Assembly: GCA_018110905.1 (NCBI GenBank)
Contig: JAGBAZ010000002.1
Span: 1 to 64,000 of the forward strand
Source of the DNA: Oscillospiraceae bacterium
Lineage (GTDB): Bacteria; Bacillota; Clostridia; Oscillospirales; Ruminococcaceae
DNA length: 64,000 bases
Direction of reading: 5' to 3'
Position 1 is the stretch's first letter, and every line of letters starts with the position of its first letter. The notes under the pieces were generated by a model. The model was not told the origin of the DNA, did not search any database, and saw only the letters and a program-made list of their open reading frames with translations. Made by a program: the position numbers and the translations under genes. This document shows positions 1-64,000 of the stretch, piece after piece.

Positions 1-3
1 GGG

Positions 4-207
4 TCATTTCTCCGGAAGATCCATTAACATATTTATGGTGCGGAAAATTTCGCCGCATTGGGAACATTTCCATTCGGTATCGCTTTTCTTTGCTTTTTTA
101 TGAAGATGTTCAAGGAATTCGTGGCCGCATCTGGGACATGGAACATTTTGATTTGTCCAGAGTTTTTTAAGGAAAGAAACTTCCTCTTCTCTTGTTTTAA
201 AATACAT
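4..207 (-). CDS. Small zinc-ribbon protein
   Basis: A 67-residue protein with two CxxC knuckles (Cys24/Cys27 in CPRCG, Cys48/Cys51 in CSQCG) that would hold one zinc ion. No other domain or membrane segment is visible. The start is the ATG at 207, preceded by a GGAGG site; a longer reading upstream would run into the Nudix gene. It is the last gene of a four-gene minus-strand operon, 13 bp after the Nudix stop codon, with ZIP metal transporter and two Nudix hydrolase genes upstream. The function is unknown; a nucleic-acid or protein-binding role is possible for such a ribbon but is inference only. Confidence 0.75.
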   Translation of the reverse strand: MYFKTREEEVSFLKKLWTNQNVPCPRCGHEFLEHLHKKAKKSDTEWKCSQCGEIFRTINMLMDLPEK

Positions 208-220
208 AAAAAACCTCCGC

Positions 221-688
221 TTAAAAAATCGGTTTTCCGTTGAGCACCGCTTCCATAAGTTTTTCGCCTTTATAACGGAGCTTAAGGGAAAAGAAAGGTT
301 CACCTTTCTGAAGAAGTTCAAGAAAAATTCTGTCGCCTTCCCATTTGGGAATTGAATCCAGTTTTTCACGGCTTATCCATTCCAGTTCGCCTTCGTCGCA
401 GTCGATAAGTTCGCCGGAAAAACCCGTTGCGGTGAAAAGATGCATATATTCCGTTTCCCATTTGTCAGAAACGAAGGTGACTATTCCGCGGTAACGGTAA
501 TCCGTAAGGGTAAGGCCGGTCTCCTCCTTCGCTTCGCGCAAAATGCAGTCTTCGGGGCTTTCCTTATCCTCAAATTTTCCGCCTATGCCTATCCATTTAT
601 CTTTGTTGGCATCATTTTCTTTCTTGACGCGGTGGAGCATAAGATATTTTCCGTCTTTTTCGATATAGCAAAGAGTGGAATTTATCAT
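221..688 (-). CDS. Nudix hydrolase (8-oxo-dGTP diphosphatase-like)
   Basis: A 155-residue Nudix protein. The Nudix box GX5EX7REUXEEXGU is intact at residues 37-59 (G37, E43, R51-E52, E55-E56, G58), so the Mg-binding catalytic helix is present. Proteins of this length and N-terminus (short hydrophobic strand, then HRVKK) are usually annotated as 8-oxo-dGTP diphosphatases that hydrolyse oxidised nucleoside triphosphates; substrate is not provable from sequence. The ATG at 688 overlaps the stop of the upstream mutT-like gene by 4 bp (ATGA), indicating translational coupling. It sits between the mutT-like gene and a zinc-ribbon gene in the same operon. Confidence 0.88.
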   Translation of the reverse strand: MINSTLCYIEKDGKYLMLHRVKKENDANKDKWIGIGGKFEDKESPEDCILREAKEETGLTLTDYRYRGIVTFVSDKWETEYMHLFTATGFSGELIDCDEGELEWISREKLDSIPKWEGDRIFLELLQKGEPFFSLKLRYKGEKLMEAVLNGKPIF

Positions 689-1074
689 TCTGAAAAAGCT
701 CCTTTCAGTTTTTCGGCGGCGGGAATATCCGCGGGACAAAATTCAAGATTTTCTGCCTCAAAAGGCGAAAGCCATTTTGTTTCGGAATGGAAAGTAGGTT
801 CGATTTTTTCGGAAGTAAGTTTTGCTTTGATGAAATAAAAATAAATATCTTTTTCCGGATAGGAAAAAGGATATTCGCAGAAAATTTCAGAAGGTTCGAT
901 ATCTGCGGAAAGTTCCTCTTTTATTTCGCGGATTATTGCTTCAAAAGGGGTTTCGCCCGGTTCGATTTTTCCGCCGGGAAATTCCCAGAGAGCGGAACAG
1001 TTTCCGCCGGGACCGCGCCTGCAGAACAAAATTTTTCCGTCTTTTTCAATGATTGCGGCAACAACTTTTATCAT
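685..1074 (-). CDS. MutT-like Nudix hydrolase
   Basis: A 129-residue protein of MutT length and layout. The Nudix box spans residues 35-57: G35, E41, R49-E50 and E53-E54 are present, but the usual Gly after EEx is Ser56. The WEFPGGKIEPGE stretch is typical of (d)CTP or 8-oxo-dGTP pyrophosphohydrolases of the MutT family. Its stop overlaps the start of the next Nudix gene by 4 bp, so two Nudix hydrolases are co-translated. The ATG at 1074 has only a weak GGTGAT site and lies 12 bp after the ZIP transporter stop, consistent with read-through translation within the operon. The role is nucleotide-pool sanitation by family inference. Confidence 0.87.
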   Translation of the reverse strand: MIKVVAAIIEKDGKILFCRRGPGGNCSALWEFPGGKIEPGETPFEAIIREIKEELSADIEPSEIFCEYPFSYPEKDIYFYFIKAKLTSEKIEPTFHSETKWLSPFEAENLEFCPADIPAAEKLKGAFSE

Positions 1075-1086
1075 AAGATCACCGGC

Positions 1087-1875
1087 TTATCCAAGAGCAA
1101 TATCGAGGATCATCATAAGGGCAAAACCGATTGCAACGCCGATTGTTGCGATGTTGCTGTGTTCGCCGTCCTGAGATTCGGGGATAAGTTCTTCCACAAC
1201 AACATAGATCATTGCGCCGGCGGCAAAGGAAAGAATAAAAGGCAGAACGGGTTCGATTATTGAAACAAGCGCAAGGGTCAAAAGTGCGCCCACCGGTTCA
1301 ACAACGCCGGAAAGGAAACCGTATTTAAAAGCTTTGCCTTTGGAAAGTCCGGTTCCGACCAGGGGCATGGAAATAATTGCGCCTTCCGGGAAGTTCTGAA
1401 TAGCAATACCGATTGCAAGAGCAAAAGCGCCGGCGGTTGTGATAACGCTTTCGCCGCTCAGCATTGCCGCAAGAACAACCCCCACCGCCATTCCTTCCGG
1501 AAGATTATGGAGCGCAACGGCAAAGACCAGCATAAAGGATTTTCCGAGGGTGGATTTTCGGCCTTCGGGTTTGTCGGAATTGAGGTGGAGGTGGGGGATA
1601 AGGCTGTCGAGCAGGAGCAGGAAAAACATTCCCGCAAGAAAACCCGCCGCCGCGGGAAGCCATGCAATTTGGCCTGCTTCTTCCGCCATTTCGATTCCGG
1701 GCATGATAAGCGACCATACCGAAGCGGCAACCATTACCCCGGAAGCAAAACCAAGAAGCGCTTTCTGGAGTTTCGGGTTCATTTCGCCTTTCATAAAGAA
1801 AACCGCCGCCGCACCAAGGGAAGTTCCGAGGAACGGAAGCAAAACGCCGATCATTACTTTCATTGTATCTGTCAT
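1087..1875 (-). CDS. ZIP family divalent metal transporter
   Basis: A 262-residue, strongly hydrophobic protein with about eight membrane segments. It carries the two ZIP signature helices, HNLPEGMAVG and QNFPEGAIIS, whose His, Asn and Glu residues coordinate transported Zn2+ or Fe2+ in characterised ZIP proteins. A short His-containing loop (PHLHLN) follows TM3, as in ZupT/GufA-type members. The start is the ATG at 1875 with an AGGAGA site 9 bp upstream; the longer reading would begin inside the promoter. It heads the minus-strand operon with two Nudix genes and a zinc-ribbon gene, and is divergent from a MarR regulator that is a candidate controller. Metal specificity is not determinable here. 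Confidence 0.92.
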   Translation of the reverse strand: MTDTMKVMIGVLLPFLGTSLGAAAVFFMKGEMNPKLQKALLGFASGVMVAASVWSLIMPGIEMAEEAGQIAWLPAAAGFLAGMFFLLLLDSLIPHLHLNSDKPEGRKSTLGKSFMLVFAVALHNLPEGMAVGVVLAAMLSGESVITTAGAFALAIGIAIQNFPEGAIISMPLVGTGLSKGKAFKYGFLSGVVEPVGALLTLALVSIIEPVLPFILSFAAGAMIYVVVEELIPESQDGEHSNIATIGVAIGFALMMILDIALG

Positions 1876-1915
1876 TAAAGGAAATCTCCTTTCAAAAATC
1901 TTTCTTTGGAAGGTT

Positions 1916-1944
1916 ATTGTACCATATATTATATTTTTGAACAA
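1916..1944 (-). promoter_or_regulatory. Sigma-A-type promoter of the ZIP-Nudix operon
   Basis: On the minus strand, TTGTTC (1939-1944) and TACAAT (1916-1921) are separated by 17 bp, placing transcription start about 35 bp before the ZIP start codon. The MarR dyad at 1986-2001 lies roughly 40 bp upstream of this -35, so the operon could share regulation with the divergent marR-degV unit. Confidence 0.6.
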
Positions 1945-1985
1945 GAAATTTTTGGCGGAACTTAATATTTTTCTTAAATGAAAAA

Positions 1986-2044
1986 TGTTGACAAATCAAC
2001 AAAAATGGTGTATCATCTTTTGCGTACTTGTTGACAAGGCAACA
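1986..2044. promoter_or_regulatory. Pair of 16-bp dyad operators for the MarR regulator
   Basis: TGTTGACAAATCAACA at 1986-2001 and TGTTGACAAGGCAACA at 2029-2044 match at 14 of 16 positions, and both are inverted repeats (TGTTG...CAACA). One covers the -35 box and the other the expected transcription start, the classic geometry for MarR-type autorepression. The spacing between their starts is 43 bp, about four helical turns. Confidence 0.72.
1988..2016 (+). promoter_or_regulatory. Promoter of the marR-degV operon
   Basis: TTGACA (1988-1993) and TATCAT (2011-2016) with an exact 17-bp spacer. The -35 hexamer lies inside the first MarR dyad, and the second dyad lies just past the -10. Confidence 0.75.
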
Positions 2045-2075
2045 ACTTAAAACGGCTCGGAAAGAGGTTTTAAAA

Positions 2076-2540
2076 ATGGAAAGCAGATTTGAACAGTTCA
2101 AAATGGCAATATCCGGAATCAACCGGTATGTTCAGAAAATCGAAAGAAATGAAATGGTAAAACGCGGATATAAAGGCGCTTTTGCCCAGTATCTTGCTGT
2201 TCTTAAAAGATTTGAAGAAGGCCTTACTTCCTCTGAACTTTGCGAAATTTGCGATAAAGACAAAGCCGCCGTTTCAAGAATCATTGCAGAAATGGAAGAA
2301 AAAGGCCTTGTTTCGAGGGAACACAAAAACATAAGAACTTACCGCTCAAAAATCGTTCTTACCGAAAAAGGCAGAAACACAGCGGATTATGTTGCAGAAA
2401 GAGCCAAAGCTGCAATTTCCGCGGTTTCCGATGGAGTGATGGACGAAAACCAGAGGGAGGTTTTTTATTCCACCCTTGATGTTCTTTATAAAAACCTTCA
2501 GAAAGTAAGCCGCGAAGGAATTCCACGGGAAGATTTGTAA
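2076..2540 (+). CDS. MarR family transcriptional regulator
   Basis: A 154-residue winged-helix protein. The central part (LTSSELCEICDKDKAAVSRIIAEMEEKGLV) is the MarR recognition helix-turn-helix, followed by the wing and a C-terminal dimerisation helix. The chosen ATG at 2076 follows an AGAGG site; an in-frame upstream reading at 2028 would start inside the operator and promoter. Two dyad operators flank its own promoter, indicating autoregulation. Its neighbours are a divergent ZIP metal transporter and a downstream DegV gene 19 bp away, so a metal or lipid-related signal is plausible. The ligand is unknown; no obvious Cys/His metal cluster stands out. Confidence 0.87.
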   Translation: MESRFEQFKMAISGINRYVQKIERNEMVKRGYKGAFAQYLAVLKRFEEGLTSSELCEICDKDKAAVSRIIAEMEEKGLVSREHKNIRTYRSKIVLTEKGRNTADYVAERAKAAISAVSDGVMDENQREVFYSTLDVLYKNLQKVSREGIPREDL

Positions 2541-2559
2541 ATTATAAGGAGAAAGTTTA

Positions 2560-3411
2560 TTGAGTATAAAAATCGTTCTTGATTCAACAACCGACCTTGT
2601 TCCGGAACTTGCCGGAAAATTCAAAGTTGTCCCTCTTACCGTAAATTTCGGGGAAGAAGAATTCATCGACGGAGTTACGATCACAAAAGAAGAATTTTAC
2701 GCAAAACTTATAGAAAGTGACGTTGTTCCGGCCACAAGCCAGGCATCACCGGAAGCTTTTAAAAGGGCTTTTGAAAAAATCGCCGCGGACGGCGACGAAA
2801 TAATCTGCATAACCGTTGCTTCGAAGTTTTCCGGAACTTATCAGAGCGCATGCATTGCCGCAGAAGAATTTCCGGGAAAAATAAGAGTTATAGATTCAAA
2901 AACCGTTGCTATCGGAACGGCAATTCTTGCGGAATATGCCGAATCCCTTGTTGAGAAAGGATTTTCCTCCGAAGAAATTGAAAAAGCTGTAACCGAAAAA
3001 CGAGATGATATCATAATCGTTGCCCTTATCGATACCCTTGAATATCTTAAAAAGGGCGGAAGACTTTCAAAAGCGGCCGCTTTTGCCGGCGGACTTCTTA
3101 ACATAAAACCGGTTATAAGCGTTGAAGATGGAGAAATCAATATCCTCGGAAAAGCAAGGGGTTCAAAACAGGGAAACAACTTTCTTATAAAGGAAATTGA
3201 AAAAGCCGGCGGAGTTGATTTCAAAATGCCCGTCCTGCTTGGCTACACCGGCCACGACCCTTACATGCTTGAAAAATATGTTGAAGACAGCCGCTTTCTT
3301 TGGGAAGGGAATGTCGAAAAGCTTCGCAGAACATGCGTCGGAAGCGTTATCGGAACCCATGTCGGGCCCGGTGCGGTTGCCGTTGCTTTCTTTAAACAGA
3401 CCACAAAATAA
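2560..3411 (+). CDS. DegV family fatty-acid-binding protein
   Basis: A 283-residue protein covering the full DegV fold: N-terminal DSTTDL motif, ATSQASPEAF, SGTYQSA and the VIDSKTVAIG block in the first half, and a GHDPYMLEKY segment and HVGPGA near the C-terminus. Family members (FakB type) bind a fatty acid for presentation to the FakA kinase, which feeds exogenous fatty acids into phospholipid synthesis. The start codon is TTG at 2560, supported by an AAGGAG site 8 bp upstream. It is co-transcribed with marR. No fakA lies in the window, so the kinase partner must be elsewhere. Confidence 0.9.
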   Translation: MSIKIVLDSTTDLVPELAGKFKVVPLTVNFGEEEFIDGVTITKEEFYAKLIESDVVPATSQASPEAFKRAFEKIAADGDEIICITVASKFSGTYQSACIAAEEFPGKIRVIDSKTVAIGTAILAEYAESLVEKGFSSEEIEKAVTEKRDDIIIVALIDTLEYLKKGGRLSKAAAFAGGLLNIKPVISVEDGEINILGKARGSKQGNNFLIKEIEKAGGVDFKMPVLLGYTGHDPYMLEKYVEDSRFLWEGNVEKLRRTCVGSVIGTHVGPGAVAVAFFKQTTK

Positions 3412-3441
3412 TTTTTTCATAGTAAACACCAAAACAAAAGG

Positions 3442-3465
3442 CGGAGCAGTTTTGCTCCGTTTTTT
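3442..3465 (+). terminator. Intrinsic terminator after degV
   Basis: CGGAGCA / TGCTCCG stem (3442-3448, 3453-3459) with a 4-nt loop followed by a six-T run, about 30 bp after the degV stop. Confidence 0.8.
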
Positions 3466-3482
3466 GTTTTGTGCTCAAAAAG

Positions 3483-3516
3483 AAAGCACCGTGCTCAAGT
3501 TTGAGCACGGTGCTTT
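3483..3516. terminator. Bidirectional terminator between degV and the hydrolase
   Basis: A 13-bp perfect stem (GCACCGTGCTCAA at 3486-3498, complement at 3501-3513) flanked by AAA on the left and TTTT on the right, located between two convergent genes. The GAGCACC stem is reused at other terminators in this window (7387, 24475). Confidence 0.8.
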
Positions 3517-3530
3517 TATCCTGTTCAAAA

Positions 3531-4358
3531 TCAGATTTTTTCAATAAATTCTTCAAAAACGCTGTTCCATTTTGCGGGGTATTCAAAGAACATAAGATGT
3601 CCGCCCATAACATAAGTTTCGGTTCCGGGGAAGTTTTTGGTATAGAAAGGCTGTGCAACGTCTGCCCAATGTTCGGCAATGAACATAAGGCTCGGAAGAT
3701 TCTGGCTTACGGAAAGGGCGGTGTCGTAATAATTGGAGAAAATTGCGCTTGCAAAAAGCTCGCCGCAGATCCAGTAAGGGGTTTTTCCGGACATATCGAG
3801 AAGATAGCTTATCTCTTCTTCGCTCATGGTGTGCTGGATCATGGTGCCTTCGGCATATTCTTTGAAGAATTCGCGGGTGCCTTCCGGAGTTATAAGAACG
3901 CGGCTTGCAACTTCGGAAAGTTCCTCAATGGTTCCTTCGGTCCACCATGCGGGGTCCGGATGAAGAGGAAGGGGCGACATATCGATGGTGACTGCGGCTT
4001 TGAGTTTTTCGGTGCCGAACTGTTCAATATAGGACCAGGTATCAAGGTTGCCGGTGCTCCAGCCCACAAGGATAACTTTTTCAAGACCGAGCGCATCGAT
4101 GAATTTTGCAAGGTCCTGTCCGTGGGTCACGTAGTTGTTTCCGGAAGTTCCTTTGGTGGAAAGGCCCTGGCCCCTTGGGTCAATGGCAATTGCGCGGTAT
4201 TTCTGGGAAAAATATTCCACCTGCGCTTTAAAAATATCGCCGGAGAAAGTAAGACCGGGAATAAAGATTATGGGGTCGCCTTCTCCCTTTTCGATATAGT
4301 GGATTTCCACATTGGTATCAACGGTCTGATATTTGCTCTGTAAAAAATCTTTTGCCAT
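3531..4358 (-). CDS. Alpha/beta hydrolase
   Basis: A 275-residue cytoplasmic alpha/beta-hydrolase of the chloroperoxidase/haloalkane-dehalogenase-like superfamily. The nucleophile elbow GWSTG places Ser101 as nucleophile. FIPGLTFSG near residue 35 is the oxyanion-hole region, the DPRGQG block follows strand beta-4, and His254 in GGHLMF is the catalytic histidine. A central lid rich in Trp and Met (about residues 130-220) suggests a hydrophobic substrate, which cannot be named. The start is the ATG at 4358 with a perfect AGGAGG site; a longer in-frame reading would begin inside the promoter. It is monocistronic and convergent with degV. Confidence 0.88.
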   Translation of the reverse strand: MAKDFLQSKYQTVDTNVEIHYIEKGEGDPIIFIPGLTFSGDIFKAQVEYFSQKYRAIAIDPRGQGLSTKGTSGNNYVTHGQDLAKFIDALGLEKVILVGWSTGNLDTWSYIEQFGTEKLKAAVTIDMSPLPLHPDPAWWTEGTIEELSEVASRVLITPEGTREFFKEYAEGTMIQHTMSEEEISYLLDMSGKTPYWICGELFASAIFSNYYDTALSVSQNLPSLMFIAEHWADVAQPFYTKNFPGTETYVMGGHLMFFEYPAKWNSVFEEFIEKI

Positions 4359-4389
4359 GGTTTTACCTCCTGTTTGTTTTGTTAGCTGA

Positions 4390-4418
4390 ATTATAGCACC
4401 GGGGAAGGGCTTTTTCAA
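4390..4418 (-). promoter_or_regulatory. Promoter of the alpha/beta hydrolase
   Basis: On the minus strand, TTGAAA (4413-4418) and the consensus TATAAT (4390-4395) are spaced by 17 bp, ending about 32 bp before the start codon. Confidence 0.72.
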
Positions 4419-4461
4419 GTATCGGAAAAGCTCCTTTAGCAGACGAAGCGGAAGTTTTTTG

Positions 4462-4490
4462 TTGACCGGAAAAATTTTCTGGTGTATTAT
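4462..4490 (+). promoter_or_regulatory. Promoter of the BspA-dockerin gene
   Basis: TTGACC (4462-4467) and TATTAT (4485-4490) with a 17-bp spacer; the start codon at 4524 follows after a short leader with an AAGGAA site. Confidence 0.7.
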
Positions 4491-4523
4491 AACTATATAT
4501 CTTTATTAAAAAGGAATGAAAAG

Positions 4524-7367
4524 ATGAAAAAGCTTGTATCTTTGATTTTTATGGTTTTGCTTGCGCTTTGTTTTTCCGTAACAGCCTTTGCGGGCAGCGT
4601 TGCCGGACTTTGCGGCGCATATAACGACGGAGAAAGCATTGAATGGTCGCTTGTTCTGGAAGAAGGCACCCTAAAAATAAAGGGAGGCGGTCCCATGGCG
4701 GATTATTCCGAAGAAGAACCCGCTCCCTGGTATGATTACAGAGAATTTATCAAAAAAATCGAATATGAGGGCGAAATCGAACGCATAGGCAACTATGCCT
4801 TCAAAGATTGTTCCAACATCACCGGAACGATCACTTTTCCGGAAAACCTTCATTACATCGGTGACCACGCATACGAAAACTGCACAGGTTTTACCGGTGA
4901 CCTTGTAATTCCCGCAAGCTTTTCCATCGGAAAAGCGGCTTTTAAAAACTGCACGGGTTTTTCCGGAGACCTTGTAATTAAAAGCAGCCACGACCTTATC
5001 GACGACGAAGCCTTTATGAACTGCAGCGGTTTTAAAGGCAAACTTGTTCTTGGCAAAAAAATAAGCAATGGTTCCGAAAGAATCGGCGCAAGAGCTTTTA
5101 TGAACTGTACCGGTTTTGAAAAAGACGTTATCGTTCCTTACATGATCAAAAATATAGGAAACAACGCTTTTACAAACTGCGGAGCCGACAATTTTTATTT
5201 TTACAGCAATCCTCCGACGCTTGAAGAAGGATATAAAAATAATCATCCTTTCGATGTGCAAAACGACACCATTTACCGCTTTGTGGAAGACGGCGGATGG
5301 GAAAACGGCGAAGGCAAACCCTTTGAAGGATTTACTTTTAAAGAAAATGAAAAGGATATTGTTTCCGGTTATTGCGGCGGTTATGACGGTTTCAACCTTA
5401 CCTGGAGGCTTAACTGTGACGAGATCCTTGTCATAAGCGGCGAAGGCCCGATGGAAAACTATTATCCCAAAAATGGCGAATATGCTCCCTGGGATGATTA
5501 CGCTGTAAGGGGTATTATTGTTGAAGAGGGTGTTACCACCATCGGTGACGGCGCTTTTTACGGCCTTACCCATGTCAACAGCGGAACAATTTCTCTTCCG
5601 AGCACTCTTGAAATAATCGGAAACAGCGCTTTTGAAAATTGCTGGAACTATTCCGGAAACCTTGTTGTTCCGGAAAATGTAACCAGCATCGGCCACTATG
5701 CTTTTCATAACTGCGAAAGGATGAGCGGCGCTCTTGTTCTTCCGGAAAGCCTCACTTTCATCGGTGCGGGCGCTTTCCAGAACTGTGAAGCTCTTTCCGC
5801 TGCGGTTGTTTTCCCCGAAAAACTTCAGGAAATCAGCTATGATGCTTTCCTTGGCTGCAGTGTAAATGATTATTATTTCAGATCCCAGATAAGAGATCCT
5901 CTTATTCAGCCTGCATCTTCCGAAAGACCCAGCTTTGATTCCTGGGACGAACTCCATTTTGCACAAAGTTTTGTGATTTATGAAAACCAGTGGCAGGGAT
6001 ACTATGCGGATAATGTTTATGCGGACGCTGTGATCGATTCCGGAAACTGCGGCGCAATGGGCGAACAGCTTGAAGTTCAGTGGGAACTTACCGCCGGCGG
6101 AACGCTCATCATCAGCGGAACCGGAAGAATGGCGGATTTTGAAAGTAAATATATTTATTACCAGTGGGGCTGCACAGCACCCTGGTATGAATATAAAGAC
6201 CAGATAACAGCTATAGTAATCGAGGACGGAGTCCAATATATCGGCGATTACGCTTTTTACAGACTTTTCAACGCCACATGCGAGATCGTTCTCCCCGAAA
6301 GTCTGACCGAAATCGGCGATTGTGCCTTTAACTTTTGCTATAATCTTTACGGCGAGCTTGAACTTCCGATAAGTCTTACCGCAATCGGTGAATATGCTTT
6401 TGAAGGCTGCGATAACCTTACCGGCAATCTTATTGTTCCGGATTCCGTTACAACACTCGGCGAAGGAGCTTTTACTGCTTGCAACGGTTTTGACGGAATT
6501 CTTTATATTTCCGAAAGCCTTAAAACCATAGAAAGATATGCATTCGGCGGATGCAACAACCTTACCGGAACTCTTTCAATTCCAAAAAGCGTTACCGAAA
6601 TAGGATATGCCGCTTTCCAAAGCTGCAAAAATCTTTCCGGTGATCTTATTATTCCGGATTCAGTTGTAAGAATCGGAAGCTCCGCTTTCCAATATTGCTA
6701 CGGTTTTGGAGGAACTCTTTCCATCGGAACCGGGGTTACCGAGATTGGCGACAGCGCTTTCCAAAGCTGCAAAAATCTTTCCGGAGATATCGTTATTCCG
6801 GACAGCGTAACGGAAATCTATTTCGGTGCATTTCGATTTTGCCAAAGTTTTGACGGAAAACTTGTCATCGGAAGCGGAATCAACAGATTGAGAGAGTATG
6901 TTTTCAGCGGCTGTGAAAACATTGAAGAAGAAGTTTATATCCCCGCAAATATCAGATATATGGGATACCATGTTTTTGAAAACTGCGGCGGAAAATATTA
7001 TACTTTTGAATGGGATCCTCCCGTTGATATTTACGAAGCATCAAGCAATAACTCTTCTTTTGATGCACAGTATGACCACATTATTTACCCCGAGGACAAC
7101 ACAAACTGGAACCTTGAGGACGGAAAGTGGATGGGATATACCGTTGGCAGAGAGGCAATAAGCTTTGTTTACGGCGACCTTAATGATGACGGAGAAGTAA
7201 ACGTTATCGACGTTTTTATAACAAGACTTATTTCCGCAAAACTTCTTGATGCAGACAAAATCCAGAAACTTTCCGGCGACGTTGACGGAGATAAAAAAAT
7301 CACCGCAATAGATGCGAACATAATCCGCAAACGCGCAGTCGGAATTATCGATTCTTTGCCTGTTTAA
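4524..7367 (+). CDS. Secreted BspA-type leucine-rich-repeat protein with C-terminal dockerin
   Basis: A 947-residue extracellular protein. Residues 1-23 are a Sec signal peptide ending FSVTAFA. The body holds three modules, each opening with a CG...W.L..GTL.I.G.G.M.DY...APW block and continuing with BspA/LRR_5 repeats of the pattern IG..AF..C..L.G.L.IP.S. The last about 65 residues (from 883) are a type I dockerin with two calcium loops (DLNDDGEVNVID and DVDGDKKITAID). Dockerins dock onto cohesin modules of cell-surface or cellulosomal scaffoldins, so this LRR protein is probably displayed in a complex. It is monocistronic, with its own promoter and terminator. A smaller related LRR protein is at 61069-62979 but ends in a membrane anchor instead. 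Confidence 0.92.
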   Translation: MKKLVSLIFMVLLALCFSVTAFAGSVAGLCGAYNDGESIEWSLVLEEGTLKIKGGGPMADYSEEEPAPWYDYREFIKKIEYEGEIERIGNYAFKDCSNITGTITFPENLHYIGDHAYENCTGFTGDLVIPASFSIGKAAFKNCTGFSGDLVIKSSHDLIDDEAFMNCSGFKGKLVLGKKISNGSERIGARAFMNCTGFEKDVIVPYMIKNIGNNAFTNCGADNFYFYSNPPTLEEGYKNNHPFDVQNDTIYRFVEDGGWENGEGKPFEGFTFKENEKDIVSGYCGGYDGFNLTWRLNCDEILVISGEGPMENYYPKNGEYAPWDDYAVRGIIVEEGVTTIGDGAFYGLTHVNSGTISLPSTLEIIGNSAFENCWNYSGNLVVPENVTSIGHYAFHNCERMSGALVLPESLTFIGAGAFQNCEALSAAVVFPEKLQEISYDAFLGCSVNDYYFRSQIRDPLIQPASSERPSFDSWDELHFAQSFVIYENQWQGYYADNVYADAVIDSGNCGAMGEQLEVQWELTAGGTLIISGTGRMADFESKYIYYQWGCTAPWYEYKDQITAIVIEDGVQYIGDYAFYRLFNATCEIVLPESLTEIGDCAFNFCYNLYGELELPISLTAIGEYAFEGCDNLTGNLIVPDSVTTLGEGAFTACNGFDGILYISESLKTIERYAFGGCNNLTGTLSIPKSVTEIGYAAFQSCKNLSGDLIIPDSVVRIGSSAFQYCYGFGGTLSIGTGVTEIGDSAFQSCKNLSGDIVIPDSVTEIYFGAFRFCQSFDGKLVIGSGINRLREYVFSGCENIEEEVYIPANIRYMGYHVFENCGGKYYTFEWDPPVDIYEASSNNSSFDAQYDHIIYPEDNTNWNLEDGKWMGYTVGREAISFVYGDLNDDGEVNVIDVFITRLISAKLLDADKIQKLSGDVDGDKKITAIDANIIRKRAVGIIDSLPV

Positions 7368-7380
7368 AATAATGTATATT

Positions 7381-7416
7381 AAAAAAGGAGCACTTCAAAG
7401 AAGTGCTCCTTTTTTA
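7381..7416. terminator. Bidirectional terminator
   Basis: GGAGCACTTC / GAAGTGCTCC stem (7387-7396, 7400-7409) with an AAA loop, an A-run before and a T-run after. It serves the LRR-dockerin gene and the convergent gene that ends at 7414. Confidence 0.85.
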
Positions 7417-8085
7417 ATTGTTTTCCATGATATCTCTTATGGCGTCCATCAGCGAATAGTGAAGCATGCATTCCTTGACCCTTGCTTCGGGGTGTGAAAA
7501 AGCAACAACAACGGTGCCGGAAGGTTCCGTATAATACCAGATACCGTGTTTTGTGCTTTTCCATTGGGGTTTTGTTTCCATAACTTTTGTGTAAGCATAA
7601 TCCGTTCCGCAGCAGATGACAAAATCCGGCCTATAAAGTTCTATCTGTTTTTTAAGCATTTCCCGATTGTTTACCGCAGATTCAAAAACGGCGGAATTGT
7701 CGGAAATGTCTTTTCCGGATGTCTTTTTCATATTTACCGCACATATATATTTAAGCATTTTTTTGCGGCGTTCATCATCGTTTTGATTGAGTTCGTCCCA
7801 GGAAAAATCTTTTTCAAGATTAAAAATGCCTTCGACCCACCTTGCAACAACGTTCCAGGTTTGTTTTCTGTTTCCGTCGCGTAAAATTTTTCGCAGATCT
7901 GTAACGCTTTTGCCGTTGACTTCCTTTAAAACAAAAAGAAGCCTTATCGGCGCGCCGCAATATAAATCATAATCAACAATTCCGTCCCGGACAAAACCTT
8001 CCATGGAAGAAGCCCATAGATCCAAAAGGGAATTTTCCGATTTTTTCAATTCAGCAGGGTCCAAAACGGCATTTCTTAACTTCAT
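7414..8085 (-). CDS. Uracil-DNA-glycosylase-fold-like protein of unknown function
   Basis: A 223-residue soluble protein. I do not firmly recognise it. The order of elements resembles the UDG-like superfamily: an early APIRLLFVLKEVN strand-turn, a central DFVICCGT strand, and a late VVVAFSHPEAR segment in which the His could correspond to the conserved UDG motif 2 histidine. No canonical family 1-5 motif is complete, and there are no iron-sulfur cysteines in the family 4 pattern. The start is the ATG at 8085; the longer reading would start on a TTG that overlaps the -10 box. It has its own promoter and terminator and no functional neighbours. Confidence 0.65.
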   Translation of the reverse strand: MKLRNAVLDPAELKKSENSLLDLWASSMEGFVRDGIVDYDLYCGAPIRLLFVLKEVNGKSVTDLRKILRDGNRKQTWNVVARWVEGIFNLEKDFSWDELNQNDDERRKKMLKYICAVNMKKTSGKDISDNSAVFESAVNNREMLKKQIELYRPDFVICCGTDYAYTKVMETKPQWKSTKHGIWYYTEPSGTVVVAFSHPEARVKECMLHYSLMDAIRDIMENN

Positions 8086-8117
8086 AAAACTCTTCTTTCC
8101 GAAATTTCTGTAATGCA

Positions 8118-8145
8118 ATTATAGCACAAATTTGGAACTTGGCAA
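8118..8145 (-). promoter_or_regulatory. Promoter of the UDG-like gene
   Basis: Minus-strand TTGCCA (8140-8145) and consensus TATAAT (8118-8123) with a 16-bp spacer. The -10 position rules out the upstream TTG as the start codon. Confidence 0.6.
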
Positions 8146-8207
8146 TCTTTGTGCAAAATGCAAAAAAAGCCCGGGAAAATTTTTATATTCATATTTTGGG
8201 AAACAGA

Positions 8208-8235
8208 TTGACATAATATGAAAAAAGAATATACT
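8208..8235 (+). promoter_or_regulatory. Promoter of the tetR-like gene
   Basis: TTGACA (8208-8213), a 16-bp spacer and TATACT (8230-8235). Transcription would begin near 8242, just in front of the dyad at 8245. Confidence 0.7.
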
Positions 8236-8244
8236 ATATTTAGC

Positions 8245-8280
8245 ACGCATGCAAATTGTGCGCGTGCAAATTGCATACGT
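8245..8280. promoter_or_regulatory. 36-bp dyad operator, probable TetR binding site
   Basis: ACGCATGCAAATTG (8245-8258) and CAAATTGCATACGT (8267-8280) are inverted repeats matching at 12 of 14 positions around an 8-bp centre. The TGCAAATTG core is also present as a direct repeat with a 15-bp period. The site covers the start of the transcript, so its occupant would repress. Confidence 0.7.
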
Positions 8281-8310
8281 ACAAAAATTGACAGAAAAGA
8301 GGAGATAAAT

Positions 8311-9012
8311 GTGCCGCATATCAACAAAAGACGTCCGGATACAAGATTACAGATAATTCAGGTGGCGGCGCATTTGTTTATTGAGGAAGGATATTCAAAC
8401 ACATCCTTTTCAAGAATTGCCAATATACTTGATATAAGCACGGGAAACATAACTTTTTATTTTAAATCGAAAGAGCATCTTTTGGCGGTTCTTGTAGATG
8501 AATTGTTCAGTTTTCAACACAACCTTTTGAAACAGGCTGCCAACGAAGGCAAAACTTCTTTGCTTGCATATTGCCTTGAAATTACAACGATTGCATCCGC
8601 GTGTGCGGAAGACAAAGCGGCAAGAGATTTTTTCACTTCGGCATATTCTTCTGAAATCACTCTTAGACTCATAAGAGAAAACGATATGGAAAAAACAAAA
8701 AAGATATTCGGCGAATACCATCCGGAATGGACGGACGAACAATGGATGGCAACGGAAAACATTGTTTCCGGAATAGAATATGCAACAATTATGACATCGG
8801 AAGAAACAACTTCCCTTCCGCTGCAGATTGAAACGGCGCTTAACTCCATAATGATTCTTTACGGGGTTCCGGAAGAAATGAGAAAAATAAAGATCAAAAA
8901 AGTTTTTGCGCTTGATTACAGGGATCTTGGAATGCGCGTTCTCGGTGAATTCAAAGATTACATCGATAATGTAAACGAACAAAATCTTAAAAATGCAGCC
9001 AAAGCAAAATAA
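8311..9012 (+). CDS. TetR/AcrR family transcriptional regulator
   Basis: A 233-residue regulator. The N-terminal TetR DNA-binding domain is clear: IIQVAAHLFIEEGYSNTSFSRIANILDISTGNITFYFKSKEHLL, with the characteristic helix-turn-helix and Y/F-K-S-K-E-H-L end. The C-terminal ligand domain is unassigned. The chosen start is GTG at 8311, with an AGAGGAG site 5-6 bp upstream; a longer in-frame ATG at 8218 would lie between the -35 and -10 boxes. The large dyad at 8245-8280 in its leader indicates autorepression. It is immediately upstream of the pilus locus on the same strand and may control it, but only 47 bp separate it from the next gene and no promoter was identified there. Confidence 0.88.
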   Translation: MPHINKRRPDTRLQIIQVAAHLFIEEGYSNTSFSRIANILDISTGNITFYFKSKEHLLAVLVDELFSFQHNLLKQAANEGKTSLLAYCLEITTIASACAEDKAARDFFTSAYSSEITLRLIRENDMEKTKKIFGEYHPEWTDEQWMATENIVSGIEYATIMTSEETTSLPLQIETALNSIMILYGVPEEMRKIKIKKVFALDYRDLGMRVLGEFKDYIDNVNEQNLKNAAKAK

Positions 9013-9059
9013 CATTACATAAAAAATCTTAATTGAAATACTGATCCGGAGGATAAAGC

Positions 9060-9443
9060 ATGAAAGAAAAAGATCTCAAACATCTGAGCAGGGAAGAGCT
9101 TCTTGAATTGCTGCTTATCCAGACAAAAGAATCTGAAAGGCTTGAAAAAGAACTTGAAAAAGCCAAAACAGAACTTGAAAACAGAAGAATAGATATAGAG
9201 CAAGCCGGAACTTTGGCAGATGCTTCCGTAAGAATAAACGGTGTTTTTAAAGCAACCGAAGCTGCGGCAAAACAATATCTCGAAAACATTGTCCGAATGG
9301 AAAAAGAAACGAGAGAAAAATGCAGAAAAATTCTTGAGGATGCGGAATACGAAGCCGAAAGGATCAAAAAGAAAAAACCGAAGGATTCCGTTACGGATGC
9401 TCTGCTTGAAGAAATCTATGATTTTATAGATGAAGAAAAATGA
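9060..9443 (+). CDS. Small coiled-coil protein upstream of the pilus locus
   Basis: A 127-residue, highly charged, almost wholly helical protein with no signal peptide or membrane span. Residues 10-48 and 75-105 have strong Glu/Lys/Leu heptad character and should form coiled coils. Small helical proteins of this kind often precede signal peptidase and pilin genes in Clostridia, but I know of no assigned function. The ATG at 9060 has a CGGAGG site 6 bp upstream. It ends 17 bp before the signal peptidase gene, so it probably belongs to the pilus operon. A cytoplasmic accessory or scaffold role is inference. Confidence 0.72.
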   Translation: MKEKDLKHLSREELLELLLIQTKESERLEKELEKAKTELENRRIDIEQAGTLADASVRINGVFKATEAAAKQYLENIVRMEKETREKCRKILEDAEYEAERIKKKKPKDSVTDALLEEIYDFIDEEK

Positions 9444-9460
9444 TTGGTTAGGGAAAAATT

Positions 9461-10036
9461 ATGGTTTTTAAAAAACTTCCGGAATCGGAAGCAGTTGAAA
9501 AGGAACTTAAAAGAGAACAATATAAAACCCGTTATAAAAGAACGCTCAAAAGCACAATTTTTGCTTTGATCACCGCGGCGGCGGTTGCCGTTCTTGTTGC
9601 AACGCTTTGGCTTCCGGTTCTCAAAATTTTCGGTTCATCAATGAGCCCGACCCTTGCCGAAGGCGAAATTGTGGTTTCGGTAAAGGCAAAAAACCTTGAA
9701 CCGGGTGATATAGTTGCTTTTTATTACGGAAACAAAGTTCTTGTAAAACGATATATAGCGGGCCCGGGAAGCTGGGTGGACATTCGGGAAGACGGAGTGG
9801 TTTTCCTGAACGACAGCATGCTTGTTGAACCTTATATTTCCGAAAGGGATTTCGGAATCTGTGATTTGGAACTTCCCTATCAGGTTCCGGAGGAAGCCTA
9901 TTTCCTTATGGGTGACCACAGAAAAACTTCGGTTGATTCAAGGCACAGCAGCGTAGGCTGTGTTTCGGAAGAACAGATTGTCGGAAAAATCGTGTTCAGG
10001 GTCTGGCCTCTTGAAAAATTCGGATTTGTAAAATAA
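9461..10036 (+). CDS. lepB: Signal peptidase I (Ser/Lys type) of the pilus locus
   Basis: A 191-residue type I signal peptidase. Residues 29-52 form the single N-terminal membrane anchor. The catalytic serine is Ser60 in GSSMSPTL, the general-base lysine is Lys96 in LVKRYIAGPG, and the C-terminal GDHRKTSVDSRH box is intact. It would remove Sec signal peptides on the outer face of the membrane. Dedicated signal peptidases are a known component of several Gram-positive pilus islands, and its position directly before the tip adhesin and backbone pilin genes fits that role. It differs from the two SipW-like peptidases at 44.4 and 50.4 kb, which use Ser/His. Confidence 0.93.
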   Translation: MVFKKLPESEAVEKELKREQYKTRYKRTLKSTIFALITAAAVAVLVATLWLPVLKIFGSSMSPTLAEGEIVVSVKAKNLEPGDIVAFYYGNKVLVKRYIAGPGSWVDIREDGVVFLNDSMLVEPYISERDFGICDLELPYQVPEEAYFLMGDHRKTSVDSRHSSVGCVSEEQIVGKIVFRVWPLEKFGFVK

Positions 10037-10071
10037 TTTAATATAGAAAAAAGAAAGATTGGAGGGGTAGC

Positions 10072-13000
10072 ATGGGAAATGTCTTTCAGAAAAAAGTGAA
10101 AGAGTTTGGTAACAACAGCAGAAACAGAAGACTTTGGAAAAAAGCTTTCCGACCGCTTGCTCTAATTGCGGTTTTTTGTACAACTTATATTCTTATTTTG
10201 CCCGCCATAACGATGGAGGGAACAACGGTTTGCGGATTTGATGAACATTTCCACAGCAGCGAATGTTATGAACAGGTTGTTGTTGAAGAAATCGTTTGCG
10301 GATTTGAAGAAAACGAAGAAGTTGTTCATGAACACGCCGAAAACTGTTATAAGAATGACGGAACACTTGCCTGCACAGAACCGGAAACAGGTATTCACAA
10401 TCATAACGAAAACTGCCGGATTTCCGAAACAAAAGAAATTCTTGTTTGCAAAGCAGAAGAACATATTCATACGGAAGAATGTTATTCTTCCGAAGAATCG
10501 GCGGAATCGGAATATATTTGCGGAATGGGAATCCATTCCCATACCGAAGATTGTTTTGACGGCGAAGGAAACCTTTTCTGCACAATTCCGGAACATTCTC
10601 ACGAAGCTTCCTGCCTTTCGGCAGAGGTTAACGAAGGTTCCGGTGCGGAAACTTCCGAAGAATGGGAAAAAGATTTTGCGGACATTGTGTTTACCGGAAA
10701 CTGGTCCCATGACATTATCTCTGTTGCAAAAACTCAGATCGGATATGCCGAAAGCAAAACGGACGTAATTCTTAAAAACGATGTTTTCAAAGGCTATACA
10801 CGCTACGGTGAAAAATACGGCGATCCTTACGGAGATTGGAGCGGAATGTTTGTTTCCTTCTGTGCCGAATATGCCGGAATCAAAGATTTCCCGATGGTGA
10901 CAGATCCCGAAAAATGGCTTCTTGAACTTGATGCCGAAGGAACCCTTGGTTATCCGGGAGAATTTGTTCCGGAAACCGGAGATATCGTTTTCATAGATAC
11001 TGATTCCGATGCCGAAACAGAGGTCCTCGGAATTATATCCGGAAAAATAAGCGGAACAAACCAAATCGAAATTATTGCAGGCGATACAGAAAACGATTGC
11101 GTTGAATATGTAATTTACGATGCGGCGGATGTTTCTGTTTTGGGATATTTTGAACTTCCCGAAAATCCGATGGCAAAGGAAGAAATCGATTCTGCATCAA
11201 CAGTTGCGGAAATGATTTCCGCTCTTCCTTCCGCGGAAGAAGCAAAAACAAAACTTGAAGAACTGAACAAGGTTCTTGATAAAGAATCCTTTGATAAATA
11301 TGTTCTTGAGCACGGCGAAAAAATTTCGGAGATAAAAGAAATTTACGAAACTTTGGACGATGCTCAGAAATTGATTGCCGGAGATGTTTCGGTGCTCACC
11401 GAAATTGAAACCGTGCTCAGAGAAACCGTATGGCAGCAGCTTCCGGTTCTTGACGGCGACAAGGCCGCTGTCAGCGAACTTAACGCGGTGATTTCCGAAA
11501 ACACTTATGCCGAAAAAGGCGAAACGGTCCTCTTTGGTTTTACCGCCGGAACAAAAGCATATACGGATGAAAAATTCAGCGAAGCAAGAGTAAAATTTGA
11601 ATTTGAAATTGCTCTTTCTTCTGAAAAAGCCGTGTTTGATCTTTCCGCAATGCCATGGCTTGAGGAAGAGGTTGTTACAACCGAAAAACGCGTTGTTGAA
11701 GAAGAGGAAAAGGATTTCCAGATCCTTACCGGTTATAAACGAATCAAAGCCGCAACGGCGGACGAAAGCGTTGTTCCCGGAACGATAAGCGAAAGCGCCG
11801 CTGTGAAGATCCTTGATATGTCCCATGGAGAAAATGTTTCCGTAAAAATCAGCGCAGCTGCGGAATACGGAACATGGGAAGGAACATGTGAAGTTCACGG
11901 AACAGAAGAAAAACTTACGGTCGAATCACAGACAGTAAGAGTAAGAAATCCTCTTGGTGAGGGCGAACAGAAAGCCGAATACGAAGCCCTTCATGCGGAA
12001 TATGAAGTTATAAACGCAATGGAAGATTCGGAAGAAAAGATTTCGGCGGCGGATGAACTTTGGAACAAAGCTGCCGTAAAATACCTCGAGGGCTGCATCT
12101 CCGAAGAAGCTTTTATCGACCTTTCCGATAAACTTTATCTTATAACTGTCGGCGGTGAAATGCCTGTTTCCGAAGTTGCCGAAGGTTATAACTGGAAATT
12201 GCTTCAGAACAGCGGCTGGTTCGAGGAACATGAAAATTCCGAAGAAATGCACGCCGAAAGCGAATTCTTTACCGCTCCTGTTTTTGCAACAGCTTTCAGA
12301 AGCGCCCCAAGGCTTGGGGCCGCCCCCGGAACAACCTCTTCCGTCCAGATCATAAACGAAGGCGGTTCAAACGTTTCCAGCGAAGGTGCGGTTTACGTAA
12401 GCAAAACCATTGAAGGAACGGAAATCGAAAACGTCTTTGACATAACCCTTGAAGTTATAACCCAGGACATTGTTAACGAAGTTTACAAAGAACCGGATAT
12501 GGCGGTTGTAATCGTAATGGATATTTCCAACACGATGAGAGAAAGTTTTGGAAACACCACAAGATATGCGGCGGCAATGACAGCGGCGGAAAACTTTATT
12601 AAACAGTTTGCTGCAAACAACAAGGGCGCAAGTAAAATCGGTTTTGTCGCTTTCAACAGCGATGCCCACCAGATTTTTACTCTTAGCCAATGTTCCACAA
12701 CTGCCCAGGCGAATAGTCTTGTGGATAAAATGAAAACCGAAACGGGAAAAATCATAAACCAAAGCGGATATGCAGATTCCAGAAAGCGTTTCACCAATAT
12801 CGAAGCCGGACTTAAGCGCGGATGGGATATGGTCAAAGATGCTGATAACGAACATAAATATGTCATATTCTTAAGCGACGGTTTCCCGACAACCTATATT
12901 AAAAGCGGATATGTCGGATACGACACATACACATCTTCCGGTACCAAAGGCGCAGACGGCGTTTTCTATGATTATGTTACCAAATATTATTGCTCCTACG

Positions 13001-14235
13001 GAACAAGTTACAGTGATAAAGCCGCAATTCGCGCCAGACAGCAGGCAACAACGATCAAAAATGCCGGAGGAACGGTTTTCTCCATCGGTGTTGATATCGG
13101 AGGACAGACAATAGCCGGATTTGACGGCCGTACAGGTCTTTCCGTCATTGACAGAACCGGAACAACATACGAAATCGGTTCCGCAACCAGTACTCAGGCT
13201 TATAAAAACTGGCTGAAAGATAAAATCGGTTCCGGATATTATTACGACAGCACCAACTCCAACGGACTTAACAATGCTTTCAATAATATTTTCGCTCAAA
13301 TCAAAGAACTTAACGCGCAAAGTTCCCATCTGGATTGGGTAGCAACGGACCCCATGGGCGATATGGGTATCCATGATGCGGATTCTGTTGAATTTATAGG
13401 TTTTTATAACATAAACGAAGAACTTGTTGAAGGTGCTCTTACGGGAGAAAGCAGAGATGGCGCACAGTATGAAAACACGGCAACTTTTGATACCGATAAA
13501 AACACTATTCATTGGGATATCAAACAGTCCGGTTATATAAGTGTTAATGCCGGAAACATAACAAATTACAGATGTGCTCTTAAATATCGTGTGCGTCTGC
13601 AAAACGAAATGGACGGGTTTGCTGAACGGCAGACTTATTATACCAATGACATAACGTCCCTTACTTACCGCGTTATCGAACAGACAGGAAACAACGTTAC
13701 AATTTCCGAAAGAAGAACCGTTGAATTCCCGATTCCCGCAGTTGAAGGTTACCTTGCGGAACTTGAGTTCACAAAAACCAACAACAGCGGCGAACTTCTT
13801 AAAGGAGCAAGCTTCAAGCTTACCCATGATACCGAAAACTGCGGATTCTGCCGCGGTGATGGAAAAGGGCATGTTTCAATTCCCGAAAAGAATGCGGATT
13901 CCAACGGAAGCAGCACCATAAAATTTGAGGGAATACCTTCCGGACACAGCTATCTTCTTACCGAAACAGTTGCTCCGGACGGATATAAACCAAGCGAAAA
14001 TATTTACCGCGTAACGGTTGCCTATGATACAACGACCGTTACAATTACGGCAAAAGACGGAAGCGATGTTCCCTGGGAAGGAACAGTTGTCAACGAAATT
14101 CAATATATCCTTCCTTCCACCGGAGGAAGCGGAACAGACTTAATTTATACATCCGGTGCGATGCTTCTTACGGCAAGTGCCATAATGTACGGATACAGTC
14201 GAAGGCGCAAACGCGGAAAGGGAGCACGCGATTAA
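10072..14235 (+). CDS. Large LPXTG pilus tip adhesin with vWA and Cna-B domains and a degenerate CHAP domain
   Basis: A 1387-residue surface protein, probably the pilus tip. Order: a basic N-terminus and signal-anchor (about 23-48); six C..HxH..C units (residues 54-181) that could bind metal; a CHAP-like domain (about 215-370) in which the catalytic Cys is Ser257 (WSGMF) and the usual His of HVGI is replaced by Val, so it should be catalytically dead; a helical linker region; a vWA domain (about 808-1050) with MIDAS-like DISNT from Asp817 and FLSDGFPT; a Cna-B/SpaA isopeptide domain (about 1225-1340, E-box LTETVAP); LPSTGG at 1347-1352; a membrane span and basic tail. The LPXTG would be joined by the sortases downstream. 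GGAGGGG precedes the ATG. The vWA domain suggests adhesion to host or matrix ligands. Confidence 0.93.
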   Translation: MGNVFQKKVKEFGNNSRNRRLWKKAFRPLALIAVFCTTYILILPAITMEGTTVCGFDEHFHSSECYEQVVVEEIVCGFEENEEVVHEHAENCYKNDGTLACTEPETGIHNHNENCRISETKEILVCKAEEHIHTEECYSSEESAESEYICGMGIHSHTEDCFDGEGNLFCTIPEHSHEASCLSAEVNEGSGAETSEEWEKDFADIVFTGNWSHDIISVAKTQIGYAESKTDVILKNDVFKGYTRYGEKYGDPYGDWSGMFVSFCAEYAGIKDFPMVTDPEKWLLELDAEGTLGYPGEFVPETGDIVFIDTDSDAETEVLGIISGKISGTNQIEIIAGDTENDCVEYVIYDAADVSVLGYFELPENPMAKEEIDSASTVAEMISALPSAEEAKTKLEELNKVLDKESFDKYVLEHGEKISEIKEIYETLDDAQKLIAGDVSVLTEIETVLRETVWQQLPVLDGDKAAVSELNAVISENTYAEKGETVLFGFTAGTKAYTDEKFSEARVKFEFEIALSSEKAVFDLSAMPWLEEEVVTTEKRVVEEEEKDFQILTGYKRIKAATADESVVPGTISESAAVKILDMSHGENVSVKISAAAEYGTWEGTCEVHGTEEKLTVESQTVRVRNPLGEGEQKAEYEALHAEYEVINAMEDSEEKISAADELWNKAAVKYLEGCISEEAFIDLSDKLYLITVGGEMPVSEVAEGYNWKLLQNSGWFEEHENSEEMHAESEFFTAPVFATAFRSAPRLGAAPGTTSSVQIINEGGSNVSSEGAVYVSKTIEGTEIENVFDITLEVITQDIVNEVYKEPDMAVVIVMDISNTMRESFGNTTRYAAAMTAAENFIKQFAANNKGASKIGFVAFNSDAHQIFTLSQCSTTAQANSLVDKMKTETGKIINQSGYADSRKRFTNIEAGLKRGWDMVKDADNEHKYVIFLSDGFPTTYIKSGYVGYDTYTSSGTKGADGVFYDYVTKYYCSYGTSYSDKAAIRARQQATTIKNAGGTVFSIGVDIGGQTIAGFDGRTGLSVIDRTGTTYEIGSATSTQAYKNWLKDKIGSGYYYDSTNSNGLNNAFNNIFAQIKELNAQSSHLDWVATDPMGDMGIHDADSVEFIGFYNINEELVEGALTGESRDGAQYENTATFDTDKNTIHWDIKQSGYISVNAGNITNYRCALKYRVRLQNEMDGFAERQTYYTNDITSLTYRVIEQTGNNVTISERRTVEFPIPAVEGYLAELEFTKTNNSGELLKGASFKLTHDTENCGFCRGDGKGHVSIPEKNADSNGSSTIKFEGIPSGHSYLLTETVAPDGYKPSENIYRVTVAYDTTTVTITAKDGSDVPWEGTVVNEIQYILPSTGGSGTDLIYTSGAMLLTASAIMYGYSRRRKRGKGARD

Positions 14236-14336
14236 AAGTGGCCTCGTTTTCCTGACAAATCTAATTTGCGCCGGGGAATGTATTCGGATAATAAATAATT
14301 TATTTTAAAATTTTTGGAAAGAAGGGAAAATTTACA

Positions 14337-16097
14337 ATGAAAAAGCTTTTAGCCATTCTTCTTTGCCTTGTTATGGTTTTCAGCCTTTCTGTAAACGCAT
14401 TTGCGGAAGACGGACCTCATGCTCATACCATTACAATTGAAAATCCTTATGACGGATATGTTTACCAGGCATACCAGATTTTTGACGGCGACCTTACCAA
14501 AGAGGGCGTTCTTTCCAACGTCGCATGGGGAAGCGGCATTGACGGCGCAGCATTCCTTGCTGACCTTAAAGCAAATGTTGCCGCATATGCCGCATGCAAC
14601 AGCGCTGCAGATGTTGCGACAACACTTGCAGCTCTTACCAGCAAAAACATTGATGACCCCGCAGCAATGGCATTTGCCGATATCGCAGCAAAATATGTCG
14701 TAGAGAACATCGAGAAAGATTTGTCTGTACAGGGAGCGGGGGTTTATACCATTTCCGGACTTGAAGACGGTTACTATATCGTAATCAACAAAACCATTCC
14801 GAATGAACCCGAAACCACTTACAGCCGTTATATCCTTGAAGTTGTCCGTGATATCACTGTTGTTCATAAAGGCGATTTCCCCAAGGTTGAAAAGAAGATC
14901 GTTGAAGGTGAAAACAGAGTTGACGTTAACGAAGCAGGCGTCGGCGAAGTTGTAAACTATGAAATCATCGGTACAATCCCCTCTTCCATTGATACATACG
15001 TAACTTATTACTATGCATTCAGAGATACCCTTTCCAAAGGCCTTGATTATAACGAGGACAGCATTAAAGTCACCATCGACGGTAAAGATGTAACCCAATA
15101 TTTCTATATCGAAGTTCTTCCTTATGTGGCCAGCGAAGATACCGATCCTTATAAAGGCGGCACCGCAATTTATGTGGGAATTAAGGATATCCTTGCTCTT
15201 GAGCGCGTATATAACGAATCCTCCGTTGTTGATGATATCAACCACAATTCCAAAGTTATCCTTACTTATTCCGCAACCCTTAATGAAGATGCTCTTATCG
15301 CTGTTGCGGGCAACCCCAACAAAGTTCGTCTTGAATATGATAACAACCCCAACACCGAAGACGAACCTACCTTCCCCACCCCTGACAAACCCACTCCTCC
15401 CGATCCTGTCGGTATAACCCCCGAAGACGAAGTTGAAACCTATGTAACCAAACTCAGAATCCTTAAAAAAGACGGTCAGGGCAATCCTCTTAAAGGCGCA
15501 GAGTTCACTCTTACCGGTGAAGCGGTAAAAACAATTATCGTAACAAAACAGACCTTTGCTCCTGCAGCCGGAAGCGAAACTCCCATCTATTGGGAACTTA
15601 ACGACGGAACTTTTACCCCGGATGCACCTATCTTTGACGATCCCGCAACCGATGATGTTGATGAAGACACAAGCCATGCTTATAAAAACCTTGATCCCAC
15701 TCATGTAATCAAAGAAGTTAAGGAAATCGTCACCAAAACCGAAGCAGTTGATGTAAAAGCATTTGTCGGTGAAGACGGTTACGTAACCTTTACCGGTCTT
15801 GCAGCCGGCGATTACGTACTTACCGAAACTGTAACGCCCGCAGGATTCAATACCATCAACCCCATCGATTTTACCGTTGAATTTGACGCCAACACCAAAA
15901 AGTTCAGCATTTCCGGCGAAGACCGCAACCTTATCGCTGTTCTCGGCGACAATACCCTCTATGCTGAAGTTATCAACGTTGCAGGTTCCACCCTTCCTTC
16001 CACCGGCGGCATCGGTACCACCATTTTCTATATCGTCGGCGGAATTCTTGTTGCAGGATCCCTTATTTTCCTTGTAACAAAAAAACGCATGAGCTAA
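14337..16097 (+). CDS. Major backbone pilin (SpaA type, LPSTGG)
   Basis: A 586-residue fimbrial shaft protein. It has a Sec signal peptide (residues 1-23, ending NAFA), a D1-like N-terminal domain, and a pilin motif with Lys183 in DFPK that class C sortases use as the nucleophilic lysine for polymerisation. A central SpaA D2-like domain and a Cna-B domain follow, with the E-box LTETVTP that supports isopeptide formation. The sorting signal is LPSTGG at 553-558, with a membrane span and basic tail. Codon use (GCA, AAC, GGT, ACC) is more biased than in its neighbours, consistent with high expression. A strong hairpin follows at 16143-16167 and the class C sortase comes next. Confidence 0.94.
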   Translation: MKKLLAILLCLVMVFSLSVNAFAEDGPHAHTITIENPYDGYVYQAYQIFDGDLTKEGVLSNVAWGSGIDGAAFLADLKANVAAYAACNSAADVATTLAALTSKNIDDPAAMAFADIAAKYVVENIEKDLSVQGAGVYTISGLEDGYYIVINKTIPNEPETTYSRYILEVVRDITVVHKGDFPKVEKKIVEGENRVDVNEAGVGEVVNYEIIGTIPSSIDTYVTYYYAFRDTLSKGLDYNEDSIKVTIDGKDVTQYFYIEVLPYVASEDTDPYKGGTAIYVGIKDILALERVYNESSVVDDINHNSKVILTYSATLNEDALIAVAGNPNKVRLEYDNNPNTEDEPTFPTPDKPTPPDPVGITPEDEVETYVTKLRILKKDGQGNPLKGAEFTLTGEAVKTIIVTKQTFAPAAGSETPIYWELNDGTFTPDAPIFDDPATDDVDEDTSHAYKNLDPTHVIKEVKEIVTKTEAVDVKAFVGEDGYVTFTGLAAGDYVLTETVTPAGFNTINPIDFTVEFDANTKKFSISGEDRNLIAVLGDNTLYAEVINVAGSTLPSTGGIGTTIFYIVGGILVAGSLIFLVTKKRMS

Positions 16098-16142
16098 TGA
16101 TTTTATTCCAATAATATTTTGAATCCAGTATAATTCATAAAA

Positions 16143-16167
16143 GGGGGAGAGAAATCCTCTCTCCCCC
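16143..16167 (+). promoter_or_regulatory. Intercistronic hairpin after the backbone pilin
   Basis: A perfect 10-bp GC-rich stem (GGGGGAGAGA / TCTCTCCCCC) with a 5-nt loop and no U-tract, in the 99-bp gap between pilin and sortase. It probably acts as a 3' stabiliser or processing site that raises pilin mRNA relative to sortase mRNA; partial termination is possible. Confidence 0.6.
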
Positions 16168-16196
16168 GCCAAAAAAACAGCAGTAAGGAGAGCCCT

Positions 16197-17030
16197 ATGA
16201 AAAAGAAAAAAGGCATATCATCAACAGTTGTGCTTATTTTTATAATGGTTATAGGTTTGTCCTTGCTCCTGTACCCGGCCATAAGCGATTGGTGGAATGA
16301 AAGGGTTTCTTCCCACGCCGTAACGGATTATATCCAGCAGATAGCTGTTATAGATGACGATAAATATAAAGAGATCTGGCAGCAGGCAAGGGATTATAAC
16401 AAAAAAGTCGCGGAACGCAGCAACCAGTTTTTCCTTTCCGATGAAGAAAAGACGGAATATAACAAAGCCCTTGGCTTCAGCGGAAACGGAATTATGGGTT
16501 ATGTAAACATTCCGTGTATAGATGTTATGCTTCCTTTTTATCACGGAACCGAAGAATCGGTCCTTCAGGTTGCGGTGGGCCATCTTGACTGGACCAGTCT
16601 TCCAGTTGGCGGCGAAAGCACCCATTGCGTCCTTTCCGGACACAGGGGCCTTCCTTCGGCAAAACTTTTCAGCGATCTTGATAAAGTAAAGGTCGGGGAT
16701 TATTTCACGCTTAACGTTCTTGATGAGATCCTTACCTATGAAGTTGACCAGATAAGAATCGTTTATCCGGAAGAAACCGCAGACCTTTTGATAGAGGAAG
16801 GAAAAGATTATTGCACCCTTGTCACCTGTACCCCTTACGGCGTTAATACGCACAGACTTCTTGTAAGAGGACACAGAACCGACAACATTGAAGAAGCCCA
16901 GGAAGTAAGGGTAATTTCCGACGCAATGGTTATTGAAAAATTCATTGTTGTTCCTTTTGTCTTTGTTCCGATACTTGTTGTGACCATTTGTATGCTTCTT
17001 GTTTTCGATGGTGAAAAACGTAAAAGATAA
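16197..17030 (+). CDS. Class C (pilus-polymerising) sortase
   Basis: A 277-residue sortase with an N-terminal membrane span (about 9-28) and a C-terminal span (about 248-268), the two-anchor topology typical of class C. The catalytic His149 is in LSGHRGLP, the nucleophile Cys211 in TLVTCTPYG, and the catalytic Arg220 in NTHR. It would link backbone pilins through the Lys of the pilin motif and the LPXTG Thr. The ATG at 16197 follows an AAGGAG site. Its position directly after the backbone pilin and before a minor pilin supports the assignment. Confidence 0.95.
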   Translation: MKKKKGISSTVVLIFIMVIGLSLLLYPAISDWWNERVSSHAVTDYIQQIAVIDDDKYKEIWQQARDYNKKVAERSNQFFLSDEEKTEYNKALGFSGNGIMGYVNIPCIDVMLPFYHGTEESVLQVAVGHLDWTSLPVGGESTHCVLSGHRGLPSAKLFSDLDKVKVGDYFTLNVLDEILTYEVDQIRIVYPEETADLLIEEGKDYCTLVTCTPYGVNTHRLLVRGHRTDNIEEAQEVRVISDAMVIEKFIVVPFVFVPILVVTICMLLVFDGEKRKR

Positions 17031-17064
17031 ATCGATCTCAAATTTTTAGATGGGAGGTTTTGGC

Positions 17065-17736
17065 TTGATAAAACGCATTGCAGCTTTGATTATTGCAGTT
17101 CTGATGATTTTTGCCTCTTCGCTTTGCGCTTTCGCGCATGATGTACCGGATTATGACCGTGCCGGTTCGATTACGATCAACCTTTCCTATGACGGAAAAC
17201 CTGTTCACGGCGGAAGTCTTACCATCCATAAGGTTGGTTATGTTGCCGAAGACGACGGAGATTTTTTATTCCGTTTTACAGAAGATTTTGAAGAATGTGA
17301 AATTCCGATCACAGAACTTTCCTCTTCCGAACTTCCGAAAGAACTTGAGAAAATCGTAAAAGAAAAAGACCTTGAAGGAATCACAAAAAGAGTTGGTTCC
17401 GATGGAAAAGTAAAATTTGAAAATCTTGAAATCGGTCTTTATCTTGTTGTTCAGAAAACGGCTTCCTTTGGGTTCAGCAAAATAAATCCTTTTTTGGTTT
17501 CCGTTCCGGCTTATGACGGTGAATATTACGTTTATGACGTGGATGCATCGCCAAAAGTGGAACTTGAACCTAAACCGCACGAACCGGAAGAACCGCCGGA
17601 AGAACCCGACAAACCGGACGATAAACTTCCGGATACCGGACTTACAAACTGGCCTGTTCCGGTAATGGCTGTTTTGGGAATAATCCTTATTTGCACAGGA
17701 ATAATTCTTCGCCGTGCCGAAAGGAAAATAAAATGA
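17065..17736 (+). CDS. Minor/basal pilin with LPDTG sorting signal
   Basis: A 223-residue secreted protein: signal peptide (1-25, ending LCAFA), one Cna-B-like domain (about 35-165), a Pro/Glu-rich linker (PHEPEEPPEEPDKPD) that could span the peptidoglycan, LPDTG, a membrane span and basic tail. The short single domain and Pro-rich linker match basal anchor pilins such as SpaB. The start is TTG at 17065, 7 bp after a GGGAGG site; the ATG at 17050 overlaps that site and is unlikely. The stop overlaps the next sortase start by 4 bp (ATGA), suggesting that this sortase acts on this pilin. Confidence 0.88.
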   Translation: MIKRIAALIIAVLMIFASSLCAFAHDVPDYDRAGSITINLSYDGKPVHGGSLTIHKVGYVAEDDGDFLFRFTEDFEECEIPITELSSSELPKELEKIVKEKDLEGITKRVGSDGKVKFENLEIGLYLVVQKTASFGFSKINPFLVSVPAYDGEYYVYDVDASPKVELEPKPHEPEEPPEEPDKPDDKLPDTGLTNWPVPVMAVLGIILICTGIILRRAERKIK

Positions 17737-18332
17737 AAATAAGATTAAGCGCAATTTTTATTGCGGCGGGTTTTTTGCTTCTTCTGGCGGCATTAGGGCT
17801 TTTTTTTCATAACGAAAAAATCCAGGAAGATGCCGCAAAGGCTTCCGAAAATCTTATGCCGCAGATTGTTGAAGCAATTAAAATCGAACAGGAAAATCCC
17901 CGGAAACCGGAAGCTGTTCCCCCGGAGGGAAAAAAGATGATTTCGGTCGGAATAGACGGACAGAATTATATTGGTTTTATCGGGATTCCGGCTCTTGAAA
18001 TTGAACTTCCGGTTATGGAAGATTGGGATTATGAAAAGCTTAAAATTGCGCCCTGCAGATATTCCGGTTCGGTTTATACGGATGATTTTGTGGTAATGGC
18101 GCATAACTATAAGAAACATTTCGGAAAACTTTCGCAGCTCGTAAGCGGGGATGCGGTAACTTTTACCAATATGGAAGGCGAAACAACCCGTTACGAAGTT
18201 GTTTCTGCAGAAGTACTTCCGGAAAATGCGGTTGAAGAGATGACTTCCGGAGATTTTGATCTTACGATTTTCACCTGCACTTATACCGGCGAAAGCCGGA
18301 TAGCTGTTCGGTGCGACAAAATCAGCGAATAA
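17733..18332 (+). CDS. Second sortase of the pilus locus
   Basis: A 199-residue sortase with a single N-terminal anchor (about 5-24) and no C-terminal span. The catalytic His124 is in VMAHNYKKHF, Cys182 in TIFTCTYTG and Arg189 in GESR. The shorter form and single anchor fit a class B/D/E-like transpeptidase that attaches finished pili or the LPDTG basal pilin to the cell wall. The exact class is uncertain. The start overlaps the minor pilin stop (ATGA), indicating coupled translation, and a terminator follows, so this is the last gene of the pilus operon. Confidence 0.9.
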   Translation: MKIRLSAIFIAAGFLLLLAALGLFFHNEKIQEDAAKASENLMPQIVEAIKIEQENPRKPEAVPPEGKKMISVGIDGQNYIGFIGIPALEIELPVMEDWDYEKLKIAPCRYSGSVYTDDFVVMAHNYKKHFGKLSQLVSGDAVTFTNMEGETTRYEVVSAEVLPENAVEEMTSGDFDLTIFTCTYTGESRIAVRCDKISE

Positions 18333-18342
18333 TAATTAAAAA

Positions 18343-18386
18343 AGAAAAACGCCTTTTTGCCGAAAAGCAAATAGGCGTTTTTCTTT
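18343..18386 (+). terminator. Terminator of the pilus operon
   Basis: AGAAAAACGCCT / AGGCGTTTTTCT (18343-18354, 18373-18384) with a nested GC stem in the loop and T-rich 3' arm, 10 bp after the second sortase. Confidence 0.82.
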
Positions 18387-18560
18387 AAAAGGAATAATAT
18401 GATGATTGTAAAATTTATAAACTTAAAAAATCGCACAAATAGAACCTTTTTCTGAATTATATTATAGTACTACAGTTTAATAAAGTCAATCTTTAGATGC
18501 TTATAATTTAACCTGTAAATACATATAATATACCCAAGAATTAAGTTGGCGGTGCTGAAA

Positions 18561-18884
18561 ATGACAGAATTGGATTTACATGAAATCGGCAAAAGAATTC
18601 AGTTTTGCAGAAAAGGTTTGGGCTATACCCAGGAACAGCTTTCGGAAAAAATGAATGTTTCTATCCAAATGATTTCCAACATGGAGAGAGGAAACAAAGC
18701 AATAAAAATAGATAACCTTGTTAAGTTAAGCAAGGTGCTTAATGTAAGTGCGGATTATATCCTTACAGGAAAACAAAACGACAATGACCGCCGGAATCTT
18801 TGTCTTAAAATTTCAAAACTTTCGGAAAAGGACAGAAAGACGATTTCTGTTTTGATAGATCATTTTTTATCTCAGAACGAATAA
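18561..18884 (+). CDS. XRE family helix-turn-helix regulator
   Basis: A 107-residue protein with a Cro/C1-type HTH in residues 7-63 (IGKRIQFCRKGLGYTQEQLSEKMNVS...ISNMERG...DYILTG) and a short helical C-terminal tail. The ATG at 18561 has a GGTG site; a TTG five codons upstream is an alternative start. The preceding 160 bp are AT-rich and hold two TATAAT-like -10 boxes (18502, 18524) without a clear -35. It follows the pilus operon terminator on the same strand and has its own terminator. It could regulate the pilus locus, but nothing in the sequence proves it. No phage genes are nearby. Confidence 0.85.
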   Translation: MTELDLHEIGKRIQFCRKGLGYTQEQLSEKMNVSIQMISNMERGNKAIKIDNLVKLSKVLNVSADYILTGKQNDNDRRNLCLKISKLSEKDRKTISVLIDHFLSQNE

Positions 18885-18906
18885 AAAACCTATTTGGCAG
18901 TAAAAA

Positions 18907-18943
18907 ACGGGTAGTTAAGTTTTGGCTTAACTACCCGTTTTTA
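18907..18943 (+). terminator. Terminator after the XRE gene
   Basis: ACGGGTAGTTAAG / CTTAACTACCCGT 13-bp perfect stem (18907-18919, 18926-18938) with a 6-nt loop and T-run. Confidence 0.85.
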
Positions 18944-18968
18944 TTTATCCACCTTTGAGTGGCGATTT

Positions 18969-19056
18969 TGGTGCCGGTGGCGGGGGTCGAACCCGCACGG
19001 GTGATTAGCCCAACGGATTTTGAGTCCGTCACGTCTGCCAATTCCATCACACCGGC
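18969..19056 (-). tRNA. tRNA-Leu (anticodon CAA)
   Basis: A class II tRNA on the minus strand. The acceptor stem GCCGGTG/CACCGGC, discriminator A and encoded CCA (18969-18971) are complete. The anticodon loop CTCAAAA gives CAA, reading UUG Leu. A long variable arm (GGGCTAATCACCC) and a T-loop GTTCGACCC are present, as expected for tRNA-Leu. It stands alone between the XRE gene and sfsA. Confidence 0.95.
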
Positions 19057-19102
19057 ATATTACCTTTCTATTATACACTAATTTATCCCAAATGCAAGAA
19101 TT

Positions 19103-19786
19103 TTATTCCGAAAAACGAACCGGAATGGCTTTATCGGCAACAATTTCATTATCGCAAACTTTGCAGTCAACCGCAAAAATCTCAACGCCGTTTTCCGCCG
19201 CTTCGTAAAGAGCTTTTGCAAATTTTGGGTCGGTGGCGGTATTTGCCGCAAAGGAGCGGCAGCCTTTCATGGCAATAACGAAAAGAACGCAGGCGCGGAA
19301 GCCTTTGTGTTTTGCCTCGATAAGTTCATAAAGATGCTTTGCGCCGCGTTCCGTTGGAGCATCGGGAAAACGCGCTTCGCCGTCAATATTGAGCGTAACT
19401 CCTTTTACTTCCAGGAATATTTTATCAGAATTATCCTCTATGTAAAAATCGAAGCGGCTTTTTTCAAAAAAAGTTTCCGGTTTTATGATTTTTGCTTCCG
19501 GAAAAAGCGTTTTGATATATTCTCCCGCAACCTTGTTCGGTGCGATCGAATCTATGTTTATAATTTCTCCGTCGGTTCTGCGAACACCGATGAGGTCGAA
19601 TTTTGTTTTCCTCTCCGGATTTTTTGCCCTGTAAAGAAAAACTTCCGCACCCGGGAGAAGAAGTTCCTTCATTCTTCCGGTGTTCATAACGTGACAGATT
19701 TCTTCGCTTCCGTCAATTTCAATATGGGCAATAAAACGGTTCGGGCGGCTTATAAATTTTCCGGAAACAACGTTTTCATATTTCAT
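19103..19786 (-). CDS. sfsA: SfsA family protein
   Basis: A 227-residue protein matching SfsA over its full length: HVMNTGRMKELLLPGAEV, the FDLIGVR...IDSIAPNKVAGEYIK block, FLEVKGVTL and FPDAPTERGAKHL. SfsA proteins combine an OB-like domain and a nuclease-like (PD-(D/E)XK-type) domain; the E. coli member was linked to maltose metabolism and nucleic-acid binding, and its true activity is unclear. The ATG at 19786 overlaps the stop of the upstream radical SAM gene by 4 bp, so the two are coupled. Confidence 0.95.
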   Translation of the reverse strand: MKYENVVSGKFISRPNRFIAHIEIDGSEEICHVMNTGRMKELLLPGAEVFLYRAKNPERKTKFDLIGVRRTDGEIINIDSIAPNKVAGEYIKTLFPEAKIIKPETFFEKSRFDFYIEDNSDKIFLEVKGVTLNIDGEARFPDAPTERGAKHLYELIEAKHKGFRACVLFVIAMKGCRSFAANTATDPKFAKALYEAAENGVEIFAVDCKVCDNEIVADKAIPVRFSE

Positions 19787-20679
19787 AAACCTTCCCCCTG
19801 TTCGATTTTGTCTTTTTCGAAAGCAAAATTTATCGCATTGAGCACGCGCTTTTTGTCCGCGGACCAAAGGGGCGCAACAAGAAATTTTTTGTTTCCGTCA
19901 CCGGTAAGGCGGTGAATCGTCATTGTTTTCGGAATCCTGCGTACGCATTCTTCAAGAATTTCTATATATTCATCAAGCTCAAGAGTGCTGAATTTTCCGG
20001 CGAGATAGTCTTTTTCAAGGTCGGTTCCGGAAAGAACGTGGAGAAGCTGGAGCTTGATTCCGTCTGCTCCGCTTTTTCCGATATATTCCGCCGTTTCAAA
20101 AATCATTTCCGGGGTTTCGCCCGGAAGCCCGATTATCATATGAACGATAACGTAAATCCCGGCTTTTTTAAGACGCTCCACCGCCGAATCAAAAACCGGA
20201 AGTTCATAACCTCTGCGGATATATTCCGCGGTTTTTTGGTGGATAGTCTGAAGACCCAATTCCACCCAGACCGGCTTTATTTTATTGAGTTTTGCGAGCA
20301 GTTCAACCGTTTCCTCCGGAAGGCAGTCCGGCCTTGTTCCGATGGAAAGCGCAACGATATCCGGGTGGCTTATGGCTTCGGAAAAAAGTTTTTCAAGTTT
20401 TTCAATGGGTCCGTAGGTGTTGGTGTAACTTTGAAAATAGGCGATATATTTTCCGGAAGGGTTTTTCTTTGAAATCCTTGCCTTCGCCTTTTCAATCTGT
20501 TCAAAAACGCTTCCGGAAGGTTTTTCGGCAAAATCTCCGGAACCGCCAAGGCAGAAAATACAGCCTTTTGTTCCAAGCTTTCCGTCCCGGTTCGGGCAGG
20601 AAAAACCGCCTTCCAGCGCAAGTTTATAAACTTTTTCGCCGAATTTTTCGCGCATTTCGTCATTGAGCGAGCGGTACAT
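19783..20679 (-). CDS. TIGR01212/YhcC family radical SAM protein
   Basis: A 298-residue radical SAM protein. The cluster cysteines Cys28, Cys40 and Cys43 occur in FSCPNRDG...KGCIFC, the wide-spaced pattern of the YhcC (TIGR01212) family rather than the usual CX3CX2C. SIGTRPDCLP, WVELGLQT and HMIIGLPGET follow in barrel order, and a C-terminal HRLTGDGNK segment completes the family layout. The reaction is unknown. The ATG at 20679 has a GGAGG site. It is first in a two-gene operon with sfsA; a 13-bp dyad (20701-20731) lies in its upstream region. Confidence 0.93.
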   Translation of the reverse strand: MYRSLNDEMREKFGEKVYKLALEGGFSCPNRDGKLGTKGCIFCLGGSGDFAEKPSGSVFEQIEKAKARISKKNPSGKYIAYFQSYTNTYGPIEKLEKLFSEAISHPDIVALSIGTRPDCLPEETVELLAKLNKIKPVWVELGLQTIHQKTAEYIRRGYELPVFDSAVERLKKAGIYVIVHMIIGLPGETPEMIFETAEYIGKSGADGIKLQLLHVLSGTDLEKDYLAGKFSTLELDEYIEILEECVRRIPKTMTIHRLTGDGNKKFLVAPLWSADKKRVLNAINFAFEKDKIEQGEGL

Positions 20680-20700
20680 TACGAAAAACCTCCCTTCACA

Positions 20701-20731
20701 AGATAATCTTAATAAAACATTAAGATTATCT
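20701..20731. promoter_or_regulatory. Perfect 13-bp dyad between divergent genes
   Basis: AGATAATCTTAAT (20701-20713) and ATTAAGATTATCT (20719-20731) around AAAAC. It lies 22 bp before the radical SAM start in the divergent intergenic region. There is no T-run for termination in either useful direction, so an operator or leader hairpin is more likely. Confidence 0.5.
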
Positions 20732-20745
20732 TACCACAAAACCCG

Positions 20746-20774
20746 TTTACTTTGCCATAGAAAAAGGATATAAT
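20746..20774 (+). promoter_or_regulatory. Possible promoter of the NMGNAGPRIEPT membrane-protein pair
   Basis: TTTACT (20746-20751), 17 bp, TATAAT (20769-20774). A palindromic repeat element lies between it and the start codon at 20872. Confidence 0.5.
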
Positions 20775-20780
20775 TTTTAA

Positions 20781-20846
20781 AAAAGGCCCCCTTGTTAAAG
20801 GGGGCTGTCACGCCATTAAGAACAAAAGCGTGACTGGGGGATTCAT
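20781..20846 (+). repeat. Palindromic intergenic repeat, family A, copy 1
   Basis: Layout: GCCCCC-TTGTTAAA-GGGGGC hairpin, then a GTCACGC/GCGTGAC stem-loop, then TGGGGGATTCAT. The same order (C-run hairpin, variable stem-loop, GGGGGATTC end) recurs at 27918-27984 and, inverted, at 28008-28061, with a related partial copy at 21880-21926. It behaves like a REP/MITE-type non-coding repeat. Confidence 0.7.
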
Positions 20847-20871
20847 TTATAACCGGAAAGGAGAATGGGAT

Positions 20872-21270
20872 ATGAAAAAGATTTTTTATCTCCCTGCAAT
20901 TCTTGCGGGAATTGCCTTTTGCTGGTTTTGGTTCAGCGGTATTTTCGGTTTTGAATGGTTCATTCTGATTCTTATGCTTTGCCTTGGCGGTTTTCTGCTT
21001 AACAAAGGCAAAATCTGGGGCGGAATTCCGGGAATCTTAGTCGGAATCCGTGTTATGCTTTGGGGAATCGAAGAACTTCCTCACAGAATGAATATGGGCA
21101 ACGCCGGACCGCGCATCGAACCCACCTGGGAAAATTCCCAATGGTATATCTGGAATACGGAAATCGCCTGGGGGATTTATATCGTTCTTTTCTTTGCTTT
21201 TTGCGGCGTTTATGTTCTGGTAAAAAACATAGCGAAAAAAAGGAGAACCGGAAATGAAAAACAGATTTGA
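20872..21270 (+). CDS. Membrane protein with NMGNAGPRIEPT motif (paralog 1)
   Basis: A 132-residue membrane protein of unknown function with about four hydrophobic segments and a basic C-terminus. Between segments 3 and 4 it has the motif NMGNAGPRIEPT, which is shared exactly with the next gene; the rest of the two proteins is only weakly alike (LPH/YPR before the motif, IYVL near the end). The ATG at 20872 has an AAGGAG site; an in-frame GTG-like upstream start would lie inside the repeat element. It overlaps the next gene by 17 bp. I recognise no family name. Confidence 0.72.
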   Translation: MKKIFYLPAILAGIAFCWFWFSGIFGFEWFILILMLCLGGFLLNKGKIWGGIPGILVGIRVMLWGIEELPHRMNMGNAGPRIEPTWENSQWYIWNTEIAWGIYIVLFFAFCGVYVLVKNIAKKRRTGNEKQI

Positions 21271-21676
21271 AAAAATATTGTTCTATTCCGTTCCGGCGAT
21301 TTTTGCTGCTTTGGTAATTTTTCTTATGATTTTGGGTGTTCCGGAAATCTGGTTTTTTCTTTTTCTGTACGTTCTTCCCTTTGCAATTGGAAGTTATCTT
21401 CTTGACCATGGAAAAGCATTTGGCTGCGTCTACGGGATTTATTGGGGAATTAGTTTTGCCATGAATGCGTTTTTTGATTATCCAAGAAGAATCAATATGG
21501 GCAACGCCGGGCCGAGAATTGAGCCTACCGCCGAAATGTATTGGCGATATTTTTGGAGTTCAGAAGTTATATGGTGGATCGTTTTCTCGCTTTTCTTCCT
21601 TGCTCTTGGAATTTATGTTCTGATAAAAAATCGGATGAGGGATTGCAATCCCATTCCATTAAAAGCGGGCGGATAA
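21254..21676 (+). CDS. Membrane protein with NMGNAGPRIEPT motif (paralog 2)
   Basis: A 140-residue membrane protein, paralogous to the previous gene: same segment order, the same NMGNAGPRIEPT loop, and the same ending around GIYVLIKN. The start ATG at 21254 lies within the end of the upstream gene, so the pair is translationally coupled. The last dozen residues (RDCNPIPLKAGG) and the stop codon are encoded by a common palindromic repeat (GGGCGGAT-AAT-ATCCGCCC), suggesting that the repeat inserted into, or replaced, the original 3' end. Confidence 0.72.
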   Translation: MKNRFEKILFYSVPAIFAALVIFLMILGVPEIWFFLFLYVLPFAIGSYLLDHGKAFGCVYGIYWGISFAMNAFFDYPRRINMGNAGPRIEPTAEMYWRYFWSSEVIWWIVFSLFFLALGIYVLIKNRMRDCNPIPLKAGG

Positions 21677-21692
21677 TATCCGCCCCCACAGG
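21665..21692 (+). repeat. Palindromic repeat at the 3' end of paralog 2
   Basis: GGGCGGAT (21667-21674), AAT, ATCCGCCC (21678-21685), followed by CCACAGG. Sequences of this form are common intergenic repeats in gut Clostridia. The stop codon of the upstream gene (21674-21676) lies inside it. Confidence 0.55.
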
Positions 21693-22139
21693 TATTTCAT
21701 CAAAGCAAAAAATTCAGCTTTCGCAAAACATTTCCAAAAATTTTGCGTCTTTATATATGGAAGGAAAATTTTTGCCGAAACAAAACAACCGCGCGGAAAA
21801 TTTTATTAAAAATCCGCCGTCGGCCTGAACGATGGCGGTTGAGATTAGGAAGCAATAATCTTCCGGTGGGGAGATTATTCCCCCTTTTGCAAAGGGGGAG
21901 TCGCTTGCGGGAGCAAGCGGGTAGGGGTTTGAAACTTTTCTTTCAGGTGCCTACTCTTGCGGTGCCCAAAATATTCTGCGGCATAACGCCTTGAATATTT
22001 TGACCGCGGCGCCAAACCTTGCTCGCTGTTTCGCCCACTGGGCGCGCTTCGCAAGCTTTGCTCGGTTTCTTTTGTTTTTACAAAAGAAATGGGGTTACAT
22101 AAAAAATTCTGCGTCTTTATATAAAAGGAGGTTTTTCCG
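21677..22139. other. 463-bp non-coding, repeat-rich gap
   Basis: No credible gene. It contains a partial family A repeat (CCCCC-TTTTGCAAA-GGGGG at 21880-21898, then a CGCTTGC/GCAAGCG hairpin at 21902-21919). A short leader-like segment containing TGCGTCTTTATATA and AAGGA occurs twice, near 21738-21770 and 22101-22131; the second copy supplies the ribosome site of the MFS gene. The first copy may be a relic of a displaced gene start. A GC-rich stretch at 22000-22060 resembles dispersed repeat debris. Confidence 0.6.
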
Positions 22140-23213
22140 ATGAAAATTTTTCCTCTTGCCGCATATACCTTTTCCCATTTTGCGGTGGATTATGTCTGCC
22201 TTCTGACAGTTCTCGATCCCTGGGGACAAAAGGAAATTATCCTTGGCGGAACGCAAAATTACGCCCTTTTTGTTATTACATATAATTTTCTCGCCTTCGG
22301 ACTTCAGATGATAATCGGCGCTTTTTGCGATGAACACAGAAAATTTCCCGCAAGTGCCGTTGGCTGTGTTCTTGTTCTTATCGGTGCGCTTTGCGGAGCG
22401 TTTATCCCGGAGGCTTATCCGGAATATGCCTTTAATCTCTGGACATCGGTGCTTTTTGTCGGCGTCGGAAACGCGTTTTTCCATGTTGGCGGAGGAATCG
22501 AAAGCCTTGTTCATTCCGGCGGAAAGCTCCGCCGGAGCGGAATTTTTGTTTCATCCGGGGCGCTCGGCGTTGCCCTTGGAATTTATAACTGCTCAAGGTT
22601 TACCGGCGGCCTTGACTTTATTGTTCCGCTTATGATATTCTGCGCGGCCATATGTCTTATCGCCCACTTAAAATATCCGGCGGGGGGTGAAGCGGAAATT
22701 TCCGGTGCCGCCAATGAAAAAGCCGGAATCTGGATAGTCCTCGGGCTTGCGCTTGTTTCGGTAATGATACGTTCCTTTGGCGGAACGACGATTCCGATGG
22801 AATGGAAAACCACCATGAAACTCGGTCTTGTTTCAGGTTTTGCGGCTTTCTTAGGAAAATTTATCGGCGGCTTTGCGGCGGATCTTTTCGGAGCAAAGCG
22901 TACCGGAATGATAACTCTTTTGGCTTCCCTTCCGCTTCTCGTTTTCGGAAGCGGAAATATGATAATTTCCGTGATCGGAATTATCCTTTTCAATATGACA
23001 ATGCCCATAACTCTCGGAATCGTTGCCCAGCGCCTTCCGAAAAATCCAGGACTTGCCTTTGGCTTAACAACTGCGGCGCTTCTTCTCGGAGCGGTTCCAA
23101 GCTTTTTTGCCGTAATAAGCGGAAAAACATTTTTGCTTGTTCCTGCGGTTCTTGTTTCCGCGGTCTGCATTTATTTTTCCGCTGAAAATAAAAAATCAAT
23201 TGCGGAGGTGTAA
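22140..23213 (+). CDS. MFS-type transporter
   Basis: A 357-residue integral membrane protein with about 11-12 predicted helices and an MFS-like two-half arrangement: a short loop CDEHRK after segment 2 in the place of the MFS motif A, and GGFAADLFGAKRTG in the second half as the equivalent motif. It is slightly short for the family (typically near 400 residues). The substrate is unknown. The ATG at 22140 follows AAAGGAGG. It is the first gene of an operon with six small membrane proteins, the next start lying 3 bp after its stop; perhaps those proteins are accessory subunits. Confidence 0.82.
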   Translation: MKIFPLAAYTFSHFAVDYVCLLTVLDPWGQKEIILGGTQNYALFVITYNFLAFGLQMIIGAFCDEHRKFPASAVGCVLVLIGALCGAFIPEAYPEYAFNLWTSVLFVGVGNAFFHVGGGIESLVHSGGKLRRSGIFVSSGALGVALGIYNCSRFTGGLDFIVPLMIFCAAICLIAHLKYPAGGEAEISGAANEKAGIWIVLGLALVSVMIRSFGGTTIPMEWKTTMKLGLVSGFAAFLGKFIGGFAADLFGAKRTGMITLLASLPLLVFGSGNMIISVIGIILFNMTMPITLGIVAQRLPKNPGLAFGLTTAALLLGAVPSFFAVISGKTFLLVPAVLVSAVCIYFSAENKKSIAEV

Positions 23214-23216
23214 TTT

Positions 23217-23366
23217 ATGTATCTTCTTGACGTTGCCGTTGGTCCGATGTATGCTGTAATCGGCGGAACCTTTCTTCTTATTGCTCTGGTCGTTGCCGGA
23301 ATTGTTTTCGGCGCGGTGAAGCTTATTCAGTTTGCGATCCGCAAAAACAATAATAAAGGTGAATAA
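23217..23366 (+). CDS. Tiny single-span membrane protein 1
   Basis: A 49-residue protein: short N-terminal segment (MYLLDVAVGP), one strong hydrophobic span (about 13-40) and a basic tail (IRKNNNKGE). The ATG at 23217 has a GGAGGTG site 6 bp upstream, overlapping the MFS gene end, so it is a well-supported gene despite its size. It has the same design as the next three genes. Function unknown. Confidence 0.7.
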   Translation: MYLLDVAVGPMYAVIGGTFLLIALVVAGIVFGAVKLIQFAIRKNNNKGE

Positions 23367-23368
23367 AA

Positions 23369-23533
23369 ATGGAACTTTTGACAGTTTTAATGGATCTTGC
23401 GCCGATTCCGCCGGTTGAACCGAGCCTTTGGGCGAAATTTGTTGCGGCAGTTTCTGCTTTTGTTGGCGGAATCGTCTGGGGCGCATATAAACTTATCCGA
23501 AAAGTTATAAAAAAGAGGGAGAATAAAAAATGA
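23369..23533 (+). CDS. Tiny single-span membrane protein 2
   Basis: A 54-residue protein with a Pro-rich external N-terminus (LAPIPPVEPS), one membrane span (about 23-44) and a strongly basic tail (KVIKKRENKK). It follows the previous gene by 2 bp, has an AAAGGTGA site, and overlaps the next gene by 4 bp (ATGA). The N-terminal MDLAPIPP resembles LIAPSPLE of the next protein, suggesting an internal duplication series. Function unknown. Confidence 0.7.
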   Translation: MELLTVLMDLAPIPPVEPSLWAKFVAAVSAFVGGIVWGAYKLIRKVIKKRENKK

Positions 23534-23676
23534 AAATATTTCTCGATTTAATTGCCCCAAGCCCTTTGGAAATTGCCTGGGGAATGTTTTCGATGGTTGT
23601 TCCGTTCCTTCTCGTTGCCGCGGTTGCAATCGTCGCGGTCGTTCTGATAATAAAGGCGGTAAAAAAGAAAAAATGA
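23530..23676 (+). CDS. Tiny single-span membrane protein 3
   Basis: A 48-residue protein: N-terminal LIAPSPLE, one long hydrophobic span (about 18-43) and a KAVKKKK tail. ATGA overlaps at both ends couple it to its neighbours. Same layout as proteins 1, 2 and 4. Function unknown. Confidence 0.7.
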   Translation: MKIFLDLIAPSPLEIAWGMFSMVVPFLLVAAVAIVAVVLIIKAVKKKK

Positions 23677-23828
23677 AAGAAATGTATCTTCCTAAAGCGG
23701 AAAACAGCAGGGATTTTTTGATAATCGGTTCCGAAAGCGGCTTTTGGTCAATGGTTTTTGCCACCGCGGCTCTTGCAATTATCGCCGTTTGCGCTATAAT
23801 ATTTATTATAAAAAAATCCCGCAAATAA
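23673..23828 (+). CDS. Tiny single-span membrane protein 4
   Basis: A 51-residue protein with a polar N-terminal half (MKEMYLPKAENSRD), one span (about 24-46) and a KKSRK tail. Its start overlaps the previous stop (ATGA). It is followed after 12 bp by an AAGGAG site and a 93-residue membrane protein. Function unknown. Confidence 0.68.
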   Translation: MKEMYLPKAENSRDFLIIGSESGFWSMVFATAALAIIAVCAIIFIIKKSRK

Positions 23829-23840
23829 GGAGAAAAAATT

Positions 23841-24122
23841 ATGGGAATAGAAACCATCGGAGTTTTTATACTGACATCTCTTATTTCCGTTTCCCTGATA
23901 AGCTTTGTTTTCTTCGGACTCAGAGCAAGGAACAGAAAAAAACATCCCACAAAAGAGGACGTTAAGGAAACAAACCGCCAGAGAAGAGAACGCGAAAAAC
24001 TTAAACGCGAAACAAAACAAAAAGTAAATTCCTATATGAAAGGCGAAAAGCCGAAGGAAACCGAAGACGTTCCCAACGGAAAGCGCAGCGGAAAATATAA
24101 GAAGAAAAACAAAAAGAAATGA
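23841..24122 (+). CDS. Small membrane protein with long basic tail
   Basis: A 93-residue protein: one N-terminal membrane span (about 5-27), then a long, very charged Lys/Arg/Glu tail (residues 28-93) expected to be helical and cytoplasmic, ending GKYKKKNKKK. The ATG at 23841 has an AAGGAG site. Its stop overlaps the next start (ATGA). The basic tail could bind acidic lipid, nucleic acid or ribosomes, which is speculation. Confidence 0.68.
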   Translation: MGIETIGVFILTSLISVSLISFVFFGLRARNRKKHPTKEDVKETNRQRREREKLKRETKQKVNSYMKGEKPKETEDVPNGKRSGKYKKKNKKK

Positions 24123-24463
24123 ACCCGTTTTTTATTATTGTAAGGAATCTTCTGCTTACGGTGCTCATAGAGGGCGTACTGGTGCTTGTTTTTGTGAGAA
24201 AAAGCGAAACGCTTTATCACAGCGTGCTCGTCAATATGCTCACGAATCCTGTCGTCAACCTTGCGCTGATTTTTTGGGGAAGTTTTGTTCCTCTGCCGGC
24301 GATTCCTTATTATTATATCGCAACCGCTTTTCTGGAAGTTGCGGCGGTGATTATGGAATGGGTTCTTTATTATAAAATGGGCGATTTCGCCTTTAAAAAG
24401 GCATTTTTTGCCTCTTTGTTACTTAATGCCGCAAGCTTTTCCTTCGGATTTTTAATTCAATAA
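24119..24463 (+). CDS. Multi-span membrane protein ending the small-protein operon
   Basis: A 114-residue hydrophobic protein with about four membrane segments and a charged loop (RKSETLYH) after the first. Translationally coupled to the preceding gene (ATGA). The terminator at 24469 closes the operon. Length and composition suggest an accessory membrane subunit; I recognise no family. Confidence 0.68.
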   Translation: MNPFFIIVRNLLLTVLIEGVLVLVFVRKSETLYHSVLVNMLTNPVVNLALIFWGSFVPLPAIPYYYIATAFLEVAAVIMEWVLYYKMGDFAFKKAFFASLLLNAASFSFGFLIQ

Positions 24464-24468
24464 AAAAC

Positions 24469-24505
24469 AAAATGAGCACCGCAATAAAAACGGTGCTCAT
24501 TTTTT
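24469..24505. terminator. Bidirectional terminator
   Basis: AAAATGAGCACCG / CGGTGCTCATTTT 13-bp stem (24469-24481, 24491-24503) with a 9-nt loop, A-run and T-run on the two sides, between convergent transcription units. Confidence 0.88.
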
Positions 24506-25166
24506 ATAACAAAGAATCAATATCAAACAAATTCCATGGATATTCTTCCGGCGGCATAGAAACTGCTTCGATGTTTTCGCCGGTTATTGGGTGCTTGAAA
24601 GCAAGCCTGCGACTCCAAAGGGCAGTTTCGCAGTGGTTGTCGCGGCTTCCGTATTTTCCGTCGCCGAGAAGGGGCATTTTTCTGCTTGCAAACTGAACGC
24701 GGATCTGGTGGGTTCTTCCGGTATGGAGCTTTATGAGCACGAGAGAAATTTTTCCGTGTTCCGGGTGTTCGGCGGTGCTCAAAACTTTGTATTCAAGGCT
24801 TGCTTCCTTAACTCCTTTGCGTTCCCGTTTTACGACGAAGGTTTTGTTCTTTTGGGAATCTTTGAAAAGAAGGTCCTTGTAAACGCCTTCCGGTTCTTCC
24901 GGGACGCCTTTTACAACGGCGATATATTCTTTTTCGAATTCCCTTTTCTGAATTGCTTCGGAAAGTTTTCCGGTGGCTTTCTGCATTTTTGAAAGAACCA
25001 TTGCGCCGCCGGTGTTCCGGTCAAGCCGATGAACAAGAAAACACGGTTTGCAAACGTGAGCGGAAGCCATTGTTACAATATCTTCACCTTTTCCGTCCGG
25101 TTCGGAAAGAACGCTTGCCGGCTTTTCAACGATTATGATAAATTTATCCTCAAAAAGAACTTTCAA
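24504..25166 (-). CDS. RluA family pseudouridine synthase
   Basis: A 220-residue RNA pseudouridine synthase. The catalytic aspartate is Asp49 in the signature HRLDRNTGG; LHTGRTHQIRVQ and LGDGKYG are the other conserved RluA blocks. There is no N-terminal S4 domain, so it belongs to the short single-domain branch, whose rRNA or tRNA target cannot be told from sequence. The start is assigned to the TTG at 25166, which has a GGAG site 9 bp upstream and lies after the promoter's expected start point; a longer reading from 25208 would begin upstream of transcription. Confidence 0.92.
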   Translation of the reverse strand: MKVLFEDKFIIIVEKPASVLSEPDGKGEDIVTMASAHVCKPCFLVHRLDRNTGGAMVLSKMQKATGKLSEAIQKREFEKEYIAVVKGVPEEPEGVYKDLLFKDSQKNKTFVVKRERKGVKEASLEYKVLSTAEHPEHGKISLVLIKLHTGRTHQIRVQFASRKMPLLGDGKYGSRDNHCETALWSRRLAFKHPITGENIEAVSMPPEEYPWNLFDIDSLL

Positions 25167-25196
25167 AAAAATCAACTCCGAAAAATTTATGTAATC

Positions 25197-25225
25197 ATTA
25201 TCACACAAAACTCTTTTTCGGTAAA
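25197..25225 (-). promoter_or_regulatory. Promoter of the RluA-type gene
   Basis: Minus-strand TTTACC (25220-25225), 17-bp spacer, GATAAT (25197-25202). It is back to back with the EutP promoter. Confidence 0.65.
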
Positions 25226-25243
25226 GCCTTTTTATAAAAACTA

Positions 25244-25272
25244 TTGAAAAGATTTAGGAAAACGGATAGAAT
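25244..25272 (+). promoter_or_regulatory. Promoter of the EutP-like gene
   Basis: TTGAAA (25244-25249), 17-bp spacer, TAGAAT (25267-25272), 34 bp before the TTG start codon. Confidence 0.65.
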
Positions 25273-25306
25273 ATAGCTGTAAATCCTGCTTTCGGAGGTG
25301 TTTTGT

Positions 25307-25846
25307 TTGTCCGAAAAAGATTCCGTAAACGCTGCCCTTGTTAACCCGGAAGACAGAGAGGAATATCACCGCTCCCTCGGTCTTACCAAAAAGATAGAAT
25401 CCCGCAAGATAATCCTTGTGGGACGTTCCCGCTGCGGAAAAACGACCCTTATCCGCCGCCTTCACAACCTTGATATGACTTACCACAAAACCCAGTCTAT
25501 CGAAGCCTGGTCCGACGCTATCGATACCCCCGGCGAATATACGGATACTCCGTTTTTCAGCCGCGGAGCGGCAATTACCCCTGCTTACGATGCGGATATC
25601 GTGTGTTTCTGCCATGACTGCGGAAACGATATCTGCCGTCTTCCCCAGATGTTTTCAATGAGTTTTGCCAAACCGGTTATCGGAATAGTAACAAAGGCCG
25701 ACAGCGAAGATGTTTCCACCGAACAGGCGGAACTTTTCCTTCATAACGCAGGCGCAAGGCATATCGTCATAACAAGTTCCCTTACCGGAAGAGGAATTGA
25801 GGAACTTATCGACCTTATCAACACCATCGATCTTAATGATTATTAA
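25307..25846 (+). CDS. EutP/PduV-like small GTPase
   Basis: A 179-residue P-loop GTPase of the EutP/PduV type. G1 is GRSRCGKT (39-46), G3 is DTPGEY (from Asp73) and G4 is TKAD (129-132); ITSSLTGRGIEEL is the G5 region. EutP/PduV proteins accompany ethanolamine or propanediol microcompartments, but none of those genes is near, so this is an orphan copy. The N-terminal about 30 residues (acidic, before the P-loop) are an extension relative to E. coli EutP. The start is TTG at 25307, 8 bp after GGAGG; the GTG at 25298 is part of the ribosome site itself. Confidence 0.85.
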   Translation: MSEKDSVNAALVNPEDREEYHRSLGLTKKIESRKIILVGRSRCGKTTLIRRLHNLDMTYHKTQSIEAWSDAIDTPGEYTDTPFFSRGAAITPAYDADIVCFCHDCGNDICRLPQMFSMSFAKPVIGIVTKADSEDVSTEQAELFLHNAGARHIVITSSLTGRGIEELIDLINTIDLNDY

Positions 25847-25979
25847 AATACAGGTCAACGATTCCGGGTGTTTCAAACAAGCGCTTTTTTGAATAAAAAC
25901 CCGGAAAAACCACGTTTTTATTATAATAAGGTATAAAAATGTTAATATAAAATTAATAAAAATAGTAGCAAAATTATAC

Positions 25980-26008
25980 TTGACACTTGCGGTCTTCAAG
26001 TATATAAT
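25980..26008 (+). promoter_or_regulatory. Strong promoter of rpsU
   Basis: Consensus TTGACA (25980-25985) and TATAAT (26003-26008) with a 17-bp spacer, the best match in the window, as expected for a ribosomal protein gene. The preceding 100 bp are AT-rich. A 70-nt leader with no clear fold separates it from rpsU. Confidence 0.82.
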
Positions 26009-26084
26009 AAGACTGTTACATTTATGTACGAAGAACAGAAATTGTTCTTAGCTCCAGCCCAATGGCGAAGGAGGGAAACAGATT

Positions 26085-26258
26085 ATGGCAGAAATTCATG
26101 TAAAAGAAAATGAATCTCTTGACAGCGCTCTCAGACGTTTTAAACGTTCCTGCGCTCGCTCCGGCGTTCTTGCAGAAGTCAGAAAGCATGAGTGCTATGA
26201 GAAGCCTTCGGTAAGACGTAAAAAGAAATCCGAAGCAGCTCGTAAGAGAAAGTATTGA
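26085..26258 (+). CDS. rpsU: 30S ribosomal protein S21
   Basis: A 57-residue protein too short for most gene finders but unmistakable: [21 protein letters not shown], the internal CARSGV and EVRKHE.YEKPS blocks, and the very basic tail [16 protein letters not shown]21 binds the 30S platform near the anti-Shine-Dalgarno end of 16S rRNA and helps initiation. It has a consensus promoter, a GGAGG ribosome site and its own terminator. Confidence 0.97.
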
Positions 26259-26280
26259 TTTCTAACAGAAAAAGAGGATG

Positions 26281-26316
26281 GCGGACGGCTTTTTGCTGTC
26301 CGCTTTCTTGTTTTTT
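26281..26316 (+). terminator. Terminator of rpsU
   Basis: GCGGACGGC / GCTGTCCGC stem (26281-26289, 26295-26303) with a TTTTT loop and T-rich tail (TTTCTTGTTTTTT). Confidence 0.82.
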
Positions 26317-26351
26317 CGGAAAATCCGGAAAGAAAGGGGGAGGCCGCGGTT

Positions 26352-26825
26352 TTGTCTTTATTAAAACCGGATTACCGTTTTGATAAGATAACGGATATCA
26401 AAGCAGAAGATCTTAAAAAAGCCGGAGCAAAACTTCTTTTGCTCGATGCGGACAATACCCTTTCGTTCCATGGTTCCCAAACACCTTTTCCCGGTGTTCC
26501 GGAATGGATTTCGGAAATCAAAAAAAGCGGCTTTGAACTTGTTATAATTTCAAATAACAGTGAAAGACGCATAAAGCCTTTTGCGGAAAATTTGGGTTTG
26601 CCTTTTGTTTACGAAAGCGCAAAACCCCTTCCGAAAGGTTTTAAAAAAGCAGCAGAAAATTTCGGGATTTCGCCGAAAGAAACGGCAGTGATCGGCGACC
26701 AGCTTTTCACCGATGTTCTCGGCGGGAAAATTTTCGGTTCAAAGGTTTTCCTGACGGAACCCCTTGGTCCGGAAACCGATTTTTTTATAAAAGTAAAACG
26801 TAAAATCGAAAAATTCATAAGATAA
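26352..26825 (+). CDS. YqeG family HAD-type phosphatase
   Basis: A 157-residue HAD-IIIA-type phosphatase. The DxDxT nucleophile motif is DADNT from Asp32; the Ser/Thr motif II is in VIISNNS, and motif IV is GDQLFTDVLGG. Length and the N-terminal LLKPDYRFDKITDI match the YqeG family, whose substrate is unsettled (phosphatidylglycerol-phosphate phosphatase activity is discussed for relatives). The TTG start at 26352 follows a long AAAGGGGGAGG ribosome site. It precedes the Xaa-Pro peptidase by 19 bp. Confidence 0.9.
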   Translation: MSLLKPDYRFDKITDIKAEDLKKAGAKLLLLDADNTLSFHGSQTPFPGVPEWISEIKKSGFELVIISNNSERRIKPFAENLGLPFVYESAKPLPKGFKKAAENFGISPKETAVIGDQLFTDVLGGKIFGSKVFLTEPLGPETDFFIKVKRKIEKFIR

Positions 26826-26844
26826 CGAAGTGGAGGAAATAATA

Positions 26845-27909
26845 ATGGACAGAATCAAAAGACTTTCTCAGATGCTTCCCGAAGATATTGATGCAGCGCT
26901 TATCACTTCCGGAGTAAACCGCCAGTATTACACCGGTTTTGTTTCCAGCGCGGGCGCTCTTCTTGTAACCAGAGAAAAAGCTGTTCTTCTTCTCGACAGC
27001 CGCTATATCGAAGCAGGCACCAAAAAAGTAACCGATGCCGAAGTTGTTCTTATGACCGATATGGCAAAACAGCTCAACGAGCTTTTTGAAGAGCTTAAAG
27101 TAAAAACTGTCGGAATCGAATCCGGCTATATGACCGTCGAAAGCCTTTTCAGCCTTCGCAAAGTTCTTACCGCAACTCTTCTTGATGATCCCAGACTCAA
27201 TGAGATCATTCTTCACCAGAGAAGAATCAAATCCGAAGACGAGATGAAGGAGATCCGCGCAGCCCAGGCAATTACCGACAAGGCCTTTCTTCATATGCTC
27301 GAAATCATCAAACCCGGCCTTTGCGAAAAAGACCTTCAGCTTGAACTCGATTATTTCATGCTCAGAAACGGCGCAACCGGCCTTGCTTTCGAAACCATTC
27401 TTGCAGCAGGCGCAAATGGTTCCATGCCCCATGCTGTTCCCAGCATGAACGTAATCAAAGAAGGCGACTTTGTAACCATGGACTTCGGCGCAGCACATAA
27501 CGGCTATTGCTCCGATATGACCAGAACCGTTGCAGTCGGCAAAATTTCCGAAGAACAGGAAAAAGTTTATAACCTTGTTCTTAACGCACAGCTTGCCGCA
27601 ATCGATGCAGTAAAAGCAGGTGTTCCCTGCAACTCCATTGATGCTGTCGCAAGAGATATGATCTACGGTGCAGGTTACGAAGGCAGATTCGGCCACGGTC
27701 TCGGCCACAGCCTTGGTCTTGAAATCCACGAAAACCCCAGATTCTCCCCTCTTTGCTCCGATCTTACCGAAGCCGGAATAGTTATGTCCGTTGAACCCGG
27801 AATCTATCTTGACGGCCAGTTCGGCGTTCGTATCGAGGATATCGTTATGGTAACCGAAGACGGCTGCGACGTTATCACCAAGAGCGAAAAGAAACTTATC
27901 AACCTTTGA
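26845..27909 (+). CDS. Xaa-Pro aminopeptidase (M24 family)
   Basis: A 354-residue proline peptidase with an N-terminal creatinase-like domain (about 1-120) and a C-terminal pita-bread domain. All five metal ligands are present: Asp213 (MDFG), Asp224 (SDMTR), His288 (GHGLGHSLG), Glu296 (IHENP) and Glu331 (RIED). It removes N-terminal residues ahead of proline or splits Xaa-Pro dipeptides in the cytoplasm, using two Mn or Co ions. The ATG at 26845 has a GTGGAGG site; a GTG five codons upstream is part of that site. Confidence 0.95.
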   Translation: MDRIKRLSQMLPEDIDAALITSGVNRQYYTGFVSSAGALLVTREKAVLLLDSRYIEAGTKKVTDAEVVLMTDMAKQLNELFEELKVKTVGIESGYMTVESLFSLRKVLTATLLDDPRLNEIILHQRRIKSEDEMKEIRAAQAITDKAFLHMLEIIKPGLCEKDLQLELDYFMLRNGATGLAFETILAAGANGSMPHAVPSMNVIKEGDFVTMDFGAAHNGYCSDMTRTVAVGKISEEQEKVYNLVLNAQLAAIDAVKAGVPCNSIDAVARDMIYGAGYEGRFGHGLGHSLGLEIHENPRFSPLCSDLTEAGIVMSVEPGIYLDGQFGVRIEDIVMVTEDGCDVITKSEKKLINL

Positions 27910-27917
27910 TTTTTTTT

Positions 27918-27984
27918 AAAAGCCCCCCTTGTCAAAGGGGGGTGGCTTTTTTGATGAAAATCAAAAAAGACGGGGGGATTCATC
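27918..27984 (+). repeat. Palindromic intergenic repeat, family A, copy 2
   Basis: CCCCCC-TTGTCAAA-GGGGGG hairpin (27923-27942), then CTTTTTTGAT-GAAA-ATCAAAAAAG (27946-27969), then GGGGGGATTCATC. Same architecture as the copy at 20781. Confidence 0.72.
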
Positions 27985-28007
27985 TAAAAAAACCGTTGGA
28001 AGAAAAA

Positions 28008-28061
28008 GAATCCCTCCACCGTGCGTACCGCAACGGTCCCCCTCCCTTTAAGCAAGGGAGG
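28008..28061 (-). repeat. Palindromic intergenic repeat, family A, copy 3 (inverted)
   Basis: Read on the minus strand: CCTCCCTTGCTTAAAGGGAGG hairpin, then a GGACCG...CGGT stem, then GGAGGGATTC. It faces copy 2 across about 23 bp, so two copies form a head-to-head pair between the peptidase and murT. Confidence 0.6.
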
Positions 28062-28086
28062 CAATATAATAAAAGGAAGTTTATCC

Positions 28087-29409
28087 ATGAGATTATTCAT
28101 TGCCATCTGCGTTTGCAGAGTGCTCTATTTCATCGGACGCCTTATCGGAAAAGGCACCGCAAAACCCGGCGATATTGCAAGAATTTTCTGCCCCAAGGTT
28201 CTTAACCGCCTTAAATTCGACGGAAAAATAATCTGCATCACCGGAACAAACGGAAAAACCACCACTTCCAATATGGTCACCCATATTCTCCGGAAAAACG
28301 GTTTTTCCGTAATCAACAACAGTTTCGGCTCCAATATGCTTGGCGGAATCACAACATCTCTTCTCACCAACTGCACCTTCGGCGGAAGGGTAAAGGCGGA
28401 TTATTCCGTTCTCGAAATTGACGAACGCTGGCTCCGTTTCCTTGTTAAGGAAATAAAACCCGATTATCTTCTTATCACAAACCTTCTCCGCGACCAGATA
28501 GTCCGCAACTGCTGCCCGGAAATCGTTCTCGATAAAATCAAAATGGGAATCACCCCCGGAACTACCCTTCTTCTCAACGCAAACGATCCCGTTTCCCAAC
28601 AGGTAAGCTGGGGAAACGAAAACCCGGTGGTCTGGTTCGCCCTTGGCGAAAACGAGCGTTCCACCAAGGAATGCCGCAGCGGTACCAACGACGCAAAGGT
28701 CTGCCCCAAATGTATGCATACTCTTTCCTATGATTATTATCATTATAATCACGTCGGTTCCTTCCGCTGCGAAAACTGCGGATTTGAATCTCCGAAGGCG
28801 GATTTCGTCGGAACCGATATGGATTTTTCCAAACCTTCTCTTGCAGTCAACGGAAAACGCGTCAAACTCGGTTTCGATGCGACCTATTTTATGTTCAACA
28901 CCGTTGCAGCTTCCGCAATCTGCGTTACCGCTGCCGGAATGGAACTTGAAAAAGTTCTTTCCTTTGCGGAAAGTTTTGATATCGGCGTAACAAAACGTTA
29001 CGAAGAACTCACCGTTCTCGGAAGAAAATGCCAGCTTATCCTTACAAAACAAAACCCCGCTTCCGTTGACCAGAGCGTGGATTTTGTTTCCGAAAAGGAA
29101 GGCCCCCGCACCCTTATCATGATTTCCAACAATATGTTCCACACCGAGCATAAGGATGTTCTCTTTATGTATGACGTCGCCTATGAAAACCTCAGGGACG
29201 TTGAACATATCATAATTGTCGGAAAACGCCGCTATGATATGGCAGTCCGCCTTAAGTTTGCCGATATCGATATGGAAAAAGTTCAGATCTGCGATAATGA
29301 CGGGGACATCCGTTCCTGCCTTGAAAAAACCGAAGGAAATATTTACGTTATGACTTCCTCCGTTTTTTCCAACGAAGATAAATTCCTGGAGGAGCTGAGA
29401 AAATTATGA
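28087..29409 (+). CDS. murT: Lipid II isoglutaminyl synthase subunit MurT
   Basis: A 440-residue Mur-ligase-like protein. The ATP site is GTNGKTTT (Gly53-Lys57), and an inserted zinc ribbon with four cysteines (206, 209, 228, 231) interrupts the central domain, diagnostic for MurT (DUF1727 C-terminus). MurT activates the D-glutamate of lipid II, and its partner GatD supplies ammonia to give D-isoglutamine, which permits normal peptidoglycan cross-linking. The ATG at 28087 follows AAAAGGAAG. The stop overlaps the gatD-like start by 4 bp, the usual arrangement. Confidence 0.95.
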   Translation: MRLFIAICVCRVLYFIGRLIGKGTAKPGDIARIFCPKVLNRLKFDGKIICITGTNGKTTTSNMVTHILRKNGFSVINNSFGSNMLGGITTSLLTNCTFGGRVKADYSVLEIDERWLRFLVKEIKPDYLLITNLLRDQIVRNCCPEIVLDKIKMGITPGTTLLLNANDPVSQQVSWGNENPVVWFALGENERSTKECRSGTNDAKVCPKCMHTLSYDYYHYNHVGSFRCENCGFESPKADFVGTDMDFSKPSLAVNGKRVKLGFDATYFMFNTVAASAICVTAAGMELEKVLSFAESFDIGVTKRYEELTVLGRKCQLILTKQNPASVDQSVDFVSEKEGPRTLIMISNNMFHTEHKDVLFMYDVAYENLRDVEHIIIVGKRRYDMAVRLKFADIDMEKVQICDNDGDIRSCLEKTEGNIYVMTSSVFSNEDKFLEELRKL

Positions 29410-30122
29410 GAAAGATAAAAATACTCAACCTCTACGGCGAGGCTCTTGACCTCAACGGCGACGGAAAAAACATCACCGCTTTTGAAAAACGCCTTTCCGA
29501 AATGGGATATGAATTCGAAACAAAAACTCTCGGCGTCGGTGACGAGATCGAACTTTCCGATTTCGACATCGTTTTCATGACCCACGGAAAACCCCATAAC
29601 GTTTCCGCAATCAGCGAACATTTTATTAAATATAAGGATAATATATTGGATTATATCGAATCCGGAAAGACTTTTGTCGCAACCGGAAGCTCCAACATGC
29701 TTTTCGGAAAAAGTTTTTCCATGCTTGACGGAAAAACTTATAGCGGAATCGGTCTTTTCGATTGCGAAGCGGAAGAATTTGACGGACTTTATGTTTCCGA
29801 TGCCGTAATCGTTCCGGAATTTGCGCCGGAAGAGAAGATGTTCGGAATTTATTACCGCTGCGAAAGCGTAAAATTCAATACCCCCAACGAACACAGACTT
29901 TTTAAAGTTCTTAAAGCGGACGAAGGAAAAGGTTCCGTAGGCGAAGGCGAAGGCTGCCGCTATAAAAATCTTTTTGCAACCTGGTGCCTTGGTCCGGTGC
30001 TTGTTCGCAACCCGCTTATGATGAAAGAAGTTTTGCATTGTGTTTTGGGTGAAGATTACCGCGAAACCGACTTTTCTCTTGAGGAAAAAGCGGTAAAAAT
30101 GACAATTGAAGAGCTTCTTTGA
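29406..30122 (+). CDS. gatD: GatD-like amidotransferase subunit lacking catalytic Cys and His
   Basis: A 238-residue class I glutamine-amidotransferase-like protein positioned and overlapping as GatD. Fold landmarks align (FDIVFMTHG, ESGKTFVAT, LFATW.LGPVLVRNP), but against the known S. aureus motifs the nucleophile Cys of ICGGYQ is replaced by Gly94 (TGSSN), and the catalytic His of YLHGP is Leu195 (WCLGP). It therefore should not hydrolyse glutamine by the standard triad. Options: MurT uses free ammonia, another amidotransferase supplies it, or the protein is a structural partner. Not a pseudogene by frame: intact, coupled, with terminator. Confidence 0.85.
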   Translation: MRKIKILNLYGEALDLNGDGKNITAFEKRLSEMGYEFETKTLGVGDEIELSDFDIVFMTHGKPHNVSAISEHFIKYKDNILDYIESGKTFVATGSSNMLFGKSFSMLDGKTYSGIGLFDCEAEEFDGLYVSDAVIVPEFAPEEKMFGIYYRCESVKFNTPNEHRLFKVLKADEGKGSVGEGEGCRYKNLFATWCLGPVLVRNPLMMKEVLHCVLGEDYRETDFSLEEKAVKMTIEELL

Positions 30123-30160
30123 TACCTTTTTTGGGAGAAAAAGGACTTGAAAAATTCTTA

Positions 30161-30197
30161 ACACCGTCTTTTTTGATAAAAGACGGTGTATTTTTTT
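30161..30197 (+). terminator. Terminator of murT-gatD
   Basis: ACACCGTCTTTT / AAAAGACGGTGT 12-bp stem (30161-30172, 30178-30189), 5-nt loop, seven T. Confidence 0.9.
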
Positions 30198-30514
30198 AAC
30201 ATTTCACACAAAAATTGCAGGAAAATAGATTTTTTCATGCAAAATCGCTTTTGCAGGTTAAAACGCTGTAACGATTTTGTAATATTCAATAATTATGCAA
30301 AATATTGAATTAATATGCAGTATTTTCGTATACAAAAGCGCGAAATATTTAAAAAGCAAAAAACACTAAAAATCAAGTAAAAAAGGTGAAATTATATTAA
30401 AAATGCACTCAAAAATTTACGATGGTAAAGTGAATATACACAGCAAAAAAACAGGTGTATCTATCGCAAGGACAAAAAACGCCAAAAAAATTCTCATTTT
30501 TTTGCATTTTTTGC
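30198..30514. other. AT-rich non-coding gap before opp
   Basis: About 320 bp with no gene on either strand and no recognised RNA fold. It has long A-runs and T-runs and an AT content far above the flanks, which may act as an upstream promoter element for the opp promoter. Confidence 0.55.
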
Positions 30515-30543
30515 TTGACAATTAAATAAAATGGGTGTATTAT
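30515..30543 (+). promoter_or_regulatory. Promoter of the opp operon
   Basis: TTGACA (30515-30520), 17-bp spacer, TATTAT (30538-30543). The leader contains AATTTCA...TGAAATT (30577-30597), a weak hairpin just before the ribosome site. Confidence 0.78.
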
Positions 30544-30622
30544 ACGTGGTATCACAATGAAACTTTGGTTGCTAAGAATTTCATTGACGGTGAAATTAAC
30601 AAACTGAATGAGGTGAAATGTA

Positions 30623-32242
30623 ATGAAACTTAACAAAATCCTTGCTATGATCCTTGCACTTGTAATGGTATTCAGCCTTGCAGCTTGCGGCAAAGGTTCT
30701 GCCGATGGCGACGGAAAAATCCTTAATGTTCACGTCACCGCAGCAATCGACTCCATCGACCCGCATCTTACCTCCGCAGGTGATGACTTTGAAGTAATCG
30801 GCACAATGGTCGAAGGCCTTTTCCAGTGTGATGCTTCCGGTGCAGCAATCCCCGGCATGGCAGAAACTTATGAAAAATCCGAAGACGGTATGACCTGGAC
30901 TTTCCATCTCCGTGATGCAAAATGGTCCAACGGCGCAGAAGTAACCGCAGACGACTTTGTATTTGCATGGCAGAGAGCTATGTCTCTTCCGGCAGAATAT
31001 GCATCTCTCTTTGAAACCGCAGGTATCAAAAATGCTTCCGCAATTTATGCCGGCGAAATGGATGCAACCGAACTTGGTGTTTATGCTCAGGACGACAAAA
31101 CCCTTGTAGTTGAATTCGATGTTCCCTGCGCTTTCTTCGATACTCTTATGTTCTTCCCGGTATTCTATCCCATGAACAGAGCTTTCGTTGAAGAATGCGG
31201 CGATCTTTATGGTTCCGCTCCGGAATATTATCTTTCCAACGGTACATTCACTCTTTCCGAATATACCCCCGCAGCAACCGAATTCAAAATGGTTAAAAAC
31301 GAACTTTATTATGATGCTGACGCAGTTGAACTTGCAGGTCTTACCTACAAAGTAATCCTCGACTCCCAGCAGGCATATAACGCATATCAGGCAGGCGAGC
31401 TTGACGTTTGCGTACTTTCTTCCGAACTTGCTGACCTTCTTAAAGAAGACAAAGAATTCCTTGCAACCGAATCCGGTTACCTCTGGTACATGTCTCCTAA
31501 CGTATCCAAAGGCGGCGCAATGGCTAACGTAAATATCCGTAAAGCAATCGGTATGGCTTTCGATAAAGACGCTATCTGCAACAACATCCTCAGAAACGGC
31601 TCCATTCCTGCAGACTTCTGTGTTCCTGTAGGCCTTGCAACCGGTCCTGACGGCAAAGATTACCGTGAATCCTCCGGCCTTACCTATAACGTATATAACG
31701 TTGAAGAAGCAAAAGCTCTCTGGGCAGCAGGCCTTGCAGAACTCGGCACCGATTCTGTCGAACTTACCCTTATCTTCGACGATGAAGAATCCATCAAACT
31801 CGTAGCTGAATTCATTCAGCAGGAACTCCAGACAAACCTTGAAGGTCTTACCATCACCCTCCAGCCTTATCCGAAGAAACAGCGTTCTGACCTCATGAAA
31901 GCACACGATTATGACATCGGCCTTTGCAGATGGGGACCTGACTATGCTGACCCGCTTACCTACATGGATCTCTGGACCGACGGTTATACTCATAACTACG
32001 GCGCATGGCATTCCGATGCATATATGGAAATCCTCAACAAGATCAAAACCGTTGAATATGCTCTTGACGCAGAAGCACGTTGGGATCTTATCAAACAGGC
32101 AGAACAGATCATCGCAGATGAATCCGTAATCCTTCCTGTATATCAGAACGCAAACGCATCTCTTGTTAAATCCGATATCTCCGGCATCGAATTCCACGCT
32201 GTTGGTCTTAACCGTGTATTCAAGAATGTTAAAGTCGGCTGA
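30623..32242 (+). CDS. oppA: Oligopeptide ABC transporter substrate-binding lipoprotein
   Basis: A 539-residue SBP_bac_5 family lipoprotein. The lipobox LAAC places the lipidated Cys at residue 22, followed by a Gly/Ser linker. Family blocks include the early VHVTAAIDSIDPHLTSAG, WTFHLRDAKWSNGAEVTADDF and the RWGPDYADP segment before the C-terminus. It captures peptides outside the membrane for OppBC. GAGGTG precedes the ATG. Codon use is strongly biased (GCA, GGT, AAC), as in the pilin and the 759-aa matrix protein, so it is probably abundant. A GC hairpin separates it from oppB. Confidence 0.94.
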   Translation: MKLNKILAMILALVMVFSLAACGKGSADGDGKILNVHVTAAIDSIDPHLTSAGDDFEVIGTMVEGLFQCDASGAAIPGMAETYEKSEDGMTWTFHLRDAKWSNGAEVTADDFVFAWQRAMSLPAEYASLFETAGIKNASAIYAGEMDATELGVYAQDDKTLVVEFDVPCAFFDTLMFFPVFYPMNRAFVEECGDLYGSAPEYYLSNGTFTLSEYTPAATEFKMVKNELYYDADAVELAGLTYKVILDSQQAYNAYQAGELDVCVLSSELADLLKEDKEFLATESGYLWYMSPNVSKGGAMANVNIRKAIGMAFDKDAICNNILRNGSIPADFCVPVGLATGPDGKDYRESSGLTYNVYNVEEAKALWAAGLAELGTDSVELTLIFDDEESIKLVAEFIQQELQTNLEGLTITLQPYPKKQRSDLMKAHDYDIGLCRWGPDYADPLTYMDLWTDGYTHNYGAWHSDAYMEILNKIKTVEYALDAEARWDLIKQAEQIIADESVILPVYQNANASLVKSDISGIEFHAVGLNRVFKNVKVG

Positions 32243-32282
32243 TTTTAATTAAGTAATAATTAATTTGATTATTTAAGGCCTT

Positions 32283-32312
32283 ACAGTGGCCCGTTCAACC
32301 GCGGGCCACTGT
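32283..32312 (+). promoter_or_regulatory. Intercistronic hairpin between oppA and oppB
   Basis: ACAGTGGCCCG / CGGGCCACTGT perfect 11-bp stem with an 8-nt loop and no U-tract. It is likely a stabiliser or partial attenuator that keeps the binding protein in excess over the permease. Confidence 0.65.
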
Positions 32313-32342
32313 ATGCTTTTATATAAGGAGGGGTAATCCTCA

Positions 32343-33287
32343 GTGAAGAAATACATATTTAAGCGAGTTCTGTACTCTATTGTGGCTATTCTTGTGTTGC
32401 TTCTTCTCCTGTTCCTTATGCTCGAGCTTATGCCCGGTTCGCCTTTTAACGACGATAAACTTTCCCAGGAACAGATAGAGATTCTCTATCAGAAGTACGG
32501 CCTTGACCAGCCCATAATTGTTCGCTATTTTAAATATCTTTTCAACATTATCCGTGGCGATTTCGGCGTTTCCTATAATATAGCCTCAAATGTTCCGATT
32601 ACGGACCTTTTGCAGAACAGAGTTCCGACTTCTATCCGCCTTGGCGGACAGGCAGTTTTCCTTGGCGCCGCTATTGGTCTTTTCCTTGGACTTGTTGCTG
32701 CGCTTAAACACAATACAATTTTTGATACCATCGCAACAATCATCTCGGTTCTGGGCGTATCCCTTCCGTCCTATGTTTTTGCGCTGGCACTTTCCTACAT
32801 GTTCGGTTCCAGACTCGGCTGGTTCCCGATCCTTTATGAATCCGCAAGACCTTTCATCTCCTCTGTTCTTCCTACCATTGCGCTTTCCATGTTCTCCATG
32901 GCAAACATTGCAAGGTTCACAAGAACGGAAATGCTTGAAGTTCTCAGAAGCGACTATATGCTTCTTGCGGAAAGCAAAGGCATAAGCGGACCCAAACTTA
33001 TAATCCGCCATGCACTTCGCAATGCGCTTATTCCGATTATCACCGTTCTCGGTCCGCTGATCGTTAACACCATGACCGGTTCTCTTGTTATAGAGAAAAT
33101 TTTCTCTATCCCCGGTATCGGTGAACTTATGGTCCGCTCCATCCAGCAGAACGACTATAACGTAACCATTGCGCTTTCTTTCATTTACAGCCTTATGTAT
33201 ATCGGCATAATGCTTGTTGTTGATATCCTTTACGGTATCATCGACCCGAGAATTCGTCTTTCGAAGGAGGATAATCATGAAAGCTGA
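32343..33287 (+). CDS. oppB: Oligopeptide ABC transporter permease OppB
   Basis: A 314-residue permease with the N-terminal span typical of OppB/DppB (KKYIFKRVLYSIVAILVLLLLLF) and five further segments. The cytoplasmic EAA loop is TEMLEVLRSDYMLLAESKGISGPKLIIRHALRNALIP, which contacts the ATPases. The GTG start at 32343 follows AAGGAGG by about 11 bp. It overlaps oppC by 11 bp. Confidence 0.94.
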   Translation: MKKYIFKRVLYSIVAILVLLLLLFLMLELMPGSPFNDDKLSQEQIEILYQKYGLDQPIIVRYFKYLFNIIRGDFGVSYNIASNVPITDLLQNRVPTSIRLGGQAVFLGAAIGLFLGLVAALKHNTIFDTIATIISVLGVSLPSYVFALALSYMFGSRLGWFPILYESARPFISSVLPTIALSMFSMANIARFTRTEMLEVLRSDYMLLAESKGISGPKLIIRHALRNALIPIITVLGPLIVNTMTGSLVIEKIFSIPGIGELMVRSIQQNDYNVTIALSFIYSLMYIGIMLVVDILYGIIDPRIRLSKEDNHES

Positions 33288-34323
33288 AAATTTTGATTAT
33301 TCCAAACTTCCGGCAGACGCTTTTGAGCTTACCCATAACGACGTTCACAAACATGTTGACCGCAACTTTGCTTCCCAGAACTATTGGAAAGATGCTCTTA
33401 TCCGCTTTGTTCGCAACAAGGGCGCAATTTTCGGTCTTATCATGATTGCAATAATCATTTTCTTTGCTGTTTTCGGACCGGGAATGACCCCCTATACCTA
33501 CGAAAGCCAGATAATTGAGCAGCAGAACCTTGCACCGAGAATTCCCGGACTTGAAGATCTTGGAATTTTTGACGGTTCCGAAACCATTTATCTTATGGGC
33601 AGAGGCGTTGAAAAGAATTATTACGAAGAAAACGGTTTTGACGATGTTTATTATTGGTTCGGTTCCGATACTCTCGGCCGTGATATCTTCACCCGTGTTT
33701 GGGAAGGTACCAGAATCAGCCTTTATATTGCAATTGTTGCCGTTGTCATCGACATTCTTTTCGGTCTTTCCTACGGACTTATTTCCGGTTATTTCGGCGG
33801 AAAACTCGATGCAGTAATGCAGCGCTGCGCAGAGATCCTTAACAGCATTCCTAACCTTGTTATTGTAACCCTTATGATCCTGGTACTCAGCCCCGGTCTT
33901 GGTGCAATAATTGTTGCTCTTATGATAACCGGTTGGATCCCCATGAGCCGAATTGCCCGTGCTCAGATGCTCAAACTTAAAGAGCAGGAGTTTGTTCTTG
34001 CTTCCAAGACCCTTGGCGCAAGTCCGCTCCGCATTATCTTCAAAGAGATCATGCCCAACATTATCGGTCAGATCATTACCCAGACAATGTTCTCCATTCC
34101 CCACGCAATTTTCACCGAGGCATTCCTTGCTTTCGTTGGTCTTGGTATCCCTGCGCCTATGGCATCTCTCGGTACTCTTATTTCCGATGCTTATAAGAAC
34201 TTCACGACCCATCCTTACATGATCGTGTCGCCTCTTATTGTTCTTGCATTCCTTATGCTCAGTTTCAACCTTGTTGCGGACGGTCTTCGCGATGCTCTTG
34301 ACCCGAAGCAGAAAGATATGTAA
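33277..34323 (+). CDS. oppC: Oligopeptide ABC transporter permease OppC
   Basis: A 348-residue permease of the OppC/DppC type: cytoplasmic N-terminus, first span (about 50-70), an extracellular segment of about 70 residues rich in acidic and aromatic residues, then WFGSDTLGRDIFTRV and five more spans. The EAA loop is AQMLKLKEQEFVLASKTLGASPLRIIFKEIMPNI. The ATG at 33277 has AAGGAGG and lies within the end of oppB, so the two are coupled. The loop after the first span is longer than in E. coli OppC. Confidence 0.93.
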   Translation: MKAENFDYSKLPADAFELTHNDVHKHVDRNFASQNYWKDALIRFVRNKGAIFGLIMIAIIIFFAVFGPGMTPYTYESQIIEQQNLAPRIPGLEDLGIFDGSETIYLMGRGVEKNYYEENGFDDVYYWFGSDTLGRDIFTRVWEGTRISLYIAIVAVVIDILFGLSYGLISGYFGGKLDAVMQRCAEILNSIPNLVIVTLMILVLSPGLGAIIVALMITGWIPMSRIARAQMLKLKEQEFVLASKTLGASPLRIIFKEIMPNIIGQIITQTMFSIPHAIFTEAFLAFVGLGIPAPMASLGTLISDAYKNFTTHPYMIVSPLIVLAFLMLSFNLVADGLRDALDPKQKDM

Positions 34324-34338
34324 AGGAGGGACAGATTT

Positions 34339-35415
34339 ATGGAAGAAAAAGGCGATTTTATCCTTAAAGTTGAAGGTCTGTCCGTTTCCTTTGCTACCAC
34401 CGCGGGAAAAGTTCACGCTCTCCGCAACGTTGATTTTGCGGTAAGGCGCGGCGAAACCGTTGCAATAGTAGGCGAATCCGGTTCCGGTAAATCCGTAACC
34501 GTAAAAACTGCAATCGGTATTCTTGATACAAACGGAAAAGTTGAAGCGGGCAAAGCTCTTTTCACTTTCAAAAACGATAAGGGTGAGGAGGAAACCATTG
34601 ACCTTCTGAAACTCACCAAAAAACAGATGCGCCAGACCATAAACGGAAAGCGCATTGCAATGGTATTCCAGGATCCTATGACCTCCCTTAACCCCACCAT
34701 GACCATCGGCGACCAGATTATGGAAGGTATGATCTGGCATTTCAAAACTCCGAAAAAGGAAGCATGGAAACGTGCCGTTGAACTTCTCGATATGGTTGGT
34801 ATCACCGATCCGGAAAAACGTATGAAGAACTATCCTCACCAGCTTTCCGGCGGTATGCGCCAGCGTGTTGTTATTGCAATCGCGCTTTCCTGCAATCCGG
34901 ATCTTCTCATCTGCGATGAACCTACCACCGCTCTTGACGTAACCATCCAGGCAAAGATCCTTGAACTTATCAAGGAAGTTCAGCAGAAACTCGGAATTTC
35001 CGTAATTTACATCACCCATGACCTTGGCGTTGTTGCAAAGGTTGCGGATTTTGTAAACATCATGTATGCCGGAAAAATTGTTGAAAAAGGCAGAGTTGAC
35101 GAGGTTTATTATGACCCGAGACATCCCTATACCTGGGGCCTTCTTTCCGCTCTTCCGGACCTTGAAACACATGATGAAAGACTCTATACAATCCCCGGAA
35201 GCCCGCCCAACCTTCTTCACGAAATCAAAGGCGACGCTTTTGCACCGCGTAATGAATTCGCACTTAAAATCGACGAAATCGAAGAGCCGCCCATGTTCTG
35301 GGTTTCCGACACCCACTGTGCAGCAACCTGGCTTCTTGATGACAACGCTCCGAAAGTCGAAATGCCGAAGGAACTGCGCGTAAGAATTGACCGTATGCTG
35401 AAGGAGGCGAAATAA
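34339..35415 (+). CDS. oppD: Oligopeptide ABC transporter ATPase OppD
   Basis: A 358-residue ABC ATPase. Walker A is GESGSGKS (about residues 50-57), the signature is LSGGMRQRV, Walker B is [12 protein letters not shown] and the switch His is in ITHDLG. The C-terminal oligo_HPY region ([14 protein letters not shown], then a Cys near the end) is shared with OppD proteins; only one of the usual iron-sulfur-type cysteines is seen. An AAAGGAGG site precedes the ATG. Confidence 0.94.
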
Positions 35416-36360
35416 ATGGAAGAAAGAGTTCCGCTTCTTAAAGTAGAAAACCTTAAACAGTATTTCCCTATCAGCAAAAAATTCACCGTAAAAGCCGTTG
35501 ATGACGTTTCGTTTGAAATTTATCCCGGCGAAACTTACGGGCTTGTTGGTGAATCCGGTTCCGGTAAAACCACCATCGGTCGTTCCATAATCCGCCTTTA
35601 TGACCCCACCGCAGGTAAAATTATCTTCGACGGAGCCGATATCAGCGGAAAAATGACTGTTGCGGACGAGAAAAAACTCCGTACCGAAATGCAGATGATC
35701 TTCCAGGACCCCATGGCATGCCTTAACCCCCGCCAGAAGGTTGCAGACATCATCGGCCAGGGACTTGATATCCACCATCTTTATACCGACAAAGCAGACC
35801 GCGACGCAAAAATTGCCCGCATCCTTGAAAAAGTAGGGCTTGCTCCGGAACACGCCGAGCGTTATCCTCACCAGTTCTCCGGCGGCCAGCGCCAGAGGGT
35901 CGGTATCGCAAGAGCTCTTATCATGAACCCGAAGCTTATCATTGCTGATGAATGTATTTCCGCTCTTGACGTTTCCATTCAGGCACAGGTAGTAAACCTT
36001 ATGCGTGATATCCAGAAAGAAACCGGTGCGGCATATCTTTTCATCGCACATGACCTTTCAATGGTAAAATACATCTCCGACAGAATCGGCGTTCTTCACC
36101 TTGGACACCTGGTTGAAACCGGTACCACCGAAGAAATTTTTGCAAACCCGGTTCACCCTTATACCAGAAGCCTTATCTCCGCCATTCCTCATCCGAACCC
36201 CGCAATTGAAAGAAAACGTACTTCCATGCATTACGATTATTTCACCAGCGGAATCGATTATATGGCCGGCGAGCTTCGCACCATTGAAGGAACCCACAAA
36301 GTTCTTGCAACCGAAGAAGAGTTCGAAAAATGGACTAAAGCAGAAAAAAACTATCGTTAA
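35416..36360 (+). CDS. oppF: Oligopeptide ABC transporter ATPase OppF
   Basis: A 314-residue ABC ATPase, starting directly after the oppD stop. Walker A is GESGSGKT, the signature is FSGGQRQRV, Walker B is IIADECISALD and the switch is IAHDLS; the VHPYTRSLISAIPHPNP oligo_HPY motif follows. In Walker B, the usual DEP is DEC (Pro replaced by Cys). It pairs with OppD to power import. It is the last opp gene, followed by a terminator. Confidence 0.94.
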   Translation: MEERVPLLKVENLKQYFPISKKFTVKAVDDVSFEIYPGETYGLVGESGSGKTTIGRSIIRLYDPTAGKIIFDGADISGKMTVADEKKLRTEMQMIFQDPMACLNPRQKVADIIGQGLDIHHLYTDKADRDAKIARILEKVGLAPEHAERYPHQFSGGQRQRVGIARALIMNPKLIIADECISALDVSIQAQVVNLMRDIQKETGAAYLFIAHDLSMVKYISDRIGVLHLGHLVETGTTEEIFANPVHPYTRSLISAIPHPNPAIERKRTSMHYDYFTSGIDYMAGELRTIEGTHKVLATEEEFEKWTKAEKNYR

Positions 36361-36375
36361 TTTCACCATATTTAC

Positions 36376-36424
36376 ACAAACAGCGCGACATCTTGGTTTT
36401 CAGGAGGCCGCGCTGTTTGTTTTA
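36376..36424 (+). terminator. Terminator of the opp operon
   Basis: ACAAACAGCGCG / CGCGCTGTTTGT 12-bp stem (36376-36387, 36409-36420) with a 21-nt loop, followed by TTTATG. Confidence 0.7.
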
Positions 36425-36439
36425 TGTTGGAAAAAAATG

Positions 36440-36488
36440 TTGACATTTAATACATATAAATGTATAGTATAAAATGATAATGTATCAT
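36440..36488 (+). promoter_or_regulatory. Promoter with two dyads upstream of the surface locus
   Basis: TTGACA (36440-36445), 17-bp spacer, TATAGT (36463-36468). ATACAT-ATAA-ATGTAT (36450-36465) fills the spacer, and ATGATA-ATG-TATCAT (36474-36488) covers the start of transcription, so both are operator candidates. The next gene starts about 300 bp further on, leaving a long leader. Confidence 0.65.
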
Positions 36489-36777
36489 TAGAATCGGATA
36501 TTTGTACCCAAAAAGCAACAAAAAGCACTGTTGGATTTAAAAAAATTGTACAAACCGACTGCGTTTTGTGTTGCTGACGAAAAAATGAACGGTAAATTTT
36601 TAAATTTTTTGATAAATTAAAAGCCGATTCAAGGGTGCGAAAAGTAGGTTTTAAGGCGCGAATGGAATATTCCGTTTATTGAATCGGAATATTTTATATG
36701 TTATATTTATTATATATGAAGAAAAATGCCGGGAAAGTTTTTGTTTCAGAGAAACAAATTATGGAGGAAAAAGATTG
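36489..36777 (+). other. Long non-coding leader before the FIVAR protein gene
   Basis: About 290 bp, AT-rich, without a gene. A hairpin GAATATTCCG...CGGAATATT (about 36665-36693) lies near its end. No known riboswitch class was recognised. Its length and a well-placed promoter suggest a regulated 5' UTR. Confidence 0.45.
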
Positions 36778-37656
36778 ATGAACAAACCCCGTAACATACA
36801 GAAAAATATTTTTGCATTGCTTGCGGCGGCAATTATTCTGGTCGGGTTTTCGCCGGAAGTTTTTGCTGAAGAATCCAAAAAAGGACAGGGCTTCAATATG
36901 GCCGAAGTCACGGAAGATGAAATTCAGGAAGAAAATGTTGAAATTCCAATAGATTTTTCCGAACTTGAAATGCAGATTGCCCTTGCAAACGGTCTTAACA
37001 AACGCGAATACAGCAAGGATTCCTGGAATGCTCTTGAAGAAGCCGTTGCAGACGGACTTAAACTTATCAATGCAAAAACGGACCAGCAGACGGTTTCCGA
37101 AGCCACCAAAGCAATTGAAGATGCCGTTGCCGGACTTGTCAGAATGAATTATTCCGAGCTTGAAAAGGCTTTGGGAGTTATTTATAACATCATGGATGAA
37201 AATTCGATCCAGCATGATCTGTGGTCGAAAATCAATACTGCCGCAGAAGAAGCAAGAACAGTTCTGATAAGCGGAAACCAGCAATCTGTTGATAAGGCGA
37301 CGGAAGAACTTAACGCTTTGGCGGAGGAATTTGCTCAAAGCGGAGTTGCGGTTGAACCGGAAGTGGTAATCAATACCGTTGAAGTTGAAGTTCCGCCTTC
37401 CGATGATTTTTGCAACATTGCGATGCACAGAGTCTGGCCGATACTTTTTGTTCTCAGCCTTGTGCTGAACCTGGCGATGATAGGTTTTATTGCTTATATG
37501 ATCGTAAGGAAGAAAAACACGGAAGATAACATTCCTCTTGTAAATTACGATATCGATGACGATATTGATGATTATGACGATTTCGATGATTATGATGACA
37601 TCGAAGACGAGGAAGACGACGATTTTATTGACACTGACGAAGATGACAACGTCTGA
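36778..37656 (+). CDS. Membrane-anchored FIVAR-repeat protein with acidic tail
   Basis: A 292-residue protein: signal peptide (1-28, ending SPEVFA), two helical FIVAR-like units (about 60-125 and 126-190; pattern S.W..L..A...A......T..QV..A...L..A...L), a short linker, one membrane span (about 222-246) and a cytoplasmic tail of about 40 residues that is mostly Asp/Glu (YDIDDDIDDYDDFDDYDD). FIVAR domains occur in wall-associated adhesins and bind saccharides or fibronectin. The ATG at 36778 has GGAGG. It heads the surface locus; a weak hairpin (37662-37688) separates it from the HD-GYP/EAL-like gene. Confidence 0.78.
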   Translation: MNKPRNIQKNIFALLAAAIILVGFSPEVFAEESKKGQGFNMAEVTEDEIQEENVEIPIDFSELEMQIALANGLNKREYSKDSWNALEEAVADGLKLINAKTDQQTVSEATKAIEDAVAGLVRMNYSELEKALGVIYNIMDENSIQHDLWSKINTAAEEARTVLISGNQQSVDKATEELNALAEEFAQSGVAVEPEVVINTVEVEVPPSDDFCNIAMHRVWPILFVLSLVLNLAMIGFIAYMIVRKKNTEDNIPLVNYDIDDDIDDYDDFDDYDDIEDEEDDDFIDTDEDDNV

Positions 37657-37661
37657 AAAAG

Positions 37662-37688
37662 GCCCGGAACAAAAAACTGTTTCCGGGC
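37662..37688 (+). promoter_or_regulatory. Intercistronic hairpin
   Basis: GCCCGGAA / TTCCGGGC stem with an 11-nt loop, followed by TTAAGG rather than a U-run. It may be a weak terminator or a processing site. Confidence 0.5.
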
Positions 37689-37717
37689 TTAAGGACTATT
37701 AAGGTGGTTGTAAAAAT

Positions 37718-39196
37718 ATGGCTGAAATGGAAAATACTTGGAGAAGAACAGAATATGAAACATGGGAAGAAGCTTTCCATGGTCTTGCGCCTGCTGTAAG
37801 ACAGCAGTCTGTTCGTGTTGCTGCATATACCCAGGCAATTTATGTTCAGGCCTGCGACAAAAATTTCGGAAAGGAAAGCAAAGAAGCTTCCGAAAGAATG
37901 AAGGGCAAATATGCAGACCTTGCTTATAAATGCGGAATGTATCACCAGATAGGAAAAGCCCTTGTTCCGCATGAATATCAGATCTGGAACGACAGTTTTA
38001 CCGAAGAGGAACAGGCTGTATATAAAAAATATACGTCCGACGGACGCGTTCTTGCATCCTGCCTTCAGGAACAAAGCGGACGTTCCCGCGACAGAAAGAA
38101 AAGCGAATTTTCCGAACAGCCTACAAAAAATATTCCCTGGCTTATGATAAGAGAAAGCTGCGAACAGCACATGGAACGCTGGGACGGAAAAGGATATCCG
38201 GCACAGAAGAGCACAACTTCCATAAGCCCCATTGCCCAGATCGTCGGTCTTGCCAAAGAACTTGACAGGCTTGCTTCCGAAACAAAATCCGAAGATCCTT
38301 TTGCAGAAGCGATGCAGATCCTTATCGACCAGTCCGGAACCGCATGGAACCCCGCTCTTATCGATGTCCTTAAGGAAACCCGTTCAAAATGCAGAGCGAT
38401 CTATAACAAATATATTTATTACACCGCTGCTCTTCCGAAAACAATTCCGCTTGTTGAAAAGAAGAAGGACCGTCCTATGGGACTTAAATACCGTCCGATG
38501 ATAAGCGATACGGCCGGAACTGTTGTTGCCTATGAAGCTGTTCCGTGGTTCGGCGGAGTTCTCGGACGCCCGGGCGAAACCGAAACCGTTTCGGAAGTTG
38601 AAGAAATGCTCATAAGAAAAAAACTTGTCGAGGACATTTCGAAATATTTCCTTTACGAAGCAGCAGATGCGGTTTTAAGAATCGAAAACTGCCAGCTTGA
38701 CCTTAAATGGGTGGTTTTGAGAATGCTTCCGAGTTTCTACCAGCTTAACAGCCAGCTCCAGAATTTCAACCAGCTTTTCAAAGACCAGCCGATCAATAAA
38801 GAAAAACTTATCCTCACAATTCCCGCGGAACTTATGGCAAACGCAAACAAGAACACAACAACTCTTGTTGAACGCTATCTCCGCAACGGAATAAAACTTA
38901 TGCCCGAAGGTTATGATCCTGCCAAACACGGCGAAAAACTTCCTTTGGAAAAACTTAAGGAAATGGGCGTTACCCACATTCGTTTCGCTCCTGAAATTTA
39001 TATGCAGCAGGAAACCGCCAACGCCATCAACGCTTTCCGCAGCGCAGGTTTTACCGTGATAGGCGGCGAAGCGGACAGCCACGATACCGTAAGCTGGCTT
39101 GAAGCCTGCGGAGTTTCCTGCATGAGCGGAACCATTTCCGGCGTTATGGTAAACGAAGATGAGCTTATAAGAGATTCTCTTGTAAGAGAGAGGTAA
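37718..39196 (+). CDS. Degenerate HD-GYP/EAL-type protein
   Basis: A 492-residue cytoplasmic protein joining two c-di-GMP-related folds. N-terminal half: HD-GYP-like, with HMERWDGKGYP (151-161) at the GYP motif, but the HD pair is His76-Gln77 and one of the two His before E153 is Met152. C-terminal half: EAL-like, beginning VVAYEAVPWF and running through LTIPAEL, RFAPEIY and VIGGEAD, yet lacking the metal-binding DDFG and KID blocks. Both halves look catalytically dead, so it may act as a sensor, scaffold or adaptor. It is 4 bp before the next gene and directly precedes the matrix genes, suggesting a link between nucleotide signalling and surface assembly. Confidence 0.82.
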   Translation: MAEMENTWRRTEYETWEEAFHGLAPAVRQQSVRVAAYTQAIYVQACDKNFGKESKEASERMKGKYADLAYKCGMYHQIGKALVPHEYQIWNDSFTEEEQAVYKKYTSDGRVLASCLQEQSGRSRDRKKSEFSEQPTKNIPWLMIRESCEQHMERWDGKGYPAQKSTTSISPIAQIVGLAKELDRLASETKSEDPFAEAMQILIDQSGTAWNPALIDVLKETRSKCRAIYNKYIYYTAALPKTIPLVEKKKDRPMGLKYRPMISDTAGTVVAYEAVPWFGGVLGRPGETETVSEVEEMLIRKKLVEDISKYFLYEAADAVLRIENCQLDLKWVVLRMLPSFYQLNSQLQNFNQLFKDQPINKEKLILTIPAELMANANKNTTTLVERYLRNGIKLMPEGYDPAKHGEKLPLEKLKEMGVTHIRFAPEIYMQQETANAINAFRSAGFTVIGGEADSHDTVSWLEACGVSCMSGTISGVMVNEDELIRDSLVRER

Positions 39197-39200
39197 TCTC

Positions 39201-40517
39201 ATGGATTTAAACAAATTCAAACCGAAAAAGGAAAAAGAAACCCGGCGGCTTGAAACTTATATGATAGCGGCGGACGATCCCGTCGGCAGAAGCCAGCTGA
39301 GGCCATTTTTCAAACGAAAGCGAAGCGGCGAAGTTCTTACAAGGGAACAGGTTTCCGCAATTAAACAAGGCCGAAAACTTCTCCGCAAGGAAATGAAGGA
39401 ACAGGGCCTTAAACGTCGGATAGACTTTGAAGTAACGGCAACGAACATGGGTCTTTATTTTGACCGAAACCGTCTTTTCTGGCCGTTCTTCCTTTGGCTT
39501 ATCCGCGATAACACGGTTCTTAAGGTTCTTGCAACAACCGCGGTGCTTACAACAGCAGTAACAGTAAGCGTCCCGGTGATCGAGTACCTTACGGAATATA
39601 TAACCGAATACATTGAAAAGATCGTTGAAGAAATCGTTACACAAACAGTAACGGAATATGAGGAAAAGGAAGTCGACCGTTTTACCATAAGCCTTTCGGA
39701 CGAGCTTTTCAATTCCGGTTTTACGTTGAGCGAAAACATAACCTTTGAAAACGCCACGACCCAGCTTGTAGCAACGCCCGCGGAAGGCGTTCCCTGTATT
39801 TCAATAAGGGATATTCCAAGGGACGTTAATGACAGAGAAGGAAAATACCCAAGCCACGCTTTTCTTGCGTACACTTTTTACTGCCGTTACGAAAGCACAA
39901 CCGAAGCCCCGGCGGATTATCATTGGTCGCTCAACATTACCCAGGAAAGCGAAGTTCCTATGGAAAACCCCGAAACCGGCGAAACGTTTTCGCGTTTCAC
40001 TTCCGATGCAATTTGGGTAATGATTTTTGAAGACAACGAAATGATGCTTTACGCAAAAACCGGCGCGGACGGCGAGATCGAAGCCATTCCGGAGCAGGGC
40101 ATCACCGATATGGGTTATAACGAACCCCCGATGTATGAATTTGCGAAAGATCGGGAAGGTCAGTACGAAGTTGTTGCGGAAGGTCAGTATTTTGACCTTT
40201 ACAGGATCAAACCCCAGAACTTTGTTTCCGAAACCCTTGTGGCCGAAGGCCTTATGACCGGGGTTGCCCCCTTTGACATAAACACTTTCGACCCGACAGC
40301 GCCTTATGACCCGGAAAACCCCAACGGAATACATAAATATACCATTGTAATCTGGCTGGAGGGCGATGACCCGGAATGCACCAACGAACTTATCGGTTCC
40401 AAGATAGGTATGAACTTTACCATAAATCTTCTTACCGAGGAAAACGAAGGTGAAGAAGGTTCCGGCGAAGGAACCGGCGGCGAGCAGGGCGGCGAAACCC
40501 CCAGCGAAGGAGCGTAA
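39201..40517 (+). CDS. Type II membrane protein with C-terminal IWLEGxDxxC domain
   Basis: A 438-residue protein. The basic cytoplasmic N-terminus (about 1-95) is followed by a single span (about 96-130, LWLIRDNTVLKVLATTAVLTT..) and an extracellular domain. That domain has a short helical stalk and ends with IWLEGDDPEC (Trp385, Cys393) and a KIGMNFTINL strand, the signature seen in two SipW-type secreted proteins of this locus. The tail is Gly/Glu-rich. It lacks a SipW-type signal peptide and so probably stays in the membrane as a base or docking point for the secreted subunits. It starts 4 bp after the previous gene. Confidence 0.75.
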   Translation: MDLNKFKPKKEKETRRLETYMIAADDPVGRSQLRPFFKRKRSGEVLTREQVSAIKQGRKLLRKEMKEQGLKRRIDFEVTATNMGLYFDRNRLFWPFFLWLIRDNTVLKVLATTAVLTTAVTVSVPVIEYLTEYITEYIEKIVEEIVTQTVTEYEEKEVDRFTISLSDELFNSGFTLSENITFENATTQLVATPAEGVPCISIRDIPRDVNDREGKYPSHAFLAYTFYCRYESTTEAPADYHWSLNITQESEVPMENPETGETFSRFTSDAIWVMIFEDNEMMLYAKTGADGEIEAIPEQGITDMGYNEPPMYEFAKDREGQYEVVAEGQYFDLYRIKPQNFVSETLVAEGLMTGVAPFDINTFDPTAPYDPENPNGIHKYTIVIWLEGDDPECTNELIGSKIGMNFTINLLTEENEGEEGSGEGTGGEQGGETPSEGA

Positions 40518-40529
40518 CGCCGAAAACCC

Positions 40530-40652
40530 TGTCATTGCGAGCCTTTGAAGAAGGCGTGGCAATCCGTGATGAATAAAGGAAACGGATTCTTCACTTCGCT
40601 CAGAATGACGGAAGGTGGCGGATTCTTTGTCGCAAAGCTTCTCAGAATGACA
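40530..40652. repeat. GTCATTGCGAG-type dispersed repeat
   Basis: The core (about 40531-40610) begins GTCATTGCGAG and ends CTCAGAATGAC, giving imperfect terminal inverted repeats; a second partial unit (GGATTCTTTGTCGC...CAGAATGAC) follows to 40652. Repeats with these ends are widespread in Bacillota and other phyla and behave like MITEs. It sits between the membrane protein and the major matrix gene. Confidence 0.75.
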
Positions 40653-40768
40653 GAAATTTGTTTATGCTTTCCACTTTTGCTTTAAGTCGACAAAAGCAAA
40701 GGAATGGATCACATAGAGTTCCGGCGGGAACAGAAAAAGCGCGAAATATTTTGAAAGGAATGAGATGT

Positions 40769-43048
40769 ATGATCACAAAATCTCAAGCAAAGCGTAAGCA
40801 GGACATTAAGACCAAACTTATGGCTGCTATCGCAATGCTGCTCGTGTCCTCCATCATGATGGTATCTTCCACCTATGCATGGTTCACACTCTCGACCGCA
40901 CCTGAGGTAACCGGTATCAACACCGCTGTTGGTGCTAACGGTAACCTCGAAATGGCCCTTTTGCCCTATGGTAACGATGCCGACAGCATCACTACCACCG
41001 TTAGCGATGGTAACAAAGAGTTGGTAGAAAGAAACAAAACCTGGGGTAACCTTGTTGACCTTGCTCCCGAAGGTGCAGTGGATTATTACGGTCTTAATGA
41101 CATCACCCTTTATCCTTCCGCTCTTAATGCAGATATTATGGATGAAGGTAATTTCAACCCCACCCACATCAGCACCGGATATTTTCTCGATGTGCCCACC
41201 TACGGTGCAGACGGACGCATCAGTGAGCTGATCGGAACCCAGACCGGTGTGTTTAATACCGAAGGTAGCAATCCGGCATTCTATCCTAACGCCGCAGAAC
41301 AGAACGGTGTTCGCGCAATCGGTTCCGCTTCCGGCCTTACCCCCAGACAGCTTGCCTACCGCAACGCTGTTGCCGCAGGTAACACCGCTGCTTCTCAGGC
41401 AAAAACCTTTGCATCCCGTTCTCTCAATGCAAACGGCAGTGCTCTTGCAGATATTGCTATTGCACATGCACTCGACCCTAATGCTAAATTTGATGCAGCC
41501 GACGTTACCGCACTTCGCGCTATGATCGACAGCCTTGATGGCGTAGATGCAGCAGAAGGCGCTACCGCAAAAGACGGTGTTATCGATTATCTCGAAAGAG
41601 CATATATGCAGTATATCCTTGCTGAAGCTGCATCCCTCGGCAAAGAAGATGCTGTATATTCCGCTGTTGCAGGTAAAGTAAATGCAGAAGGCGCAACTCT
41701 TGCAGGCATTATAACCGAATTTGAAGGTCAGGGTGTAACTCTTCCCGATGCTTTCAACAATGCTGTTACTCAGTTCAACGGTATTGTAAGTGCGGTAGGA
41801 ACAGCAGAAGAGGCTCTCGAAGCGGCTGAAGCAAAAATTGCAAGTGGTACTACTGAACTTGCATGGGCAGATATCAGCGGAGCTGTAACTCCTCTTATCA
41901 AATCTGAAGCAATGACCGTTAACGGACTTACCATGGATCAGGTCAAAGCTGACATCAACAAGCTCGTTCAGTCCGTTCTTTCCCAGGGCGGTATCAATCT
42001 CGTTCTCGGAAGCGGTGCAGGCGTTTATGCCGATATCGCAGACCAGTGCGGAAACTATGATGCAAGTATCGTCATTGATAAAATCAACTATCCTGTAGGA
42101 AGCGACAGTGGTGTTGAAGATGTTGCCGCAACCATGAAAACCAACGGACTCAACCCGAGTTATCTTTCTGCAATCGGTGTTGAAGTAAGCGGAAAAGCTC
42201 CTTCCGCAGGCGCAAACGACAACATGCCTATCTCCGACATTTACGGATATATTATCGACCTTGCTTTCCGCACCAACGCATCCAGCTCCAACCTTCTCCT
42301 CCAGCAGGAAGGCGTTGACCGCATTTATGACGGAAACACCAACGAGGATACTATGGGCAACGGTTCTTCGATGATCTTCAAAGCAACCACAGCAGACTTC
42401 AACGAGACCCAGGTCAAAGGCCTTATGGACGCAATCCGCATTGTTTTCTTCAACCCGGATGATAACTCTGTTGTTGCAACCGCAAAACTTGATACCGCAG
42501 CCGCTGAACTTACCGGCGACGGCTGGAAAGCATATCTCTACCTTTATGAAAACAGCGCATCCGGCGAAGTCAGAAGCAGCGATAATGCAATCATGGCTCT
42601 TAACCAGAACGAAGCACATGCTCTTTCCGTTCTTGTTTATCTTGACGGTAACGAAGTTGAAAACAAAGACGTTGCAGCAACCGGTTCCACTTCCATGACC
42701 GGTTCTCTCAACCTTCAGTTTGCTTCTTCCGCAGAGCTTGTTCCTATGGAATATGCTGACCTTCATATCACCGGCAACCAGGCTGACGATGATGATACTG
42801 AGGAAACCACTACTAACATTACAAATGTTAGTGTAACTGGCGAAACCGGTGTCACTGCAACAGCAGTACTTAAAGGTGAAAATATCGAAATTACTCTTAC
42901 CGGTTATACTGACGGCCAGACCGTAACTGTTGATACTGGTGCCGGTGCTGCTCCTGCAACAGTAACCGAAGGTAAGATTACTGTTGCCGCACCTGAAGGT
43001 TTTAATGCAACTACAAGTACTGTAACAGTAAATGTAACTAACCCTTAA
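40769..43048 (+). CDS. Putative major secreted matrix/fibre subunit with SipW-type signal peptide
   Basis: A 759-residue exported protein. The signal segment (about 13-42) ends SSTYAWFTLS (Tyr36-Ser42), the SipW-dependent type, with likely cleavage at STYA. A KTWGNL block, Ala-rich helical inserts and a conserved YGYIIDLAFRTN strand follow. VYLDG (Tyr624) with LNLQF nearby is a relative of the IWLEG signature. The last about 85 residues are a Thr-rich Ig-like module. No LPXTG. It shares its whole core layout with the 1624-aa protein at 55410. Highly biased codon use points to strong expression. The start is the ATG at 40769, 9 bp after AAAGGA; ATG 40760 is an alternative. Confidence 0.82.
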   Translation: MITKSQAKRKQDIKTKLMAAIAMLLVSSIMMVSSTYAWFTLSTAPEVTGINTAVGANGNLEMALLPYGNDADSITTTVSDGNKELVERNKTWGNLVDLAPEGAVDYYGLNDITLYPSALNADIMDEGNFNPTHISTGYFLDVPTYGADGRISELIGTQTGVFNTEGSNPAFYPNAAEQNGVRAIGSASGLTPRQLAYRNAVAAGNTAASQAKTFASRSLNANGSALADIAIAHALDPNAKFDAADVTALRAMIDSLDGVDAAEGATAKDGVIDYLERAYMQYILAEAASLGKEDAVYSAVAGKVNAEGATLAGIITEFEGQGVTLPDAFNNAVTQFNGIVSAVGTAEEALEAAEAKIASGTTELAWADISGAVTPLIKSEAMTVNGLTMDQVKADINKLVQSVLSQGGINLVLGSGAGVYADIADQCGNYDASIVIDKINYPVGSDSGVEDVAATMKTNGLNPSYLSAIGVEVSGKAPSAGANDNMPISDIYGYIIDLAFRTNASSSNLLLQQEGVDRIYDGNTNEDTMGNGSSMIFKATTADFNETQVKGLMDAIRIVFFNPDDNSVVATAKLDTAAAELTGDGWKAYLYLYENSASGEVRSSDNAIMALNQNEAHALSVLVYLDGNEVENKDVAATGSTSMTGSLNLQFASSAELVPMEYADLHITGNQADDDDTEETTTNITNVSVTGETGVTATAVLKGENIEITLTGYTDGQTVTVDTGAGAAPATVTEGKITVAAPEGFNATTSTVTVNVTNP

Positions 43049-43090
43049 GGATATAATTTTATCCAGATAAAAAGCGAAAGCTGAAAAAAT

Positions 43091-43119
43091 ATTCCTGCCC
43101 CGGTTTCCGGGGCAGGAAT
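43091..43119 (+). promoter_or_regulatory. Intercistronic hairpin after the major matrix gene
   Basis: ATTCCTGCCCCGG / CCGGGGCAGGAAT perfect 13-bp stem with a TTT loop, followed by CAAAG rather than a U-run. It is probably a 3' stabiliser or partial terminator that raises the first gene's mRNA. Confidence 0.65.
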
Positions 43120-43258
43120 CAAAGAAAAACGCCCGGTTGGGGGTTTTTCCGCCCTTTTTTGAATGGAAAAAACGGCGGAAAAGCCCGCAACCATTACGCA
43201 TTTTATTTTATATATAAAATAAATTATAGAAAATATTAATAAGAAAGGAAGGCGCCGG

Positions 43259-44377
43259 TTGAACAAACAGAAAATCAAAGACAAAAAAAGGGCAAGACGA
43301 ACATTGATCTATCTCTATATGCTGTTTATTCTTTTTTCGCTGTTTGTCGGCGTTTCCTATACATGGTTCACCCTTTCAAGAACCCCGAGGGTAAGTAACC
43401 TTAACGTTTACGTAAACAGCAGCCCGGGAATGGAACTTTCCATAGACATGGAGGAATGGAATCTTCAGCTCGATTTCTGGGATATTATAAACCACACAGA
43501 CCCTCTTGACGAGGAAAAGGAAAAACCGGTTCTGCTTCCGGTAACATGGTCCGAAGAAGACCAATGCTTTTATGCCGCGGCCTATGGTGCGGACGGAAGG
43601 CTTAAACATTACCGGGAATGGCTTTCGCTTTCGGACGAGAGGAACGCAAACAAACAGAATTTCGAAAACTATTACATAAAAGCCACATTCTATGCCCGTT
43701 CGGGCCAGCCGGCGGAAATTTCCCTTTCGCCCGCGGTTGAAGTAAGCGAAGGCGTTGCCGGAGCGGGAACTTATGTAAGGGGTGTTCCTATCTGGAACCC
43801 GGGTCACGAAGAGATCCGCGAGGAAGAGGACGAAGAAGGAAACATCATCGAAATCAAAGAATGGGTCGGAATGGGCCACGAAAACGGCGGCCAGGGCGCG
43901 GAAAAAGCTATCCGCTACGGATTCCGCACAACGCTTCTTGTTCCGAACGAGGAAGGGGAATTTGTTCCCGCCCCGGACCAGGAACCGGAATTTGTGATTT
44001 TTGAGCCGAACTGTGAAACCCATGTTTATGCCGATGAAGGTTATATCCCGACGGAAAGCATGGACGGAACAGAGGACCTTATCGACCCGGAAAAGATAAT
44101 TTTGCAAAGCACAAGTTTTTGGGATGAAGCGGCGCCGATGGAACACGGAGTTGTTATCCACACTCTTGGTGATTTTATTGACCGGGAAGGAAACGTTGTT
44201 GATCCGCCGAAGCTTTTTACCATAAAAACCGGCGAAATTGTCCAGATAGAACTTTACATCTGGCTTGAAGGTCAGGACATAGACTGTACGAACCAGAGCA
44301 GCGACGCGAAAATTGAAGCGAACATTCAGTTTTCCGGAAAGACCGAAAACCAGTCCGGTCTTGTAAAAATCGAGTAA
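43259..44377 (+). CDS. SipW-type secreted protein with IWLEGQDIDC motif
   Basis: A 372-residue exported protein. A basic start and hydrophobic core end in VSYTWFTLS (from Tyr34), followed by SRTPRVSNL, parallel to S.AP.VTGI in its relatives. The beta-rich body contains YGADGRL and YYIKATFYAR. Near the C-terminus, IWLEGQDIDC (Trp335, Cys343) and IEANIQFSG give the shared signature. TTG start at 43259 with an AAGGAAGG site. It precedes the first SipW-like peptidase by 66 bp and is a likely substrate. Confidence 0.8.
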   Translation: MNKQKIKDKKRARRTLIYLYMLFILFSLFVGVSYTWFTLSRTPRVSNLNVYVNSSPGMELSIDMEEWNLQLDFWDIINHTDPLDEEKEKPVLLPVTWSEEDQCFYAAAYGADGRLKHYREWLSLSDERNANKQNFENYYIKATFYARSGQPAEISLSPAVEVSEGVAGAGTYVRGVPIWNPGHEEIREEEDEEGNIIEIKEWVGMGHENGGQGAEKAIRYGFRTTLLVPNEEGEFVPAPDQEPEFVIFEPNCETHVYADEGYIPTESMDGTEDLIDPEKIILQSTSFWDEAAPMEHGVVIHTLGDFIDREGNVVDPPKLFTIKTGEIVQIELYIWLEGQDIDCTNQSSDAKIEANIQFSGKTENQSGLVKIE

Positions 44378-44443
44378 TATTAGCAATAGCAGGCACGCTA
44401 TGCTTTTATATAAATTGCAAAGAAAAGAAGGGAGAAATCCAAA

Positions 44444-45427
44444 ATGAAAAAAGAGCAAGAAACGGCCGCGGTACAGATTCCTCAGGAAGCTGAAGGGGAA
44501 GTAATAGTTGCGGAAGAAGAAAGCAAAGGCAAACGAATTCTGAACACAATTGTAAACGTTGTTCTTATTGTTGCCATTGCATTGGCAGCTGTTTGTACAT
44601 ATGCGTCCTATGTTTCAACTTCAGGCAACGGTGTCCCCAACATTTTCGGTGTAAGGATTTTCTCCATTCAGACCGAATCAATGTACCCCACCCTGCTTCC
44701 CGGTGACCTTATTTTTGATACCGGTGTAAAAGAACCCGAAGAACTTCGCAAAGATGACATCATCACCTACTGGACAGTCATTAACGGCGAACGCGTTCTC
44801 AATACGCATAGAATCCACGAAATTTATGACGGCGGCGGCTATCTTATCTTCTCCACCAAGGGTGATAACAACACCTCGGCCGACCCTCTTACCGTACACG
44901 AATCGGAAATCGTCGGTAAATATTCTTTCCGCGTTCCGGGTGTCGGCAAAGTTTTCGATTATCTCCAGACAAGCACCGGATTCCTTATTGTAATCGTAAT
45001 CCCGGTCTTCCTTTTCTTCCTTTTCCACCTTGTTCAGTTCTTCAGAGTTCTGTTTGAATATCAGAACGTTAAAAACCGCATTAAGTTTGAGCAGGAACGC
45101 GGCCGCACCGAAGACCTTATCGATCAGGAACAGAAACGCCAGAGCGAAGCCCAGGCAGCTGCAAGACTTAAGATGGAAGAAGAACTTCGCGAACGTCTGA
45201 GAGCGGAGATCATGGCTTCCATGGCGGCACAGCAGGCGGCGGCACCCGCAGCAGAGGAAGTTCCCGCAGAAGAAGCTCCTGCAGAAGAAGAAAAACCTTC
45301 TGAAGAACCGGCGGAAGAAACCCCCGCAGAAGAAGCTTCCGAAGAAGAAACCGTTTCCGAAGAAGCAGAAGAAAAAGTTGAAGAAGCTGCTGATGAAGCA
45401 GCCGACAAAACGGAGGAAAATGCTTAA
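44444..45427 (+). CDS. SipW-like (ER-type) signal peptidase with acidic C-terminal extension
   Basis: A 327-residue S26B signal peptidase. The catalytic Ser79 is in TESMYPTL, and the base is His122 in NTHRI rather than a lysine: the archaeal/eukaryotic/SipW type that matures TasA-like matrix proteins. STKGDNN is the downstream conserved box. Spans lie at about 31-52 and 180-205, followed by a cytoplasmic coiled coil (about 210-260) and a 65-residue Glu/Ala/Pro tail unusual for signal peptidases. The tail could recruit the AAA+ ATPase encoded 37 bp downstream. The ATG has AAGGGAG. Confidence 0.9.
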   Translation: MKKEQETAAVQIPQEAEGEVIVAEEESKGKRILNTIVNVVLIVAIALAAVCTYASYVSTSGNGVPNIFGVRIFSIQTESMYPTLLPGDLIFDTGVKEPEELRKDDIITYWTVINGERVLNTHRIHEIYDGGGYLIFSTKGDNNTSADPLTVHESEIVGKYSFRVPGVGKVFDYLQTSTGFLIVIVIPVFLFFLFHLVQFFRVLFEYQNVKNRIKFEQERGRTEDLIDQEQKRQSEAQAAARLKMEEELRERLRAEIMASMAAQQAAAPAAEEVPAEEAPAEEEKPSEEPAEETPAEEASEEETVSEEAEEKVEEAADEAADKTEENA

Positions 45428-45464
45428 GGCTTGATTTGTCCTCCGGGAAAAACAGGTGAAAAGC

Positions 45465-47024
45465 ATGGATAATTTCTATAACTATTTTACAGAAGATATC
45501 GGACGGGTGTTCCAGGCGCTTGTCGAAGTTATAAGCGCGGTTTTCAATTTTCTGAATTATCTGTTCAACTTCCCGATGCGAATGAACATAATCAAAGAGC
45601 ACAGCGAAACTTTCAGCACCACCGACTGGGTGATGCTGCTTATCGCAAACATAATGATCATTGCGGTTTGCGTGCTTATCATATATTTTGTGGGAAAACT
45701 TATCCGGAAAATTTTCTTCGGCGGAATTTCCCGCAAAGAATATGAAAAAATGGCTGTTCAGGTACGTTCGCTTCAAAGAGAACTTATGCGTTCCAATTAT
45801 GAGAAAGACAAGATACTTTCCATGAAAATGGGCGAATATGAACCCCCGGAAGAAGAGGAAGAAAAAAAGGAAGGCGAAGAGGAGGAAACAGCCATTGTTT
45901 CCAACAGAAACACACTCCAGTCCCCTTGTGTTGATCCTTCCGACAGCCGTTTCTTCCGTCTTACCTGCGTTGATAACTTTTACAAAACCGAATATGAAGA
46001 GCCGGTATATGACAACAAGATAAACCTTGAACAGATTTGCGACAGGTTCAGAAAATTTGCTGCTTCCCAGCTCAAACTTTATTACGACATCGACATGATG
46101 CGTTATTTCCTTGCATCAATGGGAACCTCGAGGATCATCATTCTCCAGGGTATTTCCGGTACCGGTAAAACTTCCCTGCCTTATGCGTTCGGAAAATTTG
46201 TTCAGAAAGACACAACCGTTGTTTCGGTACAGCCTTCCTGGCGTGAAAGAACCGAACTTTACGGTTACTTCAACGAATTTACAAAACGCTATGCCGAAAC
46301 AGAATTCCTGCAGGCAATTTATGAATGCAACTATTTCCGCGACCCACATATAGTAATTCTGGACGAAATGAACATCGCCCGTGTTGAGTATTATTTTGCG
46401 GAAATGCTCTCCATCCTTGAAATGCCTCTTCAGGAAGAATGGAAAGTAGATATCGTAACCGCGGTTTGGGATAACGACCCTTGCCTTATCGACGGAGGAA
46501 AAGTTCAGATTACAAACAACGTCTGGATAGTCGGTACCATCAACAACGACGACTCTACCTTCGCCGTTGCGGATAAAGTTTACGACCGTGCAATTCCGAT
46601 AGACCTTGACAGCAGAGCAGACCCCTTTGAATGTGAACTTACAGACCCTGTTTACATTTCCACAGACCACCTTAACGATCTTTTTGAAGAAGCAAAGGAA
46701 AACTATCCCGTTTCCCAGGAAGTTATTGATAAACTTGAACTTGTAAACGCATATCTTATCAAAAACTTCCGTCTTGCTTTCGGTAACCGAATTATGAAAC
46801 AGATAAACGACTTTGTTCCCTGTTTCATCGGCTGCGGCGGAACGGAAATGCAGGCGATCGACTTTATCGTTGCAAAGAAAGTTCTCCGTAAGTTTGAATC
46901 TCTCAGCCTTGGTTTTATGAAAGACGAACTTACAAAGTTCAGCAACTATCTTGATAAAGTTTTCGGAAAAAACACAATGGTTATCTGCAAAGATTATATA
47001 GAGCAACTTAAGAAGAACAACTGA
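45465..47024 (+). CDS. Membrane-anchored McrB-like AAA+ ATPase
   Basis: A 519-residue AAA+ protein. An amphipathic N-terminal helix and one strong span (about 55-78, MLLIANIMIIAVCVLIIYFVG) are followed by a coiled-coil, Glu-rich linker. The ATPase domain has Walker A GISGTGKT (229-236), the McrB-family segment SWRERTELYGYFN, Walker B ILDEMN (Asp300-Glu301) and the sensor GTINNDDSTF. McrB proteins normally drive GTP-dependent restriction with McrC; here there is no DNA-binding domain or nuclease, and the context is secretion. The ATG at 45465 is preferred over the in-frame GTG at 45456, which is the ribosome site. Coupled in order with a DUF2357-like gene. Confidence 0.85.
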   Translation: MDNFYNYFTEDIGRVFQALVEVISAVFNFLNYLFNFPMRMNIIKEHSETFSTTDWVMLLIANIMIIAVCVLIIYFVGKLIRKIFFGGISRKEYEKMAVQVRSLQRELMRSNYEKDKILSMKMGEYEPPEEEEEKKEGEEEETAIVSNRNTLQSPCVDPSDSRFFRLTCVDNFYKTEYEEPVYDNKINLEQICDRFRKFAASQLKLYYDIDMMRYFLASMGTSRIIILQGISGTGKTSLPYAFGKFVQKDTTVVSVQPSWRERTELYGYFNEFTKRYAETEFLQAIYECNYFRDPHIVILDEMNIARVEYYFAEMLSILEMPLQEEWKVDIVTAVWDNDPCLIDGGKVQITNNVWIVGTINNDDSTFAVADKVYDRAIPIDLDSRADPFECELTDPVYISTDHLNDLFEEAKENYPVSQEVIDKLELVNAYLIKNFRLAFGNRIMKQINDFVPCFIGCGGTEMQAIDFIVAKKVLRKFESLSLGFMKDELTKFSNYLDKVFGKNTMVICKDYIEQLKKNN

Positions 47025-47047
47025 TTCTTCATGAAAGGAGCCGCTTT

Positions 47048-49027
47048 ATGGCGACAGCGAAAAAAAACACCGGCAAAACCGGAGCCAAAAAGGATTCTTT
47101 TATAGATCCGATTTATCAAAAATACACTAAAAGTGTTATAAGAGCTCTTGGAAGCACGGAGTTTTATGAGTTTTTCATGGACGCTGTTTCAAGAGCGGAA
47201 AACAGATTCCAGTTTTCCAACAGAAAAATGGAAAAAACTGTTGACCTCAACTGGGTCGATATTATCGAAGAAAGCCTTCCGGCAATTCAGAACATTATAT
47301 CGAGCCCGAGAAACATAATCAAAGAGGACGAACTTATTGTAAACGTGGCCAATGCGAAAAAAGCAGGTTCGGACGTTGTTCGTCACCTTGCCCAGCATGC
47401 AAGCCTTGTTGAAAAATATGATTACAACACCGGCGAAGTCCGCCCGAGCAAACTTATGCAGAAGTACCGTGAAGATACGGTTGGCCTTTACGAAAACCGC
47501 CTTGTTTTCACTGCGCTTGAAGCTGCATATCAGTTTGTAAAAATTCGTCACGATGCGCTTTTCGGTGCCATGAACGATGAATTCGGTGCAAAGCTTAAAA
47601 TCGATTCCACAATGGAAACCGCAACGGAAATGGTGCATATGGATATGTTCATGCACATCAAGGAAACGGACAGCGCCATTGAAACCGATGAAAAAAACAG
47701 CGATGTTTTTGCAAGGATCTCCAAAATTTACAGAATCCTCAGCGTTCTTATGCAAAGCCAGTTTGCCCAGCAGATGGCAAAGCTTTCGAGGGTAAAGGGT
47801 GCTCTTACCAAGACGAACATTCTTAAAAAGAACCCCAACTACCGCAGAGCGATGGAACTTCTGGAATTCCTAAGAAGTTATGATAACATAGGCTATACAA
47901 TAAGGGTTGTTGAACAGAACCCAGAGATAAACGAAGAGCTTGAAAGAGATATTTACCACAACATTCTGTTCAACTATCTTATCCTTAAGGGATATCTTGA
48001 GGACGAAAGAGACCGCAGGATCCCGACTCCTTCGAGAACGAAAAAGCGCGCTCTTAAACCAAAATTTGTTAAAGAGATTATCGAAGAACTTACGGAGGAT
48101 TATGATCTTCCGGATATCGAGATCCGCAAAGTTCTTATAGAAGAACTTACCAAAGAGCAGCTTATGCTTGAGGAAGAAGCTGAACGCCGCCGCCTTGTTG
48201 AAGAACAGGAACAGCGCAAGCGCGAGGAAATGGAACGTCTTCGCCTTGAAGCCGAGGCGGAAAAAGAACGTCAGCGCAAAGCGGAAGAGGCGGAAAAAGA
48301 ACGCCGCCGCCAGGAAGAGGAAGCAGAAAAACAGCGTCTTTTCATGGAACGCATGGAAAGAGAAGCGGAAGACCGCCGCAGATGCAAACTCTTTGCCGAC
48401 GAACTTGCTTATTTCGCAGAGCATCTTGAAGAAAAGCAGGAAGCAAGAGAAGCTGCAATTGCAAAGCGGCTTGAAGAAATCAAAGCCTTTGAAGAAGCCG
48501 AAAGACTTCGCGAAGAAGAAAAACAGCGCAAGGCCGAAGAGGAAGCCCGTCTTCTTCGTGAAAAAGAGGCCGAAGAAGCCCGTATTCAGAATATACAGGC
48601 TGAAAAAGAAGCGGAAGAACGCAGAAGATGCGAAATTTTCCAAAAAGAACTGGAAAATTTCCAAAGCCATCTGGAACAGCAGAAAAACGAGAGAGATTCC
48701 GCGGAAATCCGCCGCATAAAAGATCAGGAGGCTTTCGAGGAAACGGCAAAGCTTATGGAAGAAGCCGAGCAGCGTAAAATCGAAGCCGAAAAACAGGAAC
48801 GCGAAGAGCGGGAACGCATTATTCGCGAAAAAGAAATGCGCAGGGAACAGGAAGAAAAAGATTCCGTTCTTGCAAAACCCTATCAGGAAGAAATCGTTGT
48901 ATTCCTCAATGCCCTTCCGGGAAGAATTGTCCAGAGAGAAGCGGAAGAAAGAAGAATCCGCGCGGAAAAAGAGCAGCGTGAACTTGAGCGCCAGCGCCGC
49001 ATAGCTGCCCGCAAGGCAAGAGGATAA
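47048..49027 (+). CDS. DUF2357-like protein with a long C-terminal coiled coil
   Basis: A 659-residue cytoplasmic protein. The N-terminal half resembles the DUF2357 family that accompanies McrB-type ATPases: WVDIIEESLPAI, a SSPRNIIKED block, HLAQH, and the hallmark YENRLVFTAL (148-157). DUF2357 proteins usually end in a PD-(D/E)XK nuclease; here residues 330-659 are instead a highly charged E/R/K coiled coil. No signal peptide or membrane span. It follows the McrB-like gene by 23 bp, matching the usual pairing. I infer an ATPase adaptor or scaffold, not a nuclease. Confidence 0.75.
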   Translation: MATAKKNTGKTGAKKDSFIDPIYQKYTKSVIRALGSTEFYEFFMDAVSRAENRFQFSNRKMEKTVDLNWVDIIEESLPAIQNIISSPRNIIKEDELIVNVANAKKAGSDVVRHLAQHASLVEKYDYNTGEVRPSKLMQKYREDTVGLYENRLVFTALEAAYQFVKIRHDALFGAMNDEFGAKLKIDSTMETATEMVHMDMFMHIKETDSAIETDEKNSDVFARISKIYRILSVLMQSQFAQQMAKLSRVKGALTKTNILKKNPNYRRAMELLEFLRSYDNIGYTIRVVEQNPEINEELERDIYHNILFNYLILKGYLEDERDRRIPTPSRTKKRALKPKFVKEIIEELTEDYDLPDIEIRKVLIEELTKEQLMLEEEAERRRLVEEQEQRKREEMERLRLEAEAEKERQRKAEEAEKERRRQEEEAEKQRLFMERMEREAEDRRRCKLFADELAYFAEHLEEKQEAREAAIAKRLEEIKAFEEAERLREEEKQRKAEEEARLLREKEAEEARIQNIQAEKEAEERRRCEIFQKELENFQSHLEQQKNERDSAEIRRIKDQEAFEETAKLMEEAEQRKIEAEKQEREERERIIREKEMRREQEEKDSVLAKPYQEEIVVFLNALPGRIVQREAEERRIRAEKEQRELERQRRIAARKARG

Positions 49028-49064
49028 AAAAGCGTTTCAGAAAGCAGAGTGAGAGGTAACCGCT

Positions 49065-50402
49065 ATGACAAAGATATATTTTAAGTTAATAGCAATGGCT
49101 CTTGCACTGCTGCTTTCTGTTTCGGTGCTGATAATGTCCTCCTATGCATGGATGGTGCTTTCGAGCAGCCCTGCTGTAACGGGTATCAAAGTTATTATCG
49201 GCGGCGGAAACACAATTCTTGTCGCCCCCGATACTGCAGAGGAAATCAACGGGGAAATATATCATTATCCGGGATATTTTTCGGATAAGCTTAATTTCGG
49301 AACATATCAAAATTACGATTACCTCAAAGAACTTGGCGGACTTACCCCGGTTTCGACAACGAACGGCATCGACTGGTTTTTGCCGGCTTATTATTCCGCA
49401 GGCGACCCGGAAGTGCAGTCCGGTAAAGTTTTAAGCGGTGTTATGAAAGATGTTTCGGAATTCAAAGCGGACAGCGAACTTTCCCATGCAAATCTTTCTT
49501 CGGAAGAAAAAGATAAAATAAAAGAGGGAAATTACATCTATCTTGATTTCTGGGTGGTTTCGCCCGGCGGCGATTACACCCTTCGCGTTTCCACCGGAGA
49601 TGAAGATGCAAACGGCGGAAGTTTTGTAACGGATCTTCCGGAAGCAAAAAAGATAGCCGACGAATATACCCTTTCCATACCGGAAGGAAAAGCTTCTGCG
49701 GCTGTACGCATCGGTTTTCTTGCAAACGATTCCCAGCTTACCGATGATACAATGCTTGAATATCAGCAAAGCGGTTACGCCGATGACCGTTACACCGCAT
49801 TAAAAGGTATTTATATGGAACCGGATTCCGGAACGGCTTATCTTGATTCGGACCATTTTACCGTTTATGAACCGAACGGCGATTTGCATCCGCTTAACCC
49901 TAAGCTTGACGGAAGCTATGTTCAGACAAATCCTCTTGGCTATGAAAACGGGATTATAACCGAAAACAAGAATTTTTCCGATCATCTCACCGTCCAGCTT
50001 TCCGGATCTTGGGCAGCAGCGGACAGCGGAGAAGAAACGATTCTTGAACAGAAGTTCCAGACCGCCTTGCTTCCATGGGCCGATCGTAATGAACTTTCGG
50101 AAAAAGAAATCACCGACCGTTTTTACAAAGAAGCCCTTCAGGGACAGATTTCTCCGTTTTATATAAAAGGAGATTTTATAAGAGATTCGCGGAATTTAAC
50201 AGCCAATATGTCCGAAGACGAACTTGAAAAATTATTTAACGCAGGCGCAACGGAAAATGTCTATATTGTAAAGCTGGAGCAAAACAAGCCCCAGAGAATA
50301 AGAATGTTTATCTGGTTGGAAGGACAGGATGTGGACTGCATTGACGGAATCGATGCTTCGCGCATTGCGGTGAACATTGAATTTGCCGGCGGCAGTGAAT
50401 AA
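49065..50402 (+). CDS. SipW-type secreted protein with IWLEGQDVDC motif
   Basis: A 445-residue exported protein. The hydrophobic signal ends MSSYAWMVLSSSPAVTGI (Tyr27 onwards), matching the SipW-type segments of the locus. The body is beta-rich with IYLDFWVVSPGGDYTLRV, and the C-terminus has IWLEGQDVDC (Trp417, Cys425) and RIAVNIEFAG. It is paralogous in ending to the 372-residue protein at 43259 and lies 6 bp before the second SipW-like peptidase. GAGAGGTAA precedes the ATG. Confidence 0.8.
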   Translation: MTKIYFKLIAMALALLLSVSVLIMSSYAWMVLSSSPAVTGIKVIIGGGNTILVAPDTAEEINGEIYHYPGYFSDKLNFGTYQNYDYLKELGGLTPVSTTNGIDWFLPAYYSAGDPEVQSGKVLSGVMKDVSEFKADSELSHANLSSEEKDKIKEGNYIYLDFWVVSPGGDYTLRVSTGDEDANGGSFVTDLPEAKKIADEYTLSIPEGKASAAVRIGFLANDSQLTDDTMLEYQQSGYADDRYTALKGIYMEPDSGTAYLDSDHFTVYEPNGDLHPLNPKLDGSYVQTNPLGYENGIITENKNFSDHLTVQLSGSWAAADSGEETILEQKFQTALLPWADRNELSEKEITDRFYKEALQGQISPFYIKGDFIRDSRNLTANMSEDELEKLFNAGATENVYIVKLEQNKPQRIRMFIWLEGQDVDCIDGIDASRIAVNIEFAGGSE

Positions 50403-50408
50403 TAAATT

Positions 50409-51176
50409 ATGAATAATATAATTAAAGAAACGGGGGATGCCCGCCTTCAAAGGAAGATAAGTGCTTTGGTAACGGTTCTTCTTGTTCTGGCGGTTACCCT
50501 TTGCCTGTATGCGACAATACAGGTTTTGAGCAAAGGATATGCAAATATCGGCGGCTTTATGATGTTCCGCGTTGTTACCGGAAGCATGGAACCCGAAATT
50601 CCCGTGGGTGCGCTGCTTTTGACAAAAGAAACGGAAATCGAAGCCGTTGAAGTTAACGATATCGTGTGTTTCCGCACACAGGTATCGGAAATTTGGGGAA
50701 AGATAGTTACCCACCGGGTGGTGGATATTATAGAGCCGGAAGCGGGAAAGATCCTTTTGGTGACAAAAGGTGACGCAAACCTGGTTACGGACGGTTATTA
50801 TGTGGACGAAACAAATTTTTTGGGCAAGGTTATCTGGCATACGGGAGATGGCAATATGTTTGCAGGCGTTTTAGATTTCTTTACAAGCGAACTTGGTTTT
50901 TTGGGATTCATTGCTCTTCCGAGCCTTTTGCTCGCCGGGCTTATTTTAAGAAACACGGTGTCCAATATTCAGCAGGATCTGAAACTTGCCGTTGAAATGG
51001 AAAGACGCGAAAAAGCTCTTTCTGCGAAGGAAGAAGATTCTCTCTGCGGAATGACAGAAGAGGAATATAACGAAATGTACGAAAGAATCCGAAAGGAACT
51101 TATGGAGGAGATGATGAAGTTTGAAGAAATTCAAATTGAGCAAAATTCCCTTTCCGAACGACCTGAAGATAAATAA
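50409..51176 (+). CDS. Second SipW-like (ER-type) signal peptidase
   Basis: A 255-residue S26B peptidase. Ser59 in VTGSMEPEIPVG and His102 in VTHRV are the catalytic pair; TKGDAN is the third conserved box. Membrane spans lie at about 18-38 and 165-185, with a charged helical tail to the C-terminus. GSMEP is the standard SipW sequence, whereas the other copy has ESMYP, so the two may handle different substrates. Its 3' end overlaps the next gene by 56 bp. Confidence 0.9.
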   Translation: MNNIIKETGDARLQRKISALVTVLLVLAVTLCLYATIQVLSKGYANIGGFMMFRVVTGSMEPEIPVGALLLTKETEIEAVEVNDIVCFRTQVSEIWGKIVTHRVVDIIEPEAGKILLVTKGDANLVTDGYYVDETNFLGKVIWHTGDGNMFAGVLDFFTSELGFLGFIALPSLLLAGLILRNTVSNIQQDLKLAVEMERREKALSAKEEDSLCGMTEEEYNEMYERIRKELMEEMMKFEEIQIEQNSLSERPEDK

Positions 51177-53145
51177 AAACTTTTTTTCGAATGAAAATTC
51201 CGGAGAAATTGCAAAACTGAATAAGAATATTTTCATGCAGATCGGGCTTGCTTTCCTGACAATAGTCCTTACTGTGGTAATTTTGTTTGCAATGACTTCC
51301 GCATGGTATACAAACATTGCTCAGACCAGCGGACTTGTTTTTGAAGTTGAACCCTGGGGTTTTGACGGTGAAATAATCACCAGTGAAAAATCTGTCGAAG
51401 CGGGCCCCGGCGATAACGGCATTATTCACCTTGAAGCGGAAAACAACAGCGACAACATAATCGATATCAGCGTAAATGTTTCCAAAAACGAAATGCTGCC
51501 CGAAATGCAGAAAAGGCTTTTCTTTTATGTTGAAACAAATTCTGTCCGCGAAGGCGAAAAAATGGAAAGGGTCTATGTAAATAATCACGAGGGATATACA
51601 TATACGGTTTTTAACCAGAGTTCCCTTACCCTTACGGAAAAAGTAAGCAACGCGCCGAAACTTAAGTGGCAATGGGTCTATGACGTTCTGGGATATTATG
51701 TACTCGGAACTGCAAACAGCGATGAAAGCGTAACGGTGGAAGAATATCTCCGTCCCATTGAGTATGATTATGACAAGGCAACTTTTGCCAAAACGACCAC
51801 AACTGTGGATGGCGAAGAAAAAGAAGTATATAAGATCCTCACCGTGGACGGAGAAACAACGCTTGCTGAATTCCTTGCCGAAGTTTTTGCTTCCGACGGT
51901 TACGGCGGAACAGTACCAAGTAAAGTTTCGACCGGCAAATTTTATCCGGTTGAAGTTGATGGGGACGGTCACGGCGTTTACGCATATCTTTGCAGCTATT
52001 CCGACATTGAAATGGCGACAAAGTATGATACAAATTTGGGAAATCTTGCGCAAAAGAAAGCGGAAGGAAATGAGCTTTCCGCCGAAGAAAAATTGCTCCT
52101 TACACACAAAGCAAAGCTTAATGTTTCCGCACAGAAAAACGCAGCACCGGCGGTAAGCATCAGTTCTGCCGAAACCCTTCAGGAAATCATAGCTTCCGGG
52201 GAATTCAATTACGTTCAGCTCAGCAGCAATATTGATGTTGAAACGCTTGTGATCCCCGACGGCGCAAATATAATGATCGACCTTAACGGAAAAACCATTG
52301 AGGGAAGCGGTAAAAACGTTATTGACGCAGAACCGGGAAGTTCCGTAACAATGGTAAACGGCACGATTGCCGGTCCTGAAACAGCGAATGCCGTAAATGC
52401 CGTGGGTGCGGAAATTAATATGAGCAACATCAATATTTCCGGAATGTATTACGGAGTTTATGTCGGCGACAGCACCGAAGACAATGCCATTGATTCCACT
52501 GTCAGAATTGTTGGATCCACCATCGATACAAAATCCTGCGCAGTCTTTGTTTCCGGAAACGGACTTGCTTCCGAACAGAAAACCACTGTTGTGATAGAAA
52601 ACAGCACCCTTATGAGTGACGGAATAGTAATTTCCGGCAACGGAACCACCACCGGAAACGGAAGATGGGGCACCGATATAAATATTATAGACAGTTACAT
52701 TATCGGAAATGAAGATACTGTCGGAGCGGGAATTTATCAGCCCCAGAAGGACAGTACAATTACAATTTATCACAGTACCGTTTCCGCATATACCGCAGTA
52801 GCAATCAAAGCAGGTTCTGTGAAAATTATTGATTCCACTATTAAAGGTACAGGTACATATAATGAACCTGCATTCGGAAACAGCGGTTTCAGCGATACGG
52901 GCGATGCGGTTTATATCGAAACCGGATACGGACACGATATAAGCCTTGAAATAGACGTAAACAGCAGGCTTGAACATGATGATGCAAGAAGCCTTTCGCT
53001 TCGCGTGTTTAAAGAAGATGCTCCGTTTGTAAAGGTAAATATCATAAGCGGCATATTTGACGAAGCACAGCCGGAAGAATATATTGCAGAAGGTTCTGTG
53101 CAGAACGGAACGATAGTTTCGGTTTTGCAGTCTTCTGAAGAATAA
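51121..53145 (+). CDS. SipW-type secreted protein with right-handed beta-helix
   Basis: A 674-residue exported protein. After an extended N-terminus (about 40 residues), the signal span ends MTSAWYTN (Trp62), a variant of the SipW motif. The C-terminal half (about 350-650) repeats short strands of the form I.G..I......V.V.....I..S.I, with ENST, GST and DST turns, typical of a parallel beta-helix that binds polysaccharide. The TTG start at 51121 has a GGAGGAGATG site 8 bp upstream and overlaps the preceding peptidase gene by 56 bp. No LPXTG. Confidence 0.75.
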   Translation: MKKFKLSKIPFPNDLKINKNFFSNENSGEIAKLNKNIFMQIGLAFLTIVLTVVILFAMTSAWYTNIAQTSGLVFEVEPWGFDGEIITSEKSVEAGPGDNGIIHLEAENNSDNIIDISVNVSKNEMLPEMQKRLFFYVETNSVREGEKMERVYVNNHEGYTYTVFNQSSLTLTEKVSNAPKLKWQWVYDVLGYYVLGTANSDESVTVEEYLRPIEYDYDKATFAKTTTTVDGEEKEVYKILTVDGETTLAEFLAEVFASDGYGGTVPSKVSTGKFYPVEVDGDGHGVYAYLCSYSDIEMATKYDTNLGNLAQKKAEGNELSAEEKLLLTHKAKLNVSAQKNAAPAVSISSAETLQEIIASGEFNYVQLSSNIDVETLVIPDGANIMIDLNGKTIEGSGKNVIDAEPGSSVTMVNGTIAGPETANAVNAVGAEINMSNINISGMYYGVYVGDSTEDNAIDSTVRIVGSTIDTKSCAVFVSGNGLASEQKTTVVIENSTLMSDGIVISGNGTTTGNGRWGTDINIIDSYIIGNEDTVGAGIYQPQKDSTITIYHSTVSAYTAVAIKAGSVKIIDSTIKGTGTYNEPAFGNSGFSDTGDAVYIETGYGHDISLEIDVNSRLEHDDARSLSLRVFKEDAPFVKVNIISGIFDEAQPEEYIAEGSVQNGTIVSVLQSSEE

Positions 53146-53171
53146 CAGAATCAAAACAAAGGAGAAAGCCA

Positions 53172-53807
53172 GTGGACAGACAAAAGAATAGCTTGCTGCG
53201 GCATTTACTGTGTCTGGCTTTGCTGCTTTGCATGGCGGCTCTGGTAATTGCCACCGGAACAACCTATGCGCGTTACCGCACCGATGCCGAAGCAGAAATA
53301 TTATTTGAAGTAAAAACACCTTCACAGATCATTATAGGAACGGTTTTGACCTATGCCGAAGGAAACGAAGAGTTTGATCCAAGCGGAATACCGGAAGAAT
53401 GGAAAACCGAAGGAAACACAGCAACACTTGAAATCGCGGTTTCCAACGGAAGTTCCGGAAACGGCATAAAAGATCAGGAGATAAGATTTCGGCTTATCGG
53501 AGGGCTTGGTCTTTCCGTCGGCGAAGGTACAGCAGAAGTTACGCTTAAAATAACAGAGGACGGTTCGGAAAAAATCTTTTATGCGGAGGCTGAAAAAATC
53601 CTTGAAAACACCGCTCTTCATTTTGAGCACGGAGACGGTTGGGTGTTCACCTTTTTTGATGAAAACGGAAAAGAATTTTCAAGGATCCTCGAAGGCGGAA
53701 AAAGCTCATATATAAAAATGAGCATAATCGTTGATACCACAGAAATCGACAAAGAAAACCTTAATCTGATGATCGAACCGCAGTTTATTGCGGAAACGAT
53801 CGACTAA
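53172..53807 (+). CDS. SipW-type secreted small protein (TYARYRT)
   Basis: A 211-residue exported protein. The signal peptide ends ATGTTYARYRT (Tyr32), a recognised SipW-type ending. The mature part is a short beta-sandwich-like domain with alternating strands and no Cys. The GTG start at 53172 follows AAAGGAG. It lies 26 bp after the beta-helix gene and 29 bp before the next SipW-type gene. I see no IWLEG signature; it may be a minor subunit. Confidence 0.72.
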   Translation: MDRQKNSLLRHLLCLALLLCMAALVIATGTTYARYRTDAEAEILFEVKTPSQIIIGTVLTYAEGNEEFDPSGIPEEWKTEGNTATLEIAVSNGSSGNGIKDQEIRFRLIGGLGLSVGEGTAEVTLKITEDGSEKIFYAEAEKILENTALHFEHGDGWVFTFFDENGKEFSRILEGGKSSYIKMSIIVDTTEIDKENLNLMIEPQFIAETID

Positions 53808-53836
53808 AATAAAAAAGGAAAGGAGAAAAACGGCTT

Positions 53837-55420
53837 ATGGAAAACAAAATAATAAAAATATGCTGCGTTCTTCTTTCTTTAATAATGATGATTTGTACTC
53901 TGAGCATTTCCACCGGAAATGTCTATGCAAGATTCGAAAACAAAGTTTCCTGCAGAACTATCCTTGATCTTTCAAAAAAAACGGAAAACAACGCAAACTT
54001 TTTCACCAAAACTTCGGAAGCAAACGTTGTTGTTCTTGCGGGAAAACTTGATAATGAAGAAACAATTACTTTCAAGCTTGAATCCCCCGAAGCAGAAACA
54101 AAAGGAAAATTCTTCTGGAGCGCAAAAAATGAGCATGCTCAATTTGTGAACATAGAAATGAGCATCGAAAGCGAAATCCTTGAGCAAGAAGAAGAGATTT
54201 CGGTTCTTGAAAATGAGCCGAAAACAGTCGCAATGAAAGTTTTCATTGACGGTAAATATTGGGAAGAATCCCGCAAAGCGGCAGATGCTGATGTTTTTGT
54301 AACATGGGGAGAGCTTGGTGCCGTTTTCAGATTCAGCCTTCCGGAAGTTGTTGTTGAATCTGAAGAAAATGAAGATGTTTCCGGCGGTGTAAACGTGGAA
54401 ACTCCTCCCGGAAACGAGAATGGAGGAACTTCCTCCGCAGAAGGAGCCGGCAAAACCCCTGTGGAATCCAACGGAACACAGAATGGAACGACGGATTCCG
54501 GAAACACTCCGGAAGAACCTGAGCAGGAACCTTTGGAAAACAGTTTTTCCTGCATAGCCTCGTTTGACCCGGAACAATATCTTCCGGTAAAGGTAACGCT
54601 GGCAGATGATGTTACCGGAATTGTTATCGGTCTTGCCGAAGAAACAAAGGAAACAGAGGAAACGCCAGAACAGGAAAAAACCGGAAGCACCTTGAAAAAC
54701 TTTCCTGTCGGAACGAAGTTCAGCCTTGACAAAGGCAAAAGCTTTTACATGCTTTATTCCGAAGATACCATAAAGCTGAAATCTTCGGAAATAAGCGGAT
54801 CGATTCTTTTTGATTTCAAAGGTACGGAACTCTATGATGCGGAAATCGTTTCCCTGGTGATGGAACCTTGGGCAGATTCGGTTTTGAAGGAAATCCACAA
54901 AGCGGAATCGCTTACAAATGCGGCAGAATTTTTCGAAACCAAAGAAAAATCCAGCACGGAACTTATTGATTTTTCCGGAACAGATGAAAAAGAAGCCGCG
55001 GCGGCTGCAGTTTCAGAAACAGAGGCGGAGACAGATACAGAAAATAAAACCGAACCGAAAGGTTTTGAAACTTTTGTGCTCAACGGTGAAAACGCCGCGG
55101 AATTGGTTTTCCCGAAGGAATGGGCAGATGCAAAACTTACTTCCTCGGTCCAATTCCTTAATGTTGCGGAAAACGGTTCGCTTGTTTTCAATAACACAGA
55201 AAATATTTTTAAAGAATATATAAAAGACGAAACAACACAGGAACACAGTCTTGTGATCGGTGCGGAAAACAGATTCCTTGAAGCCGGAACATACCGTGTT
55301 TATATTATCTGGGAATATGAAGGAATCCCATTTTTCAAAAAGGGAGTAAACTTTTTCGTAAATTACTCAACCCCAACCAGCAGTACGCTGAAGAGTCAGG
55401 AGGTGCCTTATGGTAACTGA
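53837..55420 (+). CDS. SipW-type secreted protein with Pro/Thr/Glu-rich linker (VYARF)
   Basis: A 527-residue exported protein. The signal ends STGNVYARFENKV (Tyr30). A first domain (about 35-175) leads into a low-complexity Gly/Pro/Glu/Thr linker (about 175-240), then a second domain that includes a further Glu-rich stretch (about 385-410). The C-terminal part has ..YRVYIIWEYEGIPFF, a possible distant relative of the IWLEG strand. AAAGGAG precedes the ATG, and the 3' end overlaps the next gene by 11 bp. Confidence 0.7.
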   Translation: MENKIIKICCVLLSLIMMICTLSISTGNVYARFENKVSCRTILDLSKKTENNANFFTKTSEANVVVLAGKLDNEETITFKLESPEAETKGKFFWSAKNEHAQFVNIEMSIESEILEQEEEISVLENEPKTVAMKVFIDGKYWEESRKAADADVFVTWGELGAVFRFSLPEVVVESEENEDVSGGVNVETPPGNENGGTSSAEGAGKTPVESNGTQNGTTDSGNTPEEPEQEPLENSFSCIASFDPEQYLPVKVTLADDVTGIVIGLAEETKETEETPEQEKTGSTLKNFPVGTKFSLDKGKSFYMLYSEDTIKLKSSEISGSILFDFKGTELYDAEIVSLVMEPWADSVLKEIHKAESLTNAAEFFETKEKSSTELIDFSGTDEKEAAAAAVSETEAETDTENKTEPKGFETFVLNGENAAELVFPKEWADAKLTSSVQFLNVAENGSLVFNNTENIFKEYIKDETTQEHSLVIGAENRFLEAGTYRVYIIWEYEGIPFFKKGVNFFVNYSTPTSSTLKSQEVPYGN

Positions 55421-58400
55421 AACTCAAAAACGAATAGAAGCATACCGGGAACTTCTTCCGGGGCTCCGCGAAAAGGTAACGGCGGTGGCATTTTTGCTTG
55501 CGATTTCTGTCATTATGCTCACTTCCGCTTCCTATGCTTGGCTCACAATTTCCCGAGCACCGGAAGTTACCGCGGTGAGCACGAACATTGCAGCAAACGG
55601 AAGCCTTGAAATTGCTTTGGCGACCGGAGATGGAACAAAGGAACCCGATCCTTCAAAAGTAGGGGATTCAATCGCTGCGGAAGGACAAAACATTGTAAAT
55701 GCGAATAAAACATGGGGTAACCTTATTAACCTTGGTGACCCCTCTTACGGACTTGATAAAATTGTTTTAAGACCGGCACAGCTTAATGACGGAGACCTTT
55801 TAACTTCCCCTCTGAGTGGTGCGGCTTATTCGGAAGAAGGGCGCATAGAGGAACTGAACAGTGACTACCGTTATACGAACTGGAAAGAATCCGACGGTGT
55901 TGTTGAAGGTGCTTTTGTTTATGATCCGAGCCGTGGGGTGGGCGTACGAGCAGTTTCTTCGACAAAAATAAACGCTACCGGCGACCAACTTTATATAAGA
56001 AAATACGAATCTGCTGCAACAACAGCAAACAACAACGCACGCAGTACTTATATACAGCTTACACAAAACGAAGATTATATGGAAGCCCTTGCTTACATTA
56101 TGGGTACATATATGACGGACAAAATGAATAAAGGAGATAACGGCGGAAAAAGTTATAATAACCCTACAATAGAAAAAGACCAGCTGAAAGCTCTTATTGA
56201 AATGTACGGTGCTTTTATGACGGCATTTGAAGAAGAAGCGGAGGCATTGGCACAGATAGTAAACCTCCAGCAGTTCTATGCAAACGGAAACGATAACTTT
56301 ACAAAATATACTGGCAAAACCCTTATGTCGTTAAGTGCGGAGGAGTTGGCTAGTCTTGGATTTAAAATAACTGATTTTAAAACTTTTAAAAGTGACTATG
56401 ACCTTGTGCATGAAGACTATCTCGAGCTTCAGGAAATAGAAAAACAGGGAACCGTATATTGGCGCGGAGCTTCACACATTGCGGAAACTCAGGAAACACA
56501 GAATGCCACAGTGGAACCATGCCTTAAAACCATGATTGACGGGCTTGTAAAAATAGGAACATGTACCGTAGAAAGACCCGATTTTGCAAAAAAAACGGTT
56601 GATGAAATCGGTGCAACAGCAGCTCTTAACTTAAAAGATAAAACCTGCTACGTTGTTATAACCAACGGAGTTTTGAAAAATTTTGAAAAACGAACCGGTG
56701 CAAGGATGAACGTAGGTCCGGAATATTCAGGAGGAAAAGGTCTTGAGGTTAAAGCAACGGGAAAACGATACGGTTTCGCAAGGGAAGCATCTATTTATGC
56801 AATGATTACCACAAATGCGGATAGCCCCTATATTTTCTCGACTGATTTGAACAATTCAAAAGATTCAACTGCTGAGTTCCAGGGAAGTATCGAAGCAAAA
56901 GATACTTACGGAATGGTACTTGACTTCTGGGTCCGCACAAACTCTGCAAACAGCTTCCTTACGCTTGAAGGAAATGTGCTCACAAGTTCTGAAAACGTTC
57001 AGGTAAAAGGAAAAAACAAAGCCGGAGAAGAAGTTGATATATACACTCTTGACCAAAGCTATACAGATGAGGAAGGAAACCTTAATCCTTATCAAATCGA
57101 AGTATATCAGGGACAGTATGTAACCGGTGTTGATGAAGAAGGAAACGAAATTTTGGAAGATGCGTGGTTCAGAGCAGATACCCATGCAAGGTTGTCTGAA
57201 AGCGATCTTAACGGAAAAGAACCTGTTCTTAAATCCGAAGAAGTTATTACGGTTATAGGATATGAAGGTGAAAACCGTATTTGGGATACCGAAGACAAAA
57301 GCTACATAACCATTGATGCGACAACCCAGGGTAACGGCAGCTGCTATGTGTATTATGCAGATACGCCTGAAGATCAGGCACGAAGCCTTGAACTTTTAAA
57401 ATCTTTGAAAGTAGCTTTTATAGATGGTAACGGTACACTGCTTGCTATAGCAGAAATGGATACGGACAAAAGTTTCAAAGAAATCGGACGAGTTACAGTT
57501 CCGATGGTTCTTTCTTCGGATAGTGTTCAATTTGAAGACAATGACGGTAATACTGTCAGAGCCATTACAAAGCTTGAAAAAAATGTTGCAACAAGAATCA
57601 CAGCAATTGTTTATCTTGATGGTGCTTTGCTTAACAATGAAGACGTTCTTTCTGCGGCAGAAATTGAAGGTCGACTGAATATTCAGTTTGGAAACACTGT
57701 TAAACTCCTTCCGATGGATGATGAAAAACTGGAAACAGCGATAAGAAGTGTTTCTGCTACGATCGATGCTAAAAAATTCGATTACGATACTGCAACCGAA
57801 CCTATGATTACAAATGTAAAAGTTAATATTACGGGTGATCAGCCGGGTACAGTTAAAGCGTTCTTTATTCGCCAGATCAACGCCAGCCAGGGTTCGCGCG
57901 AAAAAGAAATGACTTTTACAAAAGCAGATGACGGATCTTGGACTTCAAGCTATGAGTTTAAAGTTCCCGGAAATTATATTCTGAGATCTGTAGAATTGGA
58001 CGGTCAGGAATATACCCTTAAAGAAGATCTTAAGGTTGAAGTTTCCGGTTTTGCTGTTGAGGACGTAAGTTATAAAGCATCCAGCGGCAGCATAACAGGA
58101 AGAAGCCTGAACATTTTAAGTGCAGGAAACTCCGGATATGCAGAAATTGAACTTAAACTTGCAACAAACAATCCGGATAAACAGCCCAAAAAAGCCCAAG
58201 GAATATTCATGCTTTCCGACGGTGCAACAGTAAATGTTAACTTTATTTATAACAGTTCCACAAATTCCTGGCGAGGAAGAGCAAACTTTATTTCCTCCGG
58301 CGATTATATGATGGAGTACATAATCCTGGATGGAAACTATGAATATCTGGACAGCGGGATGTGCCTTAGCGCTTCTGTAACGCTTGGTATGAGAGTTAAA

Positions 58401-60284
58401 CTTTATACAAACAGCCCGATTGAATTTAAATATGTTCCGACTGAATTGAAAGATAATGAAAAGCTTCTTTCTATACAGGCTATAATTACAGACAACTCCG
58501 GAGAAGAGATGGAAAATCTTACAGATGTAGTACTTTACTACAGTGCACAGGGTACCACTGCCGAAATGGATGCAAACCTTGAATGGAATGCTTCCACAGA
58601 ATTCTATGAAGGCAACCTTAAAACACTTGAAGGCGGACCCGGAGTATGGAAATTCAGCTATTTGGATGCGGGAGGAAATATTCTGACAACTGCCACAACG
58701 GCACCAAGCTTCAGAATAATCTCTCCCAACCCACCGAGTTACATAGGATTTACATCTAATCCATATGTATTTGATCCGAACGGAAATGTTACAATGAACG
58801 TTATAATAGGAAATTCTTCCACGGCAAAAGTAATGGCTGTCCTTGAAATGAACGGAAGAGAATATCAGGTTTATCCCTATGGCAATCCTGCTAACAATCA
58901 AGATATGAGCATTACAACATGGAACTTCAAGATTCCGGATGGCCCCACCGATACTCAGGATGGAACATGGACCATGAAGAAAGTTTATGTTTGGGATTAC
59001 TATAATGCAGATGGAGATTTTGTAACAACGGATTACGATAAGGAAACCGGAATTCTTTCGAACAATGCAGATCTTGATTCGATTATGTGCATTGACATGA
59101 GCGGAAAAGGTCATGTAACTCAGGTTGTTGAAAAGGTAAATGTATACTTTGAAAAAGACAACAGTATGGATCTTGGTGAAACTAACGGCGAAGTTTCTGC
59201 CGAATTCATGACTGAACAGCCTGTTTCCGGAATGAACGTAAATATTGAAAATGTTTACGGAGAAGAGATCCTTAATAATGAAAATGAACCGGCAATTGAA
59301 AATGTTAAACTGGAATTCATTTATAAAGGTTCTTCTTCTGCATATGGTCAATATACATTTACGGGTATAAGCGTGGATAATGTTGTAATTAATTTGGAAC
59401 CTGATGAAAAAGGCACAAAATTTGTACAGCAAGAAATTGAATATGCTCGTTTTGCGGGTGACTATTACACCAGACTCAGTTTCGATGTAAATGGAACAAC
59501 GCATACATACAGTGACAACCCAGGGGACACAAGTGCAAACAAATATGATCTTCCTGCAAGAGCTCCAAAGATCACGGTAAGTTCTCTCAAACCTACTGTT
59601 GTTATTTCGGATATTACCATGGATGGTGCAGGAGCATATTCCGTTGACCTTGTTGAGGACGGTTCCATCAAGGATACATGGACAGTTAAAGGACAATCCG
59701 GTGGCTGTTTCACGGACTATGTATACACAATGCATACCAATACAAATCATATTGCCAAAGCCAATAATACGCAGTATCTTTCCAGAATTGAAAACAGCGG
59801 CAAAACAGCCTGGATCTATTTCAAGTGTGATCATATAGATGATGCTTCTTATTCCGGCGGTACCAGAAACGGTGTTTCCAGCGGTCCGGAAGAAAGCAAA
59901 TATCAAGGACATAAATATTCTTACAACAACGGAAACGGTGTTCCAAAAGCAACGCTTACTATAGATAAGATGGGTGACGCAGAAAACGCAAAACTTACCT
60001 TTACCAAGAGCGGCGGTGGCGAGGTTGTTATGGTCGACAGATATAGCACAAACAGCAACGGATATTTTGGTGACTATACAAACCACAAAACAGATTCCTT
60101 CGTATGGACTGCAGATGGAGACTGTAGCCGTTTCATAGGCGTTATGACCAACATATCCGGCGCAAATAACAGTGATACCAAGAGAGTTGCAGGAACCATC
60201 ACCGCTTCCAAACTTATCCTCACTTTCAATGGTAAAACCTTTGAAGTTGATGTCCCTACCATTACAATCAACAACCCGAATTAA
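55410..60284 (+). CDS. Giant SipW-type secreted protein, paralog of the 759-aa matrix subunit
   Basis: A 1624-residue exported protein. The signal ends SASYAWLTISRAPEV (Tyr42). Its first about 780 residues follow the 759-aa protein block by block: KTWGNLI, SEEGRIEEL, GVGVRAVSS, YGMVLDFWVRTN, LLKSLKVAFIDG, VYLDG (Tyr735) and GRLNIQFG with LLPMDDEKL. The remaining about 820 residues are several beta-rich repeats resembling Ig-like domains. There is no LPXTG or transmembrane anchor, so it may be held by interaction with other subunits. Codon use is less biased than in the shorter paralog, so it is probably a minor or tip component. CAGGAGGTG precedes the ATG. Confidence 0.82.
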   Translation: MVTETQKRIEAYRELLPGLREKVTAVAFLLAISVIMLTSASYAWLTISRAPEVTAVSTNIAANGSLEIALATGDGTKEPDPSKVGDSIAAEGQNIVNANKTWGNLINLGDPSYGLDKIVLRPAQLNDGDLLTSPLSGAAYSEEGRIEELNSDYRYTNWKESDGVVEGAFVYDPSRGVGVRAVSSTKINATGDQLYIRKYESAATTANNNARSTYIQLTQNEDYMEALAYIMGTYMTDKMNKGDNGGKSYNNPTIEKDQLKALIEMYGAFMTAFEEEAEALAQIVNLQQFYANGNDNFTKYTGKTLMSLSAEELASLGFKITDFKTFKSDYDLVHEDYLELQEIEKQGTVYWRGASHIAETQETQNATVEPCLKTMIDGLVKIGTCTVERPDFAKKTVDEIGATAALNLKDKTCYVVITNGVLKNFEKRTGARMNVGPEYSGGKGLEVKATGKRYGFAREASIYAMITTNADSPYIFSTDLNNSKDSTAEFQGSIEAKDTYGMVLDFWVRTNSANSFLTLEGNVLTSSENVQVKGKNKAGEEVDIYTLDQSYTDEEGNLNPYQIEVYQGQYVTGVDEEGNEILEDAWFRADTHARLSESDLNGKEPVLKSEEVITVIGYEGENRIWDTEDKSYITIDATTQGNGSCYVYYADTPEDQARSLELLKSLKVAFIDGNGTLLAIAEMDTDKSFKEIGRVTVPMVLSSDSVQFEDNDGNTVRAITKLEKNVATRITAIVYLDGALLNNEDVLSAAEIEGRLNIQFGNTVKLLPMDDEKLETAIRSVSATIDAKKFDYDTATEPMITNVKVNITGDQPGTVKAFFIRQINASQGSREKEMTFTKADDGSWTSSYEFKVPGNYILRSVELDGQEYTLKEDLKVEVSGFAVEDVSYKASSGSITGRSLNILSAGNSGYAEIELKLATNNPDKQPKKAQGIFMLSDGATVNVNFIYNSSTNSWRGRANFISSGDYMMEYIILDGNYEYLDSGMCLSASVTLGMRVKLYTNSPIEFKYVPTELKDNEKLLSIQAIITDNSGEEMENLTDVVLYYSAQGTTAEMDANLEWNASTEFYEGNLKTLEGGPGVWKFSYLDAGGNILTTATTAPSFRIISPNPPSYIGFTSNPYVFDPNGNVTMNVIIGNSSTAKVMAVLEMNGREYQVYPYGNPANNQDMSITTWNFKIPDGPTDTQDGTWTMKKVYVWDYYNADGDFVTTDYDKETGILSNNADLDSIMCIDMSGKGHVTQVVEKVNVYFEKDNSMDLGETNGEVSAEFMTEQPVSGMNVNIENVYGEEILNNENEPAIENVKLEFIYKGSSSAYGQYTFTGISVDNVVINLEPDEKGTKFVQQEIEYARFAGDYYTRLSFDVNGTTHTYSDNPGDTSANKYDLPARAPKITVSSLKPTVVISDITMDGAGAYSVDLVEDGSIKDTWTVKGQSGGCFTDYVYTMHTNTNHIAKANNTQYLSRIENSGKTAWIYFKCDHIDDASYSGGTRNGVSSGPEESKYQGHKYSYNNGNGVPKATLTIDKMGDAENAKLTFTKSGGGEVVMVDRYSTNSNGYFGDYTNHKTDSFVWTADGDCSRFIGVMTNISGANNSDTKRVAGTITASKLILTFNGKTFEVDVPTITINNPN

Positions 60285-60290
60285 TGTTTA

Positions 60291-60325
60291 TATTCTCGGT
60301 CTCTTGAAGAAAGAGACCGAGAATA
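60291..60325 (+). promoter_or_regulatory. Intercistronic hairpin after the giant matrix gene
   Basis: TATTCTCGGTCTCTT / AAGAGACCGAGAATA perfect 15-bp stem with a 5-nt loop and no U-tract, lying only 18 bp before the next start codon. Probably a processing or stabilising element. Confidence 0.65.
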
Positions 60326-60343
60326 CGCCTGAGGAAAAATATT

Positions 60344-61048
60344 ATGGATATTAAAACAATAACTATGCTCTCAATAGGTACCGGTGCAATGCTTGTGCTC
60401 ATAGCAATTCTTATGAAATGCTATAAAGTTGTGGTATGGAAGAGCGTTCCGGTTTCTCTTTTACTTACGGTTGCAGGAACAATAGGAACTTATATCTGGT
60501 ATTTTGTTGAAACATCATATTTTAGTGGAAGATCTTATTATGGGGCAGTATTTCTTGTACCGTTGATGTTTGTTTTTGTGGCAAAACTAATGAGGATTCC
60601 ATATGATGATCTTATGGATTTTTGCGCACCTGCGGAATGTATAATGCTTGCAATCATGAAATACCAGTGTCTTACGGAAGGTTGTTGCGCTGGAAAAGTT
60701 TTGTATATTCTTGAAAACGGGGACCCCAAAATTTTTCCAAGTCAGATGGTTGAACTGATAAACGCATTTTCAATAATGGCCGTTCTCATGTTGATGTGTT
60801 TTTCTAAAAAATACAGAGGAAAAATTTATCCGTGGTATATGGTTATTTATGGTTCAACCCGTTTTGTTTTAAACTATTTCAGAGAAACAGAACCACTTTT
60901 GATTGGACTTCCTGCAGGAAATCTTTGGTCATTGGTTGCGATTGTTATCGGTATAATGTGGATTAAAGATTATCAAATCAAGATTATAAAAAAAGAAAAA
61001 AACGAAAGATTGGATTCGGCTTGTGAAGAAAACGAATCCTCAACTTGA
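60344..61048 (+). CDS. Prolipoprotein diacylglyceryl transferase-like membrane protein
   Basis: A 234-residue protein with about seven spans. Lgt-like landmarks occur in order: GAVFLVPLMF, the TEGCCAGK loop (compare GC..GCCYGK), FPSQMVELIN (compare HPTQLYE, His replaced by Phe) and STRFVLNYFRE (compare GR F.IE.FR). The C-terminus is a charged cytoplasmic tail. It is a divergent Lgt paralog and may lack activity. Lgt moves diacylglycerol to a lipobox Cys; none of the complete secreted proteins in this locus shows a lipobox, so a special substrate or a non-lipoprotein role is possible. Confidence 0.72.
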   Translation: MDIKTITMLSIGTGAMLVLIAILMKCYKVVVWKSVPVSLLLTVAGTIGTYIWYFVETSYFSGRSYYGAVFLVPLMFVFVAKLMRIPYDDLMDFCAPAECIMLAIMKYQCLTEGCCAGKVLYILENGDPKIFPSQMVELINAFSIMAVLMLMCFSKKYRGKIYPWYMVIYGSTRFVLNYFRETEPLLIGLPAGNLWSLVAIVIGIMWIKDYQIKIIKKEKNERLDSACEENESST

Positions 61049-61068
61049 ATGAGAGAAAGGAGGCCACC

Positions 61069-62979
61069 ATGATGCTTGAAACAAAAAACAGATATGTTCC
61101 GCGGCTTTTGGCGGTGCTTCTTGCCTTTATATTTGTATTTTTCGGTACGGTATCTGTTTTTGCGGATGAAACTGTTGCAAAAGGTCCTTCGGCTGCAGAA
61201 GAAATATCTGCAGAAGCTGAAGAAGCAAATCTGGATTCAGATGAGAATGTGCCAGAAACTCTGGCAGTAACAAACGGATCTTGTGGGGCAAATTTAACAT
61301 GGATTTTTTCTGCAGGGACGCTCACAATAACAGGTTCTGGAGACATGTATGATTACACAAAAAATTCTGCACCGTGGGATGATTTGAGCGAGGATATCAT
61401 CCAAATAAGCTTGCCAGAAGGGCTTTCTGAAGTAGGAAATTTTTCATTTTATAATTGCAAAAATATTTCCACAATCACAATACCATCTTCTGTAACAAGG
61501 GTGGGAGAAAGTGCATTTGCACGTTGTAAAGAGTTGCAGATGGTAAATTTTGGAAATAGCATCAGAACCATTGAAAATGCTGCTTTTATGGATTGCCGCA
61601 AACTTAAATCAATAAATTTGCCAAATAATCTTACTTCCATTGGCATGAAAAGTTTTTACCGTTGTGAATCAATCACATCAGTAACAATTCCAAGCAGTGT
61701 TACACAAATGGGAGTTTCTGTTTTTGCTTATTGCAAGAGCCTTGTTTCTGCAAATATCAAAGCATCGATAAAAGCGTTACCTGAATACACATTTTATGGT
61801 TGTGAGATGCTAAGTTCAGTATCTCTCCCGGACTCAACTGAAGACATAAATACATTTTCATTTTATGGATGCGATAATTTGAATACGGTCTATTACAGCG
61901 GTACAAATAAAACCCCGGATGAGATGCAAGATTCAATTGAAAATAATTCTTCTGGTTTTAAAAATGATATCACAATAACTGACAGCGCTATTTCTGGAAA
62001 GACCGAAACGAGTTTTGAGCAGGAAAAAGGAAACGGAACAATTACGGAAGGCGAAATCAGTCTTGTAGAAGGAAAAGAATCGTCTGTTTCCACAATGGTC
62101 ACTACAGATTATACGGTAACTTTTCCGGAGAAAGATAAAGATGAAACCATTTCAGAAGTTACAACTGGAGCAACTTTTGTTGATGTTACCGTTATTGTAA
62201 ATGGCGAACAAGGCTGGTCGGAAGTTATTGGAGAAACGGAAAGCATTATTAAAAATTACGGAAACAATGCTGACGGAAGCGAAAAAAATATCGGAATTTC
62301 GCTTTATCTCAACGGAAACGTGACGATTGACGGCGGTTTCATCGAAGCCATTGCAGGAAAAAATGTTACCGTAACAGTTATGACTTCCGATGGCTCGATC
62401 TGGAAAATCAACGGAAAAAATGTTGATACGGCGGAACTTTCCGGAGAATACAACCTTGCTTATGTTATAGAAGCTGTTCCACCTGAAGTTTGTGCGGATT
62501 TCGGAGTGAGCACCGCATTCATGCTCAAATTCCTTGAACCTGCTCAGGTGGATGCAGAGGTGCTCATTCATATAGGAACACTGTTCGGAAGACAGAACGC
62601 AACACTTTTCCAGAAAAACAAAGAGCTTGACCGTTTGCAAAGCGTTGTTGTGGATAACGAAGGATATGCTCATTTCTACCTTGGATCTGTAAGCGAAAAA
62701 ACAGAATATTATATCGCGATGAATCTTCCGGACGCAGCGGGAGAAGCACTTATTCCGGAAAACATGCTTGCGGAATACGGCAATCCGGAATATATCGAAC
62801 CGATTAAATATGAGATAACGGGAAGAACCTCTTCCTGGGGAATGAATCTTGGTCAGGTCATGGGAATTCTCGGCGGAGTTATGGCCGGGGTAATAATCCT
62901 TGTTGGCGGAATAATGTTTATCTGGAACAGACAAAGACTCAAAAACGGATATGTTCCTAAATTTGATGACGAAGAATAA
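61069..62979 (+). CDS. Membrane-anchored BspA-type leucine-rich-repeat protein
   Basis: A 636-residue surface protein. Signal peptide (1-25, ending SVFA), an acidic stretch, then one module of the same CG..LTW.F..GTL.I.GSG.MYDY...APW opening as the LRR-dockerin protein, followed by about eight LRR_5 repeats (IG..AF..C..L..V..P.S). A beta-rich spacer leads to a C-terminal membrane span (about 600-622) and short basic/acidic tail. LRR_5 proteins bind host or sibling surface ligands. The two ATGs at 61069 and 61072 both follow AAAGGAGG; 61072 has the better spacing. A terminator follows, ending the transcription unit. Confidence 0.87.
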   Translation: MMLETKNRYVPRLLAVLLAFIFVFFGTVSVFADETVAKGPSAAEEISAEAEEANLDSDENVPETLAVTNGSCGANLTWIFSAGTLTITGSGDMYDYTKNSAPWDDLSEDIIQISLPEGLSEVGNFSFYNCKNISTITIPSSVTRVGESAFARCKELQMVNFGNSIRTIENAAFMDCRKLKSINLPNNLTSIGMKSFYRCESITSVTIPSSVTQMGVSVFAYCKSLVSANIKASIKALPEYTFYGCEMLSSVSLPDSTEDINTFSFYGCDNLNTVYYSGTNKTPDEMQDSIENNSSGFKNDITITDSAISGKTETSFEQEKGNGTITEGEISLVEGKESSVSTMVTTDYTVTFPEKDKDETISEVTTGATFVDVTVIVNGEQGWSEVIGETESIIKNYGNNADGSEKNIGISLYLNGNVTIDGGFIEAIAGKNVTVTVMTSDGSIWKINGKNVDTAELSGEYNLAYVIEAVPPEVCADFGVSTAFMLKFLEPAQVDAEVLIHIGTLFGRQNATLFQKNKELDRLQSVVVDNEGYAHFYLGSVSEKTEYYIAMNLPDAAGEALIPENMLAEYGNPEYIEPIKYEITGRTSSWGMNLGQVMGILGGVMAGVIILVGGIMFIWNRQRLKNGYVPKFDDEE

Positions 62980-62985
62980 ATCGAC

Positions 62986-63014
62986 AAAACACCCGAAATT
63001 TTTTCGGGTGTTTT
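62986..63014 (+). terminator. Terminator of the surface locus unit
   Basis: AAAACACCCGAAA / TTTCGGGTGTTTT 13-bp stem, 3-nt loop, with the T-rich 3' arm running into TTTTCTTT. Confidence 0.85.
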
Positions 63015-63047
63015 CTTTATAATATTAAATAAATGAATAAAAAAGTA

Positions 63048-63076
63048 TTGCATAACAAAAAAAAGTGTGATAAACT
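63048..63076 (+). promoter_or_regulatory. Promoter of the last, truncated gene
   Basis: TTGCAT (63048-63053), 17-bp spacer, TAAACT (63071-63076), about 100 bp before the start codon. The terminator upstream supports a new transcription unit. Confidence 0.6.
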
Positions 63077-63177
63077 AACAATGTATAATTATGGCTTGTA
63101 TTGCGCCCTTTTTTAGGAAACGTAAAACAGCCGGAGGTATATGTGTTTTCACACACTAAATCACAGGAGGAGATATG

Positions 63178-64000
63178 ATGAAAACTAAAACACCGATTTT
63201 GTCGCGTTGTTTGGCAATGCTCCTTGCATTGGTACTTTCTTTTGCCAATGTTCCGGGTCTTGTTCTCACTGCATTCGCAGCAGAAGCAGCTTCTGTCGGT
63301 GCCGGTGAAGTAGTAGCTGAAAATTATACTACTCTCACTGACGAAGAAAAAGCACTTCTCAAATCCGGTTATCTTGCCGGGGATTATACTATTGAGTATT
63401 CTGTTCCCGAAGACAGCGATGACCTTGTTGAAGTAAATGCTGACGAAAAGAAAATTACTGCAAAACCGTTTTCCGATTGGACTGCAGTAAAAGCAGAAAT
63501 CGTTGTAGATGAAGCAGTTGAAGAAACTGTTTCTCTTGTTGACGGCGAAGCCAACTATTCTTATTCCGGCAATGCTTTCTCTGTAAAAGTTACTTATGAA
63601 CTTGTAAGAAAAGTTGATAACCAGGAAATGATGCTTGGCGCAATCGCACCTCTTAAACAGGGTGTTGCAAATATTGAAAAAGGTCTTTCTGCTGATACAA
63701 ATCTTGGCGTTGTAGTTATGGCAAAAGACGTTCTTACCGATTTTGCAGACGGGTTCAATATACTTGTTGGCGGTAGTTTTAATTATTATGTAAAATTCAA
63801 TGAACCGGCAACGAAAGCGGTATATGAATTTAATTCGCAAATTGAAGCAAATGACGGAAGACTTGATTTGCAGGTTATGAACGAGGAATGCTCTAGTAAA
63901 ACAAAGTTCCTTGTTGAAAACGGGGCAGATTACAAAGCCTGTCTTGCTGAAACATACAAACTTTTGAACGATATAAAAGAAGATCCTTTTATGAAGGATA
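63178..64000 (+). CDS. Secreted protein, truncated at the window end
   Basis: An open frame of at least 274 residues that runs off the window. It begins with a standard Sec signal peptide (about 1-34, MKTKTPILSRCLAMLLALV...LTAFAAEA), not the SipW type. The visible part is acidic and mixed alpha/beta, with no recognised domain. The start is the second of two adjacent ATGs (63175, 63178), 7 bp after AGGAGG. Codon use (GCA, GGT, GTA) resembles the highly expressed genes here, suggesting an abundant surface protein. Confidence 0.75.
   Translation, partial: MKTKTPILSRCLAMLLALVLSFANVPGLVLTAFAAEAASVGAGEVVAENYTTLTDEEKALLKSGYLAGDYTIEYSVPEDSDDLVEVNADEKKITAKPFSDWTAVKAEIVVDEAVEETVSLVDGEANYSYSGNAFSVKVTYELVRKVDNQEMMLGAIAPLKQGVANIEKGLSADTNLGVVVMAKDVLTDFADGFNILVGGSFNYYVKFNEPATKAVYEFNSQIEANDGRLDLQVMNEECSSKTKFLVENGADYKACLAETYKLLNDIKEDPFMKD

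Follow-up and report, generated by a model that had tools for sequence, protein, structure and literature searches.

What kind of protein ends in IWLEGxDx(D/E)C, and what might its cysteine do? The question is raised by a locus in the first 64,000 nucleotides of contig JAGBAZ010000002.1 (GCA_018110905.1) from an Oscillospiraceae bacterium, the whole stretch analysed here and called the window below. A preliminary description had reported that three proteins of this locus share an IWLEG ending with a conserved Cys, followed ~10 residues later by a hydrophobic strand. We found IWLEGDDPEC in the protein encoded at 39201-40517 (Cys393 of 438 residues), IWLEGQDIDC in that at 43259-44377 (Cys343 of 372 residues) and IWLEGQDVDC in that at 49065-50402 (Cys425 of 445 residues). 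The hydrophobic strand follows at the reported distance in all three. These were the only matches to the pattern in the six frames of the window, and a profile search of the whole genome assembly returned the same three proteins as the sole matches. The features of the locus are listed in Table 1, and its proteins are named below by their first coordinate.

Table 1. Features of the locus, with coordinates in the window and the basis of each assignment.
Feature	Coordinates	Strand	Basis
HD_5 + EAL-like protein, kept directly upstream of the subunit genes	37718..39196	+	family matches, EAL weak
Type B subunit: long cytoplasmic N-terminus, one TM (~residues 106-127), extracellular jelly-roll, IWLEGDDPEC	39201..40517	+	sequence and model
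Motif hairpin of 39201: penultimate strand end, Cys turn, last strand	40350..40427	+	profile and model
SipW-signal protein, Asn version of hairpin (VYLDGNEVEN)	40658..43048	+	sequence, hhalign
Type A subunit: SipW-type signal (GVSYT/WFTLS), jelly-roll, IWLEGQDIDC	43259..44377	+	sequence and model
Motif hairpin of 43259	44258..44338	+	profile and model
SipW-like (archaeal/ER-type) signal peptidase 1	44444..45427	+	TIGR02228 E 1.6e-25, above cut-off; NF046067 E 3.8e-29, below cut-off
Membrane-anchored AAA+ protein, McrB-like, GTINNDDST (NxD)	45456..47024	+	family models, motif
DUF2357 (McrC N-terminal domain) protein, long charged coiled-coil-like region	47048..49027	+	DUF2357 E 6e-8
Type A subunit 2: SipW-type signal (SSYA/WMVLS), single Cys, IWLEGQDVDC	49065..50402	+	sequence
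Motif hairpin of 49065	50310..50390	+	profile
SipW-like signal peptidase 2	50409..51176	+	TIGR02228 E 4.6e-22, above cut-off
Three proteins (51121, 53172, 53837) with SipW-type-resembling export signals, no motif	51121..55420	+	
1624-aa SipW-signal protein, Asn version of hairpin (VYLDGALLNN)	55410..60284	+	

A scan of genome contigs yielded at least 480 confirmed related stretches, and 80 clostridial loci were taken from it. Using a search profile in which the Cys column was masked, so that Cys counts were not forced by the profile, we found the hairpin in 139 proteins from these loci. E was present in all 139, G in 138, the first D in 138, W in 136, Cys in 135, N/D at Cys +2 in 132 and D/E before the Cys in 128; conservation of the Cys, as proposed earlier, is therefore real. 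The carriers were otherwise 20-30% identical, yet W, E, D and C were near-invariant. The motif proteins fell into two groups, one membrane-anchored and resembling 39201 (type B), the other with a SipW-type signal and resembling 43259 and 49065 (type A). When the C-termini of the two types were compared by hhalign, the probability was 98% for the hairpin (E 2.6e-13) and 96.7% for a longer stretch (E 3.5e-10). This agreement, together with recurrence in 139 proteins, places the signature far beyond chance. By tblastn, the 39201 C-terminus also recurred in related genomes in ~240-aa proteins beside SipW. In the type A family, EPN (residues 249-251 of 43259) and Gln283 were invariant in an alignment of 30 proteins.

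The motif was present in 11 of the 291 genomes of a class sample. In 398 phylum-sample genomes, searched for occurrences outside the class, we recovered the source genome itself, one 76-aa frame with a stop (E 9e-4) and nothing else. None of the family models covers the motif proteins; TIGR04088 matched one member only (E 0.0024).

A related VYLDG had been placed at the equivalent position of 40658 and 55410. We located VYLDGNEVEN at ~42635 and VYLDGALLNN at ~57609. In the 40658 family (n = 37 proteins) the hairpin reads Y-L-D-G-x-x-(V/I)-x-N, with Asn at the Cys column in 37/37, and the first D of the motif is lost where Asn stands in place of Cys. The hairpins of the 40658 and 43259 families were homologous by hhalign (95%, E 1.8e-8, with segments picked around both motifs), and profile comparison of the N-terminal part of the 40658 family with 43259 gave a similar result (95%, E 3.3e-8). 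The proposed equivalence therefore stands for the hairpin; it fails for a C-terminal location, because tens to hundreds of residues come after it in 40658 and 55410. Judged from these alignments, VYLDG of both proteins is the IWLEG hairpin with Asn for Cys. The invariant Asn of the VYLDG proteins could be an isopeptide partner.

We assessed export signals in the motif proteins. A hydrophobic segment near the N-terminus was present in 133/133 pattern-matched proteins from the 80 loci, and in all class-sample carriers that were not cut by a locus end. Among these loci and genomes we found no motif in unrelated cytoplasmic families. The motif is thus confined to exported or membrane-anchored proteins, as had been suggested, but it does not mark every exported protein of the locus, since 40658, 55410, 51121, 53172 and 53837 carry export signals and have no Cys motif. 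Type A proteins have a SipW-type signal and SipW in the locus, where two SipW-like peptidases (44444 and 50409) score above the TIGR02228 cut-off; type B (39201) has a TM anchor in its place. Sequences like SSTYA/WFTLS and SSYA/WMVLS, whose cut positions are inferred, resemble the site TWA/AF at which SipW cuts TasA (PMC10269814), with an aromatic at P2'. TasA assembles via an N-terminal donor strand (PMC9674648).

We predicted the structures of 39201 and 43259 with AlphaFold2, using alignments of 61 and 37 sequences, respectively. Mean pLDDT was 93.3 for the 39201 ectodomain and 90.5 for 43259. The penultimate and last strands were E228-238 and E253-261 in the 39201 model and E295-305 and E316-330 in the 43259 model. 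The hairpin occupied the identical place in both: the motif W ends the penultimate strand, the Cys lies in the turn and the last jelly-roll strand follows. A sortase-like or anchoring sorting signal was judged unlikely, as the models put the motif inside a folded domain. The only stretch of the 43259 model with pLDDT <50 was the mature N-terminus (residues 1-8), which fits a free donor strand and proves nothing.

In VIA-align searches, the TasA fibre 8aur ranked 1st for 43259 (Z 5.8, 150 residues) and 2nd for 39201 (Z 6.0, 131 residues), both below the guide value of Z 8. Archaeal fibres (7pnb/7ueg) and chaperone-usher pilins were also listed, unrelated sandwiches came close behind, all Z were <8, and Foldseek with both models gave no match at E <= 0.001. 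Sequence profiles of the motif proteins found no convincing match among solved chains in the PDB, none to TasA and no WLEGxDxxC profile match. The fold likeness to TasA is suggestive, not proof; the subunits are TasA-like by context and this fold hint and are not TasA family by sequence. In these models, the signature is the predicted last beta-hairpin of a TasA-like jelly-roll domain.

We examined the cysteines of the motif proteins. Past the N-terminal 60 residues, 27/133 motif proteins have no other Cys (9/80 type B, 18/53 type A), and in 49065 the motif Cys is the single Cys. No second Cys position was conserved among the motif proteins. The two commonest second-Cys positions of type B were mutually exclusive (26 vs 25 proteins, 0 with both), a pattern that may only reflect descent. 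Because no second Cys is conserved and 27/133 proteins are without another, an obligatory intramolecular disulfide is unlikely and was ruled out as a general rule. An internal thioester (Cys-Gln) found no support: the last-strand Gln is conserved in type A only, and there is no Gln among the type B conserved columns. As the Cys persists in proteins that have no other one and is missing from the VYLDG class, comparison of the sequences indicates that it is probably functional rather than a requirement of the hairpin.

Gene order around the signature was conserved. In ~30 near loci we observed FIVAR - HD/EAL - 39201 - 40658 - 43259 - SipW - AAA, and in many distant Ruminococcus and Lachnospiraceae loci 39201-like - SipW - AAA - DUF2357 was kept. 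In the class sample, the AAA protein (E < 1e-80) was present in 11/11 motif genomes vs 2/280 others (P = 3e-18, Fisher test, kinship between genomes ignored), and DUF2357 in 9/11 vs 9/280; it was not detected in motif genomes G233 and G274. In 10/11 genomes the motif and AAA genes shared a contig and were separated by no more than a few kb; in the exception, G253, the distance was ~36 kb. For 21 further motif genomes, whose fetched locus was AAA-less or cut, the AAA gene was in the record set of 17. The HD_5/EAL-like protein upstream is possibly a degenerate c-di-GMP receptor, which would link the locus to c-di-GMP; EAL-like proteins also precede 39201 relatives in L011-L014 (by eye). The locus is followed, at 60344-62979, by two further proteins, one of 234 aa that is LGT-like (prolipoprotein diacylglyceryl transferase) and a surface protein with leucine-rich repeats of the BspA type.

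The AAA homologues carried a TM-like segment, Walker A and NxD in 43/43; GT.N.D.S fits all 43 and GT.N..D.S fits 0/43. The 45456 protein weakly matched the McrB model PRK11331 (E 8e-5), and 47048 contains 83% E/K/R/Q/D/A over 100 aa, coiled-coil-like by composition. CoCoPALM systems were named in 2024 in a paper whose available portion gives the class and its signal peptidases, describes no structural cargo and identifies DUF2357 as the McrC N-terminal domain (PMC11090510). Its authors stated that they would publish on these systems separately, and that work may by now have covered the cargo (PMC11090510). Our literature search found no later CoCoPALM paper and, among its best matches, none joining DUF2357 with SipW or TasA. 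As far as that portion goes, the locus matches the class in an McrB-like NxD protein with a TM segment, a DUF2357 (McrC homologue) protein with coiled coils, here by composition, and adjacent signal peptidase genes (PMC11090510). The CoCoPALM McrB-like protein has an FtsB-like TM/coiled-coil N-terminus (PMC11090510); for this feature, the homologues here show a TM-like segment. These data suggest that the motif proteins are the likely cargo of a CoCoPALM-type cluster, and that IWLEGxDx(D/E)C is a strongly conserved signature of its exported jelly-roll subunits.

We considered whether the AAA+/DUF2357 pair serves in defence, as a Type IV restriction-like module, and merely travels with surface genes. 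The 45456 protein matches the PADLOC candidate PDC-M26A, DUF2357 belongs to McrC in the CoCoPALM paper as available (PMC11090510), and the two AAA genomes without motif genes (G282, G297) have the pair, with no SipW in the stretch read. The last observation means that the pair is not dedicated to motif cargo. A defence role nevertheless appears improbable, given the TM-like segment in every AAA homologue, the near-perfect co-occurrence and adjacency with motif genes, and the searches of Pfam, NCBIfam and PADLOC, which detected no nuclease family on 47048, where a divergent McrBC-type PD-(D/E)xK nuclease is possible. AAA/DUF2357 pairs without SipW or motif proteins lie at L130 4447-9603 and L131 5009-9334; in L130 a duplicated AAA gene adjoins an exported protein of 1383 aa, in which a transglutaminase-like region was seen by eye.

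One tentative reading of the Cys turn is that it joins subunits through an intermolecular disulfide or another covalent bond and so acts as a fibre-locking device. It agrees with retention of the Cys in 135/139 proteins, including those with no other Cys, and with the VYLDG class, whose Cys-free hairpin indicates that the hairpin itself does not need Cys. Clostridial SipW-dependent BsaA polymers resist SDS, boiling and formic acid; they also survive reduction, so disulfides do not explain this precedent, and BsaA is likened here by published description, not by motif (PMC7395162). Cysteine deletion in TapA had no effect on biofilm formation (PMC10151520), and the carriers are mostly gut anaerobes, both of which weaken the case. 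We think it rather unlikely that the turn, E-G-x-D-x-(D/E)-C-x-(N/D), would be a calcium or transition metal site stiffening the hairpin or a subunit joint. Its acidic positions and the N/D at +2 are conserved along with the Cys (D 138/139, D/E 128/139, N/D 132/139), and the first D disappears where Asn replaces Cys; all of these are observations on the sequence. Nor do we give much credence to the Cys as a mere structural turn residue kept by descent in separate, never-polymerising surface adhesins, since W, E, D and C are invariant in such divergent proteins and the SipW and ATPase context is fixed. In favour of adhesins, many beta-sandwich proteins with no relation to these reach scores close to that of TasA, and polymers of the subunits are a proposal.

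We favour a fibre model as the probable explanation, in which the motif proteins are clostridial TasA-like jelly-roll surface subunits, released by SipW and assembled into a fibre with AAA+/DUF2357 help, and the Cys turn is a subunit contact. The model builds on the motif, the place of the hairpin in the predicted structures, the membrane and export signals and the gene association. Cleavage by the adjacent SipW-type peptidases would free the type A subunits (43259, 49065) and leave them an aromatic mature N-terminus, and type B (39201) would stay anchored by its own TM helix as the membrane base of the fibre. By analogy with TasA, the freed N-terminal strand may fill in the jelly-roll of the neighbouring subunit, so that a surface fibre forms. 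The membrane McrB-like AAA+ protein and the DUF2357 coiled-coil protein may drive or gate export or assembly, and the Cys/acid turn would make the subunit contact through an intermolecular crosslink or a metal-stabilised joint.

More speculatively, and with considerable doubt, CoCoPALM loci at large may be machines that build fibres. TasA-like subunits, joined covalently or metal-dependently at the WLEGxDxxC turn, would be exported or assembled by a McrB-like motor in the membrane together with a McrC relative that is free of nuclease. If true, Gram-positive-type bacteria would possess a donor-strand fibre system driven by a motor. The signature would tie McrB-like ATPases, usually regarded as anti-phage enzymes, to cell-surface assembly, and the question of SipW-dependent fibre building outside Bacillus becomes directly testable. 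With the signature, a single line of sequence is enough to test for the likely cargo of a gene cluster that is widespread in gut and rumen Clostridia and has barely been described. Automated defence annotation of such SipW/AAA/DUF2357 loci may mislead.

Among known systems, the archaeal bundling pili and threads (7ueg, 7pnb) are donor-strand beta-sandwich fibres and ranked with the top fold matches to the 43259 model; they differ in being archaeal, in their modest Z of 4.6-5.7 and in giving no WLEGxDxxC profile match in the PDB. BsaA of Clostridium perfringens is a SipW-dependent clostridial secreted protein, and it polymerises; its operon, sipW-bsaABCRSD with a two-component system, is unlike the locus here (PMC7395162). 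The Bacillus biofilm fibre proteins TasA/CalY (camelysin), which are processed by SipW, share with the clostridial proteins the jelly-roll subunit (predicted here), sipW in the locus, a SipW-type signal with aromatics around the cut and a hydrophobic N-terminal strand. The clostridial subunits differ from them in having no detectable sequence similarity, larger domains and the conserved WLEGxDxxC turn, and their locus adds the McrB-like AAA+/DUF2357 genes and a membrane-anchored type B subunit.
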